In this document: positions 1 through 64,000 of the stretch, piece by piece | Position numbering within the stretch: position 1 is the first letter of the stretch | How the letters are laid out: each line of letters opens with the position of its first letter | Source: Coptis chinensis | Taxonomy: Eukaryota; Streptophyta; Magnoliopsida; Ranunculales; Ranunculaceae | Reading direction: 5' to 3' | Assembly (NCBI GenBank): GCA_015680905.1 | Contig: CM027381.1 | Location: forward strand, 86,329,501 to 86,393,500 | Length of the DNA: 64,000 nucleotides | Program-made: the position numbers and the translations under genes | The notes under the pieces: model-generated | What the model was told of the DNA's origin: nothing | Databases searched by the model: none | Seen by the model: the letters and a program-made list of their open reading frames with translations, nothing else

Positions 1-59
1 CATATCCCCTGAGACTAGTTGTATCTAAAAAGGACAAGAATTTTGATGAGATTAGGGAA

Positions 60-985
60 GTGTTTAAAAATCTGACTATAAACCTACCTTTTCTAGATGC
101 TATAAAAAGTCTATCTAGACACGCTAAGTTTCTAAAAGAGTTGTGCACCAAGAAGAGGAAAACCAACATACCTAACGAAGCCTTCTTAACTGAACAATAT
201 CCCTCTTTATCTGAACATAATGGAATTGTTAAGTACAAGGACCATGGTCGTCCTACTATTCAATGCACCTTGGGAGATTACTTCATAACAACTGCTCTAT
301 TAGACCTGGGGGCGAATGTTAACTTACTCCATTTTTATTTATATAAACAACTAGGTCTAACAAAACTTCAACCAACCAAAATGACTTTTGCGGTTAGCCG
401 ATCGTTCTATTAAGTATCCCAAGGGTGTAGTTGAAAACATTCTCGTTAAAGTTCAGGATTTTTATTATCCAACCGACTTCGTTATTCTCGACACAGAGGT
501 TGCTCATGATTCCATTCTCATCATCTTAGGGTGTCCTTTATTGGCAACCGCCAATGCCCAAATCAATTGTCGGGATGGCTCAATGACTCTTTCTTTTGGA
601 AATCTTTCTGTGGTAGTTAACATGTTTAGACAAAAGTAGGGACAACTAGGTTTGCTTGTAGAAGGAGAAGTGAAGTCCATTGAGAGTTTTGTATATCACA
701 TTAGTGCTTCTAATGATCTCGTCCCCACACTAATAGATACCCCTCTTATGGAAGAAGACAAAGATCACAATTTTGACTCCTTGAACATAACTGAAATAAA
801 GAAAGCATTTTCCACCCTACCTTCCGACCCTATGAGAGATAGAGTCAATCTTACAATAAATGAGATAGATGAATTCCTCAAAAAGGGAGATGAATACCAT
901 AATTATGTGGATGCGACCAAGCTAGATGAGGAATTCTATGAGTTTCTAAGAACCTGTGATGATCCACCCTCTCAAACACTACCTA
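60..985 (+). pseudogene. gag-protease coding remnant of element B
   Basis: These broken reading frames encode the end of gag and a retroviral-type aspartic protease. The active-site region reads LLDLGANVNLL in place of the usual D-S/T-G-A form. It is followed by the segment YPKGVVENILVKV and by ILGCPLLATANAQINCRDG, both typical of Athila-group gag-protease proteins. The frame runs on through an acidic spacer and stops being recognisable near 985, just before the nested element C. It is a fossil with a small number of breaks. The family assignment rests on motif recognition, not on a database search. Confidence 0.7.
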
Positions 986-1038
986 TAGCACCACCCGTAT
1001 TTAAAATACATATTTATTTTATTTATTTATTTATTAAT

Positions 1039-4000
1039 TGAATTATTTATTTAATATTTGATTGGATTGGATTTGGGATCTGCTGAGGGCACTGGTTTTG
1101 GGCCCCATTTTGGGCTTGGGTTTCGGACCAAGTATATAAACACATTGTTCTAGAGAATAGGGTTCTTGGAGAATAAAAAAATGATAAAAATGGAGGCAGA
1201 GATAGAAGTTGGTTTGCTAGAGAGTGGGAACCACGGTTCGGATTCTGAGAGATTAAGTATCATTATCTGGTGAGTAGATTAGTTTTCTATTTCACGTATA
1301 ATTTTATTGTTCAAAGTTTTCGCTCATTCTTCGGTCATTATTGTTTGTCCTATTGTTGTTAAACACTGGTTAAAATTGTTGTTGTTAAATATTGGTTAAA
1401 CTGTCGAAACTCTGTTGAGGCTAGAAAATCGACATTGAACTGTCCAAGTTTTATGGGCATTAATGGCAGATAAAGCCCAATAGCATGAAATCATCCTATA
1501 CTTTTGGTTGAACTCTGTTGGGGTGGTCTGGAACCCTTACTGATGAGGGTAGAAGTGAATGATGTTGGGTTGTAGTGGAAGGTTGGAAGGTTGAAATTGG
1601 ATGAGGCTGTCGAAGCTTTGTATCCGGCAGTAATGGCGTCGGCAAACCAAAACCGAGAAAACGTCCCGATTGTTTGGTTGGAACTCGTTGTTGGGATGGT
1701 TAGGATGTTGTGGCGTTGGGGGGATTTATGTTTGGTGTTGTGGGGAGCTTTTGAAGGGTGTTAATGGTGCTGTCGAAGCTCCCAAAATAGTTCGTCAATG
1801 GCAGCCGACAGAAAATCACTCAATTGTATTAAATTTTGTTGTTTGGGTTTGGATGGATTTGAAATGGGTTGAAAGGGGTGTGTTTGAGTGCGTGAGGGCT
1901 GTCGAGTGGTGCAGGTGAAGCTTTAATAGACGTTAATGGTGGTCGAGATCTAGATTTGGGGAGAGATCTCGACAGTTGGTAAAAGGTGTGGAGTATTAAT
2001 TAAAGGTGTTTGGTTTTGATAAGGGCAAAACCGATATGATCAACTTGGGAGGAGGAGGAGAACCCGACTTGGTGGTGGCAGTGGTAGAGGATCTGTTGGA
2101 GGAAGAAGAAGGTGAGTGCGATCCGGTGCTCTCGGGCGATATTCTAGTTTCACTAGATCTGTTGGGTTGGGCTTGAGGCTTGGGCTAAAAACTTGATTAG
2201 TTCTTTGGGCCAAAATTTCTATTTTTAGTTCGGCCCGGTTGTGTTTAGTTTGGGCCAGTTTAATTTAAAGTTTTGGGCCGAACCACTTAACTGTTTTAGG
2301 CCAGTTTCTAATATTGTTTGGGGCTAGTCCAAAGGACTTAAAAATAGAGATCCAAATTGGGTCTTTCAACATTTAAACTTTTGGGGCCTAGGGTTAAGGT
2401 TTCTAAGGTTGGGTCCGAACCATTACCTTAGTCATGAGCCCATGAGCCATGCACCTTGACCTTAGCCATGAACCATGGCTATGAGTCTATGACCACGCAC
2501 CTGTTGAACATATAAACAACAATTCGACTTCGACCATGATGCGTTGACTTTGACCGTTGACCATTGACTATTGACTTTGACCGTTGACTGTGGAATGTTG
2601 ACTTTTTCCAGTTTTTCTCATATTTAAGAATATGGACAAATATAGTAATAAAATATTGTCGAAAATTATATAACATTGTTTGTCATTACCTAATTAAGAT
2701 TTGACGTGAGTAGTGTGTAAAACATATATATATTAGGTTTTTGGTTGTGGACTGTGGACTGTTTAATTGTGCTACGTTTTATGTTACATTTGGGTGGACA
2801 AATCTAATGCTAAAATGCTGTGGAGGCTTGTATAAATTTGGTGGTCATTATCTAATTAAGATTTGACGTTGATATTGTGACATTATATAATATGTTGGGA
2901 TATATATATTAAAGGCAATAGTTTTGGAGAAATAAATGTATAAACACTCCATTATTTTATATGTGAGATGCTACTATGAGATAGTATAGTATGTGTGGAT
3001 ATTTTCCCACGGGATTATGGCTTAGTGCAATAATATATTGTCACGTGAAAGAATGAAAGTGGTTATGAGATATAATTGAGATATTTCTAAATATTGTGGC
3101 TTAGTGCAATAATGTATTTGACATGCATTGATATAGTGAAATAATTATGAGTCATAAATGTATGACACTGAATAAAAGCGAAAATCCTAGAACCTAGCTA
3201 CCACAACTCATGTGATTTGGCCCTTCCGGCGTTTGATTGAATCTGAATGGCCTTGGCGTAAGTAATTGATTGGCCCCCGGCATTTCGGTGAATCTGAATG
3301 GCCTTCGGGCGTAAGTAATGTGATTTGGATTTACGGCGTTTTATAAAGCTGAATGACCCTTCTAAGCGTAGCCGAATAGTGGCTTGATTATTCCGTTAGC
3401 AAATATTGGAGCCAGGTAGCGATATTTTATGCCGAATAGTGGCAGTACTTACATAATGGCTTCCGTGTGAGGGTTACCTGGTGTGCGGCATCCCGCTCAG
3501 GGTAGTTACGCATGGAGTGGTACATTATGTAAGGGGAGGCATGTGGATGTACATGTTTGGCGTTGGGTAGCGATTGTGGTAGCCAGGGAAACTAAGTAAG
3601 ACATAGATACGACGTGATTTTAGGGACACACAAAGAAAGCCTTAATTAATATAATTATGGAAATATGTTGGTTAATGATATATCTTTAGATAGATGATTG
3701 TATATGTTTGGCTGGTTAGTAGTTTAGTTAGAACCTAAGGCGCCTCGTGGAGGAACTAAATGTCTTTTTATTATGCGTATGGTATGTTGTATTAGTTCTT
3801 TGGAAGTTAAAAAGCCTCGATTGGAGGAACTACCTGCCTTACCTATTGTAGTTAAGAATGTCAGTATTAGTTGTTGGGAGTTAAAAGCCAAATGGAGGAA
3901 CTAACTGCTTTATAGATTGTGTAAATATATGTATAAGTATATGTTGTGTTTTAGAGCTACTCACACCGGCATTTTTATAATCTTGACCCGATTTGCATGT

Positions 4001-4360
4001 TGGCTTATCGGTGTGTTCATTAAATGAACATAGTTGATAAGTCTTGACAATTAGTGTTGAAGAAGATTGGTTCTTTGCTTGTGGTTTTGCGTTAGCGCCG
4101 CATTTCGAGGGTAAGCTTTGTTTTCCTTTGAGGTGATATAGATTTTCAGTTAAGATAAGGTTATTTGCATTTTCATTTGTTAATTTTTGTAATGAAGAGG
4201 ACTTTGGTTTAAGTTTAAAATTTTTATTGGTTTTTAAATTATCCGCATATTTGAACTGTTTATGGGTTTTTGAAAGTTGAGAGTGCGTCACACCTCGGAG
4301 ATCGAAGAGTCGGGAACAAATAATGTTTTTCCGAATTCTGTCAAAATTCGGGGTGTGACA
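1039..4360 (+). mobile_element. Ty3/gypsy LTR (probably solo), element C, nested in B
   Basis: The right end GGGGTGTGACA at 4350-4360 is the usual 3' LTR end of Tekay-like chromoviruses; element D ends in GGGGCGTGACA when read on its own strand. The left end is not certain: a TG at 1039 preceded by TTAAT is the best candidate, and the expected duplication of the right-flank TAATC is only partly matched. The interior has no coding sequence. It holds internal repeats of LTR type, such as degenerate tandem units with the core GAATCTGAATGGCC around 3230-3360 and three repeats with GGAGGAACTA at 3740-3905. A length of about 3.3 kb fits the roughly 3.1-kb LTR of D, so a solo LTR is the simplest reading. 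Confidence 0.5.
2544..2603 (+). promoter_or_regulatory. Array of eight W-box-type TTGAC motifs in LTR C
   Basis: Eight copies of TTGACC or TTGACT lie in 60 bases on the plus strand, spaced about 5 to 10 bases apart. TTGAC(C/T) is the core bound by plant WRKY transcription factors. The position in the first half of the LTR, upstream in the element's sense, is compatible with a U3 enhancer. Whether it is functional is inference. The array could equally be a simple short tandem repeat. Confidence 0.55.
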
Positions 4361-6588
4361 TAATCCCTCATAGAATCCAACCATTTTTTCCATTCCATCC
4401 TTCTAAAACTTATCCACATCCCACGTATTTTCCAAAATCATCTATTTTCTCATGCTCATTCACTTGGCCTCCCTTTTGTAGGAGGAAAAAGAATAAATTG
4501 TATGCTCGATTAGGTTCTAGATCCATCAGAATTCACTACCATTCCACTAAGCCACGTCATAGGAAATCTTGGTGGTTGATTCTGTTTGATGGTGCATTCC
4601 ATGTTAACTATTTATGGAAAGATCCACAATTATTTAGATTATTGATATATGATAAACTGCATGTTAATACATATATATCACATTAAGTCTAGGGAATCTG
4701 ACTTTAAAAAACCTAAGTTTTTGCACAATACCACCTTTCTGGAGTATAGGTCAAACAAAATTTTTCAAACTTAAAAAGAGTTTTCCAATTTTGTTTGGGG
4801 GTGGCGTATTTTGGTATTTCATTTCAAAACGTTTTGCCACACTTTGTCTGTCATGTTTACTCCAATTTAGTTAGTACGTAACAGTTTAATTATGTTTCAT
4901 GTTATCATATCATCTTTACAATATTTCTGTTACAGGTACGTACTGTAATTTTTGTCTCGTTTCTATGATAAATTCTTTCATTATCTCTTTACATTTTGAG
5001 GACAAAGCGTTCGATTGTTTGGGGGTGGGATAGAAATATTTGTAAATATTAGACACTTTTAGGATGTAAATTACGCATTTTTTTTATAAAATATTAAAAA
5101 TCATAAATATTGTTTATACTAGGCACTTAGTGATAATGATATTGTTCCCTTCTCTACGATAATATTAGTTTAGAAATCTCACGTAGTACTTGAATTAGAA
5201 TTTAATTTTTGAAACTTAGATTAATATATAGATAATAGTCATTGCATCTTTTCATGAACATCTTGCATGAGCATCTTTGATTGTACTTGGCAGTATTTTT
5301 CTGAGACCTAGGTTAGAGTATTTAATACATATCATGTGAGCATCTAGCCTAAAAACCTCATAGGAGTGAAATATATGAGTAATGACACAAGGGAGAAGTA
5401 AATTCCGAGTAGAGAAATCACACATCCACTTGCTTGATCACCATACCATATTCTAAGCGAGAATTTAGGCTCTTTTTGGATTGATATAGCCAGAAATTCA
5501 CACCTATATGAAATTTATTATCGGCTAGTCGCCCCACTGAGCCTTTCATTAGTCCTTTCACAAACCAAAAATCCTTTACCAAATAAAACAAAATAAAAAA
5601 TAAAATCAGCCTACCTATTTGGATAAGTATGAGAAATAGGATGAGTGAAGAAAAGAGGAGAAAAATCTGTGTAAACAAAAATTAGTTAGTTGTTTCAGAA
5701 AAGAAAAAGAAAAGAAAGTTTCCATCCAAAGAAAAATAAAAATAAAAGAAAGCTTCCAAAATGAAAGAAAAATAAAAGTTATAACTCCAAAAATAGAATC
5801 AAAATGAGTCAAAAGCCAAAATAAGGGCTAAGTATGGAGCAAAAAGTGTAGAAGCAAAAGAACAAAGTTTTCTCTAAGTTACATAATATGAAGACCCTAT
5901 TTTCTCAGACTTGTCTTTTTAAATATCCATTTTCTTCCTTCTTTAACCAACACCTATGCCCCGTATCACCTAATAAAGACCTCTAACTTAATTAGGAATA
6001 TGTTGGTGTGATAGTAAGTGGTAGATGTGTTTTATCGACCTTGGCTTCCTTGGATTGTCATTAAGATTATGAGAAAATGTGTGCCCACTGCACACTGGAG
6101 TTAGCAAAGTTGAGTGGAAAAATCAGAGTGTTATGTGTTTTGACACATTCTTTGTGAGAACCTACTTGGGTGTGCTACCCAAAAGTTTCAGAAACGGACT
6201 TGCCATTGCATTTCATATCATAGTTCATTGTATAGTTGTTTATCTTAAGATGATTTGATTATTATGTATGTATTAGTTTAAATTTTAGAATGATCATCCT
6301 TGTTTAAATACTAGTGAGATGTATAGATTCTGATATAAATTAGAGAACAATTACTTTTATTTCTTAGTCGTTGTAGTATAAATGAAGTTTGTGAGTACCT
6401 TCTCTAGAAAACTCTCATGAGGCTATAACTCGTCAACTCGGGAATTCTTAGTGGTTTAAGGCTTTATTGCATATGGTCAATGCAGTCGCATTTAGTGAAA
6501 CGAGACTAGTTAAAAATACATTTTTGGTCACTTATTTTAATTTCACATATTTGCTAGAGGACAAGAAAAATGCTATTTTGGGGTGGTT
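4361..6588 (+). other. Non-coding 3' region of element B
   Basis: No gene is visible here. The stretch holds TTTGGGGGTG-type tracts (4793-4804 and 5018-5030), A-rich DNA around 5580-5880, and the polypurine-like TTTTGGGGTGG directly before the LTR at 6589. This layout is usual for the long 3' untranslated part of Athila-type elements. The short open stretches are low-complexity and not convincing as genes. Confidence 0.55.
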
Positions 6589-7188
6589 TGATAAGAGCCC
6601 AAAACTGTAGTTTAAACCCTTTAATAATATTTCTATTTAGCCAATTATGTTATTAATAATATAAATTTATCACTAATTACGTGTTTTTGAGTATTGTAGA
6701 CTTAGGAGTTGAATAAATATCAATTCGTTACTAATTAGGCGCTAAAAGGAGCTAAAGTGATTGCTAGAGAAGTTTCATGAAGAAAGCCCAAGTTTAATGG
6801 AGAAAAAACCCTTAAAAAGCCAAAGTCAAAACTGTTAAGTGAAAGTCAAACCGGATTAGAGAGCTGAAAAAAAAGTTAATAGAACTTCAAAAGGCCATAT
6901 CTTTGGACTCAGGCCTTAGAATTGGGCCCATTTTATATCAAAATGACCGGCTTAGAAAGCTCTTTCCAATAGTCTAGACCTTGACTCGATCAAAGTAGTA
7001 TAAGTCAGTGATAACGTGTGCTACAGTAACACAACCAGAATTGAAAGTCTTAGATTCAACCAATTGGGTTATAGACTTGATTTATGGGTCCATAACCTAG
7101 CCTAAAAACCCATGCATGATTTTGTATAATTATATAAGAGAATAAAAACCCTAAACTATCTCTCCTCTTTCATTAGTTAAAATAATTT

Positions 7189-7233
<45 letters not shown>

Positions 7234-8041
7234 GTTTAGTATAGTTTAAGTAATTAGGGTTTATAATTGTAGCCTCCATTAGAACATTTTAATTAAAGCT
7301 TTAGTTTATTCAATTTAATTACTTATTCTTTATATTATGTCTTCTTTTCATTATTTTAGTTTAATTAATCCAATGATATTAGGCTAATCCCCCTATTAAA
7401 GGGAGTGATTGTGAAGCCTAATGATGAATAGATTGCTCAGTAGAATTATTTAATTGTGTATGTATTTCAATGAGTTTAGTTTATTGTGTGACTTCCAAAA
7501 TAAGCATATAGTAAATTAAACTAGGGATTGTTGTAATTAAGTCGAGAGATTTGGTTGTAATAATCCTACATGCTAGTAATAATGAGTATATAGGTGTAGG
7601 TTGTTGCTAAGGATTATAAAGTTTGAGGCTTTAGGTTGGATCATTGTGTGAAAACCTAAAGATGATATCTTTTCAATGAATAATTCTATTCTTGTTTGAA
7701 ACTAATAATTAGGTGGATTGATTACTTGTTCTATAACTTTCTCTTCCATCAAAACATTATTTCTATTAGTTTAGTTAATTTAGATTTATTTGAATCCGTA
7801 GTATAATCATAGAATAGAAATCTCTTAACATAATATTACTCTCACCATTGTTTCTTTGTGATTTAAATTAGTTTAATTTCTTTTATGCCTTGGTAGTTTA
7901 GGAGTGGAACGAATCCGTACTCTTTATATTACTTCATTATTATTTGAGAGTATGAATATTATTGATCTAAACACTTGTTTAGTTGATTGATTATTTGTGT
8001 TTACGCATAAATAGTTAGTTTACATAAATTTGTGGTTATCA
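6589..8041 (+). repeat. 3' LTR of element B
   Basis: It begins TGATAAGAGC directly after a G-rich purine tract and ends TGGTTATCA, so the ends form the inverted pair TGATAA/TTATCA expected of an LTR. The length is 1453 bases. The junction at 8042 passes straight into RNase H-region sequence of element A. The other LTR is outside the window, so its age cannot be estimated. The LTR contains a (CT)n tract at 7191-7232. Confidence 0.75.
7191..7232. repeat. (CT)n microsatellite
   Basis: An uninterrupted run of 21 CT dinucleotides inside the LTR of element B. It follows AT-rich DNA and AAACCCTAAA-like text, which is common in the transcribed part of plant LTRs. Confidence 0.95.
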
Positions 8042-8085
8042 ATTGCTGACTTCCCCGTCGAAGATGTCAATTGGGAACCTGAGCC

Positions 8086-8616
8086 CATCACTTCATTCCA
8101 TCAACCAACCACCCCAGACACATGACACCTCTATGCAGATGGAGCGTGCAACAACAGCGATAGTGGACTGGGGGCTGTGTTAACTTCATCAGATGGAACA
8201 CAGCTACAAAAGTCAATCATAATTGATTTCACAACATCCAACAACAAAGCGAAACATGAAGCATTAATCACAGGCCTCCGCATGGCACAACAACTACAAG
8301 TCGGAAAGCTCAATGCATATAGTGACTCGCAGCTAATCATCAAACAGATCACCAAAGAGTATGTGACAAACATAGCAAACTTAGCCAAGTACGCTCAGGT
8401 CGTCAATGACATCATCAGCTCATTCAAAACATTTTCCTTGGAACATATTCCCTGGGAGGATAACAGACATGCAGATAGTCTGACTTTCTTAGCCTCAGAA
8501 ACCCAAGAGTCATATCCCAGCATAGTCTACATTGACATCCTGAAGAGGCCCGCCTACCAGCAAGAAAACGTCAACAGCCTCATAGACTTCCAGCCCTCAT
8601 CTGAAGAAGAAATCAC
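8086..8616 (+). pseudogene. RNase H domain remnant of element A
   Basis: The protein reads LYADGACNN at the start, KAKHEALITGL in the middle, then AYSDSQLIIKQI and DNRHADSLTFLAS. This gives the D, E, D, D pattern of RNase H in the archaeal-type form of the Tat lineage. It sits between reverse transcriptase (not in the window) and integrase, as expected. It is part of a broken element and has no host function. Confidence 0.8.
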
Positions 8617-8619
8617 TTA

Positions 8620-8943
8620 ATCTTGGATGGGCCCATTTCTGAAATTTATCCCATATGGTGAGATCCCAGCAGAAGCAAGGAATGCTCGTGCCATACAATT
8701 TCGAGCTCCCAGATACATTGTGATCAACGGAAGATTATTCTGTAAATCGTAGGAGGACCCCACTTACGGTGCATAACTTTATGTGAAAGCCAGCTCATCT
8801 TTGATGAAATTCATAAAGGCGAGTGTGGCAACCATGCAGGAGCATGATCTCTGGCTCACAAAGCAATCACCCAAGGGTATTATTGGCTAGGCATGCACAT
8901 CGAGGCAAAGACGTATGTTCTCAAACGCCACCAATGTCAAACA
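8620..8943 (+). pseudogene. Integrase N-terminal part of element A
   Basis: The translated text includes WMGPFLKFIPYGEIP, then ARAIQFRAPRYIVINGRLF, which is the linker between RNase H and the integrase zinc-binding domain in Tat elements. It is cut at 8943 by the insertion of element D and continues at 44070. It is a fossil with several breaks. Confidence 0.65.
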
Positions 8944-11900
8944 TGTCACGCCCCGAGACCCAACACACATCCCGAGGATGAGGAGTGAATCTCGAGGCCG
9001 ACACCATCCCAATTCTAACGAAATTTCGGCAGAGTTTCCTTTGTTTTATCGGCGTTAGGTATACAAAAAAAACCTGTCATAACCTGGAAATCATATACTA
9101 CAACCTTCCAACAACCATATCTATATAAAACCAACCTTATACACAACAGTACATACATCCACCAAATGTTTAAGTGTAACTACTACTCAAATACATCAAA
9201 TATTACATCAAAATGAGCGAAGCTCTCTCTATACAACCAAAAGGAGCTAATTTCACCCTATACCACAAAATAACTTGACCCTGTCCCTCGTCAATCATAA
9301 GGAAATCCACCCAAATCCCCATAACCTTCCTCACTAGTGGTAGGGAAAGCCTCCTCCGCAACTGACTCGGCTGAAATGTTAATGTAGGATAAGCAAACAA
9401 CTATGCTCAGTAGAAACATACATAACCAATAAATAGTCTACTTATAGAAAACATTTAAAACATGCAGGGTTTCCATAATAATATCAAAATATCGTGACTA
9501 TATAATACATCACTAACTAGTAGAAATCCTTTCGAGATGCTTCGTTAATATTCAAAATATAGTTTTCACAATCATCATACAACTATTGTGGCCGCTGCAT
9601 CCTATTAGAATGGTGAGAATGCGGTAATTTTCGGTGATCCCAGGCATATCTCGGTTCGATTACTTTCGGTGTGAACCATGCACCGTTGTTTTCCTGATCT
9701 TACTGGCAGGGAGCTGAAATGCCGTTGTTGTGTTCGTACACACAAAATCCCCAAAGCTTTTAGGGCTCGGGTGGGCCTGTGACCACGACCCCCATAGGGT
9801 TGTCACCTAACTTCACGGTGGTCAACCGTTCGACGACTAGTAGATCGCTTTCGGGATCGACACACATCGAGGGAGTGGACTAAACTCTCTCCTCTGGCGT
9901 CTAAATCTCATCGAGGTAACATGTAACCTCACACAAGCTAAGCACCATACTGATTGTGACCGCGTTACAAACATGGTTATCTATAAAAGTAGAAAAGGAA
10001 TTCTGGACTACATCCGGTGATGCATCCTTTTAAAGGTGGCCCCACCACCTCGGCGGTGTACACCAGCGGTTGGAATCTTAGGCGTTTGCTGCGTCTCCGG
10101 ATATCGACAACAATTCCTTCTTTATAGGAATTCACAATTCCTTTTCTAAATCCCCTCGTGATAAGCATAGTAATATATATATATACTCGTATTACCGGTC
10201 ATTTCTAAATACTATAGATACATATTTAGTTTTTCTTTTAAAACTGTTGGTTCTATATGTGTGAGTTTCTAGATTTCCAACAATCGAGTAATGCAACCTA
10301 TGACTCCCAAACGGGCCAGTCATAGTAAATGACAACCGATGATTCCCAAACGGCGAATCATCGTAAATAACAACGAACCATCCGTGGAACAATTCAGAAC
10401 CTCACACATAGTTACAAACAATCGGGTAATCCTTACCCGTATTACAAAATCCATCTCTTTGTCTCCCTCTCGAAGGACAAGAGGCGAGAAACCCTTCCCA
10501 AAACCGGTTTTGCTCTTTTAACAAAGAAAATAAATCCCCGCTACCCAGATTTCTCGTAAAAACCATTTTCTAAAGCTATTCATATATTTATTTTATATCG
10601 GTAAATACAATGCAAAACATGAATATCACATATACATGCATGGTTGATACGCAAACTATCTTTCCCAATTTAAACGCAAACTATCTTTCCCAATTTAAAA
10701 CAATCAAATCATGCATGAAAATAAGCATGCTATATATTGGTATGTAAGTTCCTACCTTAGCAAGCTCCGTTCTCCTCAAGCCCACTTAACCGAATCGAGC
10801 CCACTTAACCGAATCCACTTTTATTTAACTCCTATAAAAGGCATATACACATAGGTTATTAGAATTTATCGAATCTAACGAGCGAAATTCTTATCTAACG
10901 TAAGTCGAGAAGAATCTCGACGCTAAGAGTCGGTTTCGGTAATTGTTCCTCTAACTCTGGTTAACAAAGCTCTGAGGCCATTCCTAGCAGTGTACCTCGG
11001 CCAGGTCTCCAAAGGGGTTATTTCCAGCCACTACCGCAGCCCTCACGCGTCAGCGCCAATCATATCACTTCCGATTATCAAGTGAGATTTTCCCAACTCA
11101 ACAACAACCAAGTCCACACCTTCAATTCACATTAATTTTAACAATCAAATCGGTGGGTGCTTTTTCTCCTCCACTCAATAATCAACATGAACTGCTCAAA
11201 ATGGAGTGAATAACAAAAATTCTTACTCAGTCAGTAGGAATCGCTCATTTAGCTTGCTTCTTCACCAATATTGCTCAACTCTAGCTTCTCCAAAGCTGCA
11301 TTTGCGCCGAAATTAAAACCCCTACCATTATTTTCAGTAATACATCACAAGCTATCGAAATAAGTTTAAAAATTTGTTTGAAATGAAATTAAACTCACCT
11401 TTCGCGGCGATATGACGAAATTCCAATCAATTTGAATCTTCACGCTTGGGTTTAGTGTTACTAAGGATCGGGTGTTTGAATTATTGGTCTTAATCGATGA
11501 AATTGGGGAGAATTGAGGATTCTCTCTCCTAGGTTTTTGAATAGTTGCGAAATTGGGGAAGAAGAATTGGGTGCGTTTTTTTGTGGTTGTGCGATTTGGT
11601 TGTTTTTGTCTTTACATGTTTAAGTTATCAAGGCCCAAGCCCAATATGACCAAATTGGGCTTAAAGTCCTAATTAACTTCTAACCACTAACTAATTTGAC
11701 TTAGCGTCGTAATTATTTTTCTGGCCCAAGCAGCTTAATTTAATTTCTTACATTCTATCCTACCGCAGGCTATAGCGATAACCCACTCATGCGTGCGTGT
11801 AAACTGTTAACTCGTCGTGCTCGAACGTAGAAAAGCCCGGTAACCGACATTTTGTCAAATTTTCGTATATGAGTTGCTTACCTAACGTGGCTTATGAGTC

Positions 11901-12024
11901 GGAGTTAAGTTTCATTAATTTATGTACGTTTGAAATGTAAACCCGACCAACCAATTACATAAATGTCCCTAGGTTTGCTATGTAATTTACTAAAATACCC
12001 TTAACAAGAATTTGAGTCTTTACA
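8944..12024 (-). repeat. 3' LTR of element D (intact copy)
   Basis: It runs from TGTCACGCCCCG to TCTTTACA on the plus strand, 3081 bases. Its ends match those of the right-hand copy at 17301 and 44069. It has an AT microsatellite near 10170 and no genes. On the minus strand its 3' end carries the conserved block GTTATGACAGG followed by GGAAACTCTGCCGAAA, common in chromovirus LTRs. Confidence 0.9.
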
Positions 12025-12040
12025 TCCTACCCTCCTTAAA
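12025..12040 (-). other. Polypurine tract of element D
   Basis: On the minus strand the bases before the LTR read AAGGAGGGTAGGA followed by TGTAAAGAC. A purine-rich run directly before the 3' LTR is the plus-strand primer site of LTR retrotransposons. Confidence 0.8.
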
Positions 12041-12072
12041 AGAAAATTTCATCCTTGAAATTAAATCATACC

Positions 12073-12507
12073 TTAGTTCTCGAACAATTCTAGATATTGT
12101 TGCCGCATATCCGATTCCTTCTCCCATGTTGCTTCTTCTACATTGTGATTTCTCCACAAGACCTTTACCAACGGAATGACCTTTGACCGCAATCTCTTTT
12201 CTCTCGTATCTAGAATCTGAACTGGCCCTTCCGGATAGGTAATGTCTTCTTCTAATTCCAACGATTCCAAATCGACCACATGTAGGGGATCCGGCTCATA
12301 CTTGTGTAGTATCGAAATATGGAACACGTTATGGACACGTGATAGCCTTTCCGGTAACTCAAGCCTATACGCCAACTCTGAGATCTTCTGAATAATCGGA
12401 AAAGGTCCCACATATCTAGGTGCAAGTTTCCTTTTCATCCCGAACCTTTGAATTCCCTTCTTCGGAGATACTTTCAAAAATACCCTGTCACCTTCATAAA
12501 ATTCCAA
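12073..12507 (-). pseudogene. Integrase C-terminus with chromodomain, element D
   Basis: The text FYEGDRVFLKVSP and KLAPRYVGPFPIIQKI is the GPY/F-type integrase end. It is followed by YRLELPERLSRVHNVFHIS and then a chromodomain of the form KVLWRNHNVEEATWE at the very C-terminus. This order defines chromoviruses, in which the chromodomain is thought to guide integration to particular chromatin. It is part of a fossil element. Confidence 0.85.
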
Positions 12508-12692
12508 GGGACGTCTACGCCTATCCGCATAGATTTTTCGGCGACTGCGGGTGTGAGCAACCGATTACGTATCACTCTAATCTTACCGGTGGTGTCACTA
12601 ACCATCTCTCGGCCCCAACATAATACTATCTCCGGGTTTCAGTCCAGCAGAGGTGCTCAGTAAGGTCCGCCATACAACGCTTCAAAGCGGTG

Positions 12693-13343
12693 TCATATCA
12701 ATACTAGATTGGTAACTGTTATTGTAAGCAAACTCAGCCAACGCCAAATGAGTCTTCCAACTACCCCCAAAATCAAGCACGAAGCATATCTTCTATGATT
12801 TGAATGACTCTTTCCGATCGCCCATCGGTCTGCGGATGAAATGTTGTATTGAATTTCAGTTTGGTTCCCAATTCCCTTTGAAGACTTCTCCAAAATGAAC
12901 CAGTAAATTGAGTACCTCTATCTGAAATTATCGATAATGGTGCCCCATGCAACCTCAGTATCTCTGAGATGTAGATTCTACTTAGCTTTTCAGCAGAGTA
13001 AGTAGTCTTAACAAGTATGAAATGGGCAGACTTGGTCAGCCTATCAACAATGACCCATATAGAATCCATTCCCTCACTGGTCCTCGGTAACCCGGATACA
13101 AAATCCATGATTATATTCTCCCACTTCCATTCCGGAATCTCCAGAGGGTTTAAGAAGACCGGGTGGTCTATGGTGTTGACTTTCACTGTTGGCACGCGTG
13201 GCACACTTCTTAACATATTCCGCAATGTGTCGCTTCATGCCCGGCCACCAAAACTGACGACGTAGATCTCTATACATTTTGGTACCACCAGGATGAAATG
13301 TATACTTCGATTTATATGCTTCACTCAAGATATCATTCCTCAA
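12693..13343 (-). pseudogene. Integrase zinc-binding and core region, element D
   Basis: The sequence contains KYTFHPGGTKMYRDLRRQFWWPGMKRHIAEYV, split here as KYTFHPGGTKMYRDL and RRQFWWPGMKRHI, of the H-H-C-C domain. It continues with WIVDRLTKSAHF-type core text (WVIVDRLTKSAHFI), SIISDRGTQFTGSFW and FHPQTDGRSERVIQ, which hold the D, D and E region of the integrase core. Several breaks interrupt the frame. Confidence 0.85.
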
Positions 13344-13710
13344 AGAGTGATCAAAAGGTACCTAAATCCTTCCTCTGAATCTGATACTTTCGTCTCCGTA
13401 TTTTTCCCAATCAACATCCTCGGCATTATCCACATATCCTTCGATGTATTCTGGGCATTCATAATCTCCTGGACTAAGGTGTTTTCTGCGGTCACTGTCA
13501 TCTGTGCTAAATAACAAAGACGCCGAGGATCTCCACTTCCATTTCCGTGATTTCAAAACCATAAGAAACCGCCGACTCAACAATTGCCACTCCTTCATCA
13601 TCATCCGAGCACAAACATGTTCTCGATTCCTACTCAATGCATCTAAGAACTACATTTGCTTTACCGGATGGTATTGCAATGAGAGCGATATAGTCCTCCA
13701 TGTACTCAAC

Positions 13711-14852
13711 CTACCTCCTCGTCTCATATTCAAATCCTTCTGCAAAAACAAGTACTTGAGACTCTTGTGATCGAGAATATCTCAAATCTTTCACCATACA
13801 CATAATGTCTCCGGATCTTTTAAGGCATGAATAATCGCTGACTAACTCCAAGTCATGAGTAGGATAATTCTTCTCATGGGCATTCAATTGTCTTGACGAT
13901 ACGTTATCACTTGGCCTTCTTGCATTAAGACACATCCTAACCGGTGTTAGAGGCATCATTATAAATCACATAACTCTTTTCGGATCCGGAATAGTCAAAT
14001 CAAATTTGTTATCAATCGCGTCTTTAGCTCTTGGAAAGCTTTTTCGCATGCCTCCGTCCATTCAAACTTCACCTCTTTTCGTGTCAATCTAGTTAAGGAC
14101 GGACGCTATGCTAGAGAATCCTTCTACAAAGCGACGGTAATAACCTGCCAAATCCCCAAGAAATTTCCGATTGCAGATGATGTCGGTCTCGGCCAATTAT
14201 TCACTGCCTCTATCTTGGAACGATCAACTTTTATTCCATTCTCCGATACAACATGCCCTAAAAACCTCATCTCATTCAACCAGAACTCACATTTACTAAA
14301 TTTGGCATAAAGCTGATGATCAACTAAGGTTTGGAAAACAATCCTCAAGTGTTCCTTATGTTCAGCCCTAGTCTTGGAATAAATCAATATGTCATCTATG
14401 AATACGATAACAAATTGATCTAAGTATTTCCACATCACTTTCGATTCATGAGATCCATAAAATGCCATTTGGGCATTTGTCAAACCGAATGGTAACACCA
14501 AAAACTCAAAATGCCCTAACCGTGTTCGGAAAGCTGTCTTCTTTATATCTTCTTCTCGAATTCTCATCTGATGGTAGCCTGTTCTGAGATCTATTTTCGA
14601 GAAATACTTGGCACCCCTTAACTGATCGAATAAGTCATTGATCCTAGGCAACGGATATTTGTTCTTGATAGTCACATTATTCAGCTTTCGATAATCCACA
14701 CATAGCTGAAAAGACCCATCTTTCTTCTTCACAAATAACACTGGTGCTCCCCAAGGTGACTGACTTTCCCTTATAAACCCCAATCTTTTCAATTCATCTA
14801 ATTGGGACTTGAGTTCTCCCATTTCGAGAGGAGCCATTCGATAAGGAATCAT
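13711..14852 (-). pseudogene. Reverse transcriptase and RNase H region, element D
   Basis: It contains [49 protein letters not shown] and the active-site block [10 protein letters not shown], the standard reverse transcriptase motifs of plant Ty3/gypsy. Towards lower coordinates follow RNase H fragments with SSRQLNAHEKNYPTHDLEL. The strand and order (reverse transcriptase, RNase H, integrase) fit gypsy elements. It is a fossil with several breaks. Confidence 0.9.
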
Positions 14853-15988
14853 CGAAATAAATAGGCGTTCGGTAGTAGATCTATTACAAAATCTATCTCA
14901 CGCCAGGGAGGTAATCCCGGCAATGCATCTGGGAACACTGCCGCAAACTCACGAACCACGGGAACAAGCTCGGAAGATTCGAACTTCGGCCCTTGGAAAC
15001 GAAGACCAGCTAACAATCCGTATCTATCATACTTGAAGTCAGACTTGGCCTCCACAACTCGAGATACCGTATTTCTAATCCTCTTAAACATAAACTCTTG
15101 CTGTCTCGGTACTCTAAACGTCACCGTTTTTGCAAAACAATCTACATGGGCATGATACTTTCCTAACAAATCCATCCCTACTATGATATCGAAATCATTT
15201 AGGTCCATCACCGTTAGATCGACTATCATCTCCCTATCACCTATCTTTATCACACAATGGTGACAAACTTCAAAGAACATAGTTTTCTTCCCCAACGGAG
15301 TGGATAAAATAAGCTTCCTCCCGATGTTAACTACATCCAACCCCAGTATTGCTACCATATTTTTAGCAATGAAAGAATGAGTAGCACCCGTATCAAACAA
15401 GACATGCACCTTATGTGTAAACAAACATATCATACCTTCAACCACTTGATCGGTAGTGCTGATATCTGCCCCCATTGCATTATATACCGTGGCTTCCTCT
15501 TGGACTGATGCAGGATCCACAACTTCTTCCTCTGGCACTAGATAATACACCTTGCCATGTGGTCTCTGTTCCACCCCTGAATTGGACTTGGGACAAAACC
15601 GCCTGATATGCCCAGCTTCACCGCAACTATAACAAACCACACTCTCTCTCCCTGACTGTGTACTCTGTGGTATTACCGATTGCAATCTAGCTCTCTGACC
15701 CTGAGGCCTCAAATTCTGCACTGGTGATTTGGTCTGAGAAGGAGCAGGTACTCTCGGTGCCATCTGTGATCCACCCGTCGGTCTCATAACTGGTAGCCTC
15801 TGTGCTGGCCTAACCACATTCAAACCCCGTTGTACAGCTAGTGCCCTCCACTGTTGTGCCTGCTGGATGACCGGCCTATACATCTGTTGCAACCCGGAAC
15901 CACTGCCTTGATAAACCTGCCTCTTTCCCATATCCTGCCTGCCCTGAAATGTCGACTGTCTTACCCTTCCAACCTCTTGCCTCGGCAA
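14849..15988 (-). pseudogene. gag zinc knuckle and protease region, element D
   Basis: A glutamine- and proline-rich stretch leads to a CCHC knuckle CYSCGEAGHIRRFCPK, then to the aspartic protease site VLFDTGATHSFIA and the block DFDIIVGMDLL. It runs on towards the reverse transcriptase through [17 protein letters not shown]. This is the normal gag-protease junction of Tekay-like chromoviruses. It is the longest unbroken frame in the element. Confidence 0.88.
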
Positions 15989-16446
15989 TAATAAGCGATC
16001 ATCAACTCTTTCAATGCCTTTGAGCCCTTCTCACGCCTCAAGATAAGAATCGATCCGGAAGGACCGACATCTTGCTCTGCATATACGGTTTCAGCCCGTC
16101 AATGAATTTTCTAGCCTTAGCTTTTTACGTGGAAATCAACTCCTTCCCGTGATCGTGAAAGAAGAGCGGTGAATTTCTCTTTACGTCTTGTCCACGGTCG
16201 GGTTTCCTTGTTCCAATTTGAGGAATTCCATTAAACGCTAGCTTAGCTCGCCTCGGTAACATACCTCAAAAGGAAGAGTTCCTCAAATTTAGCCCAAGTC
16301 ATCGAAGCGTCTCCACATCCTTAACACGATCCACCCGGTGTTTGGCTTCACCTCTAAGCATGAAGGCAGCCAAAGTAACCGTTCCACATCGGTACACATC
16401 ATGGAGTCCAAAGATACTAGACATGTCTAACAACCAGCCTTCTTGG

Positions 16447-16800
16447 CTACTTTAACCTCGAAGACCCCACAAATTCAGGTGGACGTAACCTGATGAAATT
16501 TGCAAGCAGAAAACTTGATTGACTTTGCACTGGTGGCCTGAACTCCTCAACTCTCACTAGGGTTGGGGATGCTACCTTTGGTGTTACGCCAGGTGGAATA
16601 ACAACGGATGTTGGGAGAGGTTGGGGCTCGCTCCGACTAGCCCTTAAACTTTCGATCTCCGTTCTCATCTCATTTTGTGCTTGAGCCATTTGATTCATCA
16701 TAGCGAGGAGCCTATCCATTCGGTCCTCCCGACCACGATCCTTAGTATCATCACCACTAGTACTTTTCGGATCCATGGTAACTATTCTACACATATACAA
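16447..16800 (-). pseudogene. gag N-terminal region, element D
   Basis: The text begins MDPKSTSGDDTKDR and continues with a coiled-coil-like MDRLLAMMNQMAQAQNEMRTE and a stretch ending NFIRLRPPEFVGSS, the usual N-terminal segment of Tekay gag. About 450 bases between this and the knuckle-bearing segment belong to the same gag but are broken. Confidence 0.75.
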
Positions 16801-17283
16801 AGAGCTAACTTAGTGTTTGATAAATTAGAGAGAGAGTTTTCAAAATTATGCAAGAGGCGCAGGTCGCACTCAGGTAAGGCTTGGGCGAGCGCAGGTCGTT
16901 CCTTGTGGAACTTGCAACCACAGAATGATCGCAGGTAGCAGCGCGAGGTGCGCTATAATTCCAGGAGATGAGCACAGGTAGCGCTCCAACATGCCTTCGG
17001 CAGAGCGTAGGTCGCGCCCTCCACTAAGACGTGAAAAAAAACACTCCTATTATATAGTGTCCGATTCGCAAAAAAATTTCGACGAGTAACCGCGTTCTCC
17101 GCTGTGACAAGGAGAATGTCCGTGTGATGTTTCGATATTGTCAAGCTATTATGAAAGCTTAACGTAATAACTAATGGGTAGTGTATCCCTACCTAGGTTT
17201 TTATCGGGTTCCAACTAAGACTCCCCGAAACATGTCGCGACTGAGTCCCCCACTACAGCTCCCAGACGTATCTAATAGTAGAC

Positions 17284-17295
17284 GCTCTGATACCA
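17284..17295 (-). other. Primer binding site of element D
   Basis: On the minus strand these bases read TGGTATCAGAGC, the standard complement of the 3' end of initiator tRNA-Met. They lie five bases inside the 5' LTR boundary at 17301, exactly where the minus-strand primer site should be. Confidence 0.9.
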
Positions 17296-17300
17296 CGTTC

Positions 17301-19324
17301 TGTCACGCCCCGAGACCCAACACACATCCCGAGGACGAGGGATGAATCTCGAGGCCGACACCATCCTAATTCTAACGAAATTTCGACAAAGTTTCCTTTG
17401 TTTTATCGACGTTCGTATACAAAAAAAACTTGTCATAACCTGGAAATCATATATTACAACCTTCCAACAACCATATCTATATAAAACCAAGCTTATACAC
17501 AACAGTATATACATCCACCAAATGTTTAAGTGTAACTGCTACTCAAATACATCAAGTATTACATCAAAATGACCGAAGCTCTCTCTATACAACCAAAAGG
17601 AGCTAATTTCACCGTATACCACAAAATAACTTGACCCTGTCCCTCGTCAAGCATAAGGAAATCCACCCAAATCCCCATAACCTTCCTCACTAGTGGTAGG
17701 AAAAGCCTCCTCCGCAACTGACTCGGCTGAAATGTTAATGTAGGATGAGCAAACAACTATGCCCAGTAGAAACGCACATAACCAATAAATAGTTTACTTA
17801 TAGAAAACATTTAAAACATGCAGGGTTTCCATAATAATATCAAAATATCGTGACTATATAATACATCACTAACTAGTAGAAATCCTTTCGACATGCTTCG
17901 TTAATATTCAAAATATAGTTTTCACAATCATCATACAACTATTATGGCCGCTGCATTCTATTAGAATGGTGAGGGTACGACTGGTACTCATCCTCAGTCA
18001 CAGACATATCTCGGTTCAGTACTTTCCAGTGTGAACCATGCACCGTTGTTTTCTTGATTTTACCGGTAGGGAGCTAAAATGTCGTTGTTGTGTTCGTACA
18101 CACAAAATCCCCAAAGCTTTTAGGGCTCAGGTGGGCCTTGTGACCACGACCCCATCTGCCGTCACCTAACTTACGGTGGTCAACCGTTCGACGATTGCAG
18201 GACTTTCGGGGATCGACACACATCCGAGTGGACTAAACTCTCACTTCGCGTCTAAACCTCATCGAGGTAACATGTAACCTCACACAAACTAAGCACCATA
18301 CATCGTGACACGTACAAACATGGTTATCTAGAAAAGTAAAAACGGAATTCCCGGACTACATCCAGTGATGCATCCTTTTAAAGGTAGCCCACCACCTCGA
18401 CAGGTGTACACCACAGTTGGAATCTAAAAGTTTAACGCCTCCGGAAATGCGACAACAGTTCCTTCTTTATAGGAATTCACAATTCCTTTTCTAAATCCCC
18501 TCGTGATAAGCAATATATATATATATATATATATACTCGTATTACCGGTCATTTCCAAATATTATAGATACATATTTAGTTTTTCTTTTAAAACTGTTGA
18601 TTCTGTATGTGTGAGTTCCTGGATTTCCAACAATCGAGTAATGCAACCTATGACTCCCAAACGGGCTAGTCATAGTAAATGACAACCGATGATTCCCAAA
18701 CGGCGAATCATCGTAAATAACAACAAACCATCCGTGGAACAATCCAGAACCTCACACATAGTTACAAACAACCGGGTAATCCTTACCCGTATTACAAAAT
18801 CCATCTCTCTATCTCCCTTACTGAGACAAGAGACGAGAACCCTTCCCAAAACCAGTTTTGCTCTTTTAACAAAGAAAATAAATCCCCGCTACCCAGATTT
18901 CGCAAAAACCATTTCACACGAAAGCTATTCATATATTTAGTTTATATCGAGTAAATACAATGCAAAACATGAATAACACATATACATGCATGGTTGATAC
19001 GCAAACTATCTTTCCCAATTTAAAACAATCAAATCATGCATGAAAATAAGAATGCTATATATGGTATGTAAGTTCCTACCTTAGCAAGCTCCGTTCTCCT
19101 CAAAGCCCACTTAACCGAATCGAGCCCGCTTAACCGAATCCACTCTTATTTAACTCCTATAACAGCATATACACATAGGTTATTAGAATTTATCGAACGA
19201 ACGCGAAATTCTTATCTAACGTAAGTCGAGAAGAATCTCGACGCTAAGAATTCGGTTTCAGGTAATTGTTTCTCTAACTACAGTTAACAAAGCTACAGGC
19301 CATTCCTAGCACTGTACCTCTGAC
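17301..19324 (-). repeat. 5' LTR of element D, first segment
   Basis: This is a copy of the LTR at 8944-12024, colinear with it up to about 11010. It ends in CCTCTGAC (19317-19324), the left copy of the 8-base duplication made by hAT element E. The LTR resumes at 32043. Confidence 0.9.
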
Positions 19325-19500
19325 CATAGTACAAAATATCGCGATATATCGCGATATATATCGAGATTTCAGAGAAGGGTAAATAAATATCGTGATACCA
19401 ATTTGGATAAAAACTAGTGCAAATATCAACGATTTTTGTTGATATTTCGCAATATTTCCACGATATGTGTGATTTATACGATATTTTTGGAGAGAATTGG
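19325..19500. repeat. Left terminal and subterminal repeats of hAT E
   Basis: The terminal repeat is followed by repeated short motifs built on ATATCG and CGATAT (for example near 19345, 19355, 19365, 19390, 19460 and 19480) in both orientations. Subterminal motif arrays of this kind are where hAT transposases bind. The same motif recurs at the right end. Confidence 0.75.
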
Positions 19501-19639
19501 GTGATTGCAAACTGACGAGGAAGAAGAAGAAAAGGGCTGGTGATTGCAAACCGACAAAGAAAAAAAAAAAGGCTACTACTACCCTCTCCCACGCGAGCTA
19601 CTCTATCTCCCACGCGAAATTTTGATGGCTATAAGCTCA

Positions 19640-19701
19640 TTCTTCTCCACTCTCGGTATCTTGCAGTGCTTGTGAAAATTCAATTGTAGAGCTCAATAAG
19701 G
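19640..19701 (+). other. Putative non-coding first exon of the hAT E transposase
   Basis: A pyrimidine-rich leader ends in AATAAG followed by GTAAGC, a strong plant splice donor near 19701. It lies just inside the left end and on the transposase strand. A non-coding first exon followed by a long intron would explain the 5 kb before the BED finger. This is inference from the splice-like signal and position only. Confidence 0.3.
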
Positions 19702-20399
19702 TAAGCTTTCTTGTCCCCTCCCATCCATGATTATTTGCTTCATGTATAACTTTCCAACTCTAAATACTGTTATTTGTTTTAGCACTCATTTAAAAGTTTG
19801 TTTTATTAATAGATTAGTAACTTAACTTCTCGATTCTTCTCTGTGAACTTTAAGCGTGTCTAGCATGATATTGCAAACTAGGGTCAAGTGAGGCTCTGAG
19901 AACTCTTTTCACTAGTAATAGTTTTCAAGTTTTCAAGGTTATCTTATTTTGGTAATTGGTCTCGACTAGAAATGTTCGCTCAAGTGAAATGTTTAGTTAG
20001 TGATTCGGTCCAAACAAACTTTAAACTTGACTTCATACTTGAAACCACGAAAGTACAAAGAAAAATAAAAATAATAAAAATAAAAGTACTACTAACACGT
20101 AAATAGAAATGGGCATACCATTTTCAAAGCGGGATCTTGGTTCGATTGATCGAACTACAACAAACTGGAACCTCGAACTTCGGGGTTGTGATTGATATAT
20201 GGCTCAAAAGTTATCTCAGAGAGAGCATTGTAACCATAATTGCTAGGAACCATTGCGTAGCCATTTTCAACCTTTGGTTCTTTGAAGGACAACCCCATAG
20301 ATACTTCTTTGAAAATTTCTCTGTTCACCTTCTTACCATTTTGATGAATGATAGGTTCCTTTCCTTTGAGTTTTTGGCGTGCTTGTGGTGAAACTGAGC

Positions 20400-21243
20400 T
20401 GGAGTTTGGTCTATTGGCCCTAGGACAAGAACTAGATGCCCTACGACATCACGCCTCATACTACTTTTGAGATGACGAGACATTGTCTTTTCCTTGCTCT
20501 CTGAAGTGGCTCCGATTCTTGAAACAGGCTTGAGTTCATTTACATCGATCTGGTATGAGTCCGAGGTGATTTAGGTTCATTTGTTTTGTCTCTAGACCAC
20601 AATCTAGATGAAGTAAGCTTTGGTTCATTGTTGTTTCCTCGTTCTCACGAAGTGGCTCATTTGTGAAACCGGACTTGCATTCTTTGTTATGAGTTTGAGA
20701 TATATTATATCCATTTTGTGTGTCCCTAGTAACCAATCCAGTGAAGAAGGCACAGGTCTCCGTAATCTTCCCTAGGAAAAGGCTGGGAAGATGCTATTTC
20801 CCTTTCCTCGACTCGGGACTACCGTGGAGTTACACCGACGATTGGAGAGGGTAACCACCGAGAATGTGAAGCTCGACTTTCTTGTTGTGTCGAATTTAAT
20901 TTCTTCGGTTGGCGTTCATAATCACTAGAACTCGGGATTCCTTCCTTTTCCTTGCTTCCTCCACTGATAACATCATGACCAAATAAGATTACTTACATTT
21001 CACTAAAGGCTGTAAAACAAGCCCAACAATTCACCACAAAAATGATATAAAAACAATAACCCCGATTTTTCCCATCTTCAAATATCACATCGGCAAGAAC
21101 TCTATAGTTTTCCTCTTCAATAGGTTCCCAGTTTTTATACACTTTCAATAAATTCTTCAATAATTGTTTTGATAGTCTTGTCATCAACCCTAGAGAGCTC
21201 TCATTTCAATAAATGTCTTTTTATGTCTTGGAACTTCTGCCAT
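20400..21243 (-). pseudogene. SUVR1/2-like WIYLD-domain gene fragment inside hAT E
   Basis: Read on the minus strand from ATG at 21243, the text is MAEVPRHKKTFIEMRAL, then, after frame changes, LSKQLLKNLLKVY and KNWEPIEEENYRVLADVIF. This closely follows the N-terminal WIYLD domain of the plant histone-lysine methyltransferases SUVR1, SUVR2 and SUVR4, where the segment reads in the style LKNLL-YEKNWELI-E-NYRVLADAIF. These proteins act on chromatin, and SUVR2 takes part in transcriptional silencing. Here the domain has at least two frame changes and a stop. The weaker remainder to about 20400 may be the variable linker. No SET domain is seen. It lies between the hAT ends, so it is a captured 5' gene fragment and not a resident gene. 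Confidence 0.7.
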
Positions 21244-21259
21244 CCCTGAACCAAATCAT

Positions 21260-24200
21260 TCAACAACCATAAAACCACCATTACTCACAAATGTAGTACT
21301 AATTGATTTCTTGAAAGTCGATGTATTAATAGCTAGGGTCGGATAACAATTGAGGCTTCGTGATTGTGGCATATATTATGACATATATATGTTAATTGCT
21401 TGTTTGAAAGCTTATGCATGGTTCCTAAGCGTTGTTAAAGTGATGAAAGAGCAAAGAAGCAGCTACACATAGCATGTTCGGGATACGCTTTTTGGTGCGT
21501 TAGATGAAATCATCATTTAGTTTGTAGCCTATACTATTTCTCATATTTGTACCCTATAATGGTTTTCAATGACTTAGAACTATATATGAAGGTCTTTTAG
21601 GTACAAAACTGATTTACTTGTACTGAATGGATGAGTTAGTAAATGGTGATATTTCGTAGTGCCAATGACCAAAATGTTGCATGCTGGTTCGGTTGTTGTA
21701 GCACTCCTTTAATGCCCAAGTAGTATGCTAGTTTGTCAAATGGTATTAGGCGGCATGTTTGTATCTACGTTAATTGTTGTTGTATATTTGTCTAGGGGTC
21801 CCTATAAATAGAGATGCATGATCTTTTTTTATTTTTTGTCTTTCTCATTTGTATATGAAGCTGGAGAAAGAACTGCCTCGCTGAAGAAGCTCTTGTTGGC
21901 CAGATTCAAGCAAAAATACAGGTTCCTAGAAGTGAGTCTACTTCAATATGATTAGATTTATGTTTTCGTATTGTTTTAAACCATGTTATTGTTGTTCAAC
22001 CATATAGCATTTCATTGAAGTGAGAATGTTATGTATGTCTTTTTTGGTAGACACCATTTGATGTGATAAATCCTTGAGAAAAATAGTTTTTGAACTCTTA
22101 AGAACATGCGCTTGTAGATCAGTGGATAGAGTGTTTGTTTGCTAAAAACAATTAACAAAAATGCATACATTCACTCTAACAATATATGCATATTGGTGAT
22201 GTTACTGGATATGGAGTATGTATGCGCTTCAGCATTATCTATTTTACATCTATTTCAACTTTCAACATGTTTTATATATCTTCTACCATTTCGCCGATTT
22301 CTTGAATATTCCTTAGATTTTATCCCTAAGTGCTTAATGCCAAACCTTCTCATATGCCACTAGCCACCATAGCAGTCCAGTTTCTGGTTTTGCAAGACCT
22401 GGTAGTAATCTCTGTGACTTGCGACGATAATATATATAGACTAGCGGATCCGTCAGCAATTCATGTATGCTGAGATGCTTAGGAGTACACTTCGCACCTA
22501 AGCAATTGGGCATAAAAGTTTGTTCTTATAATATATATAGACTAGCGGATCCATCGGCAATTCACTATAGTTTTCGTAGGGGCATTTATGATGGAATATA
22601 GGTATGACACTGACGATGTTTGTAAGAGAGGAGTTTTGATGGTAGCAAGGGAATGTACTGGAACTAGACTATTTCAATATATGTTGTCGGCAAGTGTAAT
22701 CTAGTAATTTGACAAGGGTAAGAAATAAGGTTCAAATATTCTCTATTCAATTCCAAGTGGAAATTAAATTGAGTTCTGGTTTCGAGTCTGTCCAGTGAAC
22801 TTCTTTTAAGGACCAATACCTAGTACGTACCAGTTTAGCGCATTTGAAGATTTCATCATTCCTAATATGTTTTGTCAAATACAGTGATGGAATATTAGAA
22901 ATAGACGTAGTGGTGGAAGAAATTTTGTCTTTATATAATATTTCTCCATTTTTTGTGTTTGGTCAAGACTGTAACATAAAAAAATGCAAGTTGTATAGAG
23001 TTAAACTGAAAGGGATAATTTGCATTTGAAGACATTACGATTAGGGTCTCTTTCATTCTTTTAAATTGCAAGTTGTCTTTTCATTTAAATACTTACAATC
23101 CTCTACTAAAAAGCTTCTCAAGTAAGTCAAGTCGCTACTCATACCCGGGACGAGTCATAGCCGACTTGCACCGGCGACCACGGATATCAAACTCCACCAT
23201 ATATAAAGTTTTTTATGTCGAAATGCAGCAGAGGGATCATCTACTTTTTGTTTGTTTTTTTTTTCTACCAATCAATATATATTTGAGTAGTTGGGTACTT
23301 GGGTTTATGAGGTATGAGGTTTTAATATATGTTATGGAAGTATATTATTTGATTTTCAAGTTATGACAGGTTTTAAATTTATGAAATGTTGAAAATACAA
23401 AGGAAACTCTCTGCTTTTTTTTTAGAATGTGATGTTAAGTGGTGGTTTTATATTTGAGTTATGTATATCATAAGATATTTTGTATTCTTGAAGTCATCTA
23501 GAAGAGGATTGTACCCGTCTTTGCTCCTTGTCTTTGAGGGTAGAGCAAACTCTTCCATGAACTCTTCCTTGTCTTTTGTACAAGTATGTTCTCAGTGGTT
23601 GCTTGTTTTTCTATTTTGCAGCATAAACACAGCTGAAAACTTAGTTGTTGCGCTCTAGGTACGTCGTGTTGTCTCAGTGGTTTGTTCTTCTCCCACTTTT
23701 GGTTGTTGCGCACTAGGTATGTCGTGTTTTTTTTTTCCAGCAAATATCAATTTTTCTAGTATTTTGAGTAAGAAAGGGAATAATTCAAATAACCTGTTCA
23801 TTGTTGGTGCAGTAGTGGAGTTTGATTTGCAGTAGTGGAGTTTGATTTGTAGTAGTGGAGTTGGCTTCTGATTCTCTTGAGGTAAAACTTCTACCCATTT
23901 CGTATACTAGTTTTATTTGTTACTTGTTGTTTTTTGCAACAATTGAAATTGTGGGTGTTTGTATACATATAAGGGATATGTTTTGTTTGTGTGCCATAAA
24001 GTCATTTGGTTTGTATATTAGGTAGTGTTAAGATTTATTCTTGGTTTAGTTATCAAGTGTGCAGGTTATATGTTTTTTATATTTTATTTGCGCATGACTT
24101 TAAATTAATTTGAATGGCTAATGTAATTTAACTTGGTATTCAGATTCTATGGATAAACTGATAGTTATAGAATTTATGTTTGTCTTTTTGTTGTCTTTTT

Positions 24201-24840
24201 TTTTTTTTTGTCCTTTTATTATTATTATTATTATTATTTTTTACTATATAAGTATTTTAGGCATAATACAGGTGGTCAAAAATTTGAATAAACAAAAGAA
24301 ACTCTGTCAAAATATTTTTAGCTCTTTTGTTTTATAAACAAGCAAGTTAGTGTTAAAATATAATGCAATGGTAAAATTGTCTAAATAATTTATACCGTTA
24401 TTTCTAAGTACAGGGAAGATATGATTAGCATTGGTAGAGGCATGAATATTAGAATTAGATGTAGGAAAAGCGCCCGACACAGTTAAGGCAACATTGGAAT
24501 ATCAATAAAAGTACACAGTTAGCATTGGAATATTCTTGATATCACTCAAAGTACAGTTTGGTTCCAGAACACGGTGCACCTACGGGTGATCTGAGAGTTC
24601 TTACTTGTTTAAAGATTGGTTAATTCCGATCACAAGCCCGGATGCCGGTTTCAAACTTGACTGTAATTGTTTGATATTGTTAATATTTGGATGTTTGACT
24701 ACTAGAATTAAATGTAGAAAAAGTGTCAGATACAGTTAAGGCAACATTGAATTTGAGTTATAGGACCAATGACTTGATCCATGTATCTTTAAATAGGAAT
24801 CATCAAATTTAATTATGTTTTGGTTTGATGTATATATTAA
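21260..24840 (+). other. Non-coding interior of hAT E before the transposase
   Basis: I see no convincing gene. The stretch has T-rich, intron-like composition and several local duplications. A block beginning AGACTAGCGGATCC recurs at 22439 and 22539. A unit of about 20 bases with GCAGTAGTGGAGTTTG repeats three times near 23810-23866. GTTGTTGCGC plus following bases recurs at 23643 and 23702, and CAGTTAAGGCAACATTG recurs near 24480 and 24736. At 23350-23415 there is a fragment resembling the conserved 3' block of chromovirus LTRs. The most likely reading is long transposase introns with old inserted fragments. Confidence 0.4.
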
Positions 24841-24860
24841 ATTATTCTCGTTTGTGATAA

Positions 24861-27800
24861 ATGAGGATAGAAATGCCAAAGGGATTTGATATTGGGTGGG
24901 ACCACGCTATCCGTATCCCTGGAAATAAAAACGGGACACAGTGCAAATACTGTGACAAGATTTTAGCTGGAGGTGGCATTACAATGCTGAAAGTACATCT
25001 TGGTGGAGGGAACAAAAATGTTGAGAAATGTTTGAAGTGTGGAAAGGAAATTCGAGACATGTTCTGACAAATAATTGAGTCCGGAATTGAGAAGAGAAAT
25101 GGAAAAAAGATAGCTGAAGAACATTATAGAGCTGTCATGTATGCACACCCTCCTGGAGAAGACTCAGACGAGGATGATAACAAGTTCAAGATGGCACGAC
25201 AACAATCTAGGAATGAGTACCAGAGGTTCTGCGAGATGGGCTCGTGGGATAAGAGGGCTTCAACCAGAGAGAACACCAATGTTGCAAGCACAAGCTCTCG
25301 CAAAGGCAAAGGTCTTATGTCTCTCTTCTCCCGTTCGAAGAGCACTAGGCATCCCGAGCTTATTGATGTCGATTCGCCGAGAAAGCCTGATGTTAATCAA
25401 CCATCTGTCCACCAGATGACTCCAGCTGGTAAGTCAAAAGCTGGGGTGTTTAGAACAGCTGTGGCTAGATTTGTACTTTGGGGAAACTTGTCTCCAAATG
25501 CAGTGGCCAACAACCCGTATTACAAGCCGATGTTCGATGAGGCATGTCGCGCCGGTCTTGGAGTGACCCCTCCTTCAGCCTATCAACTACTAAATTCAGA
25601 GTTGCAGAGGCTTAAGGCAGAGTGCAAATTGTATATTGACCATATGAAAATAAAATGGTCTACATATGGTGTCACCGTTATGTGTGATAACGGATCTGTC
25701 CAACGCAATGATTCTTGATGAACTTCATGGTGTATTGTGATGGGCTCATGACTTTTGATTCGATCCATTGATCTATCGAAACACAAGAAAGATCACCGCC
25801 ACTTCATCAAAACACATGAGACGCGTGTTGTTGACAAGGTTGGCAAGGAGAATGTTGTTGATTGTAACGGACAACGGGCTTAATTTTAAGAAAGTTGGAG
25901 AGATGCTTGCAAGAGAAAATGGTATACTTAAAAATAAGTTTTATTCTCCAATTTTAGATTCCTTTTGCAAATAGGTTTTTGTATGAACCGCCTACTAAAC
26001 TACTTCATGTACAATAGGGTATAACCTTTTCGACCCCATGCCGCTCATTCTATAGACCTTATCTTGAAAGAATTTTTCGAGCCCCATTGACGAAAAGCAA
26101 TCCTTGATCGGTGAAGGATATCACGCCTTTCATTTATAACCACTCTCGAAGTTGTTTCCCTTATGAGGGAAGTGTGTGGTGGAGACTTAGTCCGAAATGG
26201 GTCCAACTAGATTTGCTAGTAATTACATGGCATTGAAAAGTTTGTTTCAAGAAAAAGAACAAGCTCCGGTCAATGTTTACTTCGAAGGATATCTTGAAAT
26301 CAAGAATGATAATCCTACGGTCCGGATGATGATGGTCGAGGATATTATAAACGAACCGGAGAATTTTGGCAGAATGTGAAGCGGGATTGTAGTCGTATTA
26401 TAACCCATTGTGGTTTTATTGCGGAAGGTGGATAGGGATGATAAACCGACCATGCCATTTTTACACGTGATGGGTAGAAATAACAATTGAGCAAGTTGGG
26501 AGGAAGATTCGTCACTTTGAATGGATTGTTGGAATCATTAAGAGGAGGTGGAACAACCAATTGGGGCACCCATTACACAAAGTTTGGTAATATTTTTGTT
26601 AACTCGAGGTTTATTTAATTGTACCATAAGCGTTGTAAGCTAATATGCTACAAATTTGCTTGTAGCACACTACTTTAATCCCCGCCGTAATTTACGGCCC
26701 CGATAGTGAAAATGTTGCATACAATGGGGAGTTCCTCTCGAATGCAGATAGTCATTAACCAATTGATCCCAAACCTATCGATCAATTGGCTTGCTTAAAT
26801 GAATGTAAAGCTTATCGAGAGGCTTCGGGGTATTCTCTGCCAATTCTTGTATATGGAAGAACCAAAGTCATGCCGGGTTAGTTTCATTGTTAACCCACTA
26901 CTTAACTTGTAATCCACCTATTTTAGTTTTAGTCCATACAAAATTATATAATATGGTCTACATTGTTTGTCATCGACGCAAACTGATTGGTGGATGAATG
27001 TTGAAGACGGTTATGTCGACCACTTGAAAAACGTTAGCTATACACGGATCCTCTCACAAACTACCTCATCATCCGGATGTGAGAGGAATTGGAGCATGTT
27101 TGGATTCATACACTCGACAAAACGTTGTAACTTCGAGAACCGAAGTCTGGAGGGAGGATCGAAGTCTTTGTCCACTACAACCTTCGACCGAAAAGCAAGC
27201 ATGTCCAACTAAAGAACCAATTCAAGAAGAGAAGAAGATCTTGGACCTCACATCATTGTACCGGTCGATAATGACTCGGACCATCCTATTTTATTGGATC
27301 GATGACAGAGAGAGAACCCCTGAGGCATTATTAGATGAAAGCGGTCGTCCTAATTCATACATTGCAGAGCAATCTGGTGTGCCAATAGATGGAAATTGGG
27401 AACCTGTTCCGAATCCCAATCCTGAGGATAACTTTGAAGCAGCTCAATCTCCTAATGACACTCAACTTGATGGTGAAACATATTATGATCCTGATGCATG
27501 GAGAATGCCTAGTGATGGGGAGCACGATAATGCTTACAATCTTGTTGATGACGATAACGATAGCGATGATGATGATCATCATCATGCTCAAGTTCGTGCC
27601 AGTGGTCCTAGTCGAGGAGGTGGTGGTGGTCGTGGAGATGGTAGTGGTCCGAAGTCGAAAGGTGGTGGTGGTCCCCCCGGTTTTGATGATGATCATGCTC
27701 AAGTTTGTGCTAGTGGTCAAAGTCGAGGAGGTGGTGGTGGTCGTGGAGATGGCTGTGGTCCGAGTCGAGTAGGTGGTGGTGGTCCTCCAGGTTTTGATGG

Positions 27801-28796
27801 TAATGATGGGGTTCAGTCACAACAACCTAGAGTTTCCATTGGTGGTGGTGTTGGGTCACAACGGGTGATAGCACCAAGGTCACAAAGAGAGGGTGGGTGG
27901 GTCAATCAATGCAGATCAAAGGGATGGATCCTCACAACAATCAAGGGGCTGGTCCTCACAGCGCCCACCAAGTGGTAGGGTGGATGCACTATTGTTGGGT
28001 CTCAACAAGCAACGGGGTGGTTCCTCAGCAAAGTCTTGAAGTGATAATAGAGGAGTATACTTTACTGAAGAGGATGGGTTTGACCATGCAACTCAAGACT
28101 CTGACCATGGGGCTTCCGCCCAACGAGGATCTCGTCAAAGAAAAGGTCGACAAAGGAGAGCAGATCCTACACAGGGCACGGACTCTAGCAATTGTTTTTA
28201 TGGGCAAGGGTCGTCTACTGGGGTCGAGATGTCTGTGGACTCGTTGGCGGGCCAATTTGGAGGATTGTTTTCTTACGATAAGCCTTATGGATATTCTTCT
28301 ACTGGTTCAAATATGGTTGAATATTCTACAGACTCTTCATATCGCTTAATCCTCCGAAGAATATTCACATTCTCAATATTATGGGAATTGGAATGATCCT
28401 CAAGCATACTCTCATCGCTTCCACCTATGCTACTTCTTTCTGAACAATATCGTCCCTCAAATTTTATGGAGATTGGAATGCTCCATCTCGAAAGTATTCC
28501 CATGAATCTACATTTGTGCTACCTTCGGAACAATATGCACCTCCTCGCCATTCTTATGGAGGACGGAATGAAAGGACCAAAGTATGGAAGATGTTCAGCC
28601 ATTCTCGGACCATAGTGTGGACATGCCTCCACCTGCATGGGGAACTGTATGGGAACCTCCGAGTCGACCCGTTGTTGAGGAAACTGGGTATCCGATTATT
28701 GGTTACCTTCAATTGTGTGGCAAGAACTTGGATCAGTCAGCGTATGACTTGTACGTGGAAAACTTTAAGAATTGGTTCGGCCAAACCCTCACTTAG
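24861..28796 (+). pseudogene. Decayed hAT transposase with BED zinc finger
   Basis: The first segment reads GFDIGWDHAIRIPGNKNGTQ, then CKYCDKIL and a later H and C: a BED-type DNA-binding finger with its C-x2-C pair. An in-frame TGA at 25065-25067 is followed by the continuing frame (IIESGIEKRNGKK to about 25718). That frame includes NPYYKPMFDEACRAGLGVTPPSAYQL, given here as NPYYKPMFDEACRAG and VTPPSAYQLL, the entry to the DUF659 region. After several frameshifts come VTDNGLNFKKVGEML, GPTRFASNYMALKSLF and the dimerisation (hATC) text TTSSSGCERNWSMFGFIHS near 27063-27115. The C-terminal tail is acidic and glycine-rich, with a tandem repeat of about 115 bases at 27580-27810. At least six disruptions make it non-functional. 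Confidence 0.85.
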
Positions 28797-28896
28797 AACC
28801 AGTATTGTAATGATTTTCTTTTTGAATCGGCATTACATGGTGTCAAAGGCATACAAGAAGGTCGCAAATCATTCTGGCAGTAGTATTCTTTGTAAT

Positions 28897-29019
28897 GGTT
28901 TGGAGTGTCATCCTCTGTTGGTTTGGAATAAAGTCAAAGTGTTTTTGTATTGGCTGTCAGTTTTTTATCATGTTTAATGGTTTGGAGTGTCAGCCTCTCT
29001 GTTGGTTTTGAATAAAGTT
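28897..29019 (+). repeat. Tandem duplication (about 82 bases) at the end of the transposase gene
   Basis: GGTTTGGAGTGTCA followed by CCTCTGTTGG and GAATAAAG occurs at about 28897 and again at about 28979, slightly diverged. Both copies carry an AATAAAG-like polyadenylation motif. The second copy ends just before the extra terminal repeat at 29025. Confidence 0.7.
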
Positions 29020-29024
29020 TGAGT

Positions 29025-29042
29025 CATAGTACAAAATATCGC
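29025..29042 (+). repeat. Extra internal copy of the hAT E left terminal repeat
   Basis: CATAGTACAAAATATCGC matches the left end at 19325 over 18 bases in the same orientation. It lies where transposase sequence gives way to captured host sequence. The 8 bases before it (GTTTGAGT) do not match the 8 bases after the right end (CCTCTGAC), so 29025-32042 did not insert here as a separate unit with a surviving duplication. Confidence 0.85.
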
Positions 29043-29109
29043 TCTGTTTTGTGAGTTCTTTATGTCTATGGATTAGTTGTAATTGTTATGTTTTTGGTGA
29101 GCCACTTAG

Positions 29110-29590
29110 ATCTTGAAGAAAAATGTAGAGCTCCATGCAGCTTCAGAATGCCGTAGTAATTGTTCTGGTAAGAAAACAATAATCTTCCTATGGGGTTTTA
29201 TTTGTTTTAATTAAGCCGAGTGTCTAGTAACAAAAGGAAGCTATATTGATAAGCTTTGTCTTTGATGGACACTTGTACTTAGGATTGGCAGCAGAGAAGC
29301 TAGAATGGGGAGATGACAATCATATAAAACAAATTTCAGATCAGTATCCAGGGGGATTTGATCTGGTTCTTGGAGCTGATATTTATATCCTTCAATTTCA
29401 TATGTTTTCTTCTTAATGTAGTGTTGGGCTTGCTTATTTCTTAGTTACAATTGCATCTTTTTGAATTTCTTGACGCATTGTACGCTTTCAACAGCATAGC
29501 ATCTCTCCACTTTTTGATAGTGTGAACCAACTTTTCCGCCTCAGAGAAGTAAACTGCTGCAAGTTCAAGCTTATGTTTCTCGAGCTAAGA
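29110..29590 (+). pseudogene. METTL21-like lysine methyltransferase gene fragment captured in hAT E
   Basis: Three exon-like pieces line up with the C-terminal half of plant METTL21-type protein methyltransferases. Exon 29110-29167 gives ILKKNVELHAASE. Exon 29283-29384 gives LAAEKLEWGDDNHI and GGFDLVLGADI, the last matching the post-Rossmann DLVLGADIY motif. Exon 29484 to about 29588 gives FQQHSISPLFDSVNQLFR and, after one frameshift, AYVSRAK. Intron one is GT-AG. Intron two runs from ATATCCTT (29385) to TTGTAC (29483), the form of a U12 AT-AC intron. The N-terminal half with the SAM-binding G-rich loop, and the last exon, are absent. The family catalyses SAM-dependent lysine methylation of proteins such as chaperones. 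The presence of introns shows capture from genomic DNA, not from mRNA. Confidence 0.75.
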
Positions 29591-29599
29591 GGTGAGTGA

Positions 29600-30480
29600 A
29601 GATGCTTACTCGTTGTGTAATTATGACTCTGTTCACAACCTGTAACCAAAGGTCTTATAATTTGTAGTTATCCTGATTTTACTCTTGCCGCGCGTGTCTT
29701 GTTGCTCTTGATTGATGCCCCCACATTACTTGCTTATCCCTTAAGGATTCTATTAGCTTATCAACCTTATTTTAACTTCTAAGAGTAGCTATCTTGAAAT
29801 CTATAGGTTTGTTTCTTAAAATCTATAGCTTGTCTTGAAAGAATTACCTTTCCAGCTCACATATGTTATTCACTTATTTGACTTGCTTTCTTCAATTCTT
29901 AATCTAGCTAGTTTATCATTTCATATGCGTTTGGAATTGTGGAAATCAGCATAAGTAGAAAGTCGTAACAATTTTGAAATTTTATTCCTCTACTTTGAGC
30001 CCTGAGGTGAGTTGAACCAAGCTGTTCCTTCCTCTAGTTAGCTTGAATTTGTTGATATTTGATTCGAGGGTTGGTTACTTGACTTAACTGGCACTAGTCG
30101 AGATGGTTAAGTAGCCGGTTATCTTAATCGATTATATCTTTAGTAGTTAGGTGTAGTTTTATTGGATTTCCAAGTTATGACAGGATTTAAGTTTATGAAA
30201 TGTCGAAAATCTGAGAGGAAACTCGCCAAAATTTTTGTAGGATTTTTCCGTCTCTGTGTAGTTTGGGTTTTGCTTAGTTGGTCTGTATCACATCCTGAGT
30301 TTTGTAATAATTGTAGATGCCACGTGTCTTTGGTATTCAGTGACTGTTTTATTGTTTGATTGTTTTATTGTTATCTTCGTTCTCTTATCTCTTATCTCTC
30401 TGGAAATGCTAGGGCTAGTTGTTCTTGTGTGTGCGCATCTGTACTGAAGATTCATACATGAATGAATCATCATAAGAAAA
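29600..30480 (+). other. Non-coding spacer within hAT E with an LTR fragment
   Basis: No gene is recognised. Positions 30165-30250 (TTCCAAGTTATGACAGG, then GGAAACTCGCCAAAATTT) resemble the conserved 3' block of Tekay-type LTRs, also present in element D. An old chromovirus LTR fragment is therefore likely embedded here. The rest is AT-rich and may include intron of the captured methyltransferase gene. Confidence 0.4.
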
Positions 30481-30508
30481 GATGATGAAATCAGTCTAAG
30501 CAGAAAAG

Positions 30509-31144
30509 ATGATGAAATCGGTCTCAGCAGAAAACGTCTCTGAAATCAATGGGAGTTATATTGATAAAAGCATGGGAATAATGATGGTCAATGGTCCGAA
30601 CGAGACGATGGGTAAGGTTCTAGAGTCCTTGCAAGAGGCAAAGGATCATGATCATAGAAAAGGAGAGGATCTTCTTGATTCAGTGTTGTTTGTTGGGAAG
30701 TACTTGGCGGAATCACCTTTTGCCTGCATGCTAAAGGCTCTAGATCTTCTCGAGTACCTTCTTTCCATCAAGGGTGAGGATGAACCAAGACCATTCTATT
30801 CTGTTTTATTTATGCTTCCCCTATTGTCTCAAATAACAACCTCTATTGAAGGATGTAAAATCCTGGCTTCAACCAAAGGGCTGCAATATGTTGTAGATTG
30901 CCTGATCAAGATGATGGATGCGGTTTATGGCAGTGATGGGGAGGATACTAGTGGGAGCATGGTTTTGGCAAGTGATGTAATTGAACACATCCTATTGACA
31001 ACTGATGAAGTGGATTGGAGTTGTGTTGGTCGTCTCCTGAAGACGTTAGAGTGTTGGATAGACTCTATAGGCGAGGCATCTATGGACATCAGGGTTGCAG
31101 GCCTTCACGCCTCATCATGGATTCAATCACAACAGAAGATCTAA
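30509..31144 (+). CDS. Unrecognised 211-residue open frame carried by hAT E
   Basis: I do not recognise this protein. The frame is open from an ATG at 30509 to TAA and is intronless. The ATG context contains a small duplication of GATGATGAAATC. The protein looks alpha-helical, with leucine-rich helices such as MLKALDLLEYLLSIK and FYSVLFMLPLLSQI. It has an acidic loop around GSDGEDTSG and ends VAGLHASSWIQSQQ. The helix pattern is compatible with an ARM/HEAT-like repeat protein, but this is only a structural guess. No signal peptide or membrane segment is evident. It lies between the hAT ends and follows the methyltransferase fragment, so it may be a captured exon or a retrogene. Codon structure is intact, unlike the neighbouring fragments, so it could be recent or under selection. 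Confidence 0.45.
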   Translation: MMKSVSAENVSEINGSYIDKSMGIMMVNGPNETMGKVLESLQEAKDHDHRKGEDLLDSVLFVGKYLAESPFACMLKALDLLEYLLSIKGEDEPRPFYSVLFMLPLLSQITTSIEGCKILASTKGLQYVVDCLIKMMDAVYGSDGEDTSGSMVLASDVIEHILLTTDEVDWSCVGRLLKTLECWIDSIGEASMDIRVAGLHASSWIQSQQKI

Positions 31145-31340
31145 TAGATGCGATATGAGATTGAACATTTCGGTGCAAAGTACAACAAGTATTGTAATAT
31201 GTAGAAAAAATTCAAGATTCATTGTTAAAGAATGAAAAGTCAATGTAATATGTAGGAATTCCGAGGTGTATTTTTTGAGTATTAGAGAGTAATTTATATT
31301 AAAAGTATGATCGTGAGGGAATAATATATTTATATATATT

Positions 31341-31775
31341 ATGCGTGTCCAACACGAATCAGGAAAACTCATGGAAGATCGTTATAACATAACACCTTGT
31401 CTAGAATGAGGTGATAATCTCCAGGACTCATGATAGATCGTTACAACATAACACCTCGTCCAGAACGAGGTGACAACCTGGCACATGCACGCAACGGGCA
31501 GTAACGCTCAACATAGCTGTGTTAGTTAAAGTCGTAGCATCTGTCGCGCTTATAAATACACTGTCTAAAAGCTCATTTATTCTCATCAAGACAGGGACTT
31601 GAGCTGACAGAGGAAAGGGGGGAACAATGTCTGACTTGATTCAAGTTCATCACAAAATCTTGATATGTAGGCAGCTCGTCCCAAAGCGAGCTCAATCAAA
31701 ACTCGACCCATCACAATCTTCTCCATTATTCACACTTGTAAGGACTGATCAAATTCAACCTTTATAATTACCACA
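31341..31775 (+). repeat. Possible Tat-type LTR fragment inside hAT E
   Basis: The stretch has a TATA-like element (TATAAATA near 31551), then ACTTGATTCAAGTTC and GATATGTAGGCAGCTCG. This recalls the CTTGAT-ACGTAGGCA block found in the LTRs of elements F (33353-33398) and A (near 49645-49680). A repeated AACATAACACCT with CAGAACGAGGTGA also occurs twice (31387 and 31446). No paired LTR, coding region or target duplication was found, so its limits are uncertain. Confidence 0.35.
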
Positions 31776-31789
31776 TTCAAAGAAAATAT

Positions 31790-32042
31790 AGATATTTATC
31801 GATATTTGTTGATATTTGTCGATATTTGTCGATATATCACGATATATCCACGATATTTGCAGTCATAAATACCCACACATAGTCTGTGGATATTTATCGA
31901 TATTTATTGATATATCTCGATATATCCACGATATTTACAGATGCCCAAATGTAATATATCCCCATACAGGGGGATATATCCACGATACATATCCATAAAT
32001 CAGAGGTCGATATTTTGCCATATCCCGATATTTTGTACTATG
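31790..32042. repeat. Right subterminal and terminal repeats of hAT E
   Basis: Many units of GATATTTATCGATATTT and GATATATCCACGATATTT type lie between 31790 and 31990, partly as two copies of about 110 bases around TACCCACACATAG and CCCATACAGG. The terminal repeat CGATATTTTGTACTATG closes the element. The motif family matches the left end. Confidence 0.8.
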
Positions 32043-33018
32043 CCTCTGACAAGTCTCCGCAGGCTATTTCCAGCCACTGCAGGCCCTCACGTCAACGCCA
32101 ATCATATTACTTCCACTAACAAGTGAGATTTTTCCCAACTCCAACAACAACCAAGTCCACACCTTCAATTCACAATAATTTTAACAATAAAATCGGTGGG
32201 TGCTTCTTCTCCTCCACTCAATAATCAACATGAACTGCTCAAAATGGAGTGAATAACAAAAATTTTACTCACCAAGAGGGAATCGGCTCCTTTAGCTTGC
32301 TTCTTCACCAATATTGCTCAACTCTAGCTTCTCCAAACATATCATCGAAATTAAAACCCCTACCATTATTTTCAGTAGAATACATCACAAGCTATGAAAT
32401 AAGTTTAAAAATTTGTTTGAAATGAAATTAAACTCACCTTTCGCTTGGCGATAATGACCTAAATTCCAATCAATTTGAATCTTCACGCTTGGGTTTAGTG
32501 TTACTAAGGATCGGGTGTTTGAATTCTTGGTCTTAATCAATGAAATTGGGGAGAATTGAGGATTCTCTCTCCTAGGTTTTTGAATAGTTGCAAAATTGGG
32601 GAAGAAGAATTGGGTGCGTTTTTTTGTGGTTGTGCGATTTGGTTGTTTTTGTCTTTACATGTTTAAGTTATCAAGGCCCAAGCCCAATATGACCAAATTA
32701 GGTTTAAAGTCCTAATTAACTTCTAACCACTAACTAATTTGACTTAGCGTCATAATTATTTTTCCGGCCCAACCAGCTTAATTTAATTTCCTACATTCTT
32801 TCCCACCGCAGGCTATAACAATAACCCACTCATGCGTGTAAACTGTTAACTCGTGCCAGCTTCAAACGCAGAAAAGCCGCTAACCGACATTGTTGTCAAA
32901 TTTTCGTATATGAGTTGCTTACCTAATGTGGCTTATGAGTCGGAGTTAAGTTTCATTAATTTATGTACGTTTGAAATGTAATCCCGACCGACTAATTACA
33001 TAAATGTCCCTAGGTTTG
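32043..33018 (-). repeat. 5' LTR of element D, second segment
   Basis: It begins with the right copy of the 8-base duplication CCTCTGAC and continues the LTR where it left off at 19324, colinear with 11010-11985 of the left LTR. It ends in GTTTG (33014-33018), the left copy of the duplication made by element F. Confidence 0.9.
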
Positions 33019-33501
33019 TGTTTCGACCCCCACCTACGTGGCAAACGTCCATTGGTAGGAGTCTCCACTTTATTCGTTTAATCGACAGGGCTAAAGCCCA
33101 ATTCGCGAATATCATGGATCAAAGTACAGACCATTAACTCATGTGTCTAAAGGTGAACCTTAGCCACATGGCTTTTGCCACTAATGTACATTGATTTATG
33201 TCCAGATTCATTTCTTATCAAAGAGATAATTATCAGTTGAAAGTTATAGTCTATCACAATTGCTCAAGCTACAAGATTACTTGAGCTGCAAGGACTCTCT
33301 ACTCTACCTATATAAATACAAAACTATTTTTCATTCAGAACTACGTTCTTGAGACTTGATCCCATCGATAATTTGGGTACGTAGGCAACCGCAAGGTACA
33401 GTCTCATCATTCCCCCGATCACCATCATTTTTCTAATTACTTTTCTACGTTCTTCGTCTTTTCATCAACACTTGGTGTTTTGATCATATTTGGTCGAAAC
33501 A
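33019..33501 (+). repeat. 5' LTR of element F
   Basis: It starts TGTTTCGACC and ends GGTCGAAACA, with inverted ends TGTTTCGACC/GGTCGAAACA. It contains a TATA-like TATAAATAC near 33310 and the GGGTACGTAGGCAACC block common to Tat LTRs. It is followed at once by TAATTGGCGCCGTC. Confidence 0.9.
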
Positions 33502-33503
33502 TA

Positions 33504-33520
33504 ATTGGCGCCGTCTGCGG
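33504..33520 (+). other. Primer binding site of element F
   Basis: TTGGCGCCGTCTGCGG begins two bases after the LTR. The TGGCGCCGT core is the usual primer-site form in Athila/Tat elements. I do not assign the tRNA with certainty. Confidence 0.7.
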
Positions 33521-34381
33521 TTCTTATACTACACCCTCGATCACGCTCGCGAAAAGTTATGACGATACCGAAGAGCTCAAGGTCCCGATGTGATTATCGA
33601 CGATCATCACTTAACATGATGGTCAAGGACAACTTGGCGCCGACAAAGATAATACCTTCTAATACCGTTCGTTCCACCAACGCGCCAAATTATTCAGCTG
33701 AGGTTATTGCTTCCGACGATTCTCTCCAAGATCGACGCGGATAATGTAAGTCATATGTCTCGAGAAGCACTTCTTCAAAAGTTAAAGATCCGTCATAAAA
33801 ACAGAATAATTACTATAAAAGCGCCATCTTAAACGACGCACTCCACTCGTAGATGATGTTGTATCTGTCACACCACAACGTCACACACGCCAACGACATA
33901 ATAGTGTGTGGGATCGTTTAAGTGGTGAGGATGAGATTCGCGATATTCGCAACAGCCATCAACGAGTTAAGAGTAATGGGCTTAATTTTAATTCCCGACC
34001 TCCGCCGAGAAATCTCCACCCACTTGGTCACGTTCTCGGTAGGCAAGGTACTGCTAATAATCGTCCGACTGCACCCCACGATCATACAAATTTTCGGCAA
34101 GTCCCGAGGAATTCAAATGGCGAACAGAATAATGATCGCACTCATGATCGTGAACCATCAAGATGGTGAAACACTTCAAAGAACGCCGTTCTTATCATTC
34201 AACATTATCGCATCGAAAAGCCCAACGCATTCATCCACAATCATCTCGACACGGAAACGATGAATCTTCGCCGCTTTTCTTTCGCTCGTTTCGCTTCCCA
34301 TAGCGCCATCGCGGACTATGATCACGATCCAACAGATATGGATCCGATGACTCCTCAACGTGTCGAGAAATGATTAAAAAG

Positions 34382-35160
34382 CTCTTCCGACAAGCCGATC
34401 CTTTGAATCGACACTAGAAAATCTGGCAGTTGAAGATGGTATTTTGGACAATTTTTTCGCCCCAAAGGGCTACTCATATAACAAAGACTTCAAACAACCA
34501 GAGTTTGATCAATATGATGATGTCGAGGGTTGCCCTATGCTTCATGTGATTAATTTCACAAACAAACCGGTTTTATCGGGAGGTGATGATGCTTTAAAAT
34601 GCAAACTTTTCCCTTCTACATTAAAAGGGGAAGCGTTGGTATGGTTTAGCTTAATTACCTCCGCAAGGCTTCTATTCGTCGATTCAAGGACTTAACCGAA
34701 AAGTTTTCAAGACGTTTTCATCATAATCTCAAACGCCCAAATGGAGTCCGAAGTTCTTTTCAACATCAAGCAACAACGCGAGGAAACTCTCCGTAGTTTT
34801 ATCGCTCGTTTCCGCCAAGCTGAAGCTGAGATTTCTGAACAATCCGATCTAATGGTGGTTTACGCTTTTAAAGAAGCTATCTTGTTTGATAAAGATGGGT
34901 TATACAACTCTCTTGTTCGATATTCCATCTTCCGACGCGGCGTTATACCAAGCCGAAGTTCAACAATTTATCAATGTTGAAGACGACACTACGCTGCCGA
35001 ACTTCTCGTGACAAAGATAATAAAGGAAAGGATTTCAATGATCAAATAAATAAACGTAAGAACCGACTTTTGATCAACAAAGAACCCAAATGTAAGCCTC
35101 CAGATAAGAAAGAAGACTCCACGAAAGCAGGACCGAAAGCCTTTTATCGATTTTGAATTA
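34382..35160 (+). pseudogene. gag remnant of element F
   Basis: Fragments such as DALKCKLFPSTLKGEALVWF and KQQREETLRSFIARFRQAEA are typical of plant gypsy gag capsid (the family usually shows FP-SLKG-A--WF and ESLRDYV-RF). The region is broken into short frames. The leader 33521-34380 has no clear coding sequence. Confidence 0.75.
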
Positions 35161-35599
35161 ACTCCGCTTTAATACCAAATATGCGTAGTTTACTTACAAA
35201 ATCAAGGATAAGAGTCCGCACACCGGCCGTTTTGCGCCGACGACACTAAATCAACTCGCGATAAATCGTTATGGTGCAAATTTCATAATGATTATGGTCA
35301 TGAGACGGAGAATTGTCGGTCTTTTATGGGAAGAATTGAAAAGCTTGTGCGTAATGGGAAACTTGATCAATATGTGCGTAAGAAAGTAACAACTCAAGCT
35401 TTAACTATCATCGATCACAACGTCATTAAGGTTGGACATGCCATCATTGATTCATTGTCCAATACTCACCGAAAACCGCTTCGCCGCTCTAAAGTCAAAT
35501 ATCCGCCTAATTTGTAACGGTTAACGGATCAATTTCGTGGAAGGTTTTCGCGACGGAGACTATTGAAGATGAACCATTATGTTTCAATCGACCAAGATC

Positions 35600-35912
35600 T
35601 AAATGGGTGCATGTTCCTCATTATGATGTCCGCCGTGATAATCGCAGATATCGCTTGTATGCGTGTACAACGATAATGATCGACATCGGTAGTTCAGCTA
35701 AGCGCCATGTTTTCTCGGTGTTATCGCAAAGATTCCTTTTATTGATAACTTGGTCACCCCCGAAAATGCCTATCGTTGGTTTTGATGGTACCGCTTACTC
35801 ATTGCGTTGGAAAGGTGTCTCTCCGGTCACTCTTATGCGTAAGGAAGTCAATATTGATTTCTTATTGATGGATTGTAAATCCCTTTACAATGTCATCCTT
35901 GGTCGAGATTGA
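35600..35912 (+). pseudogene. Protease-region remnant of element F
   Basis: It contains the segment DIGSSA in place of the usual D-T/S-G active site, and VNIDFLLMDCKSLYNVILGRD, the conserved end of the Tat-type protease domain (F-V-D--S-YN-ILGR). It is a fossil. Confidence 0.65.
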
Positions 35913-36299
35913 TTCATTATATGGAAGCCGTCGCCTCAACATATCATCGCCTTCATCAAGTTCCCATTCAATAAAAAGTCCTCAGAAGGTGCGCAATGAT
36001 CAACCGGCATCTCTAATTTGCCACGCATAATGTTCTCGATGATTATAAGAAGTCTGAAGTTGTTGGATGAACTATTCTCGAAGTTCCAACGCCACAAATA
36101 GCAATTACAAAGATCCGGGACCTTCGTTTTACTCGCCAATAGAAATGTTGAAGACCCCCCCCGACAAATGATCCACTTTTAGAAGTTCAAATTGGCCAAC
36201 TCCCGAAGAGACTACTTTTATTTCAAAGCCGAACTTCCGTAAAGAGGAGAGACAAGAGCTTATTTTGTTATCGGAAGAATAATCATGTGTTTGTTTTGG

Positions 36300-37260
36300 C
36301 TTAATAGAGCAAATGCCTGGTATAGATCCTTCGGTGGTTTGTCATAAACTCGACATTGATCCTAATGCAAAACCAGTTCGACAAAAGCCCCCGGGATGGC
36401 CCCGATAGAAAGATGAAAGTGAAAGACTAAATCGACCGCCTCTTTGTCCGTTAACTTTATAAGGCCCGCGGACTTATCCAACATGGATGTCAAATGTTGT
36501 CGCATTGCCTAAAAAAGAACGGCAAATTACGGTTTGTATCGATTTCACAAATCTCAATAAGGCTTGTCCGGTTCATCCATATCCATTGCCTCAGATATCC
36601 GAAATGGTCGATGCAACATCCGGGTTTCAGCGCTTTGTCTTTTGGATGCTTATTCCGTTATCATCGATTCCGTTATTCATCGAGGACCAAGAGTTCATCG
36701 CAGATTCATTACGCACCAAGGCATTTATCGTTACTGTAATGCCTTTCGTCCAAAAAAATGCCGGAGCCACATATCAAAAGCTAGTCAACACTATTTTTCT
36801 CGACCTACTTGGAAAGACAAATAAGCATACATCGACGACATGGTTGTTAAATCTACAAAAGCACTCGATCATCTTATCGATTTGCAAGTTGTTTTTGGTT
36901 GACTCTCCAATGTCAAATACGCGTTTGAATCCGCTAAGTGTTCTTCGGTTTATCATCCGTAAATTCTTAGGATACATGATGACTAGACGCTGAATTGAAG
37001 CAAACCGGATCGATTCGAAAGCCGTCCTTGAAATGCCTTCTCCGACGCCAAAGAAAGAAATTCAACGACTTACAGGACGCTTTGGCGCCCTAAATCGCTT
37101 TATCTCTCGATATTCGATCGATGCCGCCCTTTTTCCAAACATTGAAAGACGATCAATTTGGACGGAGGACGCGGAACTTGCATTTCGCCATTTGAAAGCA
37201 TACTTAGTCCAACCTCCAGTTCTTGCCACCCAAAGAACGGGCAGCCTATAGGTTCAGATT
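36300..37260 (+). pseudogene. Reverse transcriptase remnant of element F
   Basis: Readable blocks include VALPKKERQITVCIDFTNLN, CPVHPYPLPQISEMVDAT, a degenerate palm region, and KKEIQRLTGRFGALNRFISR, the connection that precedes RNase H in gypsy elements. The frames are heavily broken. Confidence 0.75.
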
Positions 37261-37689
37261 TAGCCGCCATCGATCATGCCGTAAGTGCCGCCTTATTTGT
37301 CAACGGTGGCGATGGTCGCCCTATATTCTTTGTTAGCAAGACTCTTACAACCGCTGAAACAAGATATTCTCGAAAGTGGAGAAAATTGCATTGGCCTTTG
37401 GTTCATGCCGCCCGACGCCTTAAACCTTATTTCTAGTGGACGAAGTCGCCAAAGTTTATACCGAATATCCATCATAAAGCTTTTTTTTCGTGAATGCTCG
37501 TGAATCAAGTCGCCAGCAGAATGGGAAAGTTACCTTAGCTTATAGCATTGTGTTTGAAACTCGCATACCGGAGAAAGGACAAGCTTTGGCTTCGCTTAAT
37601 GGCTGATTTTCCAATTGATGATATTCTTATGTCCGACGATTACTAGACGTAAGAAAATGTCATCGACAACACGCCATTACCTGGGGATG

Positions 37690-38115
37690 ATGATTTGCCA
37701 AACTTATCGATGTATCCACGATTGTTGGATTGTTTACACCGATGGTTCGTGATAATAAGTATGGCTCCGTATTGGGTGTGTAATCTTGCAACCGAATGGA
37801 GAAAAATTGAGAAGTCGGGCCAAGGTTTGGGTTTTGACGCTTCAAATAATGAGGCCGAAAGTACGGTTGTCATTTGCGGCTTCATGCGACCGCTTCTTCT
37901 TTGGGGCAACTAAACTACAATTATTCACAGATTCTAAGTTAGTCGCTAGCCAGTTTGGTGGATCGTGATGCACTCGCGGACGATAGAATGGCGGCTTATG
38001 TGGACTTAGTTCATCGGATTGCTCGAAATTTTGATTCTATCAAGATTGCGGCGTCCAGCGTCATGACGCGGCGATACGCGGATTCTCTTGCTTATTTATC
38101 CATGCAGTTAAGTCG
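37690..38115 (+). pseudogene. Archaeal-type RNase H remnant of element F
   Basis: Fragments WVLTLQIMRPK (out-of-frame form of the NNEAEYEA block) and LFTDSKLVASQFGG mark this domain. LFTDSKLV-SQ is characteristic of the second RNase H of Tat-lineage elements. It is a fossil with many breaks. Confidence 0.65.
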
Positions 38116-38699
38116 ATAAGCCTCGCCAGATTACCATTGAATTTCAAAAGGAACCGAAGTATCGATCCGTCCATCGAGGATGTGCGCGATATGTACATCA
38201 CTCGAGTTGTTTTTTCATCAAGACATTTTTCGAGGAATCACGCCATGCCAATTTGATATCTCCCGGTGTGTTGACTAGAAAGTTTAAGCGTTTGATCTTG
38301 ATAATCAAGCTATCATTGCAGAGAAAACGCTTTGATCCACAACTTATGCTATCGATGACCACAATGATTAATGATATTGTCTCGGTCCATACCGACGACG
38401 CATCATGAAGTCGACAATGCTCTAGAGGTTCCCCGATATAGAGCTAAGTTTTCCACTTACACCTTGTGACGAAGATGATTGGCGTCTTCCTTATATCACA
38501 TATTTACATGATCACATCTTGCCTCCCGATCATAAAGTGAGTGATCGTGGTCAAACGCGATGCTTGGAAATATTGTCTCATATCGACTTCGAACGGTCCA
38601 TTTGTAACTTTATCGCGAAAGGCACAAGTCTTAACCCTATTGCGTTGTCAAAGCAAAGCTGAAGGTTTGCTCGCCCCGGGCGGAAATTCATTCAGCCTA

Positions 38700-39723
38700 T
38701 GTGGGAACCACTCCCTGGCTTAAGTCTCGCCATAGAGCAATGACACAAGGATACCGGTGGCCGTGACATGCAAAAGGATGCTAAGCGCTTTGTCCGAAAA
38801 GTGTGTTCCTTTGTCGTAAATATGCTAATATGGGAAATCTTCCAAAGAACGGAACTTCATCCAATCTTGAGCCCTTGGCCGCTTTTGCAAAGTGGGGTCT
38901 TGACATCGCCGTCCTCTTCCGAAAAGCTCCCGGCAAGTTGTTCGTTTTTTACTCATCGCGAATCGATTATTTTACCAAGTGGGTGAAGCTATGCCCTTAG
39001 CCCGTGATCCATGCTTCGATGTTAAAAATTTTATGGCGAGACATTGTTTGTCGCTTTCGGTATTCCAACATCATTGACTTCCGGACAATGGCAAACAATT
39101 TGATGTCAAGAAATTCGACAATTTTGTTCTCGACTTGAAGATTAATCACAATTTCAAGCACCATACCATCCTCGTTAATGGACAAGCCGGGCTACTAACA
39201 AATCCATTCTTGCAATGCTCAAGCCGCGACTTCAACAGCCAAAGGAAATTGGGTTAAGGAACTTCCTCGCGGTTATGTGGGCTTATCGAACCACACCTAA
39301 GCATTCAACCGGATTTTCTCCGTTTAATCTTGCTTACGGACGGAAGCGGTCTTGTTTTACAGAGTTGATGACACCAACCACATTTAACTTCTAACGTGGA
39401 ATTGAGTCGAATGATCAAGCACTTGCTCAAGCCAAAGCCTTGATAGATGAGACAAGAGATGTTGGTCTTCAACAGCTTAATTCGTTATCGCCGATATGAA
39501 ACGAAAATATGATAAGAAAGTTCGAATTTAAAGTATTTGAGAAAGATGATCGGGTACTTGGCCGAAAAGACGAGGTTGATAGATTCCGTAAATTTGAGAA
39601 AACCGACAGTCCATACATCATAGATCGCCTCGCCACCAAAGGATCTTATTTTCTCCGAGATTTAGATGGGAATGTTCTCGATAAGCCGCGGAACGCGTTT
39701 CATCCGCGCAAGTTCTATAAGTA
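38700..39723 (+). pseudogene. Integrase remnant of element F
   Basis: The zinc-binding region (HKDAK/QKDAKRFVRK-like text near 38768), core fragments with YFTKWVK, a piece with LWAYRTTPKHSTG in broken form near 39270-39320, and the C-terminal FEKDDRVLGRK and GSYFLRDLDGNVLDKPRNAF are seen. The final N-FHPRKFYK matches the N-HLK-YY ending of Tat integrases and marks the end of coding at 39723. Confidence 0.7.
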
Positions 39724-39902
39724 GATTTTAGTTGTGTTTTTCCGCTATCCCCGAGAAATAAAATAATACAATATTTAGTTTGTTTCCAGTTCAGGCATGT
39801 ATTTTCCGTTGTTATCTTTGCATTTTTAAGACTTCGGTAATCAATAAAGAAGCAGCTTATTTCACCGGGCCCAATGGTATGATTTTGGTTTTATTAACCT
39901 TA

Positions 39903-40760
39903 TAATCACTACAACAAAATCGCAAAATTGTCACGTTTAATTTTCATCGCCTAAGTTGAACGCTTTTACGCCGCTTTTAGTCGTTATTATCGCTACAACA
40001 AAATCCGGGCGGTTACCACGCTTAATTTCGCTTTCGCCTAAGTTGAACGCTTTTTTACGCCGCTTAGTCGTTAATATCACTACAATATAATCCGGGCGAA
40101 ATTACCACGTTTTAATTTCGCCAACCTAAGTTGAACGCTTTTACGCCGCTTTAGTCGTTACTATCGCTATAACATAACCGCTTTAAATTACGTTTAATTT
40201 AATTTCGCCTAAGTTGAACGCTTTTACGCCGCTTTAGTCGTTACTATCGCTATAACATAATCCGCGAAATTACCGTTTAATTTTGGAGTCCTAAGTTGAA
40301 CGCTTTTACGCCGCTTAGTCGTTATTATCGCTATAACATAATCCGGGCGAAATTACCACGCTTAATTTATTATCGCCTAAGTTGAACGCTTTTTACGCCG
40401 CTTTTTAGTCGTTACTATCGCTATAACATAATCCGGCGAAATTACCACGTTTAATTTCGTGGGCCTAAGTTGAACGCTTTTACGCCGCTTAGTCGTTATT
40501 ATCCCATTACAACAAAATCGGAATTTTAAATTACCACGTTTAATTTCGCCGGCCTAAGTTGAACGCTTTTACGCCGCTTAGTCGTATTATCGCTATTAAC
40601 AAACTCGGCGAAATTACCACGTTTAATTTCGGCCATCCTAAGTTGAACGCTTTTACGCCGGTTTAGTCGTTAATATCGCTCGACGACAAAATATGACGGT
40701 TACCACGTTTAATTTCACCAATCTAACTTGAACAATTTTACGCTTAAGTCGGTTACTGCC
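39903..40760 (+). repeat. Tandem array, about ten units of roughly 85 bases, in the 3' region of F
   Basis: Each unit carries CGCTATAACATAATCC-like text, ACCACGTTTAATTTCG, CCTAAGTTGAACGCTTTTA and CGCCGCTTTAGTCGTTA. Unit starts fall near 39907, 39991, 40077, 40163, 40247, 40328, 40420, 40503, 40592 and 40677. Spacing varies between about 81 and 92 bases through short length changes. Tat-lineage elements are known to hold such arrays just downstream of pol and to seed satellite DNA. Confidence 0.9.
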
Positions 40761-43527
40761 TGCTATGTCAACATCCGATGAAGTGCCCCGTTTCGTTTCG
40801 CTTTGCTCAGATCGAGCATTTTTTCGCTCAATCTAATTTTGCAAGCTTAAAGTTAGCATTGGGGGAGTTTCATTCTATTTCGTGTCATCTATATAATTCA
40901 ACAACATTGTCAGTTTTCCACATGTATGTTATCTAACATCACAATGATATTCAATAGCCAACACATACTTTGTTTTATTAAAAAAGAATTTTTAGCTCTA
41001 TGGTATTACATTCACGCAATCACATAATCATTGGTTTGAGAAAATCTAATGGTTCCTTATCGTTTTCACTTATACAACTCGCATAATTTTCTTTACGGTC
41101 GCTATTGATTCAATCTTCGTTTTCTTCGAATCTGCATTCCCTTTTCTTAGCACTTTCGGTTAAATTTTTCCGATTTTTTTCATTATTTTTCGAAGGCATT
41201 GAGTGATCTTTTTCGACAAAACTTCACAATGAGCCGATCTTTTTCCACTAAACTTCTTTCAGCAACTTCTTTAATTCTTCAACGGCATTAATTGACACCT
41301 TGTTACGCAAAAACTTTTCTACGTTGACTATTTGTAAATATATTTGACTTGTAAAACCACCGTTTTTACGCGGTGGCTTAAACTTCAGATTACGCCAAAT
41401 GTCAAATTTTCTCGAGCTTAAAATTTTCTCCACCTTTATTTTTTTTTTTATAAGGCATTGAGATCTTTCCGCTCGAAAAATTTTTTCTTTGTCGACTTTT
41501 TCCTCGATATTTTTTGCCCGTAATGTCATTATTTCTACCTGCGACGACAAGAATAAACTTTTCGTCGCTTTTTAGACTCAACCAAAATTTTACGATAACC
41601 GATAAAAAATACTAACATATCAAGGCTTTCACATAATTTTTGTCATATTCTCCGCACTTTTCTCCATTTCTTCATCTTCTTCGACAGGCCAAATTTAAGT
41701 TTTATCGAAACTCAATAATTTAAGTTTAATATCCTAGCCGATCCAATTTGAAGCTGCTCGATCCTGAGCTAGATTATGCCGCGCCCTCGTGTATTCGTTA
41801 TACCGTCACCTTCTTTCCACCTTTACCAACTCTACGATCGTCAACGATTTTCTTCTTTCTCGATTATATTTTGCCCGTGATAGTACGGTCGTTTCTACCT
41901 GCAAAAAAAAAAAAAAACGGGTCGAAAAGCTCAAAACCGGGTTCATCGGGCCATATCGGTGTCACACAGGTACGGTGCCCTTCTTTCGCTGGTGTTGCAC
42001 CGTATTATATTTTATTATATTTGTTATTTCAATTCCGGATGCACCAAACCAGTTTATAAACAGCGGTTATGATGCCCCTCCTTTACTGGAAGTGCACGGT
42101 ATCATGTTTTTGTTGAAACAAGTTTTTGAATAAGTGGCGCCATCAGTTTTGCAATATCAGCGTCTTCCACACCAGTTTTTGATAAAGTTCACTCCTTTTT
42201 TGTTTTGTCGCGTCAAAGAGATGTGTCCCAGTTTTTATTGAGGAAGAGACTAAGGTCACACCGCAACCAATGAGTGAGGACGTTCAACCACCAATTCAAA
42301 ATCCGGATTTCCAAAACTCAAACATGCTACCACCGCATGAAAAATCCGGATATCCATTATAGGGACATGGGTAAACTACCAACTCGGGGAACTTGCAACC
42401 GAGATTAAAGAAGTTGTTGAGGAATCCCATCTTTTGAGTTCGGATAGAGGATGGCCACTACAACTACCGTGACTAACAACCCATGTAAATTCCAAAGGCA
42501 CAACGACGGGAAAAGACCGAGTCTACAGGTTCATCCCATGGCCGCCAAACTCCAAAGGATAAGGCATACATGCGTGACTTGGATCTATCTCGCCAGAGTG
42601 CCTCTTTTTAGAAACGCAACGATTTCATGCCGGAAGTCAAGAACGACTTTGCATGGTCATGCCAAGACCAAACTTCATAACTCTATGGCAAAGGCTAAAG
42701 GCGTCATTGAAAGTTTGGACTACTATATGACTATGGGACGGTCGTCGGCCTTCTCGGATGAGGTCCTCTTCTTCTCGGGCCGGTGTTTCTATCATGGGCC
42801 TTGTTGCTTTGTCGGCCAGACCCGCTTTCCGGAAACCGATACAACTTTTATATATGAGAAGAGCTTGATGGTAAGGAAACGCACCTACTAGTCTAAGGTT
42901 ATGACGCACATTACAACGCTCGAGCGGCAAGAATCACGGAAGAGGATGAGTATTTTGTGACTTCAAACCTTTTTCTTAACCACGCATTTGTTTTGATAAG
43001 TCGCCAAGACTTATATAAGGTCGAAGCTGCTTTTTCAGCCCGATAGGATTCTTTACTAATCCAACTCCATCTCTAATCTCAATTCTTATCTCCTCCACAT
43101 TCTTATCTCATCCGCACACTTTGAGTCCAATTAGTATTTAACTTCCTTTTATTACTATTATTACTAAACTGCCCCTCCATTTAATTTTTAACGATATAAT
43201 CCGCGATCGATATATTCGGCACGCATCGTCAGATTCAAATTTCAGTATTTTTACGTAACGCGTTCTGCATGCCGGCAATCAATTTCTTTTGAAATTATGT
43301 CCGTGCATATTTTATTTTTTATTTTTATTTTTTCTATGCATTTTCGCCATCTTTTATTTAATTACATTTGCGTTCGTGATCCGTTAGTTTGACATTTTTT
43401 CGTTCCCGATAATTCACGATTTTTTTTTCGACAGTCAATTTTCCTATCATTTCCTTTCGCACGACACTTCGTTATAATTCCGTTCATTTTTCTATCTTCT
43501 TTGCCATATGAACTTTGTTCGCATGCC
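40761..43527 (+). other. Non-coding 3' region of element F
   Basis: I see no convincing gene. The sequence alternates A/T-rich stretches with short degenerate GC-bearing blocks and has an A13-14 run at 41902. Open stretches such as 42451-42891 (plus) have no recognisable motif. This is a usual non-coding region between the array and the purine tract of a Tat element. Confidence 0.5.
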
Positions 43528-43540
43528 AAAGAGGGGGCGG
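43528..43540 (+). other. Polypurine tract of element F
   Basis: AAAGAGGGGGCGG lies directly before the 3' LTR at 43541, the expected plus-strand primer site. Confidence 0.85.
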
Positions 43541-44017
43541 TGTTTCGACCCCCACCTACGTGGCAAACGCCCATTGGTAGAGTCTCCACTTTATTCGCGA
43601 CCGACGGGGCTAAAGCCCATTCAGCAATATCATGGATCAAAGTACGGACCATTAACTCATGTGTCTAAGGTGAACCTTAGCCACATGGCTTGCCACTAAT
43701 GTACATTGATTTATGTCCGCATTCATTTCTTATCAAAGAGATAATTATCGGTTGAAAGTTATAGTCTATCACAATTGCTCAAGCTACAAGATTACTTGAG
43801 CCGCAAGGACTCTCTACTCTACCTATATAAATACAAAACTATTTTTTTCATTCAGAACTACGTTTTGAGACTTGATCCCATCGATAATTTGGGTAATGAG
43901 GGCAACCGCAAGGTACGCCTCATCATTCCCCGATCACCATCATTTTTCTAATTACTTTTCTACGTTCTTCGCCTTTTTCATCAACACTTGGTGTTTTGAT
44001 CATATTTGGTCGAAACA
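43541..44017 (+). repeat. 3' LTR of element F
   Basis: It is a near copy of 33019-33501. Differences between the two are few substitutions plus short length changes. It is followed by GTTTG (44018-44022), the right copy of the target duplication, and then by the last 47 bases of the element D LTR. Confidence 0.9.
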
Positions 44018-44069
44018 GTTTGCTATGTAATTTACTAAAATACCCTTAACAAGAATTTGAGTCTTTACA
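44018..44069 (-). repeat. 5' LTR of element D, last segment
   Basis: GTTTGCTATGTAATTTAC to GTCTTTACA matches the end of the left LTR (11974-12024). The next five bases, AAACA (44070-44074), are the right copy of the element D target duplication. Confidence 0.9.
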
Positions 44070-44699
44070 AAACATTTGGCCACAACCATCTAAGTGCAGC
44101 ACGAGAGTTGATCAGCACAGCCAGCCCATGGACTTTTTCACATGTGGGGCCAAGACATCATGGGACCATTCATCCCATAAAAGAAAACATGACTTAAATA
44201 CGTCCTTGGAGCGACATATTACTTCACCAAATAGGTGGAAGCCATCCCACTGGTTCAAGTCAAGGAAGTCTACGTCATCAACTTCATATGGACCAATATC
44301 ATCACAAGATTTGGTCTACCCCACACACTTGTCATGAATAACGGAACCCAATTTGCTGGAACACAAGTTAAGGCATTTCTACAAAAATGACGCATCACTC
44401 AAGCATTTTCTACACCTAGATATGCACAAAGCAATGGCCACGCAGATGCCACAAACAAATCCATCAAAGAAAATCTTCAAAAGAAGTTGGAGAGCAAGAA
44501 AATTCAATGGCTAAAGCAACTCGAGAACATTTTATGGGCATATAGAACAATAGCCAGAGCCAGTACCAACGAGTCTCTTTTCACACTTTGCTTCGGAACA
44601 GAAGCAATCATACTATCAAAACTCACAATCACAACCCAGCTCGGTGATATGCTTCCCCGACCTTGGAATACAGCTCTACTCAAGCATTTTTACCAATAA
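44070..44699 (+). pseudogene. Integrase core and C-terminal part of element A
   Basis: The text resumes directly from 8943 after the five-base duplication. It includes TRFGLPHTLV-like sequence around 44300, YAQSNGHADATNKSI near 44425, and QLENILWAYRT. It ends WNTALLKHFYQ followed by a stop at 44697-44699, the usual Tat integrase ending. It is a fossil with several breaks. Confidence 0.75.
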
Positions 44700-45640
44700 T
44701 ATGTCTCTAGTTGTATCAATCAATTGAATGAAATTTCATCAGCATTTCGCGTATGAATGTTATCTTTGCATTACATGAATACCGCACATCTTGCACTCGC
44801 TAGCCAATCTGGGGTATCACAATATCTGACATGGTACTAACGCTAGAATTGAGCACAACTTAACTATAATTGCCACATAGTGGTTAATTATCAGTCAAAT
44901 TCAATCTACGGTCCCCTAAAAGGACCGCAATCAACTTAACACCAACGACAGGGTTTAGTATGATTCAACTATAATTGCCACACATAGGCCAATTATAGAC
45001 AAATACAATCCAGGAGACCCCCAAAAGGACCCTCAAGTCAACTTAAGGCCTTGAAATGGGTTAAAGTTAGACTCAACTATAAAGGCCATTCAAATTTTAT
45101 TTATTTGTCAAAGATCAATAAGGAGTTCCCCCAAAAGGAACAACTCAACCAACACATACACCTAAGGACACGAGGAAACCTAGGTGCCAACCACGAGCAT
45201 ATATTAGGTCGTACACAAACACTTTATGACCTATTACCATCAAACGACCTAGCAATATTCAGCAGGTCGTCGGTTCTACTATTATACAACATAGGAAGTC
45301 AAATAGCAAAGCAATAGAAGCAATCACATTCATACCAACTTCAAACACAATCTCAACAAGTAAGTAATTTAAAATAATTTTTACTTCATACAAATTTGGT
45401 TAGATGTTAGAGGCCTCCAGGTTATCCTGAGAAAACGACCTCAGCACCCCCATCATAAAAAATCAGTTATCAGTATCAAAAAGATAAGTATTTAAATTTT
45501 GTTCAAAAATCTTCAACCAAACCTCAAATCAAAAACAACAAAACCAAGATCACTATACAAACGGAAGATTCTCCACATTCAAGGGCTCCAGTGGGCTGCC
45601 CCCTTTTCCCCAACAGAGCCACTAGCTGGATCACCACTTG
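44700..45640 (+). other. 3' region of element A with degenerate tandem repeats
   Basis: There is no gene on the plus strand. Units with CAACTATAATTGCCACA, then CCAATTATAG and CCCCAAAAGGACC-like text recur at about 44863, 44967 and 45069, a period near 100-105 bases. This matches the habit of Tat elements of carrying tandem repeats after pol. The copies are old and diverged. Confidence 0.55.
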
Positions 45641-45643
45641 CAT

Positions 45644-47692
45644 TCAAAGCACTTCTGTGGCAACATCTTCAGTTGGCTGAGCAGCTAGAGTAGCACTCTG
45701 GTTGGTGGGTAGATCAGTTCGTCTAATAGCATTTGCAACATCACTTTTCACAGCTACTGTTGCTGCCCCACTTTCAACCGACCTCTTGAAGGTTTTGTAC
45801 TTACGTTCTAGCTCAATGTAATCATCCACCAGAACGTAAACATCCCCACTCTCTACCAAGTCGACCAGGTCATTGTATTCATTTTGAGCTTGCTCAGCAA
45901 CGGCCTGCGTATTTTTGCACTCAGTAACCCAATGCCCAACCTCCACCTGGAAGCGTCAAGAGACGGCTACAATAAGGTGACCCTACTAGCCAACTCCCCG
46001 ACCTAAGCCTTCAGCCCCCTAACTTCAGCACGCTCCACCTCTTGCACCGCCAGCAGCTTGTCATAGGCCTCTTTAGCAGCATCCAGGTCATTCTTGTATA
46101 GGTCGGAGATAGTTGTCATCTCCTTCAACTTCCTATACATGGCCATGAATCAAAGTACAAAACAAACAAAATAGGGACACTTACAAAGCGATGAGTGATC
46201 CATAAGTGTTCGCTTCAAAGTCTTTTCCCCATCTCTAGCTGGTGCCTATCTCCATCCAAGACAATGTTTTACAGTAACCCTCCAGCAACTAGTGAAGACT
46301 TGAAGCTGCAGTCATTGTTCTTCACTATCTTTCTCAACCCACTCACTGGGTCATAGTAGCTGACCACCCTATCCAGGACGTCAGACTCAGTAGCCTTGTC
46401 ACCTAGGGTCGCACTCCCCGACACCTTGCACTTTTGGGCAGCTGGCTCAGTTTCACTAGTTTCCTTTTTGCCTCGGGCATTAGCCACCCCAACATCTACC
46501 GCAGCTCCTTCAGGTTCATCCTCTTCAGAGGAGCCAGACCTAATGAAGTATGACCTTCCACCATACAAGGTCATTCCTCAGACTCAGTTCAAGTCCTCTT
46601 CACCCGCTCAGGCTCAACCACCTCAGAGCGCCTTTTCAGTTGAGGCCTTCGAAAAGGAGCAGGAGCATCACCACTCCCCCTAACACTTCCACCTGCACCA
46701 CGACCAACTCAGTCACCTTCGCCCCCTTTAGAACGTCTAGAGGCAGAACGGCTATCAGCAGCTCCTTCAATCGTTCTCACTCCAGAAATAAGTTGCCTCC
46801 TTTGGCTCTCCCTCTCCATCTTAGAATCCAAGCTAGAATCAGAGATATCAAGAACAAACTTAGAGCCCCTCTTTTGCTTCGGGCTTTCTTCTTGTTAATA
46901 CAAGACCGCCGCTCTCTTTGAAGTAGTGAGCAACCTCCCCCAACAAAGATGCATTCTCTTCCAAAGTTAGCCTAGCAAACTCTTCAATAGCCCCGAGGAC
47001 GTACAATTCCAAATTATGACCTCTGCAAAACAAACAAACATTAGAACGTCATCATATCAAACTTATAACAAAACAAACGACCTACAACCTACAACTTACA
47101 ACATAAAAATGACCCACATCAAATAAATGACCCACATCAAATAAACGACCTACCATCAGTCCTCATACTACGATTCTCCACCTTATACCTAAGAGGAAAA
47201 TAATTCCCCACAATCAACAGAGGCCTATGTCACCACTCCTCTTTACTCACACCAACAATCACCGGTGATTTACCCTTCATCACTTAAAAACCAAAATTCA
47301 AAGCAGAAGATATTTTTACAGCGAAATGCTCCAGCACATCAGACAAATAGACGTTATAACCTTTTGAGTCTCAACAAATCCAGCACGTTGAGCACCCTCT
47401 AACTATTACCCACAAATTGCAAGGGTGGCTTACCATAAAAGTTCAGAACGTCCAAAGTCAGACGTGAGAACGGTAACCTCAACCCCGCCTTCAGTTGGCC
47501 ATACGTAATTACAACTCCACCGTCTCGAGGCACATAATCACAGCCAAATACATTCTTCTCACTGCTCAGGTCGTATATCATCAGGTCGGGGCTATCAAAC
47601 CCAAACTCCTTTCTCAAGTCCCCAAAGTTATCCCACACCGACCTGGACACCGCTACGTCAGTCATCGTCTCCAATGAAGAGGATGATGACAC
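45644..47692 (-). pseudogene. Antisense reading frame of element A (gypsy-type transposon-protein domain)
   Basis: On the minus strand the start at 47692 reads MSSSSSLETMTDVAV, then YVPRDGGVVITYGQLKAGLR and LPFSRLTLDVLNFYGKPPLQ. The last resembles the putative plant gypsy-type transposon domain (Pfam Transposase_28) with its L-LPL---DLL-F-G pattern. Lower down are an acidic segment (46269-46574) and a coiled-coil-like C-terminus, VDDYIELERKYKTFKRS (45644-45946). Extra frames in antisense between pol and the 3' LTR are known in Grande/RIRE2-like Tat elements. Their function is unknown. This copy is broken at several places. Confidence 0.65.
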
Positions 47693-48135
47693 CTCACCTC
47701 CACCACACGTGCCCTATCACCATCATCACCATCACTTACAGTTCTCTCTCTCCACTGATCAATCTCCACTTCCCCACTCAAACTATCACTAGTAATCGAC
47801 ATTATAATAACAAAAGAGCCAAAGAGATCAAATTTCAAAGTTCAAAAGACGCACCTAAAGACGAAAACTCGAAAAGTTTTTGCTTTCTCTCTTTTCTCTT
47901 TGCTTTCTTGACTCGTGTTGATAGAATGAGAAATGAGAAGCCACCACCAGACCCTAAACCCTTAAGCTGCACAAACCTCGAAAAAGACAAAATGTTTGGG
48001 TTTCCCACACAATACAATCATAACTCGTCCACAAATAACAGCCACGATTTTGGACCCATGGGTTAGATCAGCTATGCGACACGTGTTGAACGCTTTATTC
48101 TATTTTTCTTTTTCACAATACAGCTATCAAAGAAC

Positions 48136-48153
48136 AAATAAAATAAAGGGGGT
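48136..48153 (+). other. Polypurine tract of element A
   Basis: AAATAAAATAAAGGGGGT precedes TTGTGTAACTACC, the likely start of the 3' LTR. A purine run followed by TG is the expected arrangement. Confidence 0.55.
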
Positions 48154-49852
48154 TGTGTAACTACCCTCCATTCTGCGCTCATGTCACTACAACACACGTG
48201 TCCACACCAGGTCGTATCTCCACCTAGGGGTGCCAACGAGTCGGTTTTAGGTCGGGTCTTAGCGGTTTTGGTTTAGGTTTTACTATTTGCGGTTTTATCG
48301 GTTTCAGTTTTCAATGGTTTTAGTATGAGAATTATAGAACCCAACCCAAAACCATAAAAACCCATGAGTTTTTATCGGTTTCGATTCTAATTCGGGTCTT
48401 TATTATTTATTATGATTATTAAACAATTTCAATCATTTAAACACTAAAACTTATTTTTATTTTTATTTTTTTATTTTCCTACATGATAATATTTTATATA
48501 TAATTAGTGATGTATCAACAATCATATTTACATCAATTTATGAATACGTATCAATCATACACGTTAAAACATTTACAATTCATGTGATAATTTAAACCTT
48601 TGATATAGAAATTAAAATAATCAAATATCTAACCTTATAATTTTGATTTTTTTTTACGTACATACACATATATTTGTTTCCTTGTATTAACTCTATCGTG
48701 AACACGTGCAATCACATATATTTGTTACCTTGATATATTTTACGTGCATACACATATATTTGTACACGTGTATTAACTCGTATTTTAAATCGAACATGCG
48801 AGTACATGCTTCTTACAATTACATCTCATCACTAATTTTTAACATGAACACTATATATTGGTTTATAATAAGTACGTGTACCACAATATATCAAGCATGT
48901 ATATCATATTTAAATATACACGTGCATAAGTTAATAAATATAAAATGTATTAGTTAATTCATAATATACACGTTAACATTATTATTAACATCTATGATAC
49001 ACTTGTTTAACGTATAGTTATAAAATATACATTTAACAATACACATTCACTATTATGCTATATATATTTCATAGACTTTTACACGTAAAAAATATATTTT
49101 ATATTATAATGTATGAGTTTGATTATCTTAAATGTAATATAATACTAAATTTTAAATATCAAAATCATAATAATCGGTTCTGGTTTCAGTTCGGGTACCC
49201 ACGGGTTTTTTACTATTCGGTTCAGCGGTTTTGGTTCTTTATTGGTTCGGTTTTTAATGACCCATTTTAAATGGGTCGAACTTTTTAAAACCCAGAATCG
49301 GAATATTCGATTTCGGTTTTGGTTCGGTTCCGGATAATCGGGTACCCATTGGCACCCCTATCTCCACCAGCTCATACCACTTGACTATCACGTCATAACG
49401 ACCCAAACTCAGGTCATCCAAAATCGCAGTTACGGCCATATATGGAAGCAAATCATCTAGCGTAATCCTAGAGTTCAATCAACGCACCAATCAAGGAGAC
49501 ATTTACTTTGTAACATCAGGAGTAATGATGAATCATCAAGATAGTACACAATGTGGATCTACCCTTGACAACAACCCTGAAGCAAATAAGGAAGATCAAC
49601 TCAAACATCTATAAGTAGAGAAAGAGGAATTACGTAAGGCTTGATTCAAGTTTATCCTAAAAAACTTGATACGTAAACAACTTTTATCCTAAAAAAAAGT
49701 GCAGCCATTTCCTATCAATCCTAACCTCAAGTCGTAGTTCTAGAAATACTAAACCTCTACAGTTGGTTATTCTTTTTAAGTTCTTCTCAGTTATGTGTCA
49801 ATGCTATCATAGGTTTCGACTGTAATAAAGCGGTTTGGAGTAATAAACCACA
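48154..49852 (+). repeat. 3' LTR of element A, interrupted by hAT element G
   Basis: The start TTGTGTAAC follows the purine tract. TCTATAAGTAGAG near 49609 is TATA-like, and CTTGATACGTAAACAAC near 49664 parallels the CTTGAT-ACGTAGGCA block of Tat LTRs. The end is placed at CCACA (49848-49852) because it inverts the TGTG start, but without the 5' LTR this is uncertain. Without element G and its extra duplication copy the LTR would be about 555 bases. Confidence 0.5.
48225..49360. mobile_element. Non-autonomous AT-rich hAT element G
   Basis: It starts TAGGGGTGCCAA (48225) and ends TTGGCACCCCTA (49360), a perfect 12-base inverted repeat. It is flanked by the 8-base duplication TCTCCACC (48217-48224 and 49361-49368). 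The terminal 150 bases on each side are rich in CGGTTTTGGTT-type text, while the 800-base centre is extremely A/T-rich. No transposase coding is present. This is a hAT-superfamily deletion derivative or long MITE. Confidence 0.9.
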
Positions 49853-50798
49853 CCTCAAATCCTATTTTCTTGTTAGTCTCCAAATACAATACAAGGATAC
49901 ATAAACTTATACAAACAATTGAGAATTATAATTTGAGAGTACTACTAGGCATTCTCTTTGTTGTGAGTAGATTCAGTATAAATTTCATAAATAAAATATA
50001 GCTTCAGAAAAAAAAATGTGTGAGAGGACGAAATGGTTAGATCTATCATATATGTATTATGCGTTTTTTCTTCCAATTGCGCGCACCCATACATGTGACG
50101 TCTTGTAGTCATATATAAGTATATAACTAAGCAAAATTTCTTTACTTCGAACAGGTACATGGTCACGAATCTTTATTTGTTTTCTAGTTTATGTAGAAAA
50201 ATATACTTGATGTTCTTGAATCTTGAGTTCAGAAAATAATAATCAATTAAAAAAGTCTTTAATTATTTTAAATTGTTCGCTTGAGATCTACTCCGCACAT
50301 TCGTGGTGTCAGTATAATTGGGAGTTTATGCGTGGCGTCGATTTTCGATAAGCATACTAAGAAATATGATCTACTGTATTGTATCATATAATTAATTTAC
50401 TAATATAATCTATTATATTTTAATAATTCAATTCACTTTGAATAGACATAAAAGAACGATTAAAAACTCCAATCTTGCATGATGATATGTTTAAATATCC
50501 ATCTATAAGTTCTCTTTCTATATATATATATATATATTTATTTATTATTATTTTTTTTAATTTTAAAATCTCCTCACAGCTCTTGCTTCGGAAACCTTAA
50601 AGTAATGGAAGTATATAATTGTATAGCCATTATTTATTCAACAAGATATATTAGTCAAGGACTTATTGATGGATGGGTTAATGATCCACCATTATTAGCT
50701 TAAGGGAGTCAATATCTCAGTCGGACGAATTCGTGTAATCGTGTTGCGCGCTATGATAAGTTCTAGTGTAGTCACCATAGTAATTTACATTAATCACA

Positions 50799-50803
<5 letters not shown>

Positions 50804-50857
<54 letters not shown>
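50804..50857. repeat. (AT)n microsatellite
   Basis: A run of about 27 AT/TA dinucleotides without interruption. The number is likely variable and hard to assemble. Confidence 0.9.
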
Positions 50858-50860
<3 letters not shown>

Positions 50861-51349
50861 ACATAGAACATAAGAATATATGTAAAATCGTGATTGTATG
50901 CCAATGCTCGATGATTTTAGTTCACTTTGCATATATAATTTTGCAGCTCAGCGTTTGTATACATCTTTGAGTATATCTTTTACGTGTTTGGATGTCGGGT
51001 GGAGTTTTATATAAAAAGGCCCTAATAATGGATTGAGATTCATCTAACTTAAATCATTTTTTCCTATAAGTAAAAAGAGTTGCCTATATTGTTATTCAAT
51101 TTCTTAAAAAGTCGAAATATTCAAAAGAATTCTAACATTCCTTCCAAACTCACGAATTATGTATCTCGCTATTTCGAAGTGCAAAACTCAAAATATTTTC
51201 TTGGCATAGAACCTATGTCTTATGCAGTTATTCTTTAGTTTTATGTTTTGTTTTCCATAGATTATTTTATTATCACCATGTGAAATTTCTAAGTTGATGC
51301 TTGGAATATACATGAATGAAAGTAATTTTAATAGAAGCATATATATATA

Positions 51350-51580
51350 GCCCAACTCTTAAACGGATTAGTCCGTTTACAGACTTGTGTCTTGAACAGA
51401 TTATATAATGTCGTGAACAATTTATATAGTGTCGTGAACAATTTTTTTAATTTACACTTATTAACTTTTTAATTTATGTTTATATGTGACACTATATAAG
51501 CTGGACATGACATTATATAAGTTTCGACAAACACTATATAACAAATCCGTAAACAGATGTCCATTTAAGAGTCGGGTTGT
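51350..51580. mobile_element. Small MITE with long imperfect inverted repeats
   Basis: The left end GCCCAACTCTTAAACGGA and the complement of the right end ACAACCCGACTCTTAAATGGA-like text (given in two parts: ACAACCCGACTC, TTAAATGGA) pair over roughly 40 bases. Inside are repeats of TATAATGTCGTGAACAATTT type on the left and of GACACTATATAAG type on the right, partly inverted. The flanks are TA-rich, so the duplication and the superfamily cannot be fixed. It is about 230 bases long with no coding capacity. Confidence 0.6.
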
Positions 51581-52035
51581 ATGTATATATTATAAAAAAA
51601 AATCTTATGAACCTATTCTGAACCACAATTTCAATTTCCTTTGTTTTGTTAGAAAACTTGTTAGTAGATTACCTATACCACGTATCCCTAATTGTTGGAC
51701 TTCTGTCCCTTGGCATAACCACTTAATTTTCAGGTAATGCTACCTAAAAACATAATCATACACCACTAATGTCTATATTTGATAACATATTTAGTCTTTT
51801 TCCTTCGAAGACCCTCTCAAATATGACAAAACAAGATTTCGGTTAATTCTTTGATAGGTCAGTGGGGTATTTTGGTTTTGGGTGGGGGGATGAATTTTGC
51901 ATTGAAATAAATGGGACCCAAAAATCATGTAATAAAGATGTGGAAACATATCAATACACATCAACAACCTCATACAAGCTAGCGTGAGCATTACAATATG
52001 GGCATGGACTATCTGAAAGGTCCATGTGTGGTGTC

Positions 52036-54540
52036 CACGTGTCATCTTGATTGTTTGCCATCTCAACAGTTCTAGACAAAGTTAGATATATGAACCCCAC
52101 TTATTTAACTGATTAAAGTTTGGATCTAGTGATTAAATTATTTTCTAAAATAAAATTTTCTCAATCAAGTATATGAGGATGTGAATAAATTGTGGTGGGT
52201 CATTACCACCTTCCCTTCATTTCAAATTTGGCAAACCTAGAATATAAGTAGAATAATGTTTATATTCAGGTCAGAATATTGTATTTAATCAAAAAGACAA
52301 ATTAGTTTCAATTTAAAATATATATTTTTTGCATTGGCCAAATGGGTGCAAGGATGGATTCTCTTTCTAGGGTTTGAAACTCTAAGAAGCATGCTTTTTA
52401 TTTAAAAAAGGATTAAAGGAGCCATCACCAACAACAAAGTTTTGTATTATTATATCATTTTACTTTGGATTTTTATAATGTGACCAAGGATAAGGAACTT
52501 TGTATTAACAATAATAATTACTAGTATAATACTACCTTAAGCTGTTCTTCTCAGTGTACCAATGTGTATTGAGCTTGGTCTTCTTAACACGGCTTGAAAA
52601 TTGCCACGTGATATGATGATGTGGCAAGAACAGATATACAGTTAACGACCTTTTTGGTTGTAGTTTCGACATATGGTCCCTTACGCTGTATATGAAATTT
52701 AGCATACTGATTTTCTGCTCAAATGCAAGAATGGTTAGTGAGTCAGCATATGGTTGATTGACCAAGTGGTGGGCCCAAACTTTATGGATAGTTTCTATAA
52801 ATGTTCACACGTGGCAATAAGGAGGAAGGAGTAGAATTTAATACTTACGTGCAAGACCAGGTGATTGTAGTTTGCCGCATAAAAGCGAGGAGAATTAAAT
52901 GTGAGAGAGCCGACAAAAGAAAGCGGAAAAGGATGTAGTAGGGTGGACCCACCAGTTTGTTGTGGACCCACTTACTGTAATATGTCTATATTGTATTCAA
53001 ATGACCAAAATGACCCGAACTTTACTCAAAAAGGAAATTCCTATATGGTAAAAAAGTGAGATATTTTGTTGCTTTTACAAGGACAAAAATATTACTTTGG
53101 AAAATTTTGGAGGCAAGAAAGTATTGTGAGTGGAGCAAGGTAGCTACTGGCCAGACTTCACTCAACCAATCACACTCGTAGAAACTACCACGTGTCACAC
53201 TGACAACATTCACACGTGACACAAAACATTATCAACTTTGACATAGACACATCGATGATAAGTGACACGTATAAATACCCCACATATGGGCCCATCTTCA
53301 CCGCATAAAAATTCATCTTGATTTGATGAACATTAAACTTTGAATGAAAGAATTTCTTCACAGTGAAAGTAGTGCTAGGCTGGAATCATGATCAAGTTAA
53401 CTTTTCTAGCATTGCGGACCCTACTTTTTGGTGGGTACATTATAGGTGGTGGTGGGCCTAGATATATGCCAGGTGGAATATAATACGAGTACACTCTAGT
53501 ACTATAGTCACAATCAGCTGGATAAAACCAATAAGATTAGGCACAATCGATTGATAATTAATTGAGTAAACTATAGAAACTTGTCTTGTTTCTTAACTTC
53601 TCACTTTTCTGCTTAAAGTATTTATTTCTGTTCACATTGGATGAATAAAAGGCTATAGAACCTAAGCTACTAAAAATACATTAATTACTCACTCACTTAA
53701 CCTGTACATTTATATCCACGTGTCATTTCGTTATTTGAACTCAGTCATTTCAGATGTTTAACCGGTGACATTAAAGTAACCCCTAAAAAAACAACTCTTT
53801 GAAAGATGCGCGTGGAAGAAAGCAACGAGACATTAACGTGTGCAAATTAACTTTTTATATATTTTTTTCTCCTTCCTTTTTTTACGACTTCGTTTTCTAC
53901 TAATTTTTTGAGTTAAAAATAGTCGGTTTTGACCAAAAAGAACAAAATGATGTCACCCACTCACCACACTACTGCCACGTAAGCGACCAGACAAAAGGTA
54001 CCCGCGAGGAAATTACACAATAGATCGGCAGATGACGTGGGTCCCATCCATCTCGAAAGTTCCGCAACAAAGGTAATTCATCCTCACCGTCCATAAAATT
54101 CAACGGCTGAGATATCTCTGCCTGGTCGACACGCACGAAGCGGGTGGTGGTTTCGGGTTTTTCGTATCAAGCTCAAAAAGCGATATTATTGCCACGTAAG
54201 ATCTAAATCCAGGGCTCACCTGCTTTTGCTCACTAAAGTGTCTAATCTCAACCATCGATTTAGTTTCCGAAATTATCGGTGTAGGACCCACTTAAGGAAA
54301 GGAAAAGTAATAAGAAAACACACACGAGGCGTGGAAACGAAATAAATGGAAAATTTGACCGGTTAGATCCGATATTTTCATGGAGCAGTGAAGGCGGTCA
54401 TACTTGGACCCACCAACTGCATGTGAACTCAATTTTAATTTTTTGTTTTACCGGAAACAAGCGGTAAACAGTAAAGACAGAATCACACGAGATACACTGA
54501 TAGAGAGATAATGATACATGCGTTATTACAGAGACACGTG
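52036..54540 (+). promoter_or_regulatory. Upstream region of TIC with seven G-boxes
   Basis: CACGTG occurs at 52036, 52605, 52808, 53189, 53213, 53717 and 54535. Several sit in ACACGTGGC or CCACGTGTC contexts (ABRE-like). Two further GCCACGTAAG near-matches lie at about 53974 and 54191. G-boxes bind bHLH (PIF, MYC2) and bZIP (HY5, ABF) factors. A TATA-like TATAAATACCCC near 53271 could belong to another transcript. No protein-coding gene is seen in the interval. Confidence 0.6.
53059..53067 (-). promoter_or_regulatory. Evening element (AAAATATCT)
   Basis: AGATATTTT on the plus strand is the exact complement of the evening element AAAATATCT, bound by CCA1/LHY/RVE clock factors. It lies about 1.85 kb before the TIC start codon. 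One chance match in a few kilobases of AT-rich DNA is possible. Confidence 0.4.
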
Positions 54541-54658
54541 GATTTAAAAGTGTTCACAATATCCCACGGTGATAAATCCGCCATGCTGGCAATAAGTTGA
54601 TAGAGTACGTGGGATTAGGTTTAGATCCACGGTTACGAGTGAAGTATGACTAGAGTAG

Positions 54659-54666
54659 AAAAATCT
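54659..54666 (+). promoter_or_regulatory. CCA1-binding-site-type motif (AAAAATCT)
   Basis: AAAAATCT matches the AA(A/C)AATCT CCA1-binding consensus. It lies about 240 bases before the TIC start codon, close to the probable transcription start. Occupancy is unknown. Confidence 0.4.
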
Positions 54667-54891
54667 CAACCGTTGAGTGATGCTTTGGAGTGGATTTCGC
54701 GAAGTGTGAAAAACCCAAAAAGGAGATCAGATTAGTTCAGAAAGCAGAAAAAAGGCACAAGCTAAAAACACAGAGAGAGAAAGAGAGAGAGAAACGGAGG
54801 CGAAGAAAAATAAGAAGAAGAAGATACCTTCTCTTCTAACCTTCGTTCTGAACATTGGGTATTTATTGTATTAAGGATTGAAATTGATTTG

Positions 54892-54927
54892 ATGAGAGGA
54901 GAAAAATGGATAGACATAGAGAAGTAA
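54892..54927 (+). CDS. Short upstream reading frame overlapping the TIC start
   Basis: An ATG at 54892 opens an 11-codon frame (MRGEKWIDIEK, stop TAA at 54925-54927) that is out of frame with TIC and runs 19 bases past the TIC ATG at 54906. Its start context is weak (T at -3), whereas the TIC start has A at -3 and G at +4. Leaky scanning would therefore favour TIC, and use of the upstream frame would block it. It is present on the genomic strand regardless of splicing, provided the 5' end of the mRNA lies upstream of it. Confidence 0.45.
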   Translation: MRGEKWIDIEK

Positions 54928-57900
54928 GAAGAACAAGTATGGCAGCTGCAAATGGATTATCAAGAAGAAGACAAAGAACAACAAGTAGTAGTTTAAGAGA
55001 TTCACCTGGTTTGTTTTTTCCCATCAGATCTATATTCTCAATTTGTTTTCTTTTTCTTATTACTAATTTCATTTGGTTTCATTTACAGAAGAAGATGGTG
55101 GTATGGAATTACAAGAAACAAGTGGTAGATTACGAGATCGAGGAACAACAACCACAACAACAACAACGAGTAGTAAGAAAGAACGAGAACGAGATCGGAT
55201 TAGTAGTCGAAATAATAATAATAATAATAAGAGAAGAAGACCTGAAAGATTGATACATGGAAATAGTAATAGAGAAGATGGTGGTGAAGAGAGTTCAGAA
55301 GACAGTCTAGATGATGAAGACGAAGATGACGATGAAGAAATGCCAGGACCCGGACCAGCTATTCGTATGCGCCCGCCTTCTAATAACAACAATCCATCTT
55401 CTTCTTCCTCAATTCTATCCAACCATCATCATCAAAATCTAAACCACAATAATAATAATAATAATCAGAATCAGAATCAGCTTCATCACAGAAAGAGTTT
55501 TCCACCTTCTAATAATAATCATAATAATAAGGTATTAAGACCGGCTACTACTCCTTGGAAAGTTTCCGATGAGATGGGTTTTTCAGTACCGAAAAAGGCT
55601 CGTTCAGGTAATTCTCAATGGATCCGGATTTGGACTTGTAGAAATTTTCCATTTTTCATTTTTCCAATTTAATTGTATTTTTATTTTTATTTTTTTTTGT
55701 TAATCTGCAGCTTCGACGAAAAGATCACATGAATGTTGGGTTTCAGGTGGTGGAAATGGAGGAAGTGGTGAGCTTTTGATTCATCGACAAGCTTCTACTT
55801 CACCAGCTCGACCGACAGGTGGCGCAGTTGTTACCCCGGCTTCATTAGCTCCAGGTTCACCATCGTCTTCAACAGCTTCGATTCGGAAGAAATTGAAGCC
55901 GTTGGGGAGCAACAAGCATAGACCACCGAAAGTTGTTTCTAGCAACAACAACAATAATAATAACAAGCCGCCGTCATCATCGACTCAGGATGAGATTGAA
56001 ATTGAGGTTGCTGAAGTTTTATATGGACTAATGAGGCAATCACAAGGTCCTTCAAGGCAAGAAATTTCACAGCAAAGGTTAGATTCGAAAGATAGTAATG
56101 ATGTGAAATCGTCACGAGTTTCTTCTCCGATTTCAGCTTCTCCTTCTCAGATTTCGAAATTGACTCAAAATTCCAGCTCATCTACTCCACCCATGTCTAC
56201 TGTAGGTCAGTAAGTTCAGCTAGATGAATTTATCTAACTTTATTTTATTCACTCTATTGATGGGTTTGTTTTTTTTGATTTGCAGCACCAAAGAGGAAAA
56301 GACCGAGACCGCAGCATAAATTCGATGAGGAAAATTCAGCCAAGTTTGGGAATAAAAATGGTTCGATTGAGAGTGAGCAGATGCCGAAAATTGAGATTTC
56401 ATCACCTAAACAAGTGAAAATTTCAGGATCTGTGGAATACGATTTTGGTAGTCAAGGTGTTGAGACGAAATCTGAAGTGGGCAGGCTAGTAGTAGTAAAT
56501 GAAGAATCAGAAGTTCGAGATGGTCCAATTGTCACTTCTCCCAAAAAGGAATCTACTGCTGCCAAGGTGGATTTTGATTCCGAGAATGCGACAGCGACGA
56601 CCACTAAAGCGTGAGCACCAATGATCTGTGTCTATTTTTATTTCTTGTAATTCAGATCTCTAATTTATTTGGATTTTTTTTTTTTTTTTTATCAGGTCTG
56701 TTGTTGTTGAGAGAGAAGAAACTTTCAAGTTTGATCTTATGGTGGGTTTGTGATTCTTGTTCTTATCTTTTTTTTTTCTTACTTTTTTTTTTCAGTTTAA
56801 TAATAAAGTTTGTTTTTGATTTACAGGCTACTCCTTTGAAATCATCACCTGATAGGGACAGCGAAATGGGATTTGTTTCAGATTCCAAACCAACAATGCC
56901 TTGTTCGGAAAATAATACTGAAATGGTGAGTATGGTGAGAGGTGTTTTTTTTTTTTTTTTTTTTTTTACTTTGACTAATTTCACTGGTATGGATTTTGTT
57001 AATGGTGCAGAAAATGGAGGTTAGAGAAAATGTGGAGAAAATGACTAAAAAGGACGTGGAAGAATCTGTACTAGTAGAGAAGAAGAAGAAGACAGAGGTA
57101 ATGGTTGAAGAGTGTGAGTCACAGAAATCAATTGTTGATTTACAAATTGACTTGGAGAAACAGAACAAGGATAGTGGTGGGCCCAACAGTGTCAGACAGC
57201 AACAGCAACAACAACCACTTCAAATGCAGCAGCAGTTGCAATCTAAAGTTACTATAAGAAATGAACCAAAGATGGAGAAAGTTGGTAAGTTATCTAGATC
57301 AACATAAATTTTTTAACCCTCAAAATGTGTATTTATTTTGTTTGGTTGTTGTGGGGAATAATCTGATTGGGTCTACCTTGATTTTTTGGTCTTCAGCTCA
57401 ATCTAACTCTTCCTTGCCTTTGCCAATGACAATTGCTGGTTGGCCAGGAGGACTTCCTCCAATGGGGTGCGAATCTAATTACTTTATTGCTTTTTCCCCT
57501 TTGCTTTTTTCTTCATTATTAGTACATTCGTGCTGTGGATCTACTTTGGATGCTAAAGATGTTTTATTCCATGTCCATCAAGCAGAAATGTTGTCGGTCA
57601 AGTTAGACCTCTTCACGGAATGGCGACTTTGGATGGAAATCCTGCATCCTCAAATTCTGTACAGGTACTTGTTGAATTTTGAGCTCAATTTCACAAATTC
57701 TTCCATACGTTGTCTTCCTCCCTTTTACTGAATTTGGTGATGGTGATTGAATTGCAGCCACCACATTTCCCTCTTTCTCAGCAAAGACCAAAGAGGTGTG
57801 CAACACATTATTATGTTGCTCGGAATATCTACTACCACCAACAAGTAGCAAAGATGAATTTCTGGCCTGCCGTAGCTGGATCACCTTCTATTTATGGGAA

Positions 57901-60881
57901 CAAGCCCTACAATCTTAATGTTTTGCCACCAACAGAGGCAGCAATTATTGGGAGTCCCTTGTTGGGAAGCTTTCCTGGGAGGAATCCCATTCAAGAGAAA
58001 GTTCAAGTGGAGGGGGCGAAGGAAAAAAGTGCAGTTGTCACAAATTTCATAGATCCTGCACAGAGAAAGCAGCTGGTGCTTCAGCAACCGCCACAGCAAG
58101 CGGCTCTTGTACGGTCCTAGCTCTCATTTTAATGATAACATTTTGTTGATTTTCCTCCAAGTACTTTATAGAGGTTAGTGGCCTTATATCCGTTTTTTTT
58201 TTCTGTTTGCAGCATGGCCCTGCTTTTATTTTCCCTCTGAACCAGCAGCAAGCCACTCCACTTCCAGCCAATAAATCTGGTGCTTCGAAGTCTTCTACTT
58301 CTAGCAATGCCGCTTCATCTATTGCTTCTCAATCTGCTGCTGGGGCTCCAGGGAACCCTTCAACCGCAGCAGCGGGCGCAACCACTATGAGTTTCAATTA
58401 TGCGAATATGCCTGGCAATGAGGCTCAGTATGTAGCAATTCTGCAGAACAATGGTTACCCATTCCCTGTTCCTGCACATGTTGGTGCTGCACCAGCATTT
58501 AGAGGAACGCCTCCTCAGGCAATGCCCTTTTTCAATGGGTCATTCTATTCTTCTCAAATGATTCATCCTTCCCAGCTTCAGCAGCAACAGCAGCAGATTC
58601 AACAGCAGCTGCAACAGACTCAGTCTCAGCAACAGCCAGTCCAACAGGGTCATCAGAACACAAGTACATCAAGTGGTTCGTCATCCTCTCAGAAGCATCA
58701 GCAAAATCAACAGGCGAACCAACAACAACAGCGAGTACAGGGTGGTGGGGGCAATGTTGCCAGTGGAAACTCGAATAGCTTCCCTTCCTCGAAAAACCGT
58801 CCTCAGAAGCAGCAAAATCAATCTTTTTCAGTTTCTCATCAAGTTCGTCAGCATGAGGCAGATGTTGAAGATAGCCCTTCCACTGAAGATAGTAGGGTTT
58901 CTCAAATTCAAAAGAATGCTTACGGCCATAATTTTGTGATGCCGATACATACAAAGAATTTTGCATCAATGTCCTCAGCTGCGTTGGGTGGCGGCGGTGG
59001 TGGGATTCCTGGAGAAAGATATCAGCAGCAGCAGCCACTGCTGCCAAACTCAAAGGGTGGAGCAGAGCTCATTCCAGCTCAGGCATTTGCAATGCCTTTT
59101 GCTTCTTTCAGTGGTGGTCAAGCTGTTTCTGGGCTAGACTTCTCTTCAATGGCACAGAGTCATGTTATCTTCCAAAACCTCCCAGAGGCAGCTAGGAATG
59201 GGTACCCGTTTGCTGCCCAGGCTGCACAGCAGAAGAAGACCCACCAGAGTTCAGAGGAAGGAAAGGCAACTAGTGACTCGAACAATGTTGATGATGAAAG
59301 AAAAGCAGTGGCAGGAAAGGGTCAGCCAGGTATGGCACAGTCCATTGTGTTCTCTAGACCAGACTCTAATGATCCAGCAGTATCCACAATTCTTGGCAGC
59401 AGTGTTGTTGAGAGTTCTGCTCGAACTTTAAACCTCATTTCTTCTTCTAGCAATGGGAATCGAGCGCCTCGTTCTAATACGTCTACTACTGCAGCCCCAC
59501 CCACATCTTCACCCACTGTTAATACATCTAGCTCGCAGCAGCAGCAGCAGCAGCAGCAACATATGCAACAGTTTCTTCAAAAGAAGCAACAGCATATGCA
59601 ACTCGTGCAGCAGCAGCAGCAGCAGCAGTTACAACAAATTGCTGCGGCTACAGCAGCTCGAGGTAAGCCATCAACAACCAGCAGCAACAGTGCTTACTCT
59701 GATCGCCATTCTTCTTCATCATCCATGGCTGTCAAGTTTCAAAATACACAGAATGTTTTCCCTCAAGGACTTATCCAAGGTGGAAGTTCTGCTCAGTCTC
59801 CGCAATGGAAGAATACAAGGCCAAATGCTTCCCCGGGTTCTTCACCTTCTGTGCCCTCAACTACTTCCCTCAAGAACCTTCCTCAACAGCAGGGAAGGAA
59901 CCAACAAGGTCACACACAGATATCTTTTGGAGTGAATTCTAAACAAGGAATGGCACAACATGGGCAACAAATCCCCAGTGGCAATCAGTCCCCATCTCCT
60001 CCTGTGGTTGTGGGGTCTCCACCAACTTCCAATACCAAAAGTGCTGGGGGCAGCCCAAGGGCATCATCAACGGGGAGCAAAGTGGGCTCAGCTCCTTCGT
60101 TATCTTCCCAACAGCAGACCAAAAACTCTTCGTCTGGTCCTAGCAGGAAGTCCTCTCCTGTTGGTGGAAGGAATGTGCCTTCAAATCTTGGTAATTCTCA
60201 TGCCACCCCTGCACCTTGCTCAAACACAAAGTCCCAATCACACCATCACCTTACTCAACAGCAACAACAACAACAGCTGCAGCAGCAGCAACACCAACAG
60301 CTGCAGCAGCAACAACAACATGCATTACATCAAACACAACTCTTCTTTTCTAATGCATATATGCAAGGACAATCACCTCAGTCAACAAATACCACCGGGA
60401 ACACCGCAGGTGCACCAAATAGTAATTACTACCAGCAACAAAGGCGACAACCATCAGAACAACATCTGCAACAGCAACAGCAACCATTGTCGTCTAGTAC
60501 AACTTCTTCTGGAATGCTTTCATTGAGTCCTTCACTCACATTAGCTGGTACTGCAACATCTGATCCTGCTAAAGCAGCAAATATGAAAGGTGGATTACCC
60601 CCTCCAGGGCTTCTTCAAGCGGCACAGTTTGCTAGCCAGTCCGGTGGGCACCAATTCATGCCAACAGCGTTCCCATACATCCATTCGGTGCCTGCTGTGG
60701 TGAAACCAGCTGAACAGAAGCAACCAGCTGGTGAGTGAAAGCTTTACTACCGTACTTGATTTTCCCCGAATAGAAAAAATAAACTCAGTTCTATGGGGCT
60801 TCATTCATTTATGTAGCAAAAACGGTTTCTTGTCCAGGAAATGACAATTTACATGCCTGCTGGCAGCCTGAGAAGAGATGA
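54906..60881 (+). CDS. TIC: TIME FOR COFFEE-type circadian clock regulator, 12 exons
   Basis: TIC is a large nuclear plant protein that sustains clock amplitude (via LHY) and links the clock to metabolism and jasmonate (MYC2) signalling in Arabidopsis. Twelve exons with GT-AG introns keep phase throughout: 54906-55008, 55089-55607, 55711-56205, 56286-56610, 56696-56741, 56827-56925, 57011-57284, 57397-57466, 57586-57664, 57758-58108, 58213-60730 and 60838-60881. They give 1640 residues, near the family's usual 1500-1600. Landmarks are MDRHREVRRTSMAAANGLSR at 1-20, an acidic run near 99-117, a basic APKRKRPRP near 373, QRPKRCATHYYVARNIYYHQ near 679 (highly conserved), HGPAFIFPLN near 788, poly-Q tracts near 1228 and 1470, and LSLSPSLTLAG near 1555. 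The C-terminus PAGNDNLHACWQPEKR needs the last small exon. The frame looks intact. Exons 8, 9 and 12 are the least certain. Confidence 0.92.
59536..59639 (+). repeat. CAG/CAA repeat coding poly-glutamine in TIC
   Basis: Two runs of CAG with some CAA (59536-59562 and 59609-59630) encode glutamine tracts of eight and seven residues, separated by a methionine/lysine/histidine-bearing spacer. Similar tracts occur at 58576-58640 and 60256-60320. They are in frame and typical of TIC proteins, and their length may vary between individuals. Confidence 0.85.
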
Positions 60882-61510
60882 AGATTGATGGAGCTGTCTC
60901 TCAAACTTCAGAGAATTCTCTGAACTCTTGACAACTACATGGCTTCCCCTGTTTATGGGGAGTGCCATGGGTGCACAGCACCAAGATTTCATCGGTTGGT
61001 CCGTGGGCATGATTTGGGGAGAGGGGAAGGATCGCAAAGTGCCAGTCACCTTCCGAAGTATATTGGATTGTGCATTTTGATACAACTGTGCAAATGTTGA
61101 AATGTTTGACAAAGTCTGTGTGAAGCACTGAGATTACTAATGTGAATGGGTGTTTTGTTGGTGAGACAGAATATTACTAATCTGGAAATAGTGAGCTTTC
61201 ACGTAGTTTTTAATTTTTGTGGGCATATGTGGTGGTGTGTACATATAAGAATGAAGGAAAATCAATCTTCCCTTTTCTTCTTTGAATTCTTTTGATTCTT
61301 TGGGAAGGGAGGGGTGGATAGGAAAGGGGAAGAAAGCAATGTTTTGGGGTAATTGGAACTGTGGAAGCATCGAAATTTTATTAATACACTTCCCCACTTT
61401 TAGTTTTCAATTCTCTTATGTTTGCGTTCGTTTATCATTGTTTTGTTTTCGTTTAGTTATGGTTCGCATAAGAAACGTTAAACGTACCAAATGGTCAATA
61501 AAGTCTAATG
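60882..61510 (+). other. Probable 3' UTR of TIC
   Basis: No further coding is seen after the TGA at 60879-60881. A canonical AATAAA lies at 61497-61502 in an A/T-rich setting, giving a 3' UTR of about 630 bases. Other polyadenylation sites nearer the stop are possible. Confidence 0.45.
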
Positions 61511-61519
61511 GACCCCTTT

Positions 61520-63350
61520 GAAATCAAAGTTCTGATGAGCACTTGCCCGGTTGCCCACAACAATTCAAGCCATGTGCCCAAACTCTCTTTACTCGGTCAC
61601 AATAGCACTGATAGGAACTCGAAGTACAGGTTTCATGGAATAATGTAGATTCAGGTTTCTGCTGTCCTGCAAATCGATTTGTGTATCGTATCTAATCGGC
61701 TCACAGCCCACTAGCCATAAAAGGCAGGTTTACACTCAGTTAAGAAAACATCACAGTGAAGAAGCTATTTACGTTGAAAAGTTTGAAGTCTCATTTAGTA
61801 GGATTCCTTGGATAGGCCAAGCAATTAAGGAAGCCAGTAGCCCAGTACAAGTTTTTTGCAGTACATAGAAGGGGATAAAAACGGTGAAAAGACAAATATC
61901 TACTATGGTATCCACTTACATGACCAGAAGAAACCTAGAAAGTGCGATTTGATATGAGGTAAGGCTTGGAATTTATATTATCTTAAATCTTTGCACCGAG
62001 TGATTTATGAGGATTTTTTGTGTACAAGGTGATGAAATTGCGTATGAATGCATAAGAAAACAAAATGACCCAGAAAAAGAGAGGGGATCCAAACAAAGTG
62101 GCAATGTCATTGTCACAATTCAAAGCAAACTTCTTGAGCTTGGGCAAATAGAAGCTCGACAAGTAATCTAACCGACCTACTTGGGCTTGGCTTGTTCTTC
62201 GTTTGCTCGAGCATTTTAATATGACCTGAGCCTGAACAAACGAATCAAGCTGGAGTACACTGAAGCTCAGCTCGTTGTGCTTGAATTTCAGCCTTAATAA
62301 TGCAACAAACAAAGGAATGCCTCCAGAGCCAAGTTGGCTATTTGTATGTCAGGAAAAGCCTTAGATGGCAATCATTCAATGACAAGATGTGTCATGTGTC
62401 ACGACATTTATTCTGGAAGCCTAATTTTGTTGAATGAAAAGGACATGCGCCATTGGATGAAAGGGTTTATCAAGTTTTTGATTGAGGCTATCCTGTTCAA
62501 TGTGCTTGCGAGCTTGCACTTCAACTATTGGCACATCCACGGATTGCATCAGGTGCAAGTGGAGGCCAAACACAGAAACACTAACTTGCATTTGTGGTAT
62601 CAAGCGATGGAAGTATTCAACTTTTCTTATCTATATATATTTAGTATATTCAATCACCTGAAAATTAGGAAAGGTTTTCGAATATAAAACCAAAATAATT
62701 TCACTCTCACGATGATCAGTAGTGTGTGAAATCAATTTTAAAAGCTGAAGCTTGATAAAGACAAAATGATTTGCAACAAAACAACTCAAGCTTTCGATTG
62801 AAAATGTTATAAAAGTGAAGACTGAAGGGTTGGAGTCAATATTATTGTCTCCAGATTGAACCTTGGAGGGAGCAATGATGGAAGAGGCGATAGTGCGTGT
62901 GAGCTCTTATCATGGATCGTATTTTTAAGAATTAATAATTGATGACGGTTGAAATGTGGAATAGCACTCTCTTTCTTAATTGTGTTCAACATTTTCAATT
63001 GAAGTATTTGGTATAGGCAAAAGAGATAAGGCTGATGTGGTGTTTCTTTTGGCTTTAGTTTAGGACAAAAACACGGCCAGCTCTACTGGTGAACTTTTTA
63101 GGGGTATTTGATGTGTTCACTAAACAAATATGAGAAAGGCTAAAGGAGTAGCATGTGGTCCACTGGTCCATACAAGAGTTACATCCATACAATGGTACAA
63201 GCGATTGGTATGTGGTCATGATCCTCTCACACATACTTGTAACTTCTGCTTAAATCGTCTCCTTGGTGGAGATTGCGGGTCTATTTTTGCATCGCACACT
63301 GTACTTGTAAAGGCTATGAACGGACAGTCAAGGCGTGTGAAAATACTGTC
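61520..63350. other. Intergenic DNA downstream of TIC
   Basis: I recognise no gene. A 117-codon frame at 62334-62687 (plus) has no known motif, and the frame at 63130-63357 likewise. At 62140-62290 the repeated AAGCTC/GCTCGAG/GGCTTGGCTTG text recalls the ends of decayed hAT-type MITEs, but I could not define both ends. Confidence 0.4.
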
Positions 63351-63352
63351 AT

Positions 63353-64000
63353 TGTAAAGTCATTTAAAGGCTTCCCAGCCTACTCTACTAGAACAAACAA
63401 CAATACAACTTTCTTTAGCAGCTAAAGCTTGAATGAAAGAGATGAGTTTAGGTCTTTCTAATTGAATGTATTTGGTTGATGACTACAAGTCTTTATATAG
63501 AGATTCAAGTCACAGACAAATAGTTAACTAATCAATGTGGGACTAAAACAATAATATAGACTGCAAAACTGGTTTTCAAGAGTTTACCAACTAATGTGAG
63601 ACTATCACACAAAATACAAGGAGAAAGAGAACACTCTTGTTCATCTTCTCAACCAAACTCACATAAGTAATTTGAAATACTAAAAAGAGAATTCAAACAA
63701 TCCCCCACTATTTAAAAAAACTTATAATCCCTTGCTATTTTGGAATTAGATATGACAAAAGGGTTAACGAAATGCTAGAGAGAATCAAAATTACACACAA
63801 AAATCCATGATCATCATCATGTAAGCTTGGTGCTAGAGGAGTTCATTTTTGCTGTAATTTTGGTAATGCTTAGTTTGCTTTCAGCCCAATAGAGGCATGA
63901 CATGTCTCCATCCAACAAAACCAAAAATAGTTAAAAGATTGGTACTGTCCTGAATTATTTATCTCCTTATTATGCCCTCATCTTCCAACTCAACCCATGA
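63353..64000 (-). mobile_element. Probable 3' end of a Ty1/copia-type LTR element (runs off window)
   Basis: Read on the minus strand, a purine tract TAGTGGGGGA (63701-63710) is followed by TTGTTTGAATTCTC, the start of an LTR. Its body holds the familiar copia-type AGTCCCACATTG with a TATATAAAG box (near 63495). The LTR would span about 63353-63699 on the plus strand, and its far end is not certain. The 290 bases to the right of the tract are non-coding and would belong to the element interior. No paired LTR is in the window. Confidence 0.45.

Follow-up and report, generated by a model that had tools for sequence, protein, structure and literature searches.

The hAT element and its insertion site

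The window analysed here is a stretch of 64,000 nucleotides of Coptis chinensis DNA (C5:86329501-86393500), and comparisons within the species were made against the genome of 935.6 Mb on 116 contigs. Positions 19325-32042 of this window are occupied by a single hAT element of 12.7 kb, with exactly the borders that the first-pass annotation had assigned to it. A 5' terminal inverted repeat, CATAGTACAAAATATCGCGATAT (19325-19347, plus strand), is paired over 22 of 23 bp with its inverse at the 3' end (32020-32042, minus strand), and the unit is enclosed by two copies of the 8-bp target-site duplication CCTCTGAC (19317-19324 and 32043-32050, neither with a strand assigned). In the hAT superfamily, the terminal inverted repeats are short, with A as the second and G as the fifth base, and insertion generates 8-bp target duplications; both features are found here (CATAG..., 22/23 bp paired). 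Pack-MULEs are flanked by 9-bp duplications and usually possess long terminal repeats; the 8-bp duplications and short repeats of the window element do not agree with such an assignment. Helitrons have neither target duplications nor terminal inverted repeats, and both are present in the window element.

The element interrupts an LTR of an LTR retrotransposon (17301-33018, minus strand; about 3 kb without the insert), the uninterrupted partner LTR of which lies at 8944-11977. The first-pass annotation had proposed looking for an empty site in a related accession; the empty sites found are paralogous ones, located in LTR copies within the same genome. When the hAT flanks were joined with a single CCTCTGAC into a query of 333 bp, 38 of 40 rows crossed the junction among the matches listed (40 of 684 candidates), the best with 97% identity over all 333 bp. 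The partner LTR in the window is one of these 38 rows, and the remaining two are the window's own interrupted LTR halves. The LTR pair with its second copy split by the hAT element therefore demonstrates that the latter jumped into one LTR of an already resident retrotransposon.

Within the element, a decayed hAT transposase region extends over about 24861-28800 (plus strand, edges approximate), a remnant that the first-pass annotation did not mention. It includes a BED zinc finger above the Pfam cut-off (zf-BED, PF02892, E 5.5e-8) together with weak, below-threshold matches to DUF659 (17.6 bits vs a cut-off of 34.7) and to the hAT dimerisation domain (Dimer_Tnp_hAT, 14.3 bits vs 21.4), all of them scattered over short, interrupted frames in the window copy. 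Because of this BED finger and the accompanying weak DUF659 and dimerisation matches, the unit appears to be a decayed transposase-bearing element with cargo rather than a bare pack element. Its transposase frames being interrupted, the window copy would presumably need transposase in trans. Elsewhere in the genome, a 193-residue piece of the transposase has at least 150 matching rows (150 of 278 candidates).

Captured fragments of host genes

On the minus strand, a captured SUVR-type fragment spans 19865-21303 and comprises a first exon encoding the WIYLD domain (PF10440, E 3e-12; ATG at 21243), an intron, and exon 2, in agreement with the SUVR1/2-like first-exon region recognized earlier. 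Read by eye, the piece is broken by stops and frameshifts. It is 94.7% identical, intron included, to C4:99715878-99717316. This locus (C4:99717089) was first read as a further element copy of the SUVR piece, a reading that was rejected in favor of the donor gene since its exons 1-2 are open (by eye), a Pre-SET match follows downstream, about 2.25 kb away and in the same orientation (C4:99714405-99714836), and the 3.2 kb fetched contain no terminal-repeat match within 3 substitutions. The captured part ends at C4:99715878, before Pre-SET, and does not include the Pre-SET/SET catalytic part. In total, five SUVR-carrying element copies were seen (the window, C3 24.84 Mb, C1 77.15 Mb, C1 48.20 Mb, and C6 17.63 Mb). 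The left and right limits of the piece each correspond to one donor position common to all five, and its identity to the donor is 94.7-96.3%. These common breakpoints point to a single capture from which the SUVR pieces of all five copies would derive.

A METTL21-type fragment of three exons with introns is located on the plus strand at 29045-29790. Its earlier identification as METTL21-like is corroborated by 94.4% identity to a host gene at C8:95104423-95105169. The piece alone yields a weak PF10294 match (E 0.064), and a 4-bp deletion in its third captured exon shifts the frame. The peptide of the C8 donor, spliced by eye, matches PF10294 with E 3.8e-18 and METTL21A in the PDB with E 5e-11. 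As judged by eye, the captured part is flanked upstream and downstream by additional exons of the donor, including the last one; the SAM-binding exon (ELGSGVG) lies on the upstream side and is not contained in the fragment. As for SUVR, the donor stretch (about 3 kb fetched) harbors no terminal-repeat match within 3 substitutions. In the three copies that were compared, the right breakpoint is identical and the left one agrees within 2 bp. The C8 donor was not listed by the search for the element family but was found as a row of the METTL21-block search. The introns kept in both the SUVR and the METTL21 piece imply that DNA was copied and not mRNA. The presence of two methyltransferase genes in one unit had been singled out beforehand; both gene identities stand, yet the theme is weak because SUVR stops before Pre-SET and METTL21 is frameshifted and without its SAM-binding exon, so that neither piece has a catalytic core.

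The third piece, an open frame on the plus strand at 30509-31144, had been described as intact and unknown. The open frame is real but not unknown: it represents a C-terminal piece of neurochondrin (PF05536, E 4.2e-17, 62.2 bits against a cut-off of 22) that covers only profile positions 334-519 of 605. Homology to a host neurochondrin gene on C6 spans about 30536 to 31149, and the last codons of the window frame are read in a different frame from most intact copies. Among the matches listed (150 of 183 candidates), the best non-element relatives are two host genes on C6, located at 94.51 and 94.61 Mb. Both contain a single open frame of 556 codons, and a comparison over 1001 bp shows them to be 99.3% identical. 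With 54% amino acid identity over 179 residues and 68% nucleotide identity, even these are distant from the captured piece, and no donor of neurochondrin was found among these matches. A multi-exon neurochondrin paralogue at C3:11549600 might be closer to the piece than the C6 gene.

Summed up, one hAT unit carries pieces of separate host genes, as had been claimed, with donors for two of them on C4 and C8. Parent genes with further exons were thus recovered for SUVR and METTL21, not for neurochondrin. No ancestral locus in which the pieces are contiguous was found, given that the donors lie on C4 and C8 and the nearest neurochondrin relatives on C6.

Related elements and the order of capture

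Complete or partial sequences of fifteen relatives were compared with the window element (n = 16 including the window). Both element ends are present in 15 of the 16, which bears out the expectation that several elements would share them; in the remaining one (C6_17.63), the 3' end was not found within the fetched sequence. A perfect 8-bp target-site duplication flanks 12 of the 15 elements with both ends, and all 12 duplications differ. In C2_43.25 the duplication matches over 7 of 8 bp, and in C8_29.77 and C6_42.44 no target duplication was found beside the two element ends. The sister unit C1:48192547-48205196 matches the window element from end to end (93.6%) and has its own duplication, GTCAGAAT.

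The pieces differ considerably in their distribution. For neurochondrin, at least 101 separate places were counted among the matches listed (150 of 183 candidates; rows merged by eye and five host-gene rows dropped, namely, C6 twice, C3:11550164, C38, and C101), with element ends checked at a minority of them. Searching with the METTL21 block (29020-30057) gave at least 40 merged places, 25 with the whole and 15 with a partial block (among the matches listed, 40 of 44 candidates; merged by eye, with element ends likewise checked at a minority), and several of the partial places keep only the end of the piece. Among these matches, neurochondrin lies within 4 kb at all 25 whole-block and at 14 of the 15 partial-block places. 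The exception is the donor at C8:95104423, the only METTL21-block place without neurochondrin, and partial blocks other than the donor accordingly number at least 14 beyond the 25 whole ones. Conversely, 62 of the 101 neurochondrin places have no METTL21 block within 5 kb (among the matches listed). A transposase match is found within 12 kb at 22 of the 25 whole-block places and 17-18 kb away at the other three; one place on C2 (20.93 Mb) has transposase without the METTL21 block.

This nesting of copies suggests stepwise capture followed by transposition of the assembled unit, and the individual pieces apparently entered the element at different times. We infer the order neurochondrin, then METTL21, then SUVR, since it fits both the nested counts and the divergences from the host genes. 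Part of the nesting may instead have arisen because METTL21 and SUVR were subsequently lost from some copies, and not from the order of gain.

Two relatives on C2 (51.44 and 75.44 Mb) carry a piece of a proteasome beta subunit (PF00227, E 2.4e-15; best PDB chain 7qve_p, E 1.2e-36). This piece was found at 10 merged places, at six of which a transposase match follows on the same strand at a distance of 2.5-4.1 kb. There, the proteasome piece occupies the side of the transposase where the window element has SUVR. The match at C5:57780561-57780892 (66-86%) may be a host gene. Of six frames taken from the central part of the relatives, the proteasome piece alone gave a Pfam match above cut-off.

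Mechanism of capture

We consider it very probable that fragments of unlinked host genes were captured by a hAT element in steps and that the loaded element was subsequently moved by cut-and-paste as a unit. In this scenario, a transposase-bearing hAT lineage would have suffered breaks in or at the element, and their repair would have proceeded by copying, with switches of template, whereby host-gene fragments were picked up one after another; the cargo would mostly be passenger DNA. Where transposase and METTL21 adjoin (29025-29042, plus strand), 18 bp identical to the 5' end of the element stand between the transposase-side and the donor sequence, a copy that would have been left by such repair. 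Further on this line, a short duplicate of 30159-30224 at 23345-23410 (plus strand) is presumably templated filler, and in the copy L077, segments of 33, 41, and 31 bp copied from other element parts replace the stretch corresponding to window positions 29115-29577. Eight self-matches were detected inside the window element vs none in 50 Markov controls, some of the eight being ordinary tandem or subterminal repeats. Together, the terminus copy and the patchwork filler suggest template-switching repair. At the SUVR junctions inspected, where a judgment on microhomology would require the element as it was before capture, no filler was recognized; the proposed repair signature is therefore confined to some of the junctions.

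The same 18-bp copy lends itself to another, rather unlikely scenario in which neighboring elements were co-mobilized. Here, a second, shorter family member with its 5' end at 29025 (starting CATAGTACAAAATATCGCTCTG) would have inserted beside the transposase, and the outer ends would then have moved together, enclosing METTL21 and neurochondrin. The copy is exact and has the same orientation as the 5' end, and joint mobilization of neighboring insertions has been proposed for Pack-TYPE elements in the available sections of PMC8903248. However, just 18 bp of end sequence precede the METTL21 DNA, and the 8 bp in front of them (GTTTGAGT) do not recur behind the 3' end. Moreover, none of the 25 whole-block places starts exactly at the terminus copy: among the matches listed (40 of 44 candidates), 23 of the 25 start 5 bp before it, one starts 3 bp before it, and one inside or after it. 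Finally, short filler in another copy stems from non-terminal parts too. Stepwise capture, probably through template-switching repair, remains our preferred reading.

Evolution of the neurochondrin frame

A pairwise dN/dS of 0.58 among neurochondrin copies (24 rows, with the window counted twice) was considered as a sign of selection and rejected, as the signal was gone in a shuffled-mutation control. The value is misleading because only copies with long open frames had been used and mutation bias was ignored. The control comprised 37 copies, after three partial copies and the window duplicate had been dropped, and 2000 simulations. Relative to the shuffled expectation, N/S was 1.09 for all 335 distinct changes, 1.20 for the 199 singletons, and 0.77 for the 72 changes common to at least three copies, a value as low being reached in 401 of the 2000 simulations. 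Stops were fewer than expected (7 vs 14.4; 33 of 2000 simulations as low) in a set of which many copies had been fetched for their long frames. The neurochondrin frame thus evolves neutrally among the copies.

The deeper history of the frame appears to be different. Its consensus is open despite about 192 differences in 606 nucleotides from the host gene, where neutral decay on half that divergence would be expected to introduce about 4 stops and 18 frameshifts, i. e., some 22 disabling changes. For this reason, constraint seems to have acted before amplification, either while the sequence still belonged to the donor gene or once it resided in an ancestral element. There is a slim chance that the second of these options holds, the neurochondrin frame having been kept by selection as an element-borne gene in an ancestral mobile member of a hAT family before being released to drift. 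The cargo positions of this family would be interchangeable, with SUVR or proteasome beta before the transposase and METTL21 and neurochondrin behind it.

Slightly less probable still is that neurochondrin was a working transposon gene, its frame being kept by selection on the ancestral mobile element and aiding either the element or its host. A consensus that is open in spite of the roughly 4 stops and 18 frameshifts expected under decay would be explained in this way, but the changes among the 37 copies look neutral and the constraint may equally predate capture and have acted in the donor gene. Just as improbable is that neurochondrin was on board before the element entered this genome from another plant lineage; this would account for the missing donor and for 54% amino acid identity to host genes vs about 92-96% nucleotide identity for SUVR and METTL21; a lost or diverged host paralogue, however, explains the missing donor equally well.

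Comparison with known systems

The way in which host DNA is taken up by cut-and-paste transposons remains a matter of debate. In the present genome, two captures are resolved to the base, including their donors, breakpoints, introns, self-derived filler, and empty sites, and the nested copy series should allow the order of capture to be reconstructed. Gap repair with template switching and co-mobilization of neighbors can be compared directly as models on this series.

Literature searches for neurochondrin with transposon and plant and for Coptis with gene capture and transposon returned nothing relevant and nothing at all, respectively. Gene capture by hAT elements as such is better documented than the first-pass annotation, which regarded it as less often described, had implied: in the sections available, gene fragments within hAT elements are reported for grapevine, maize, and fungi (PMC2528002, PMC3260210, PMC8903248, PMC6710886). 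In the grapevine family Hatvine-6, as in the present one, transposase and ends are similar among members, and exons and introns of genes, but also non-genic DNA, are often recognizable in what lies between; what is added here, compared with the available account of Hatvine-6, are worked-out donors, breakpoints, nesting, and empty sites, and several gene pieces in one unit, which Hatvine-6 copies may or may not hold as well (PMC2528002).

With host-gene fragments between terminal repeats (donors on C4 and C8, and neurochondrin homology), the window element also resembles Pack-TYPE elements, specifically Pack-hATs. The latter, chiefly annotated in maize, share with it hAT ends, 8-bp duplications, captured coding fragments, and amplified clusters; Pack-TYPE elements are, by the definition given there, non-autonomous, whereas the window unit holds a decayed transposase region (PMC8903248). 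In maize Ds2 and Ds-l4, filler DNA, fragments that keep introns, and donors that in some cases were not found are described much as here, with gene fragments in 2 Ds2 and 9 Ds-l4 of 903 elements; the modal length of Ds-l4 is about 1 kb, as compared to 12.7 kb for the window element (PMC3260210). In the fungus Pseudocercospora fijiensis, a host gene (histone H3) was likewise captured by a hAT element and amplified, although this concerns one gene only, whose hundreds of copies were inactivated by RIP (PMC6710886). For the Pack-TIRs of metazoans, gap filling with template switching has been proposed for capture, as we do here, but these are animal elements and the available text puts it forward mainly for single-copy cases (PMC8277862). 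Against this background, the window element is an unusually well-resolved case of a known process, namely, gene capture by hAT transposons.

Cargo and surroundings of related hAT copies

The relatives of the window's hAT element at 51.44 and 75.44 Mb on contig C2 (L025 and L026) carry a fragment of a proteasome beta-subunit gene, a fourth host gene captured by this hAT family. The 190-bp stretch preceding the neurochondrin piece (window 30058-30247) is single in the window element, whereas of the 12 shorter relatives 11 have it as a tandem duplicate. On contig C1, the full-length sister unit at 48.2 Mb is adjoined by a stretch of approximately 390 bp, situated about 0.1-0.5 kb ahead of its 5' end, that holds diverged copies of both element ends.

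Sequences flanking the hAT element in the window

The LTR retrotransposon hosting the hAT element is delimited by a pair of LTRs (8944-11977 and the interrupted copy, 17301-33018) that are 91-93% alike, and its minus-strand frames at 14127-16030 have, by eye, the look of a gypsy-type pol. At the end of the interrupted LTR (33018) begins the first copy of a 489-bp direct repeat (33018-33501 and 43540-44017; 94% alike, spaced 10 kb apart), and these repeats may mark the two ends of a further insertion. A tandem array with units that are about 80% alike lies at 39900-40743. Outside the hAT element, the plus strand furthermore contains open frames at 55067-55669 (201 codons) and 58150-60735 (862 codons), which may represent host genes.
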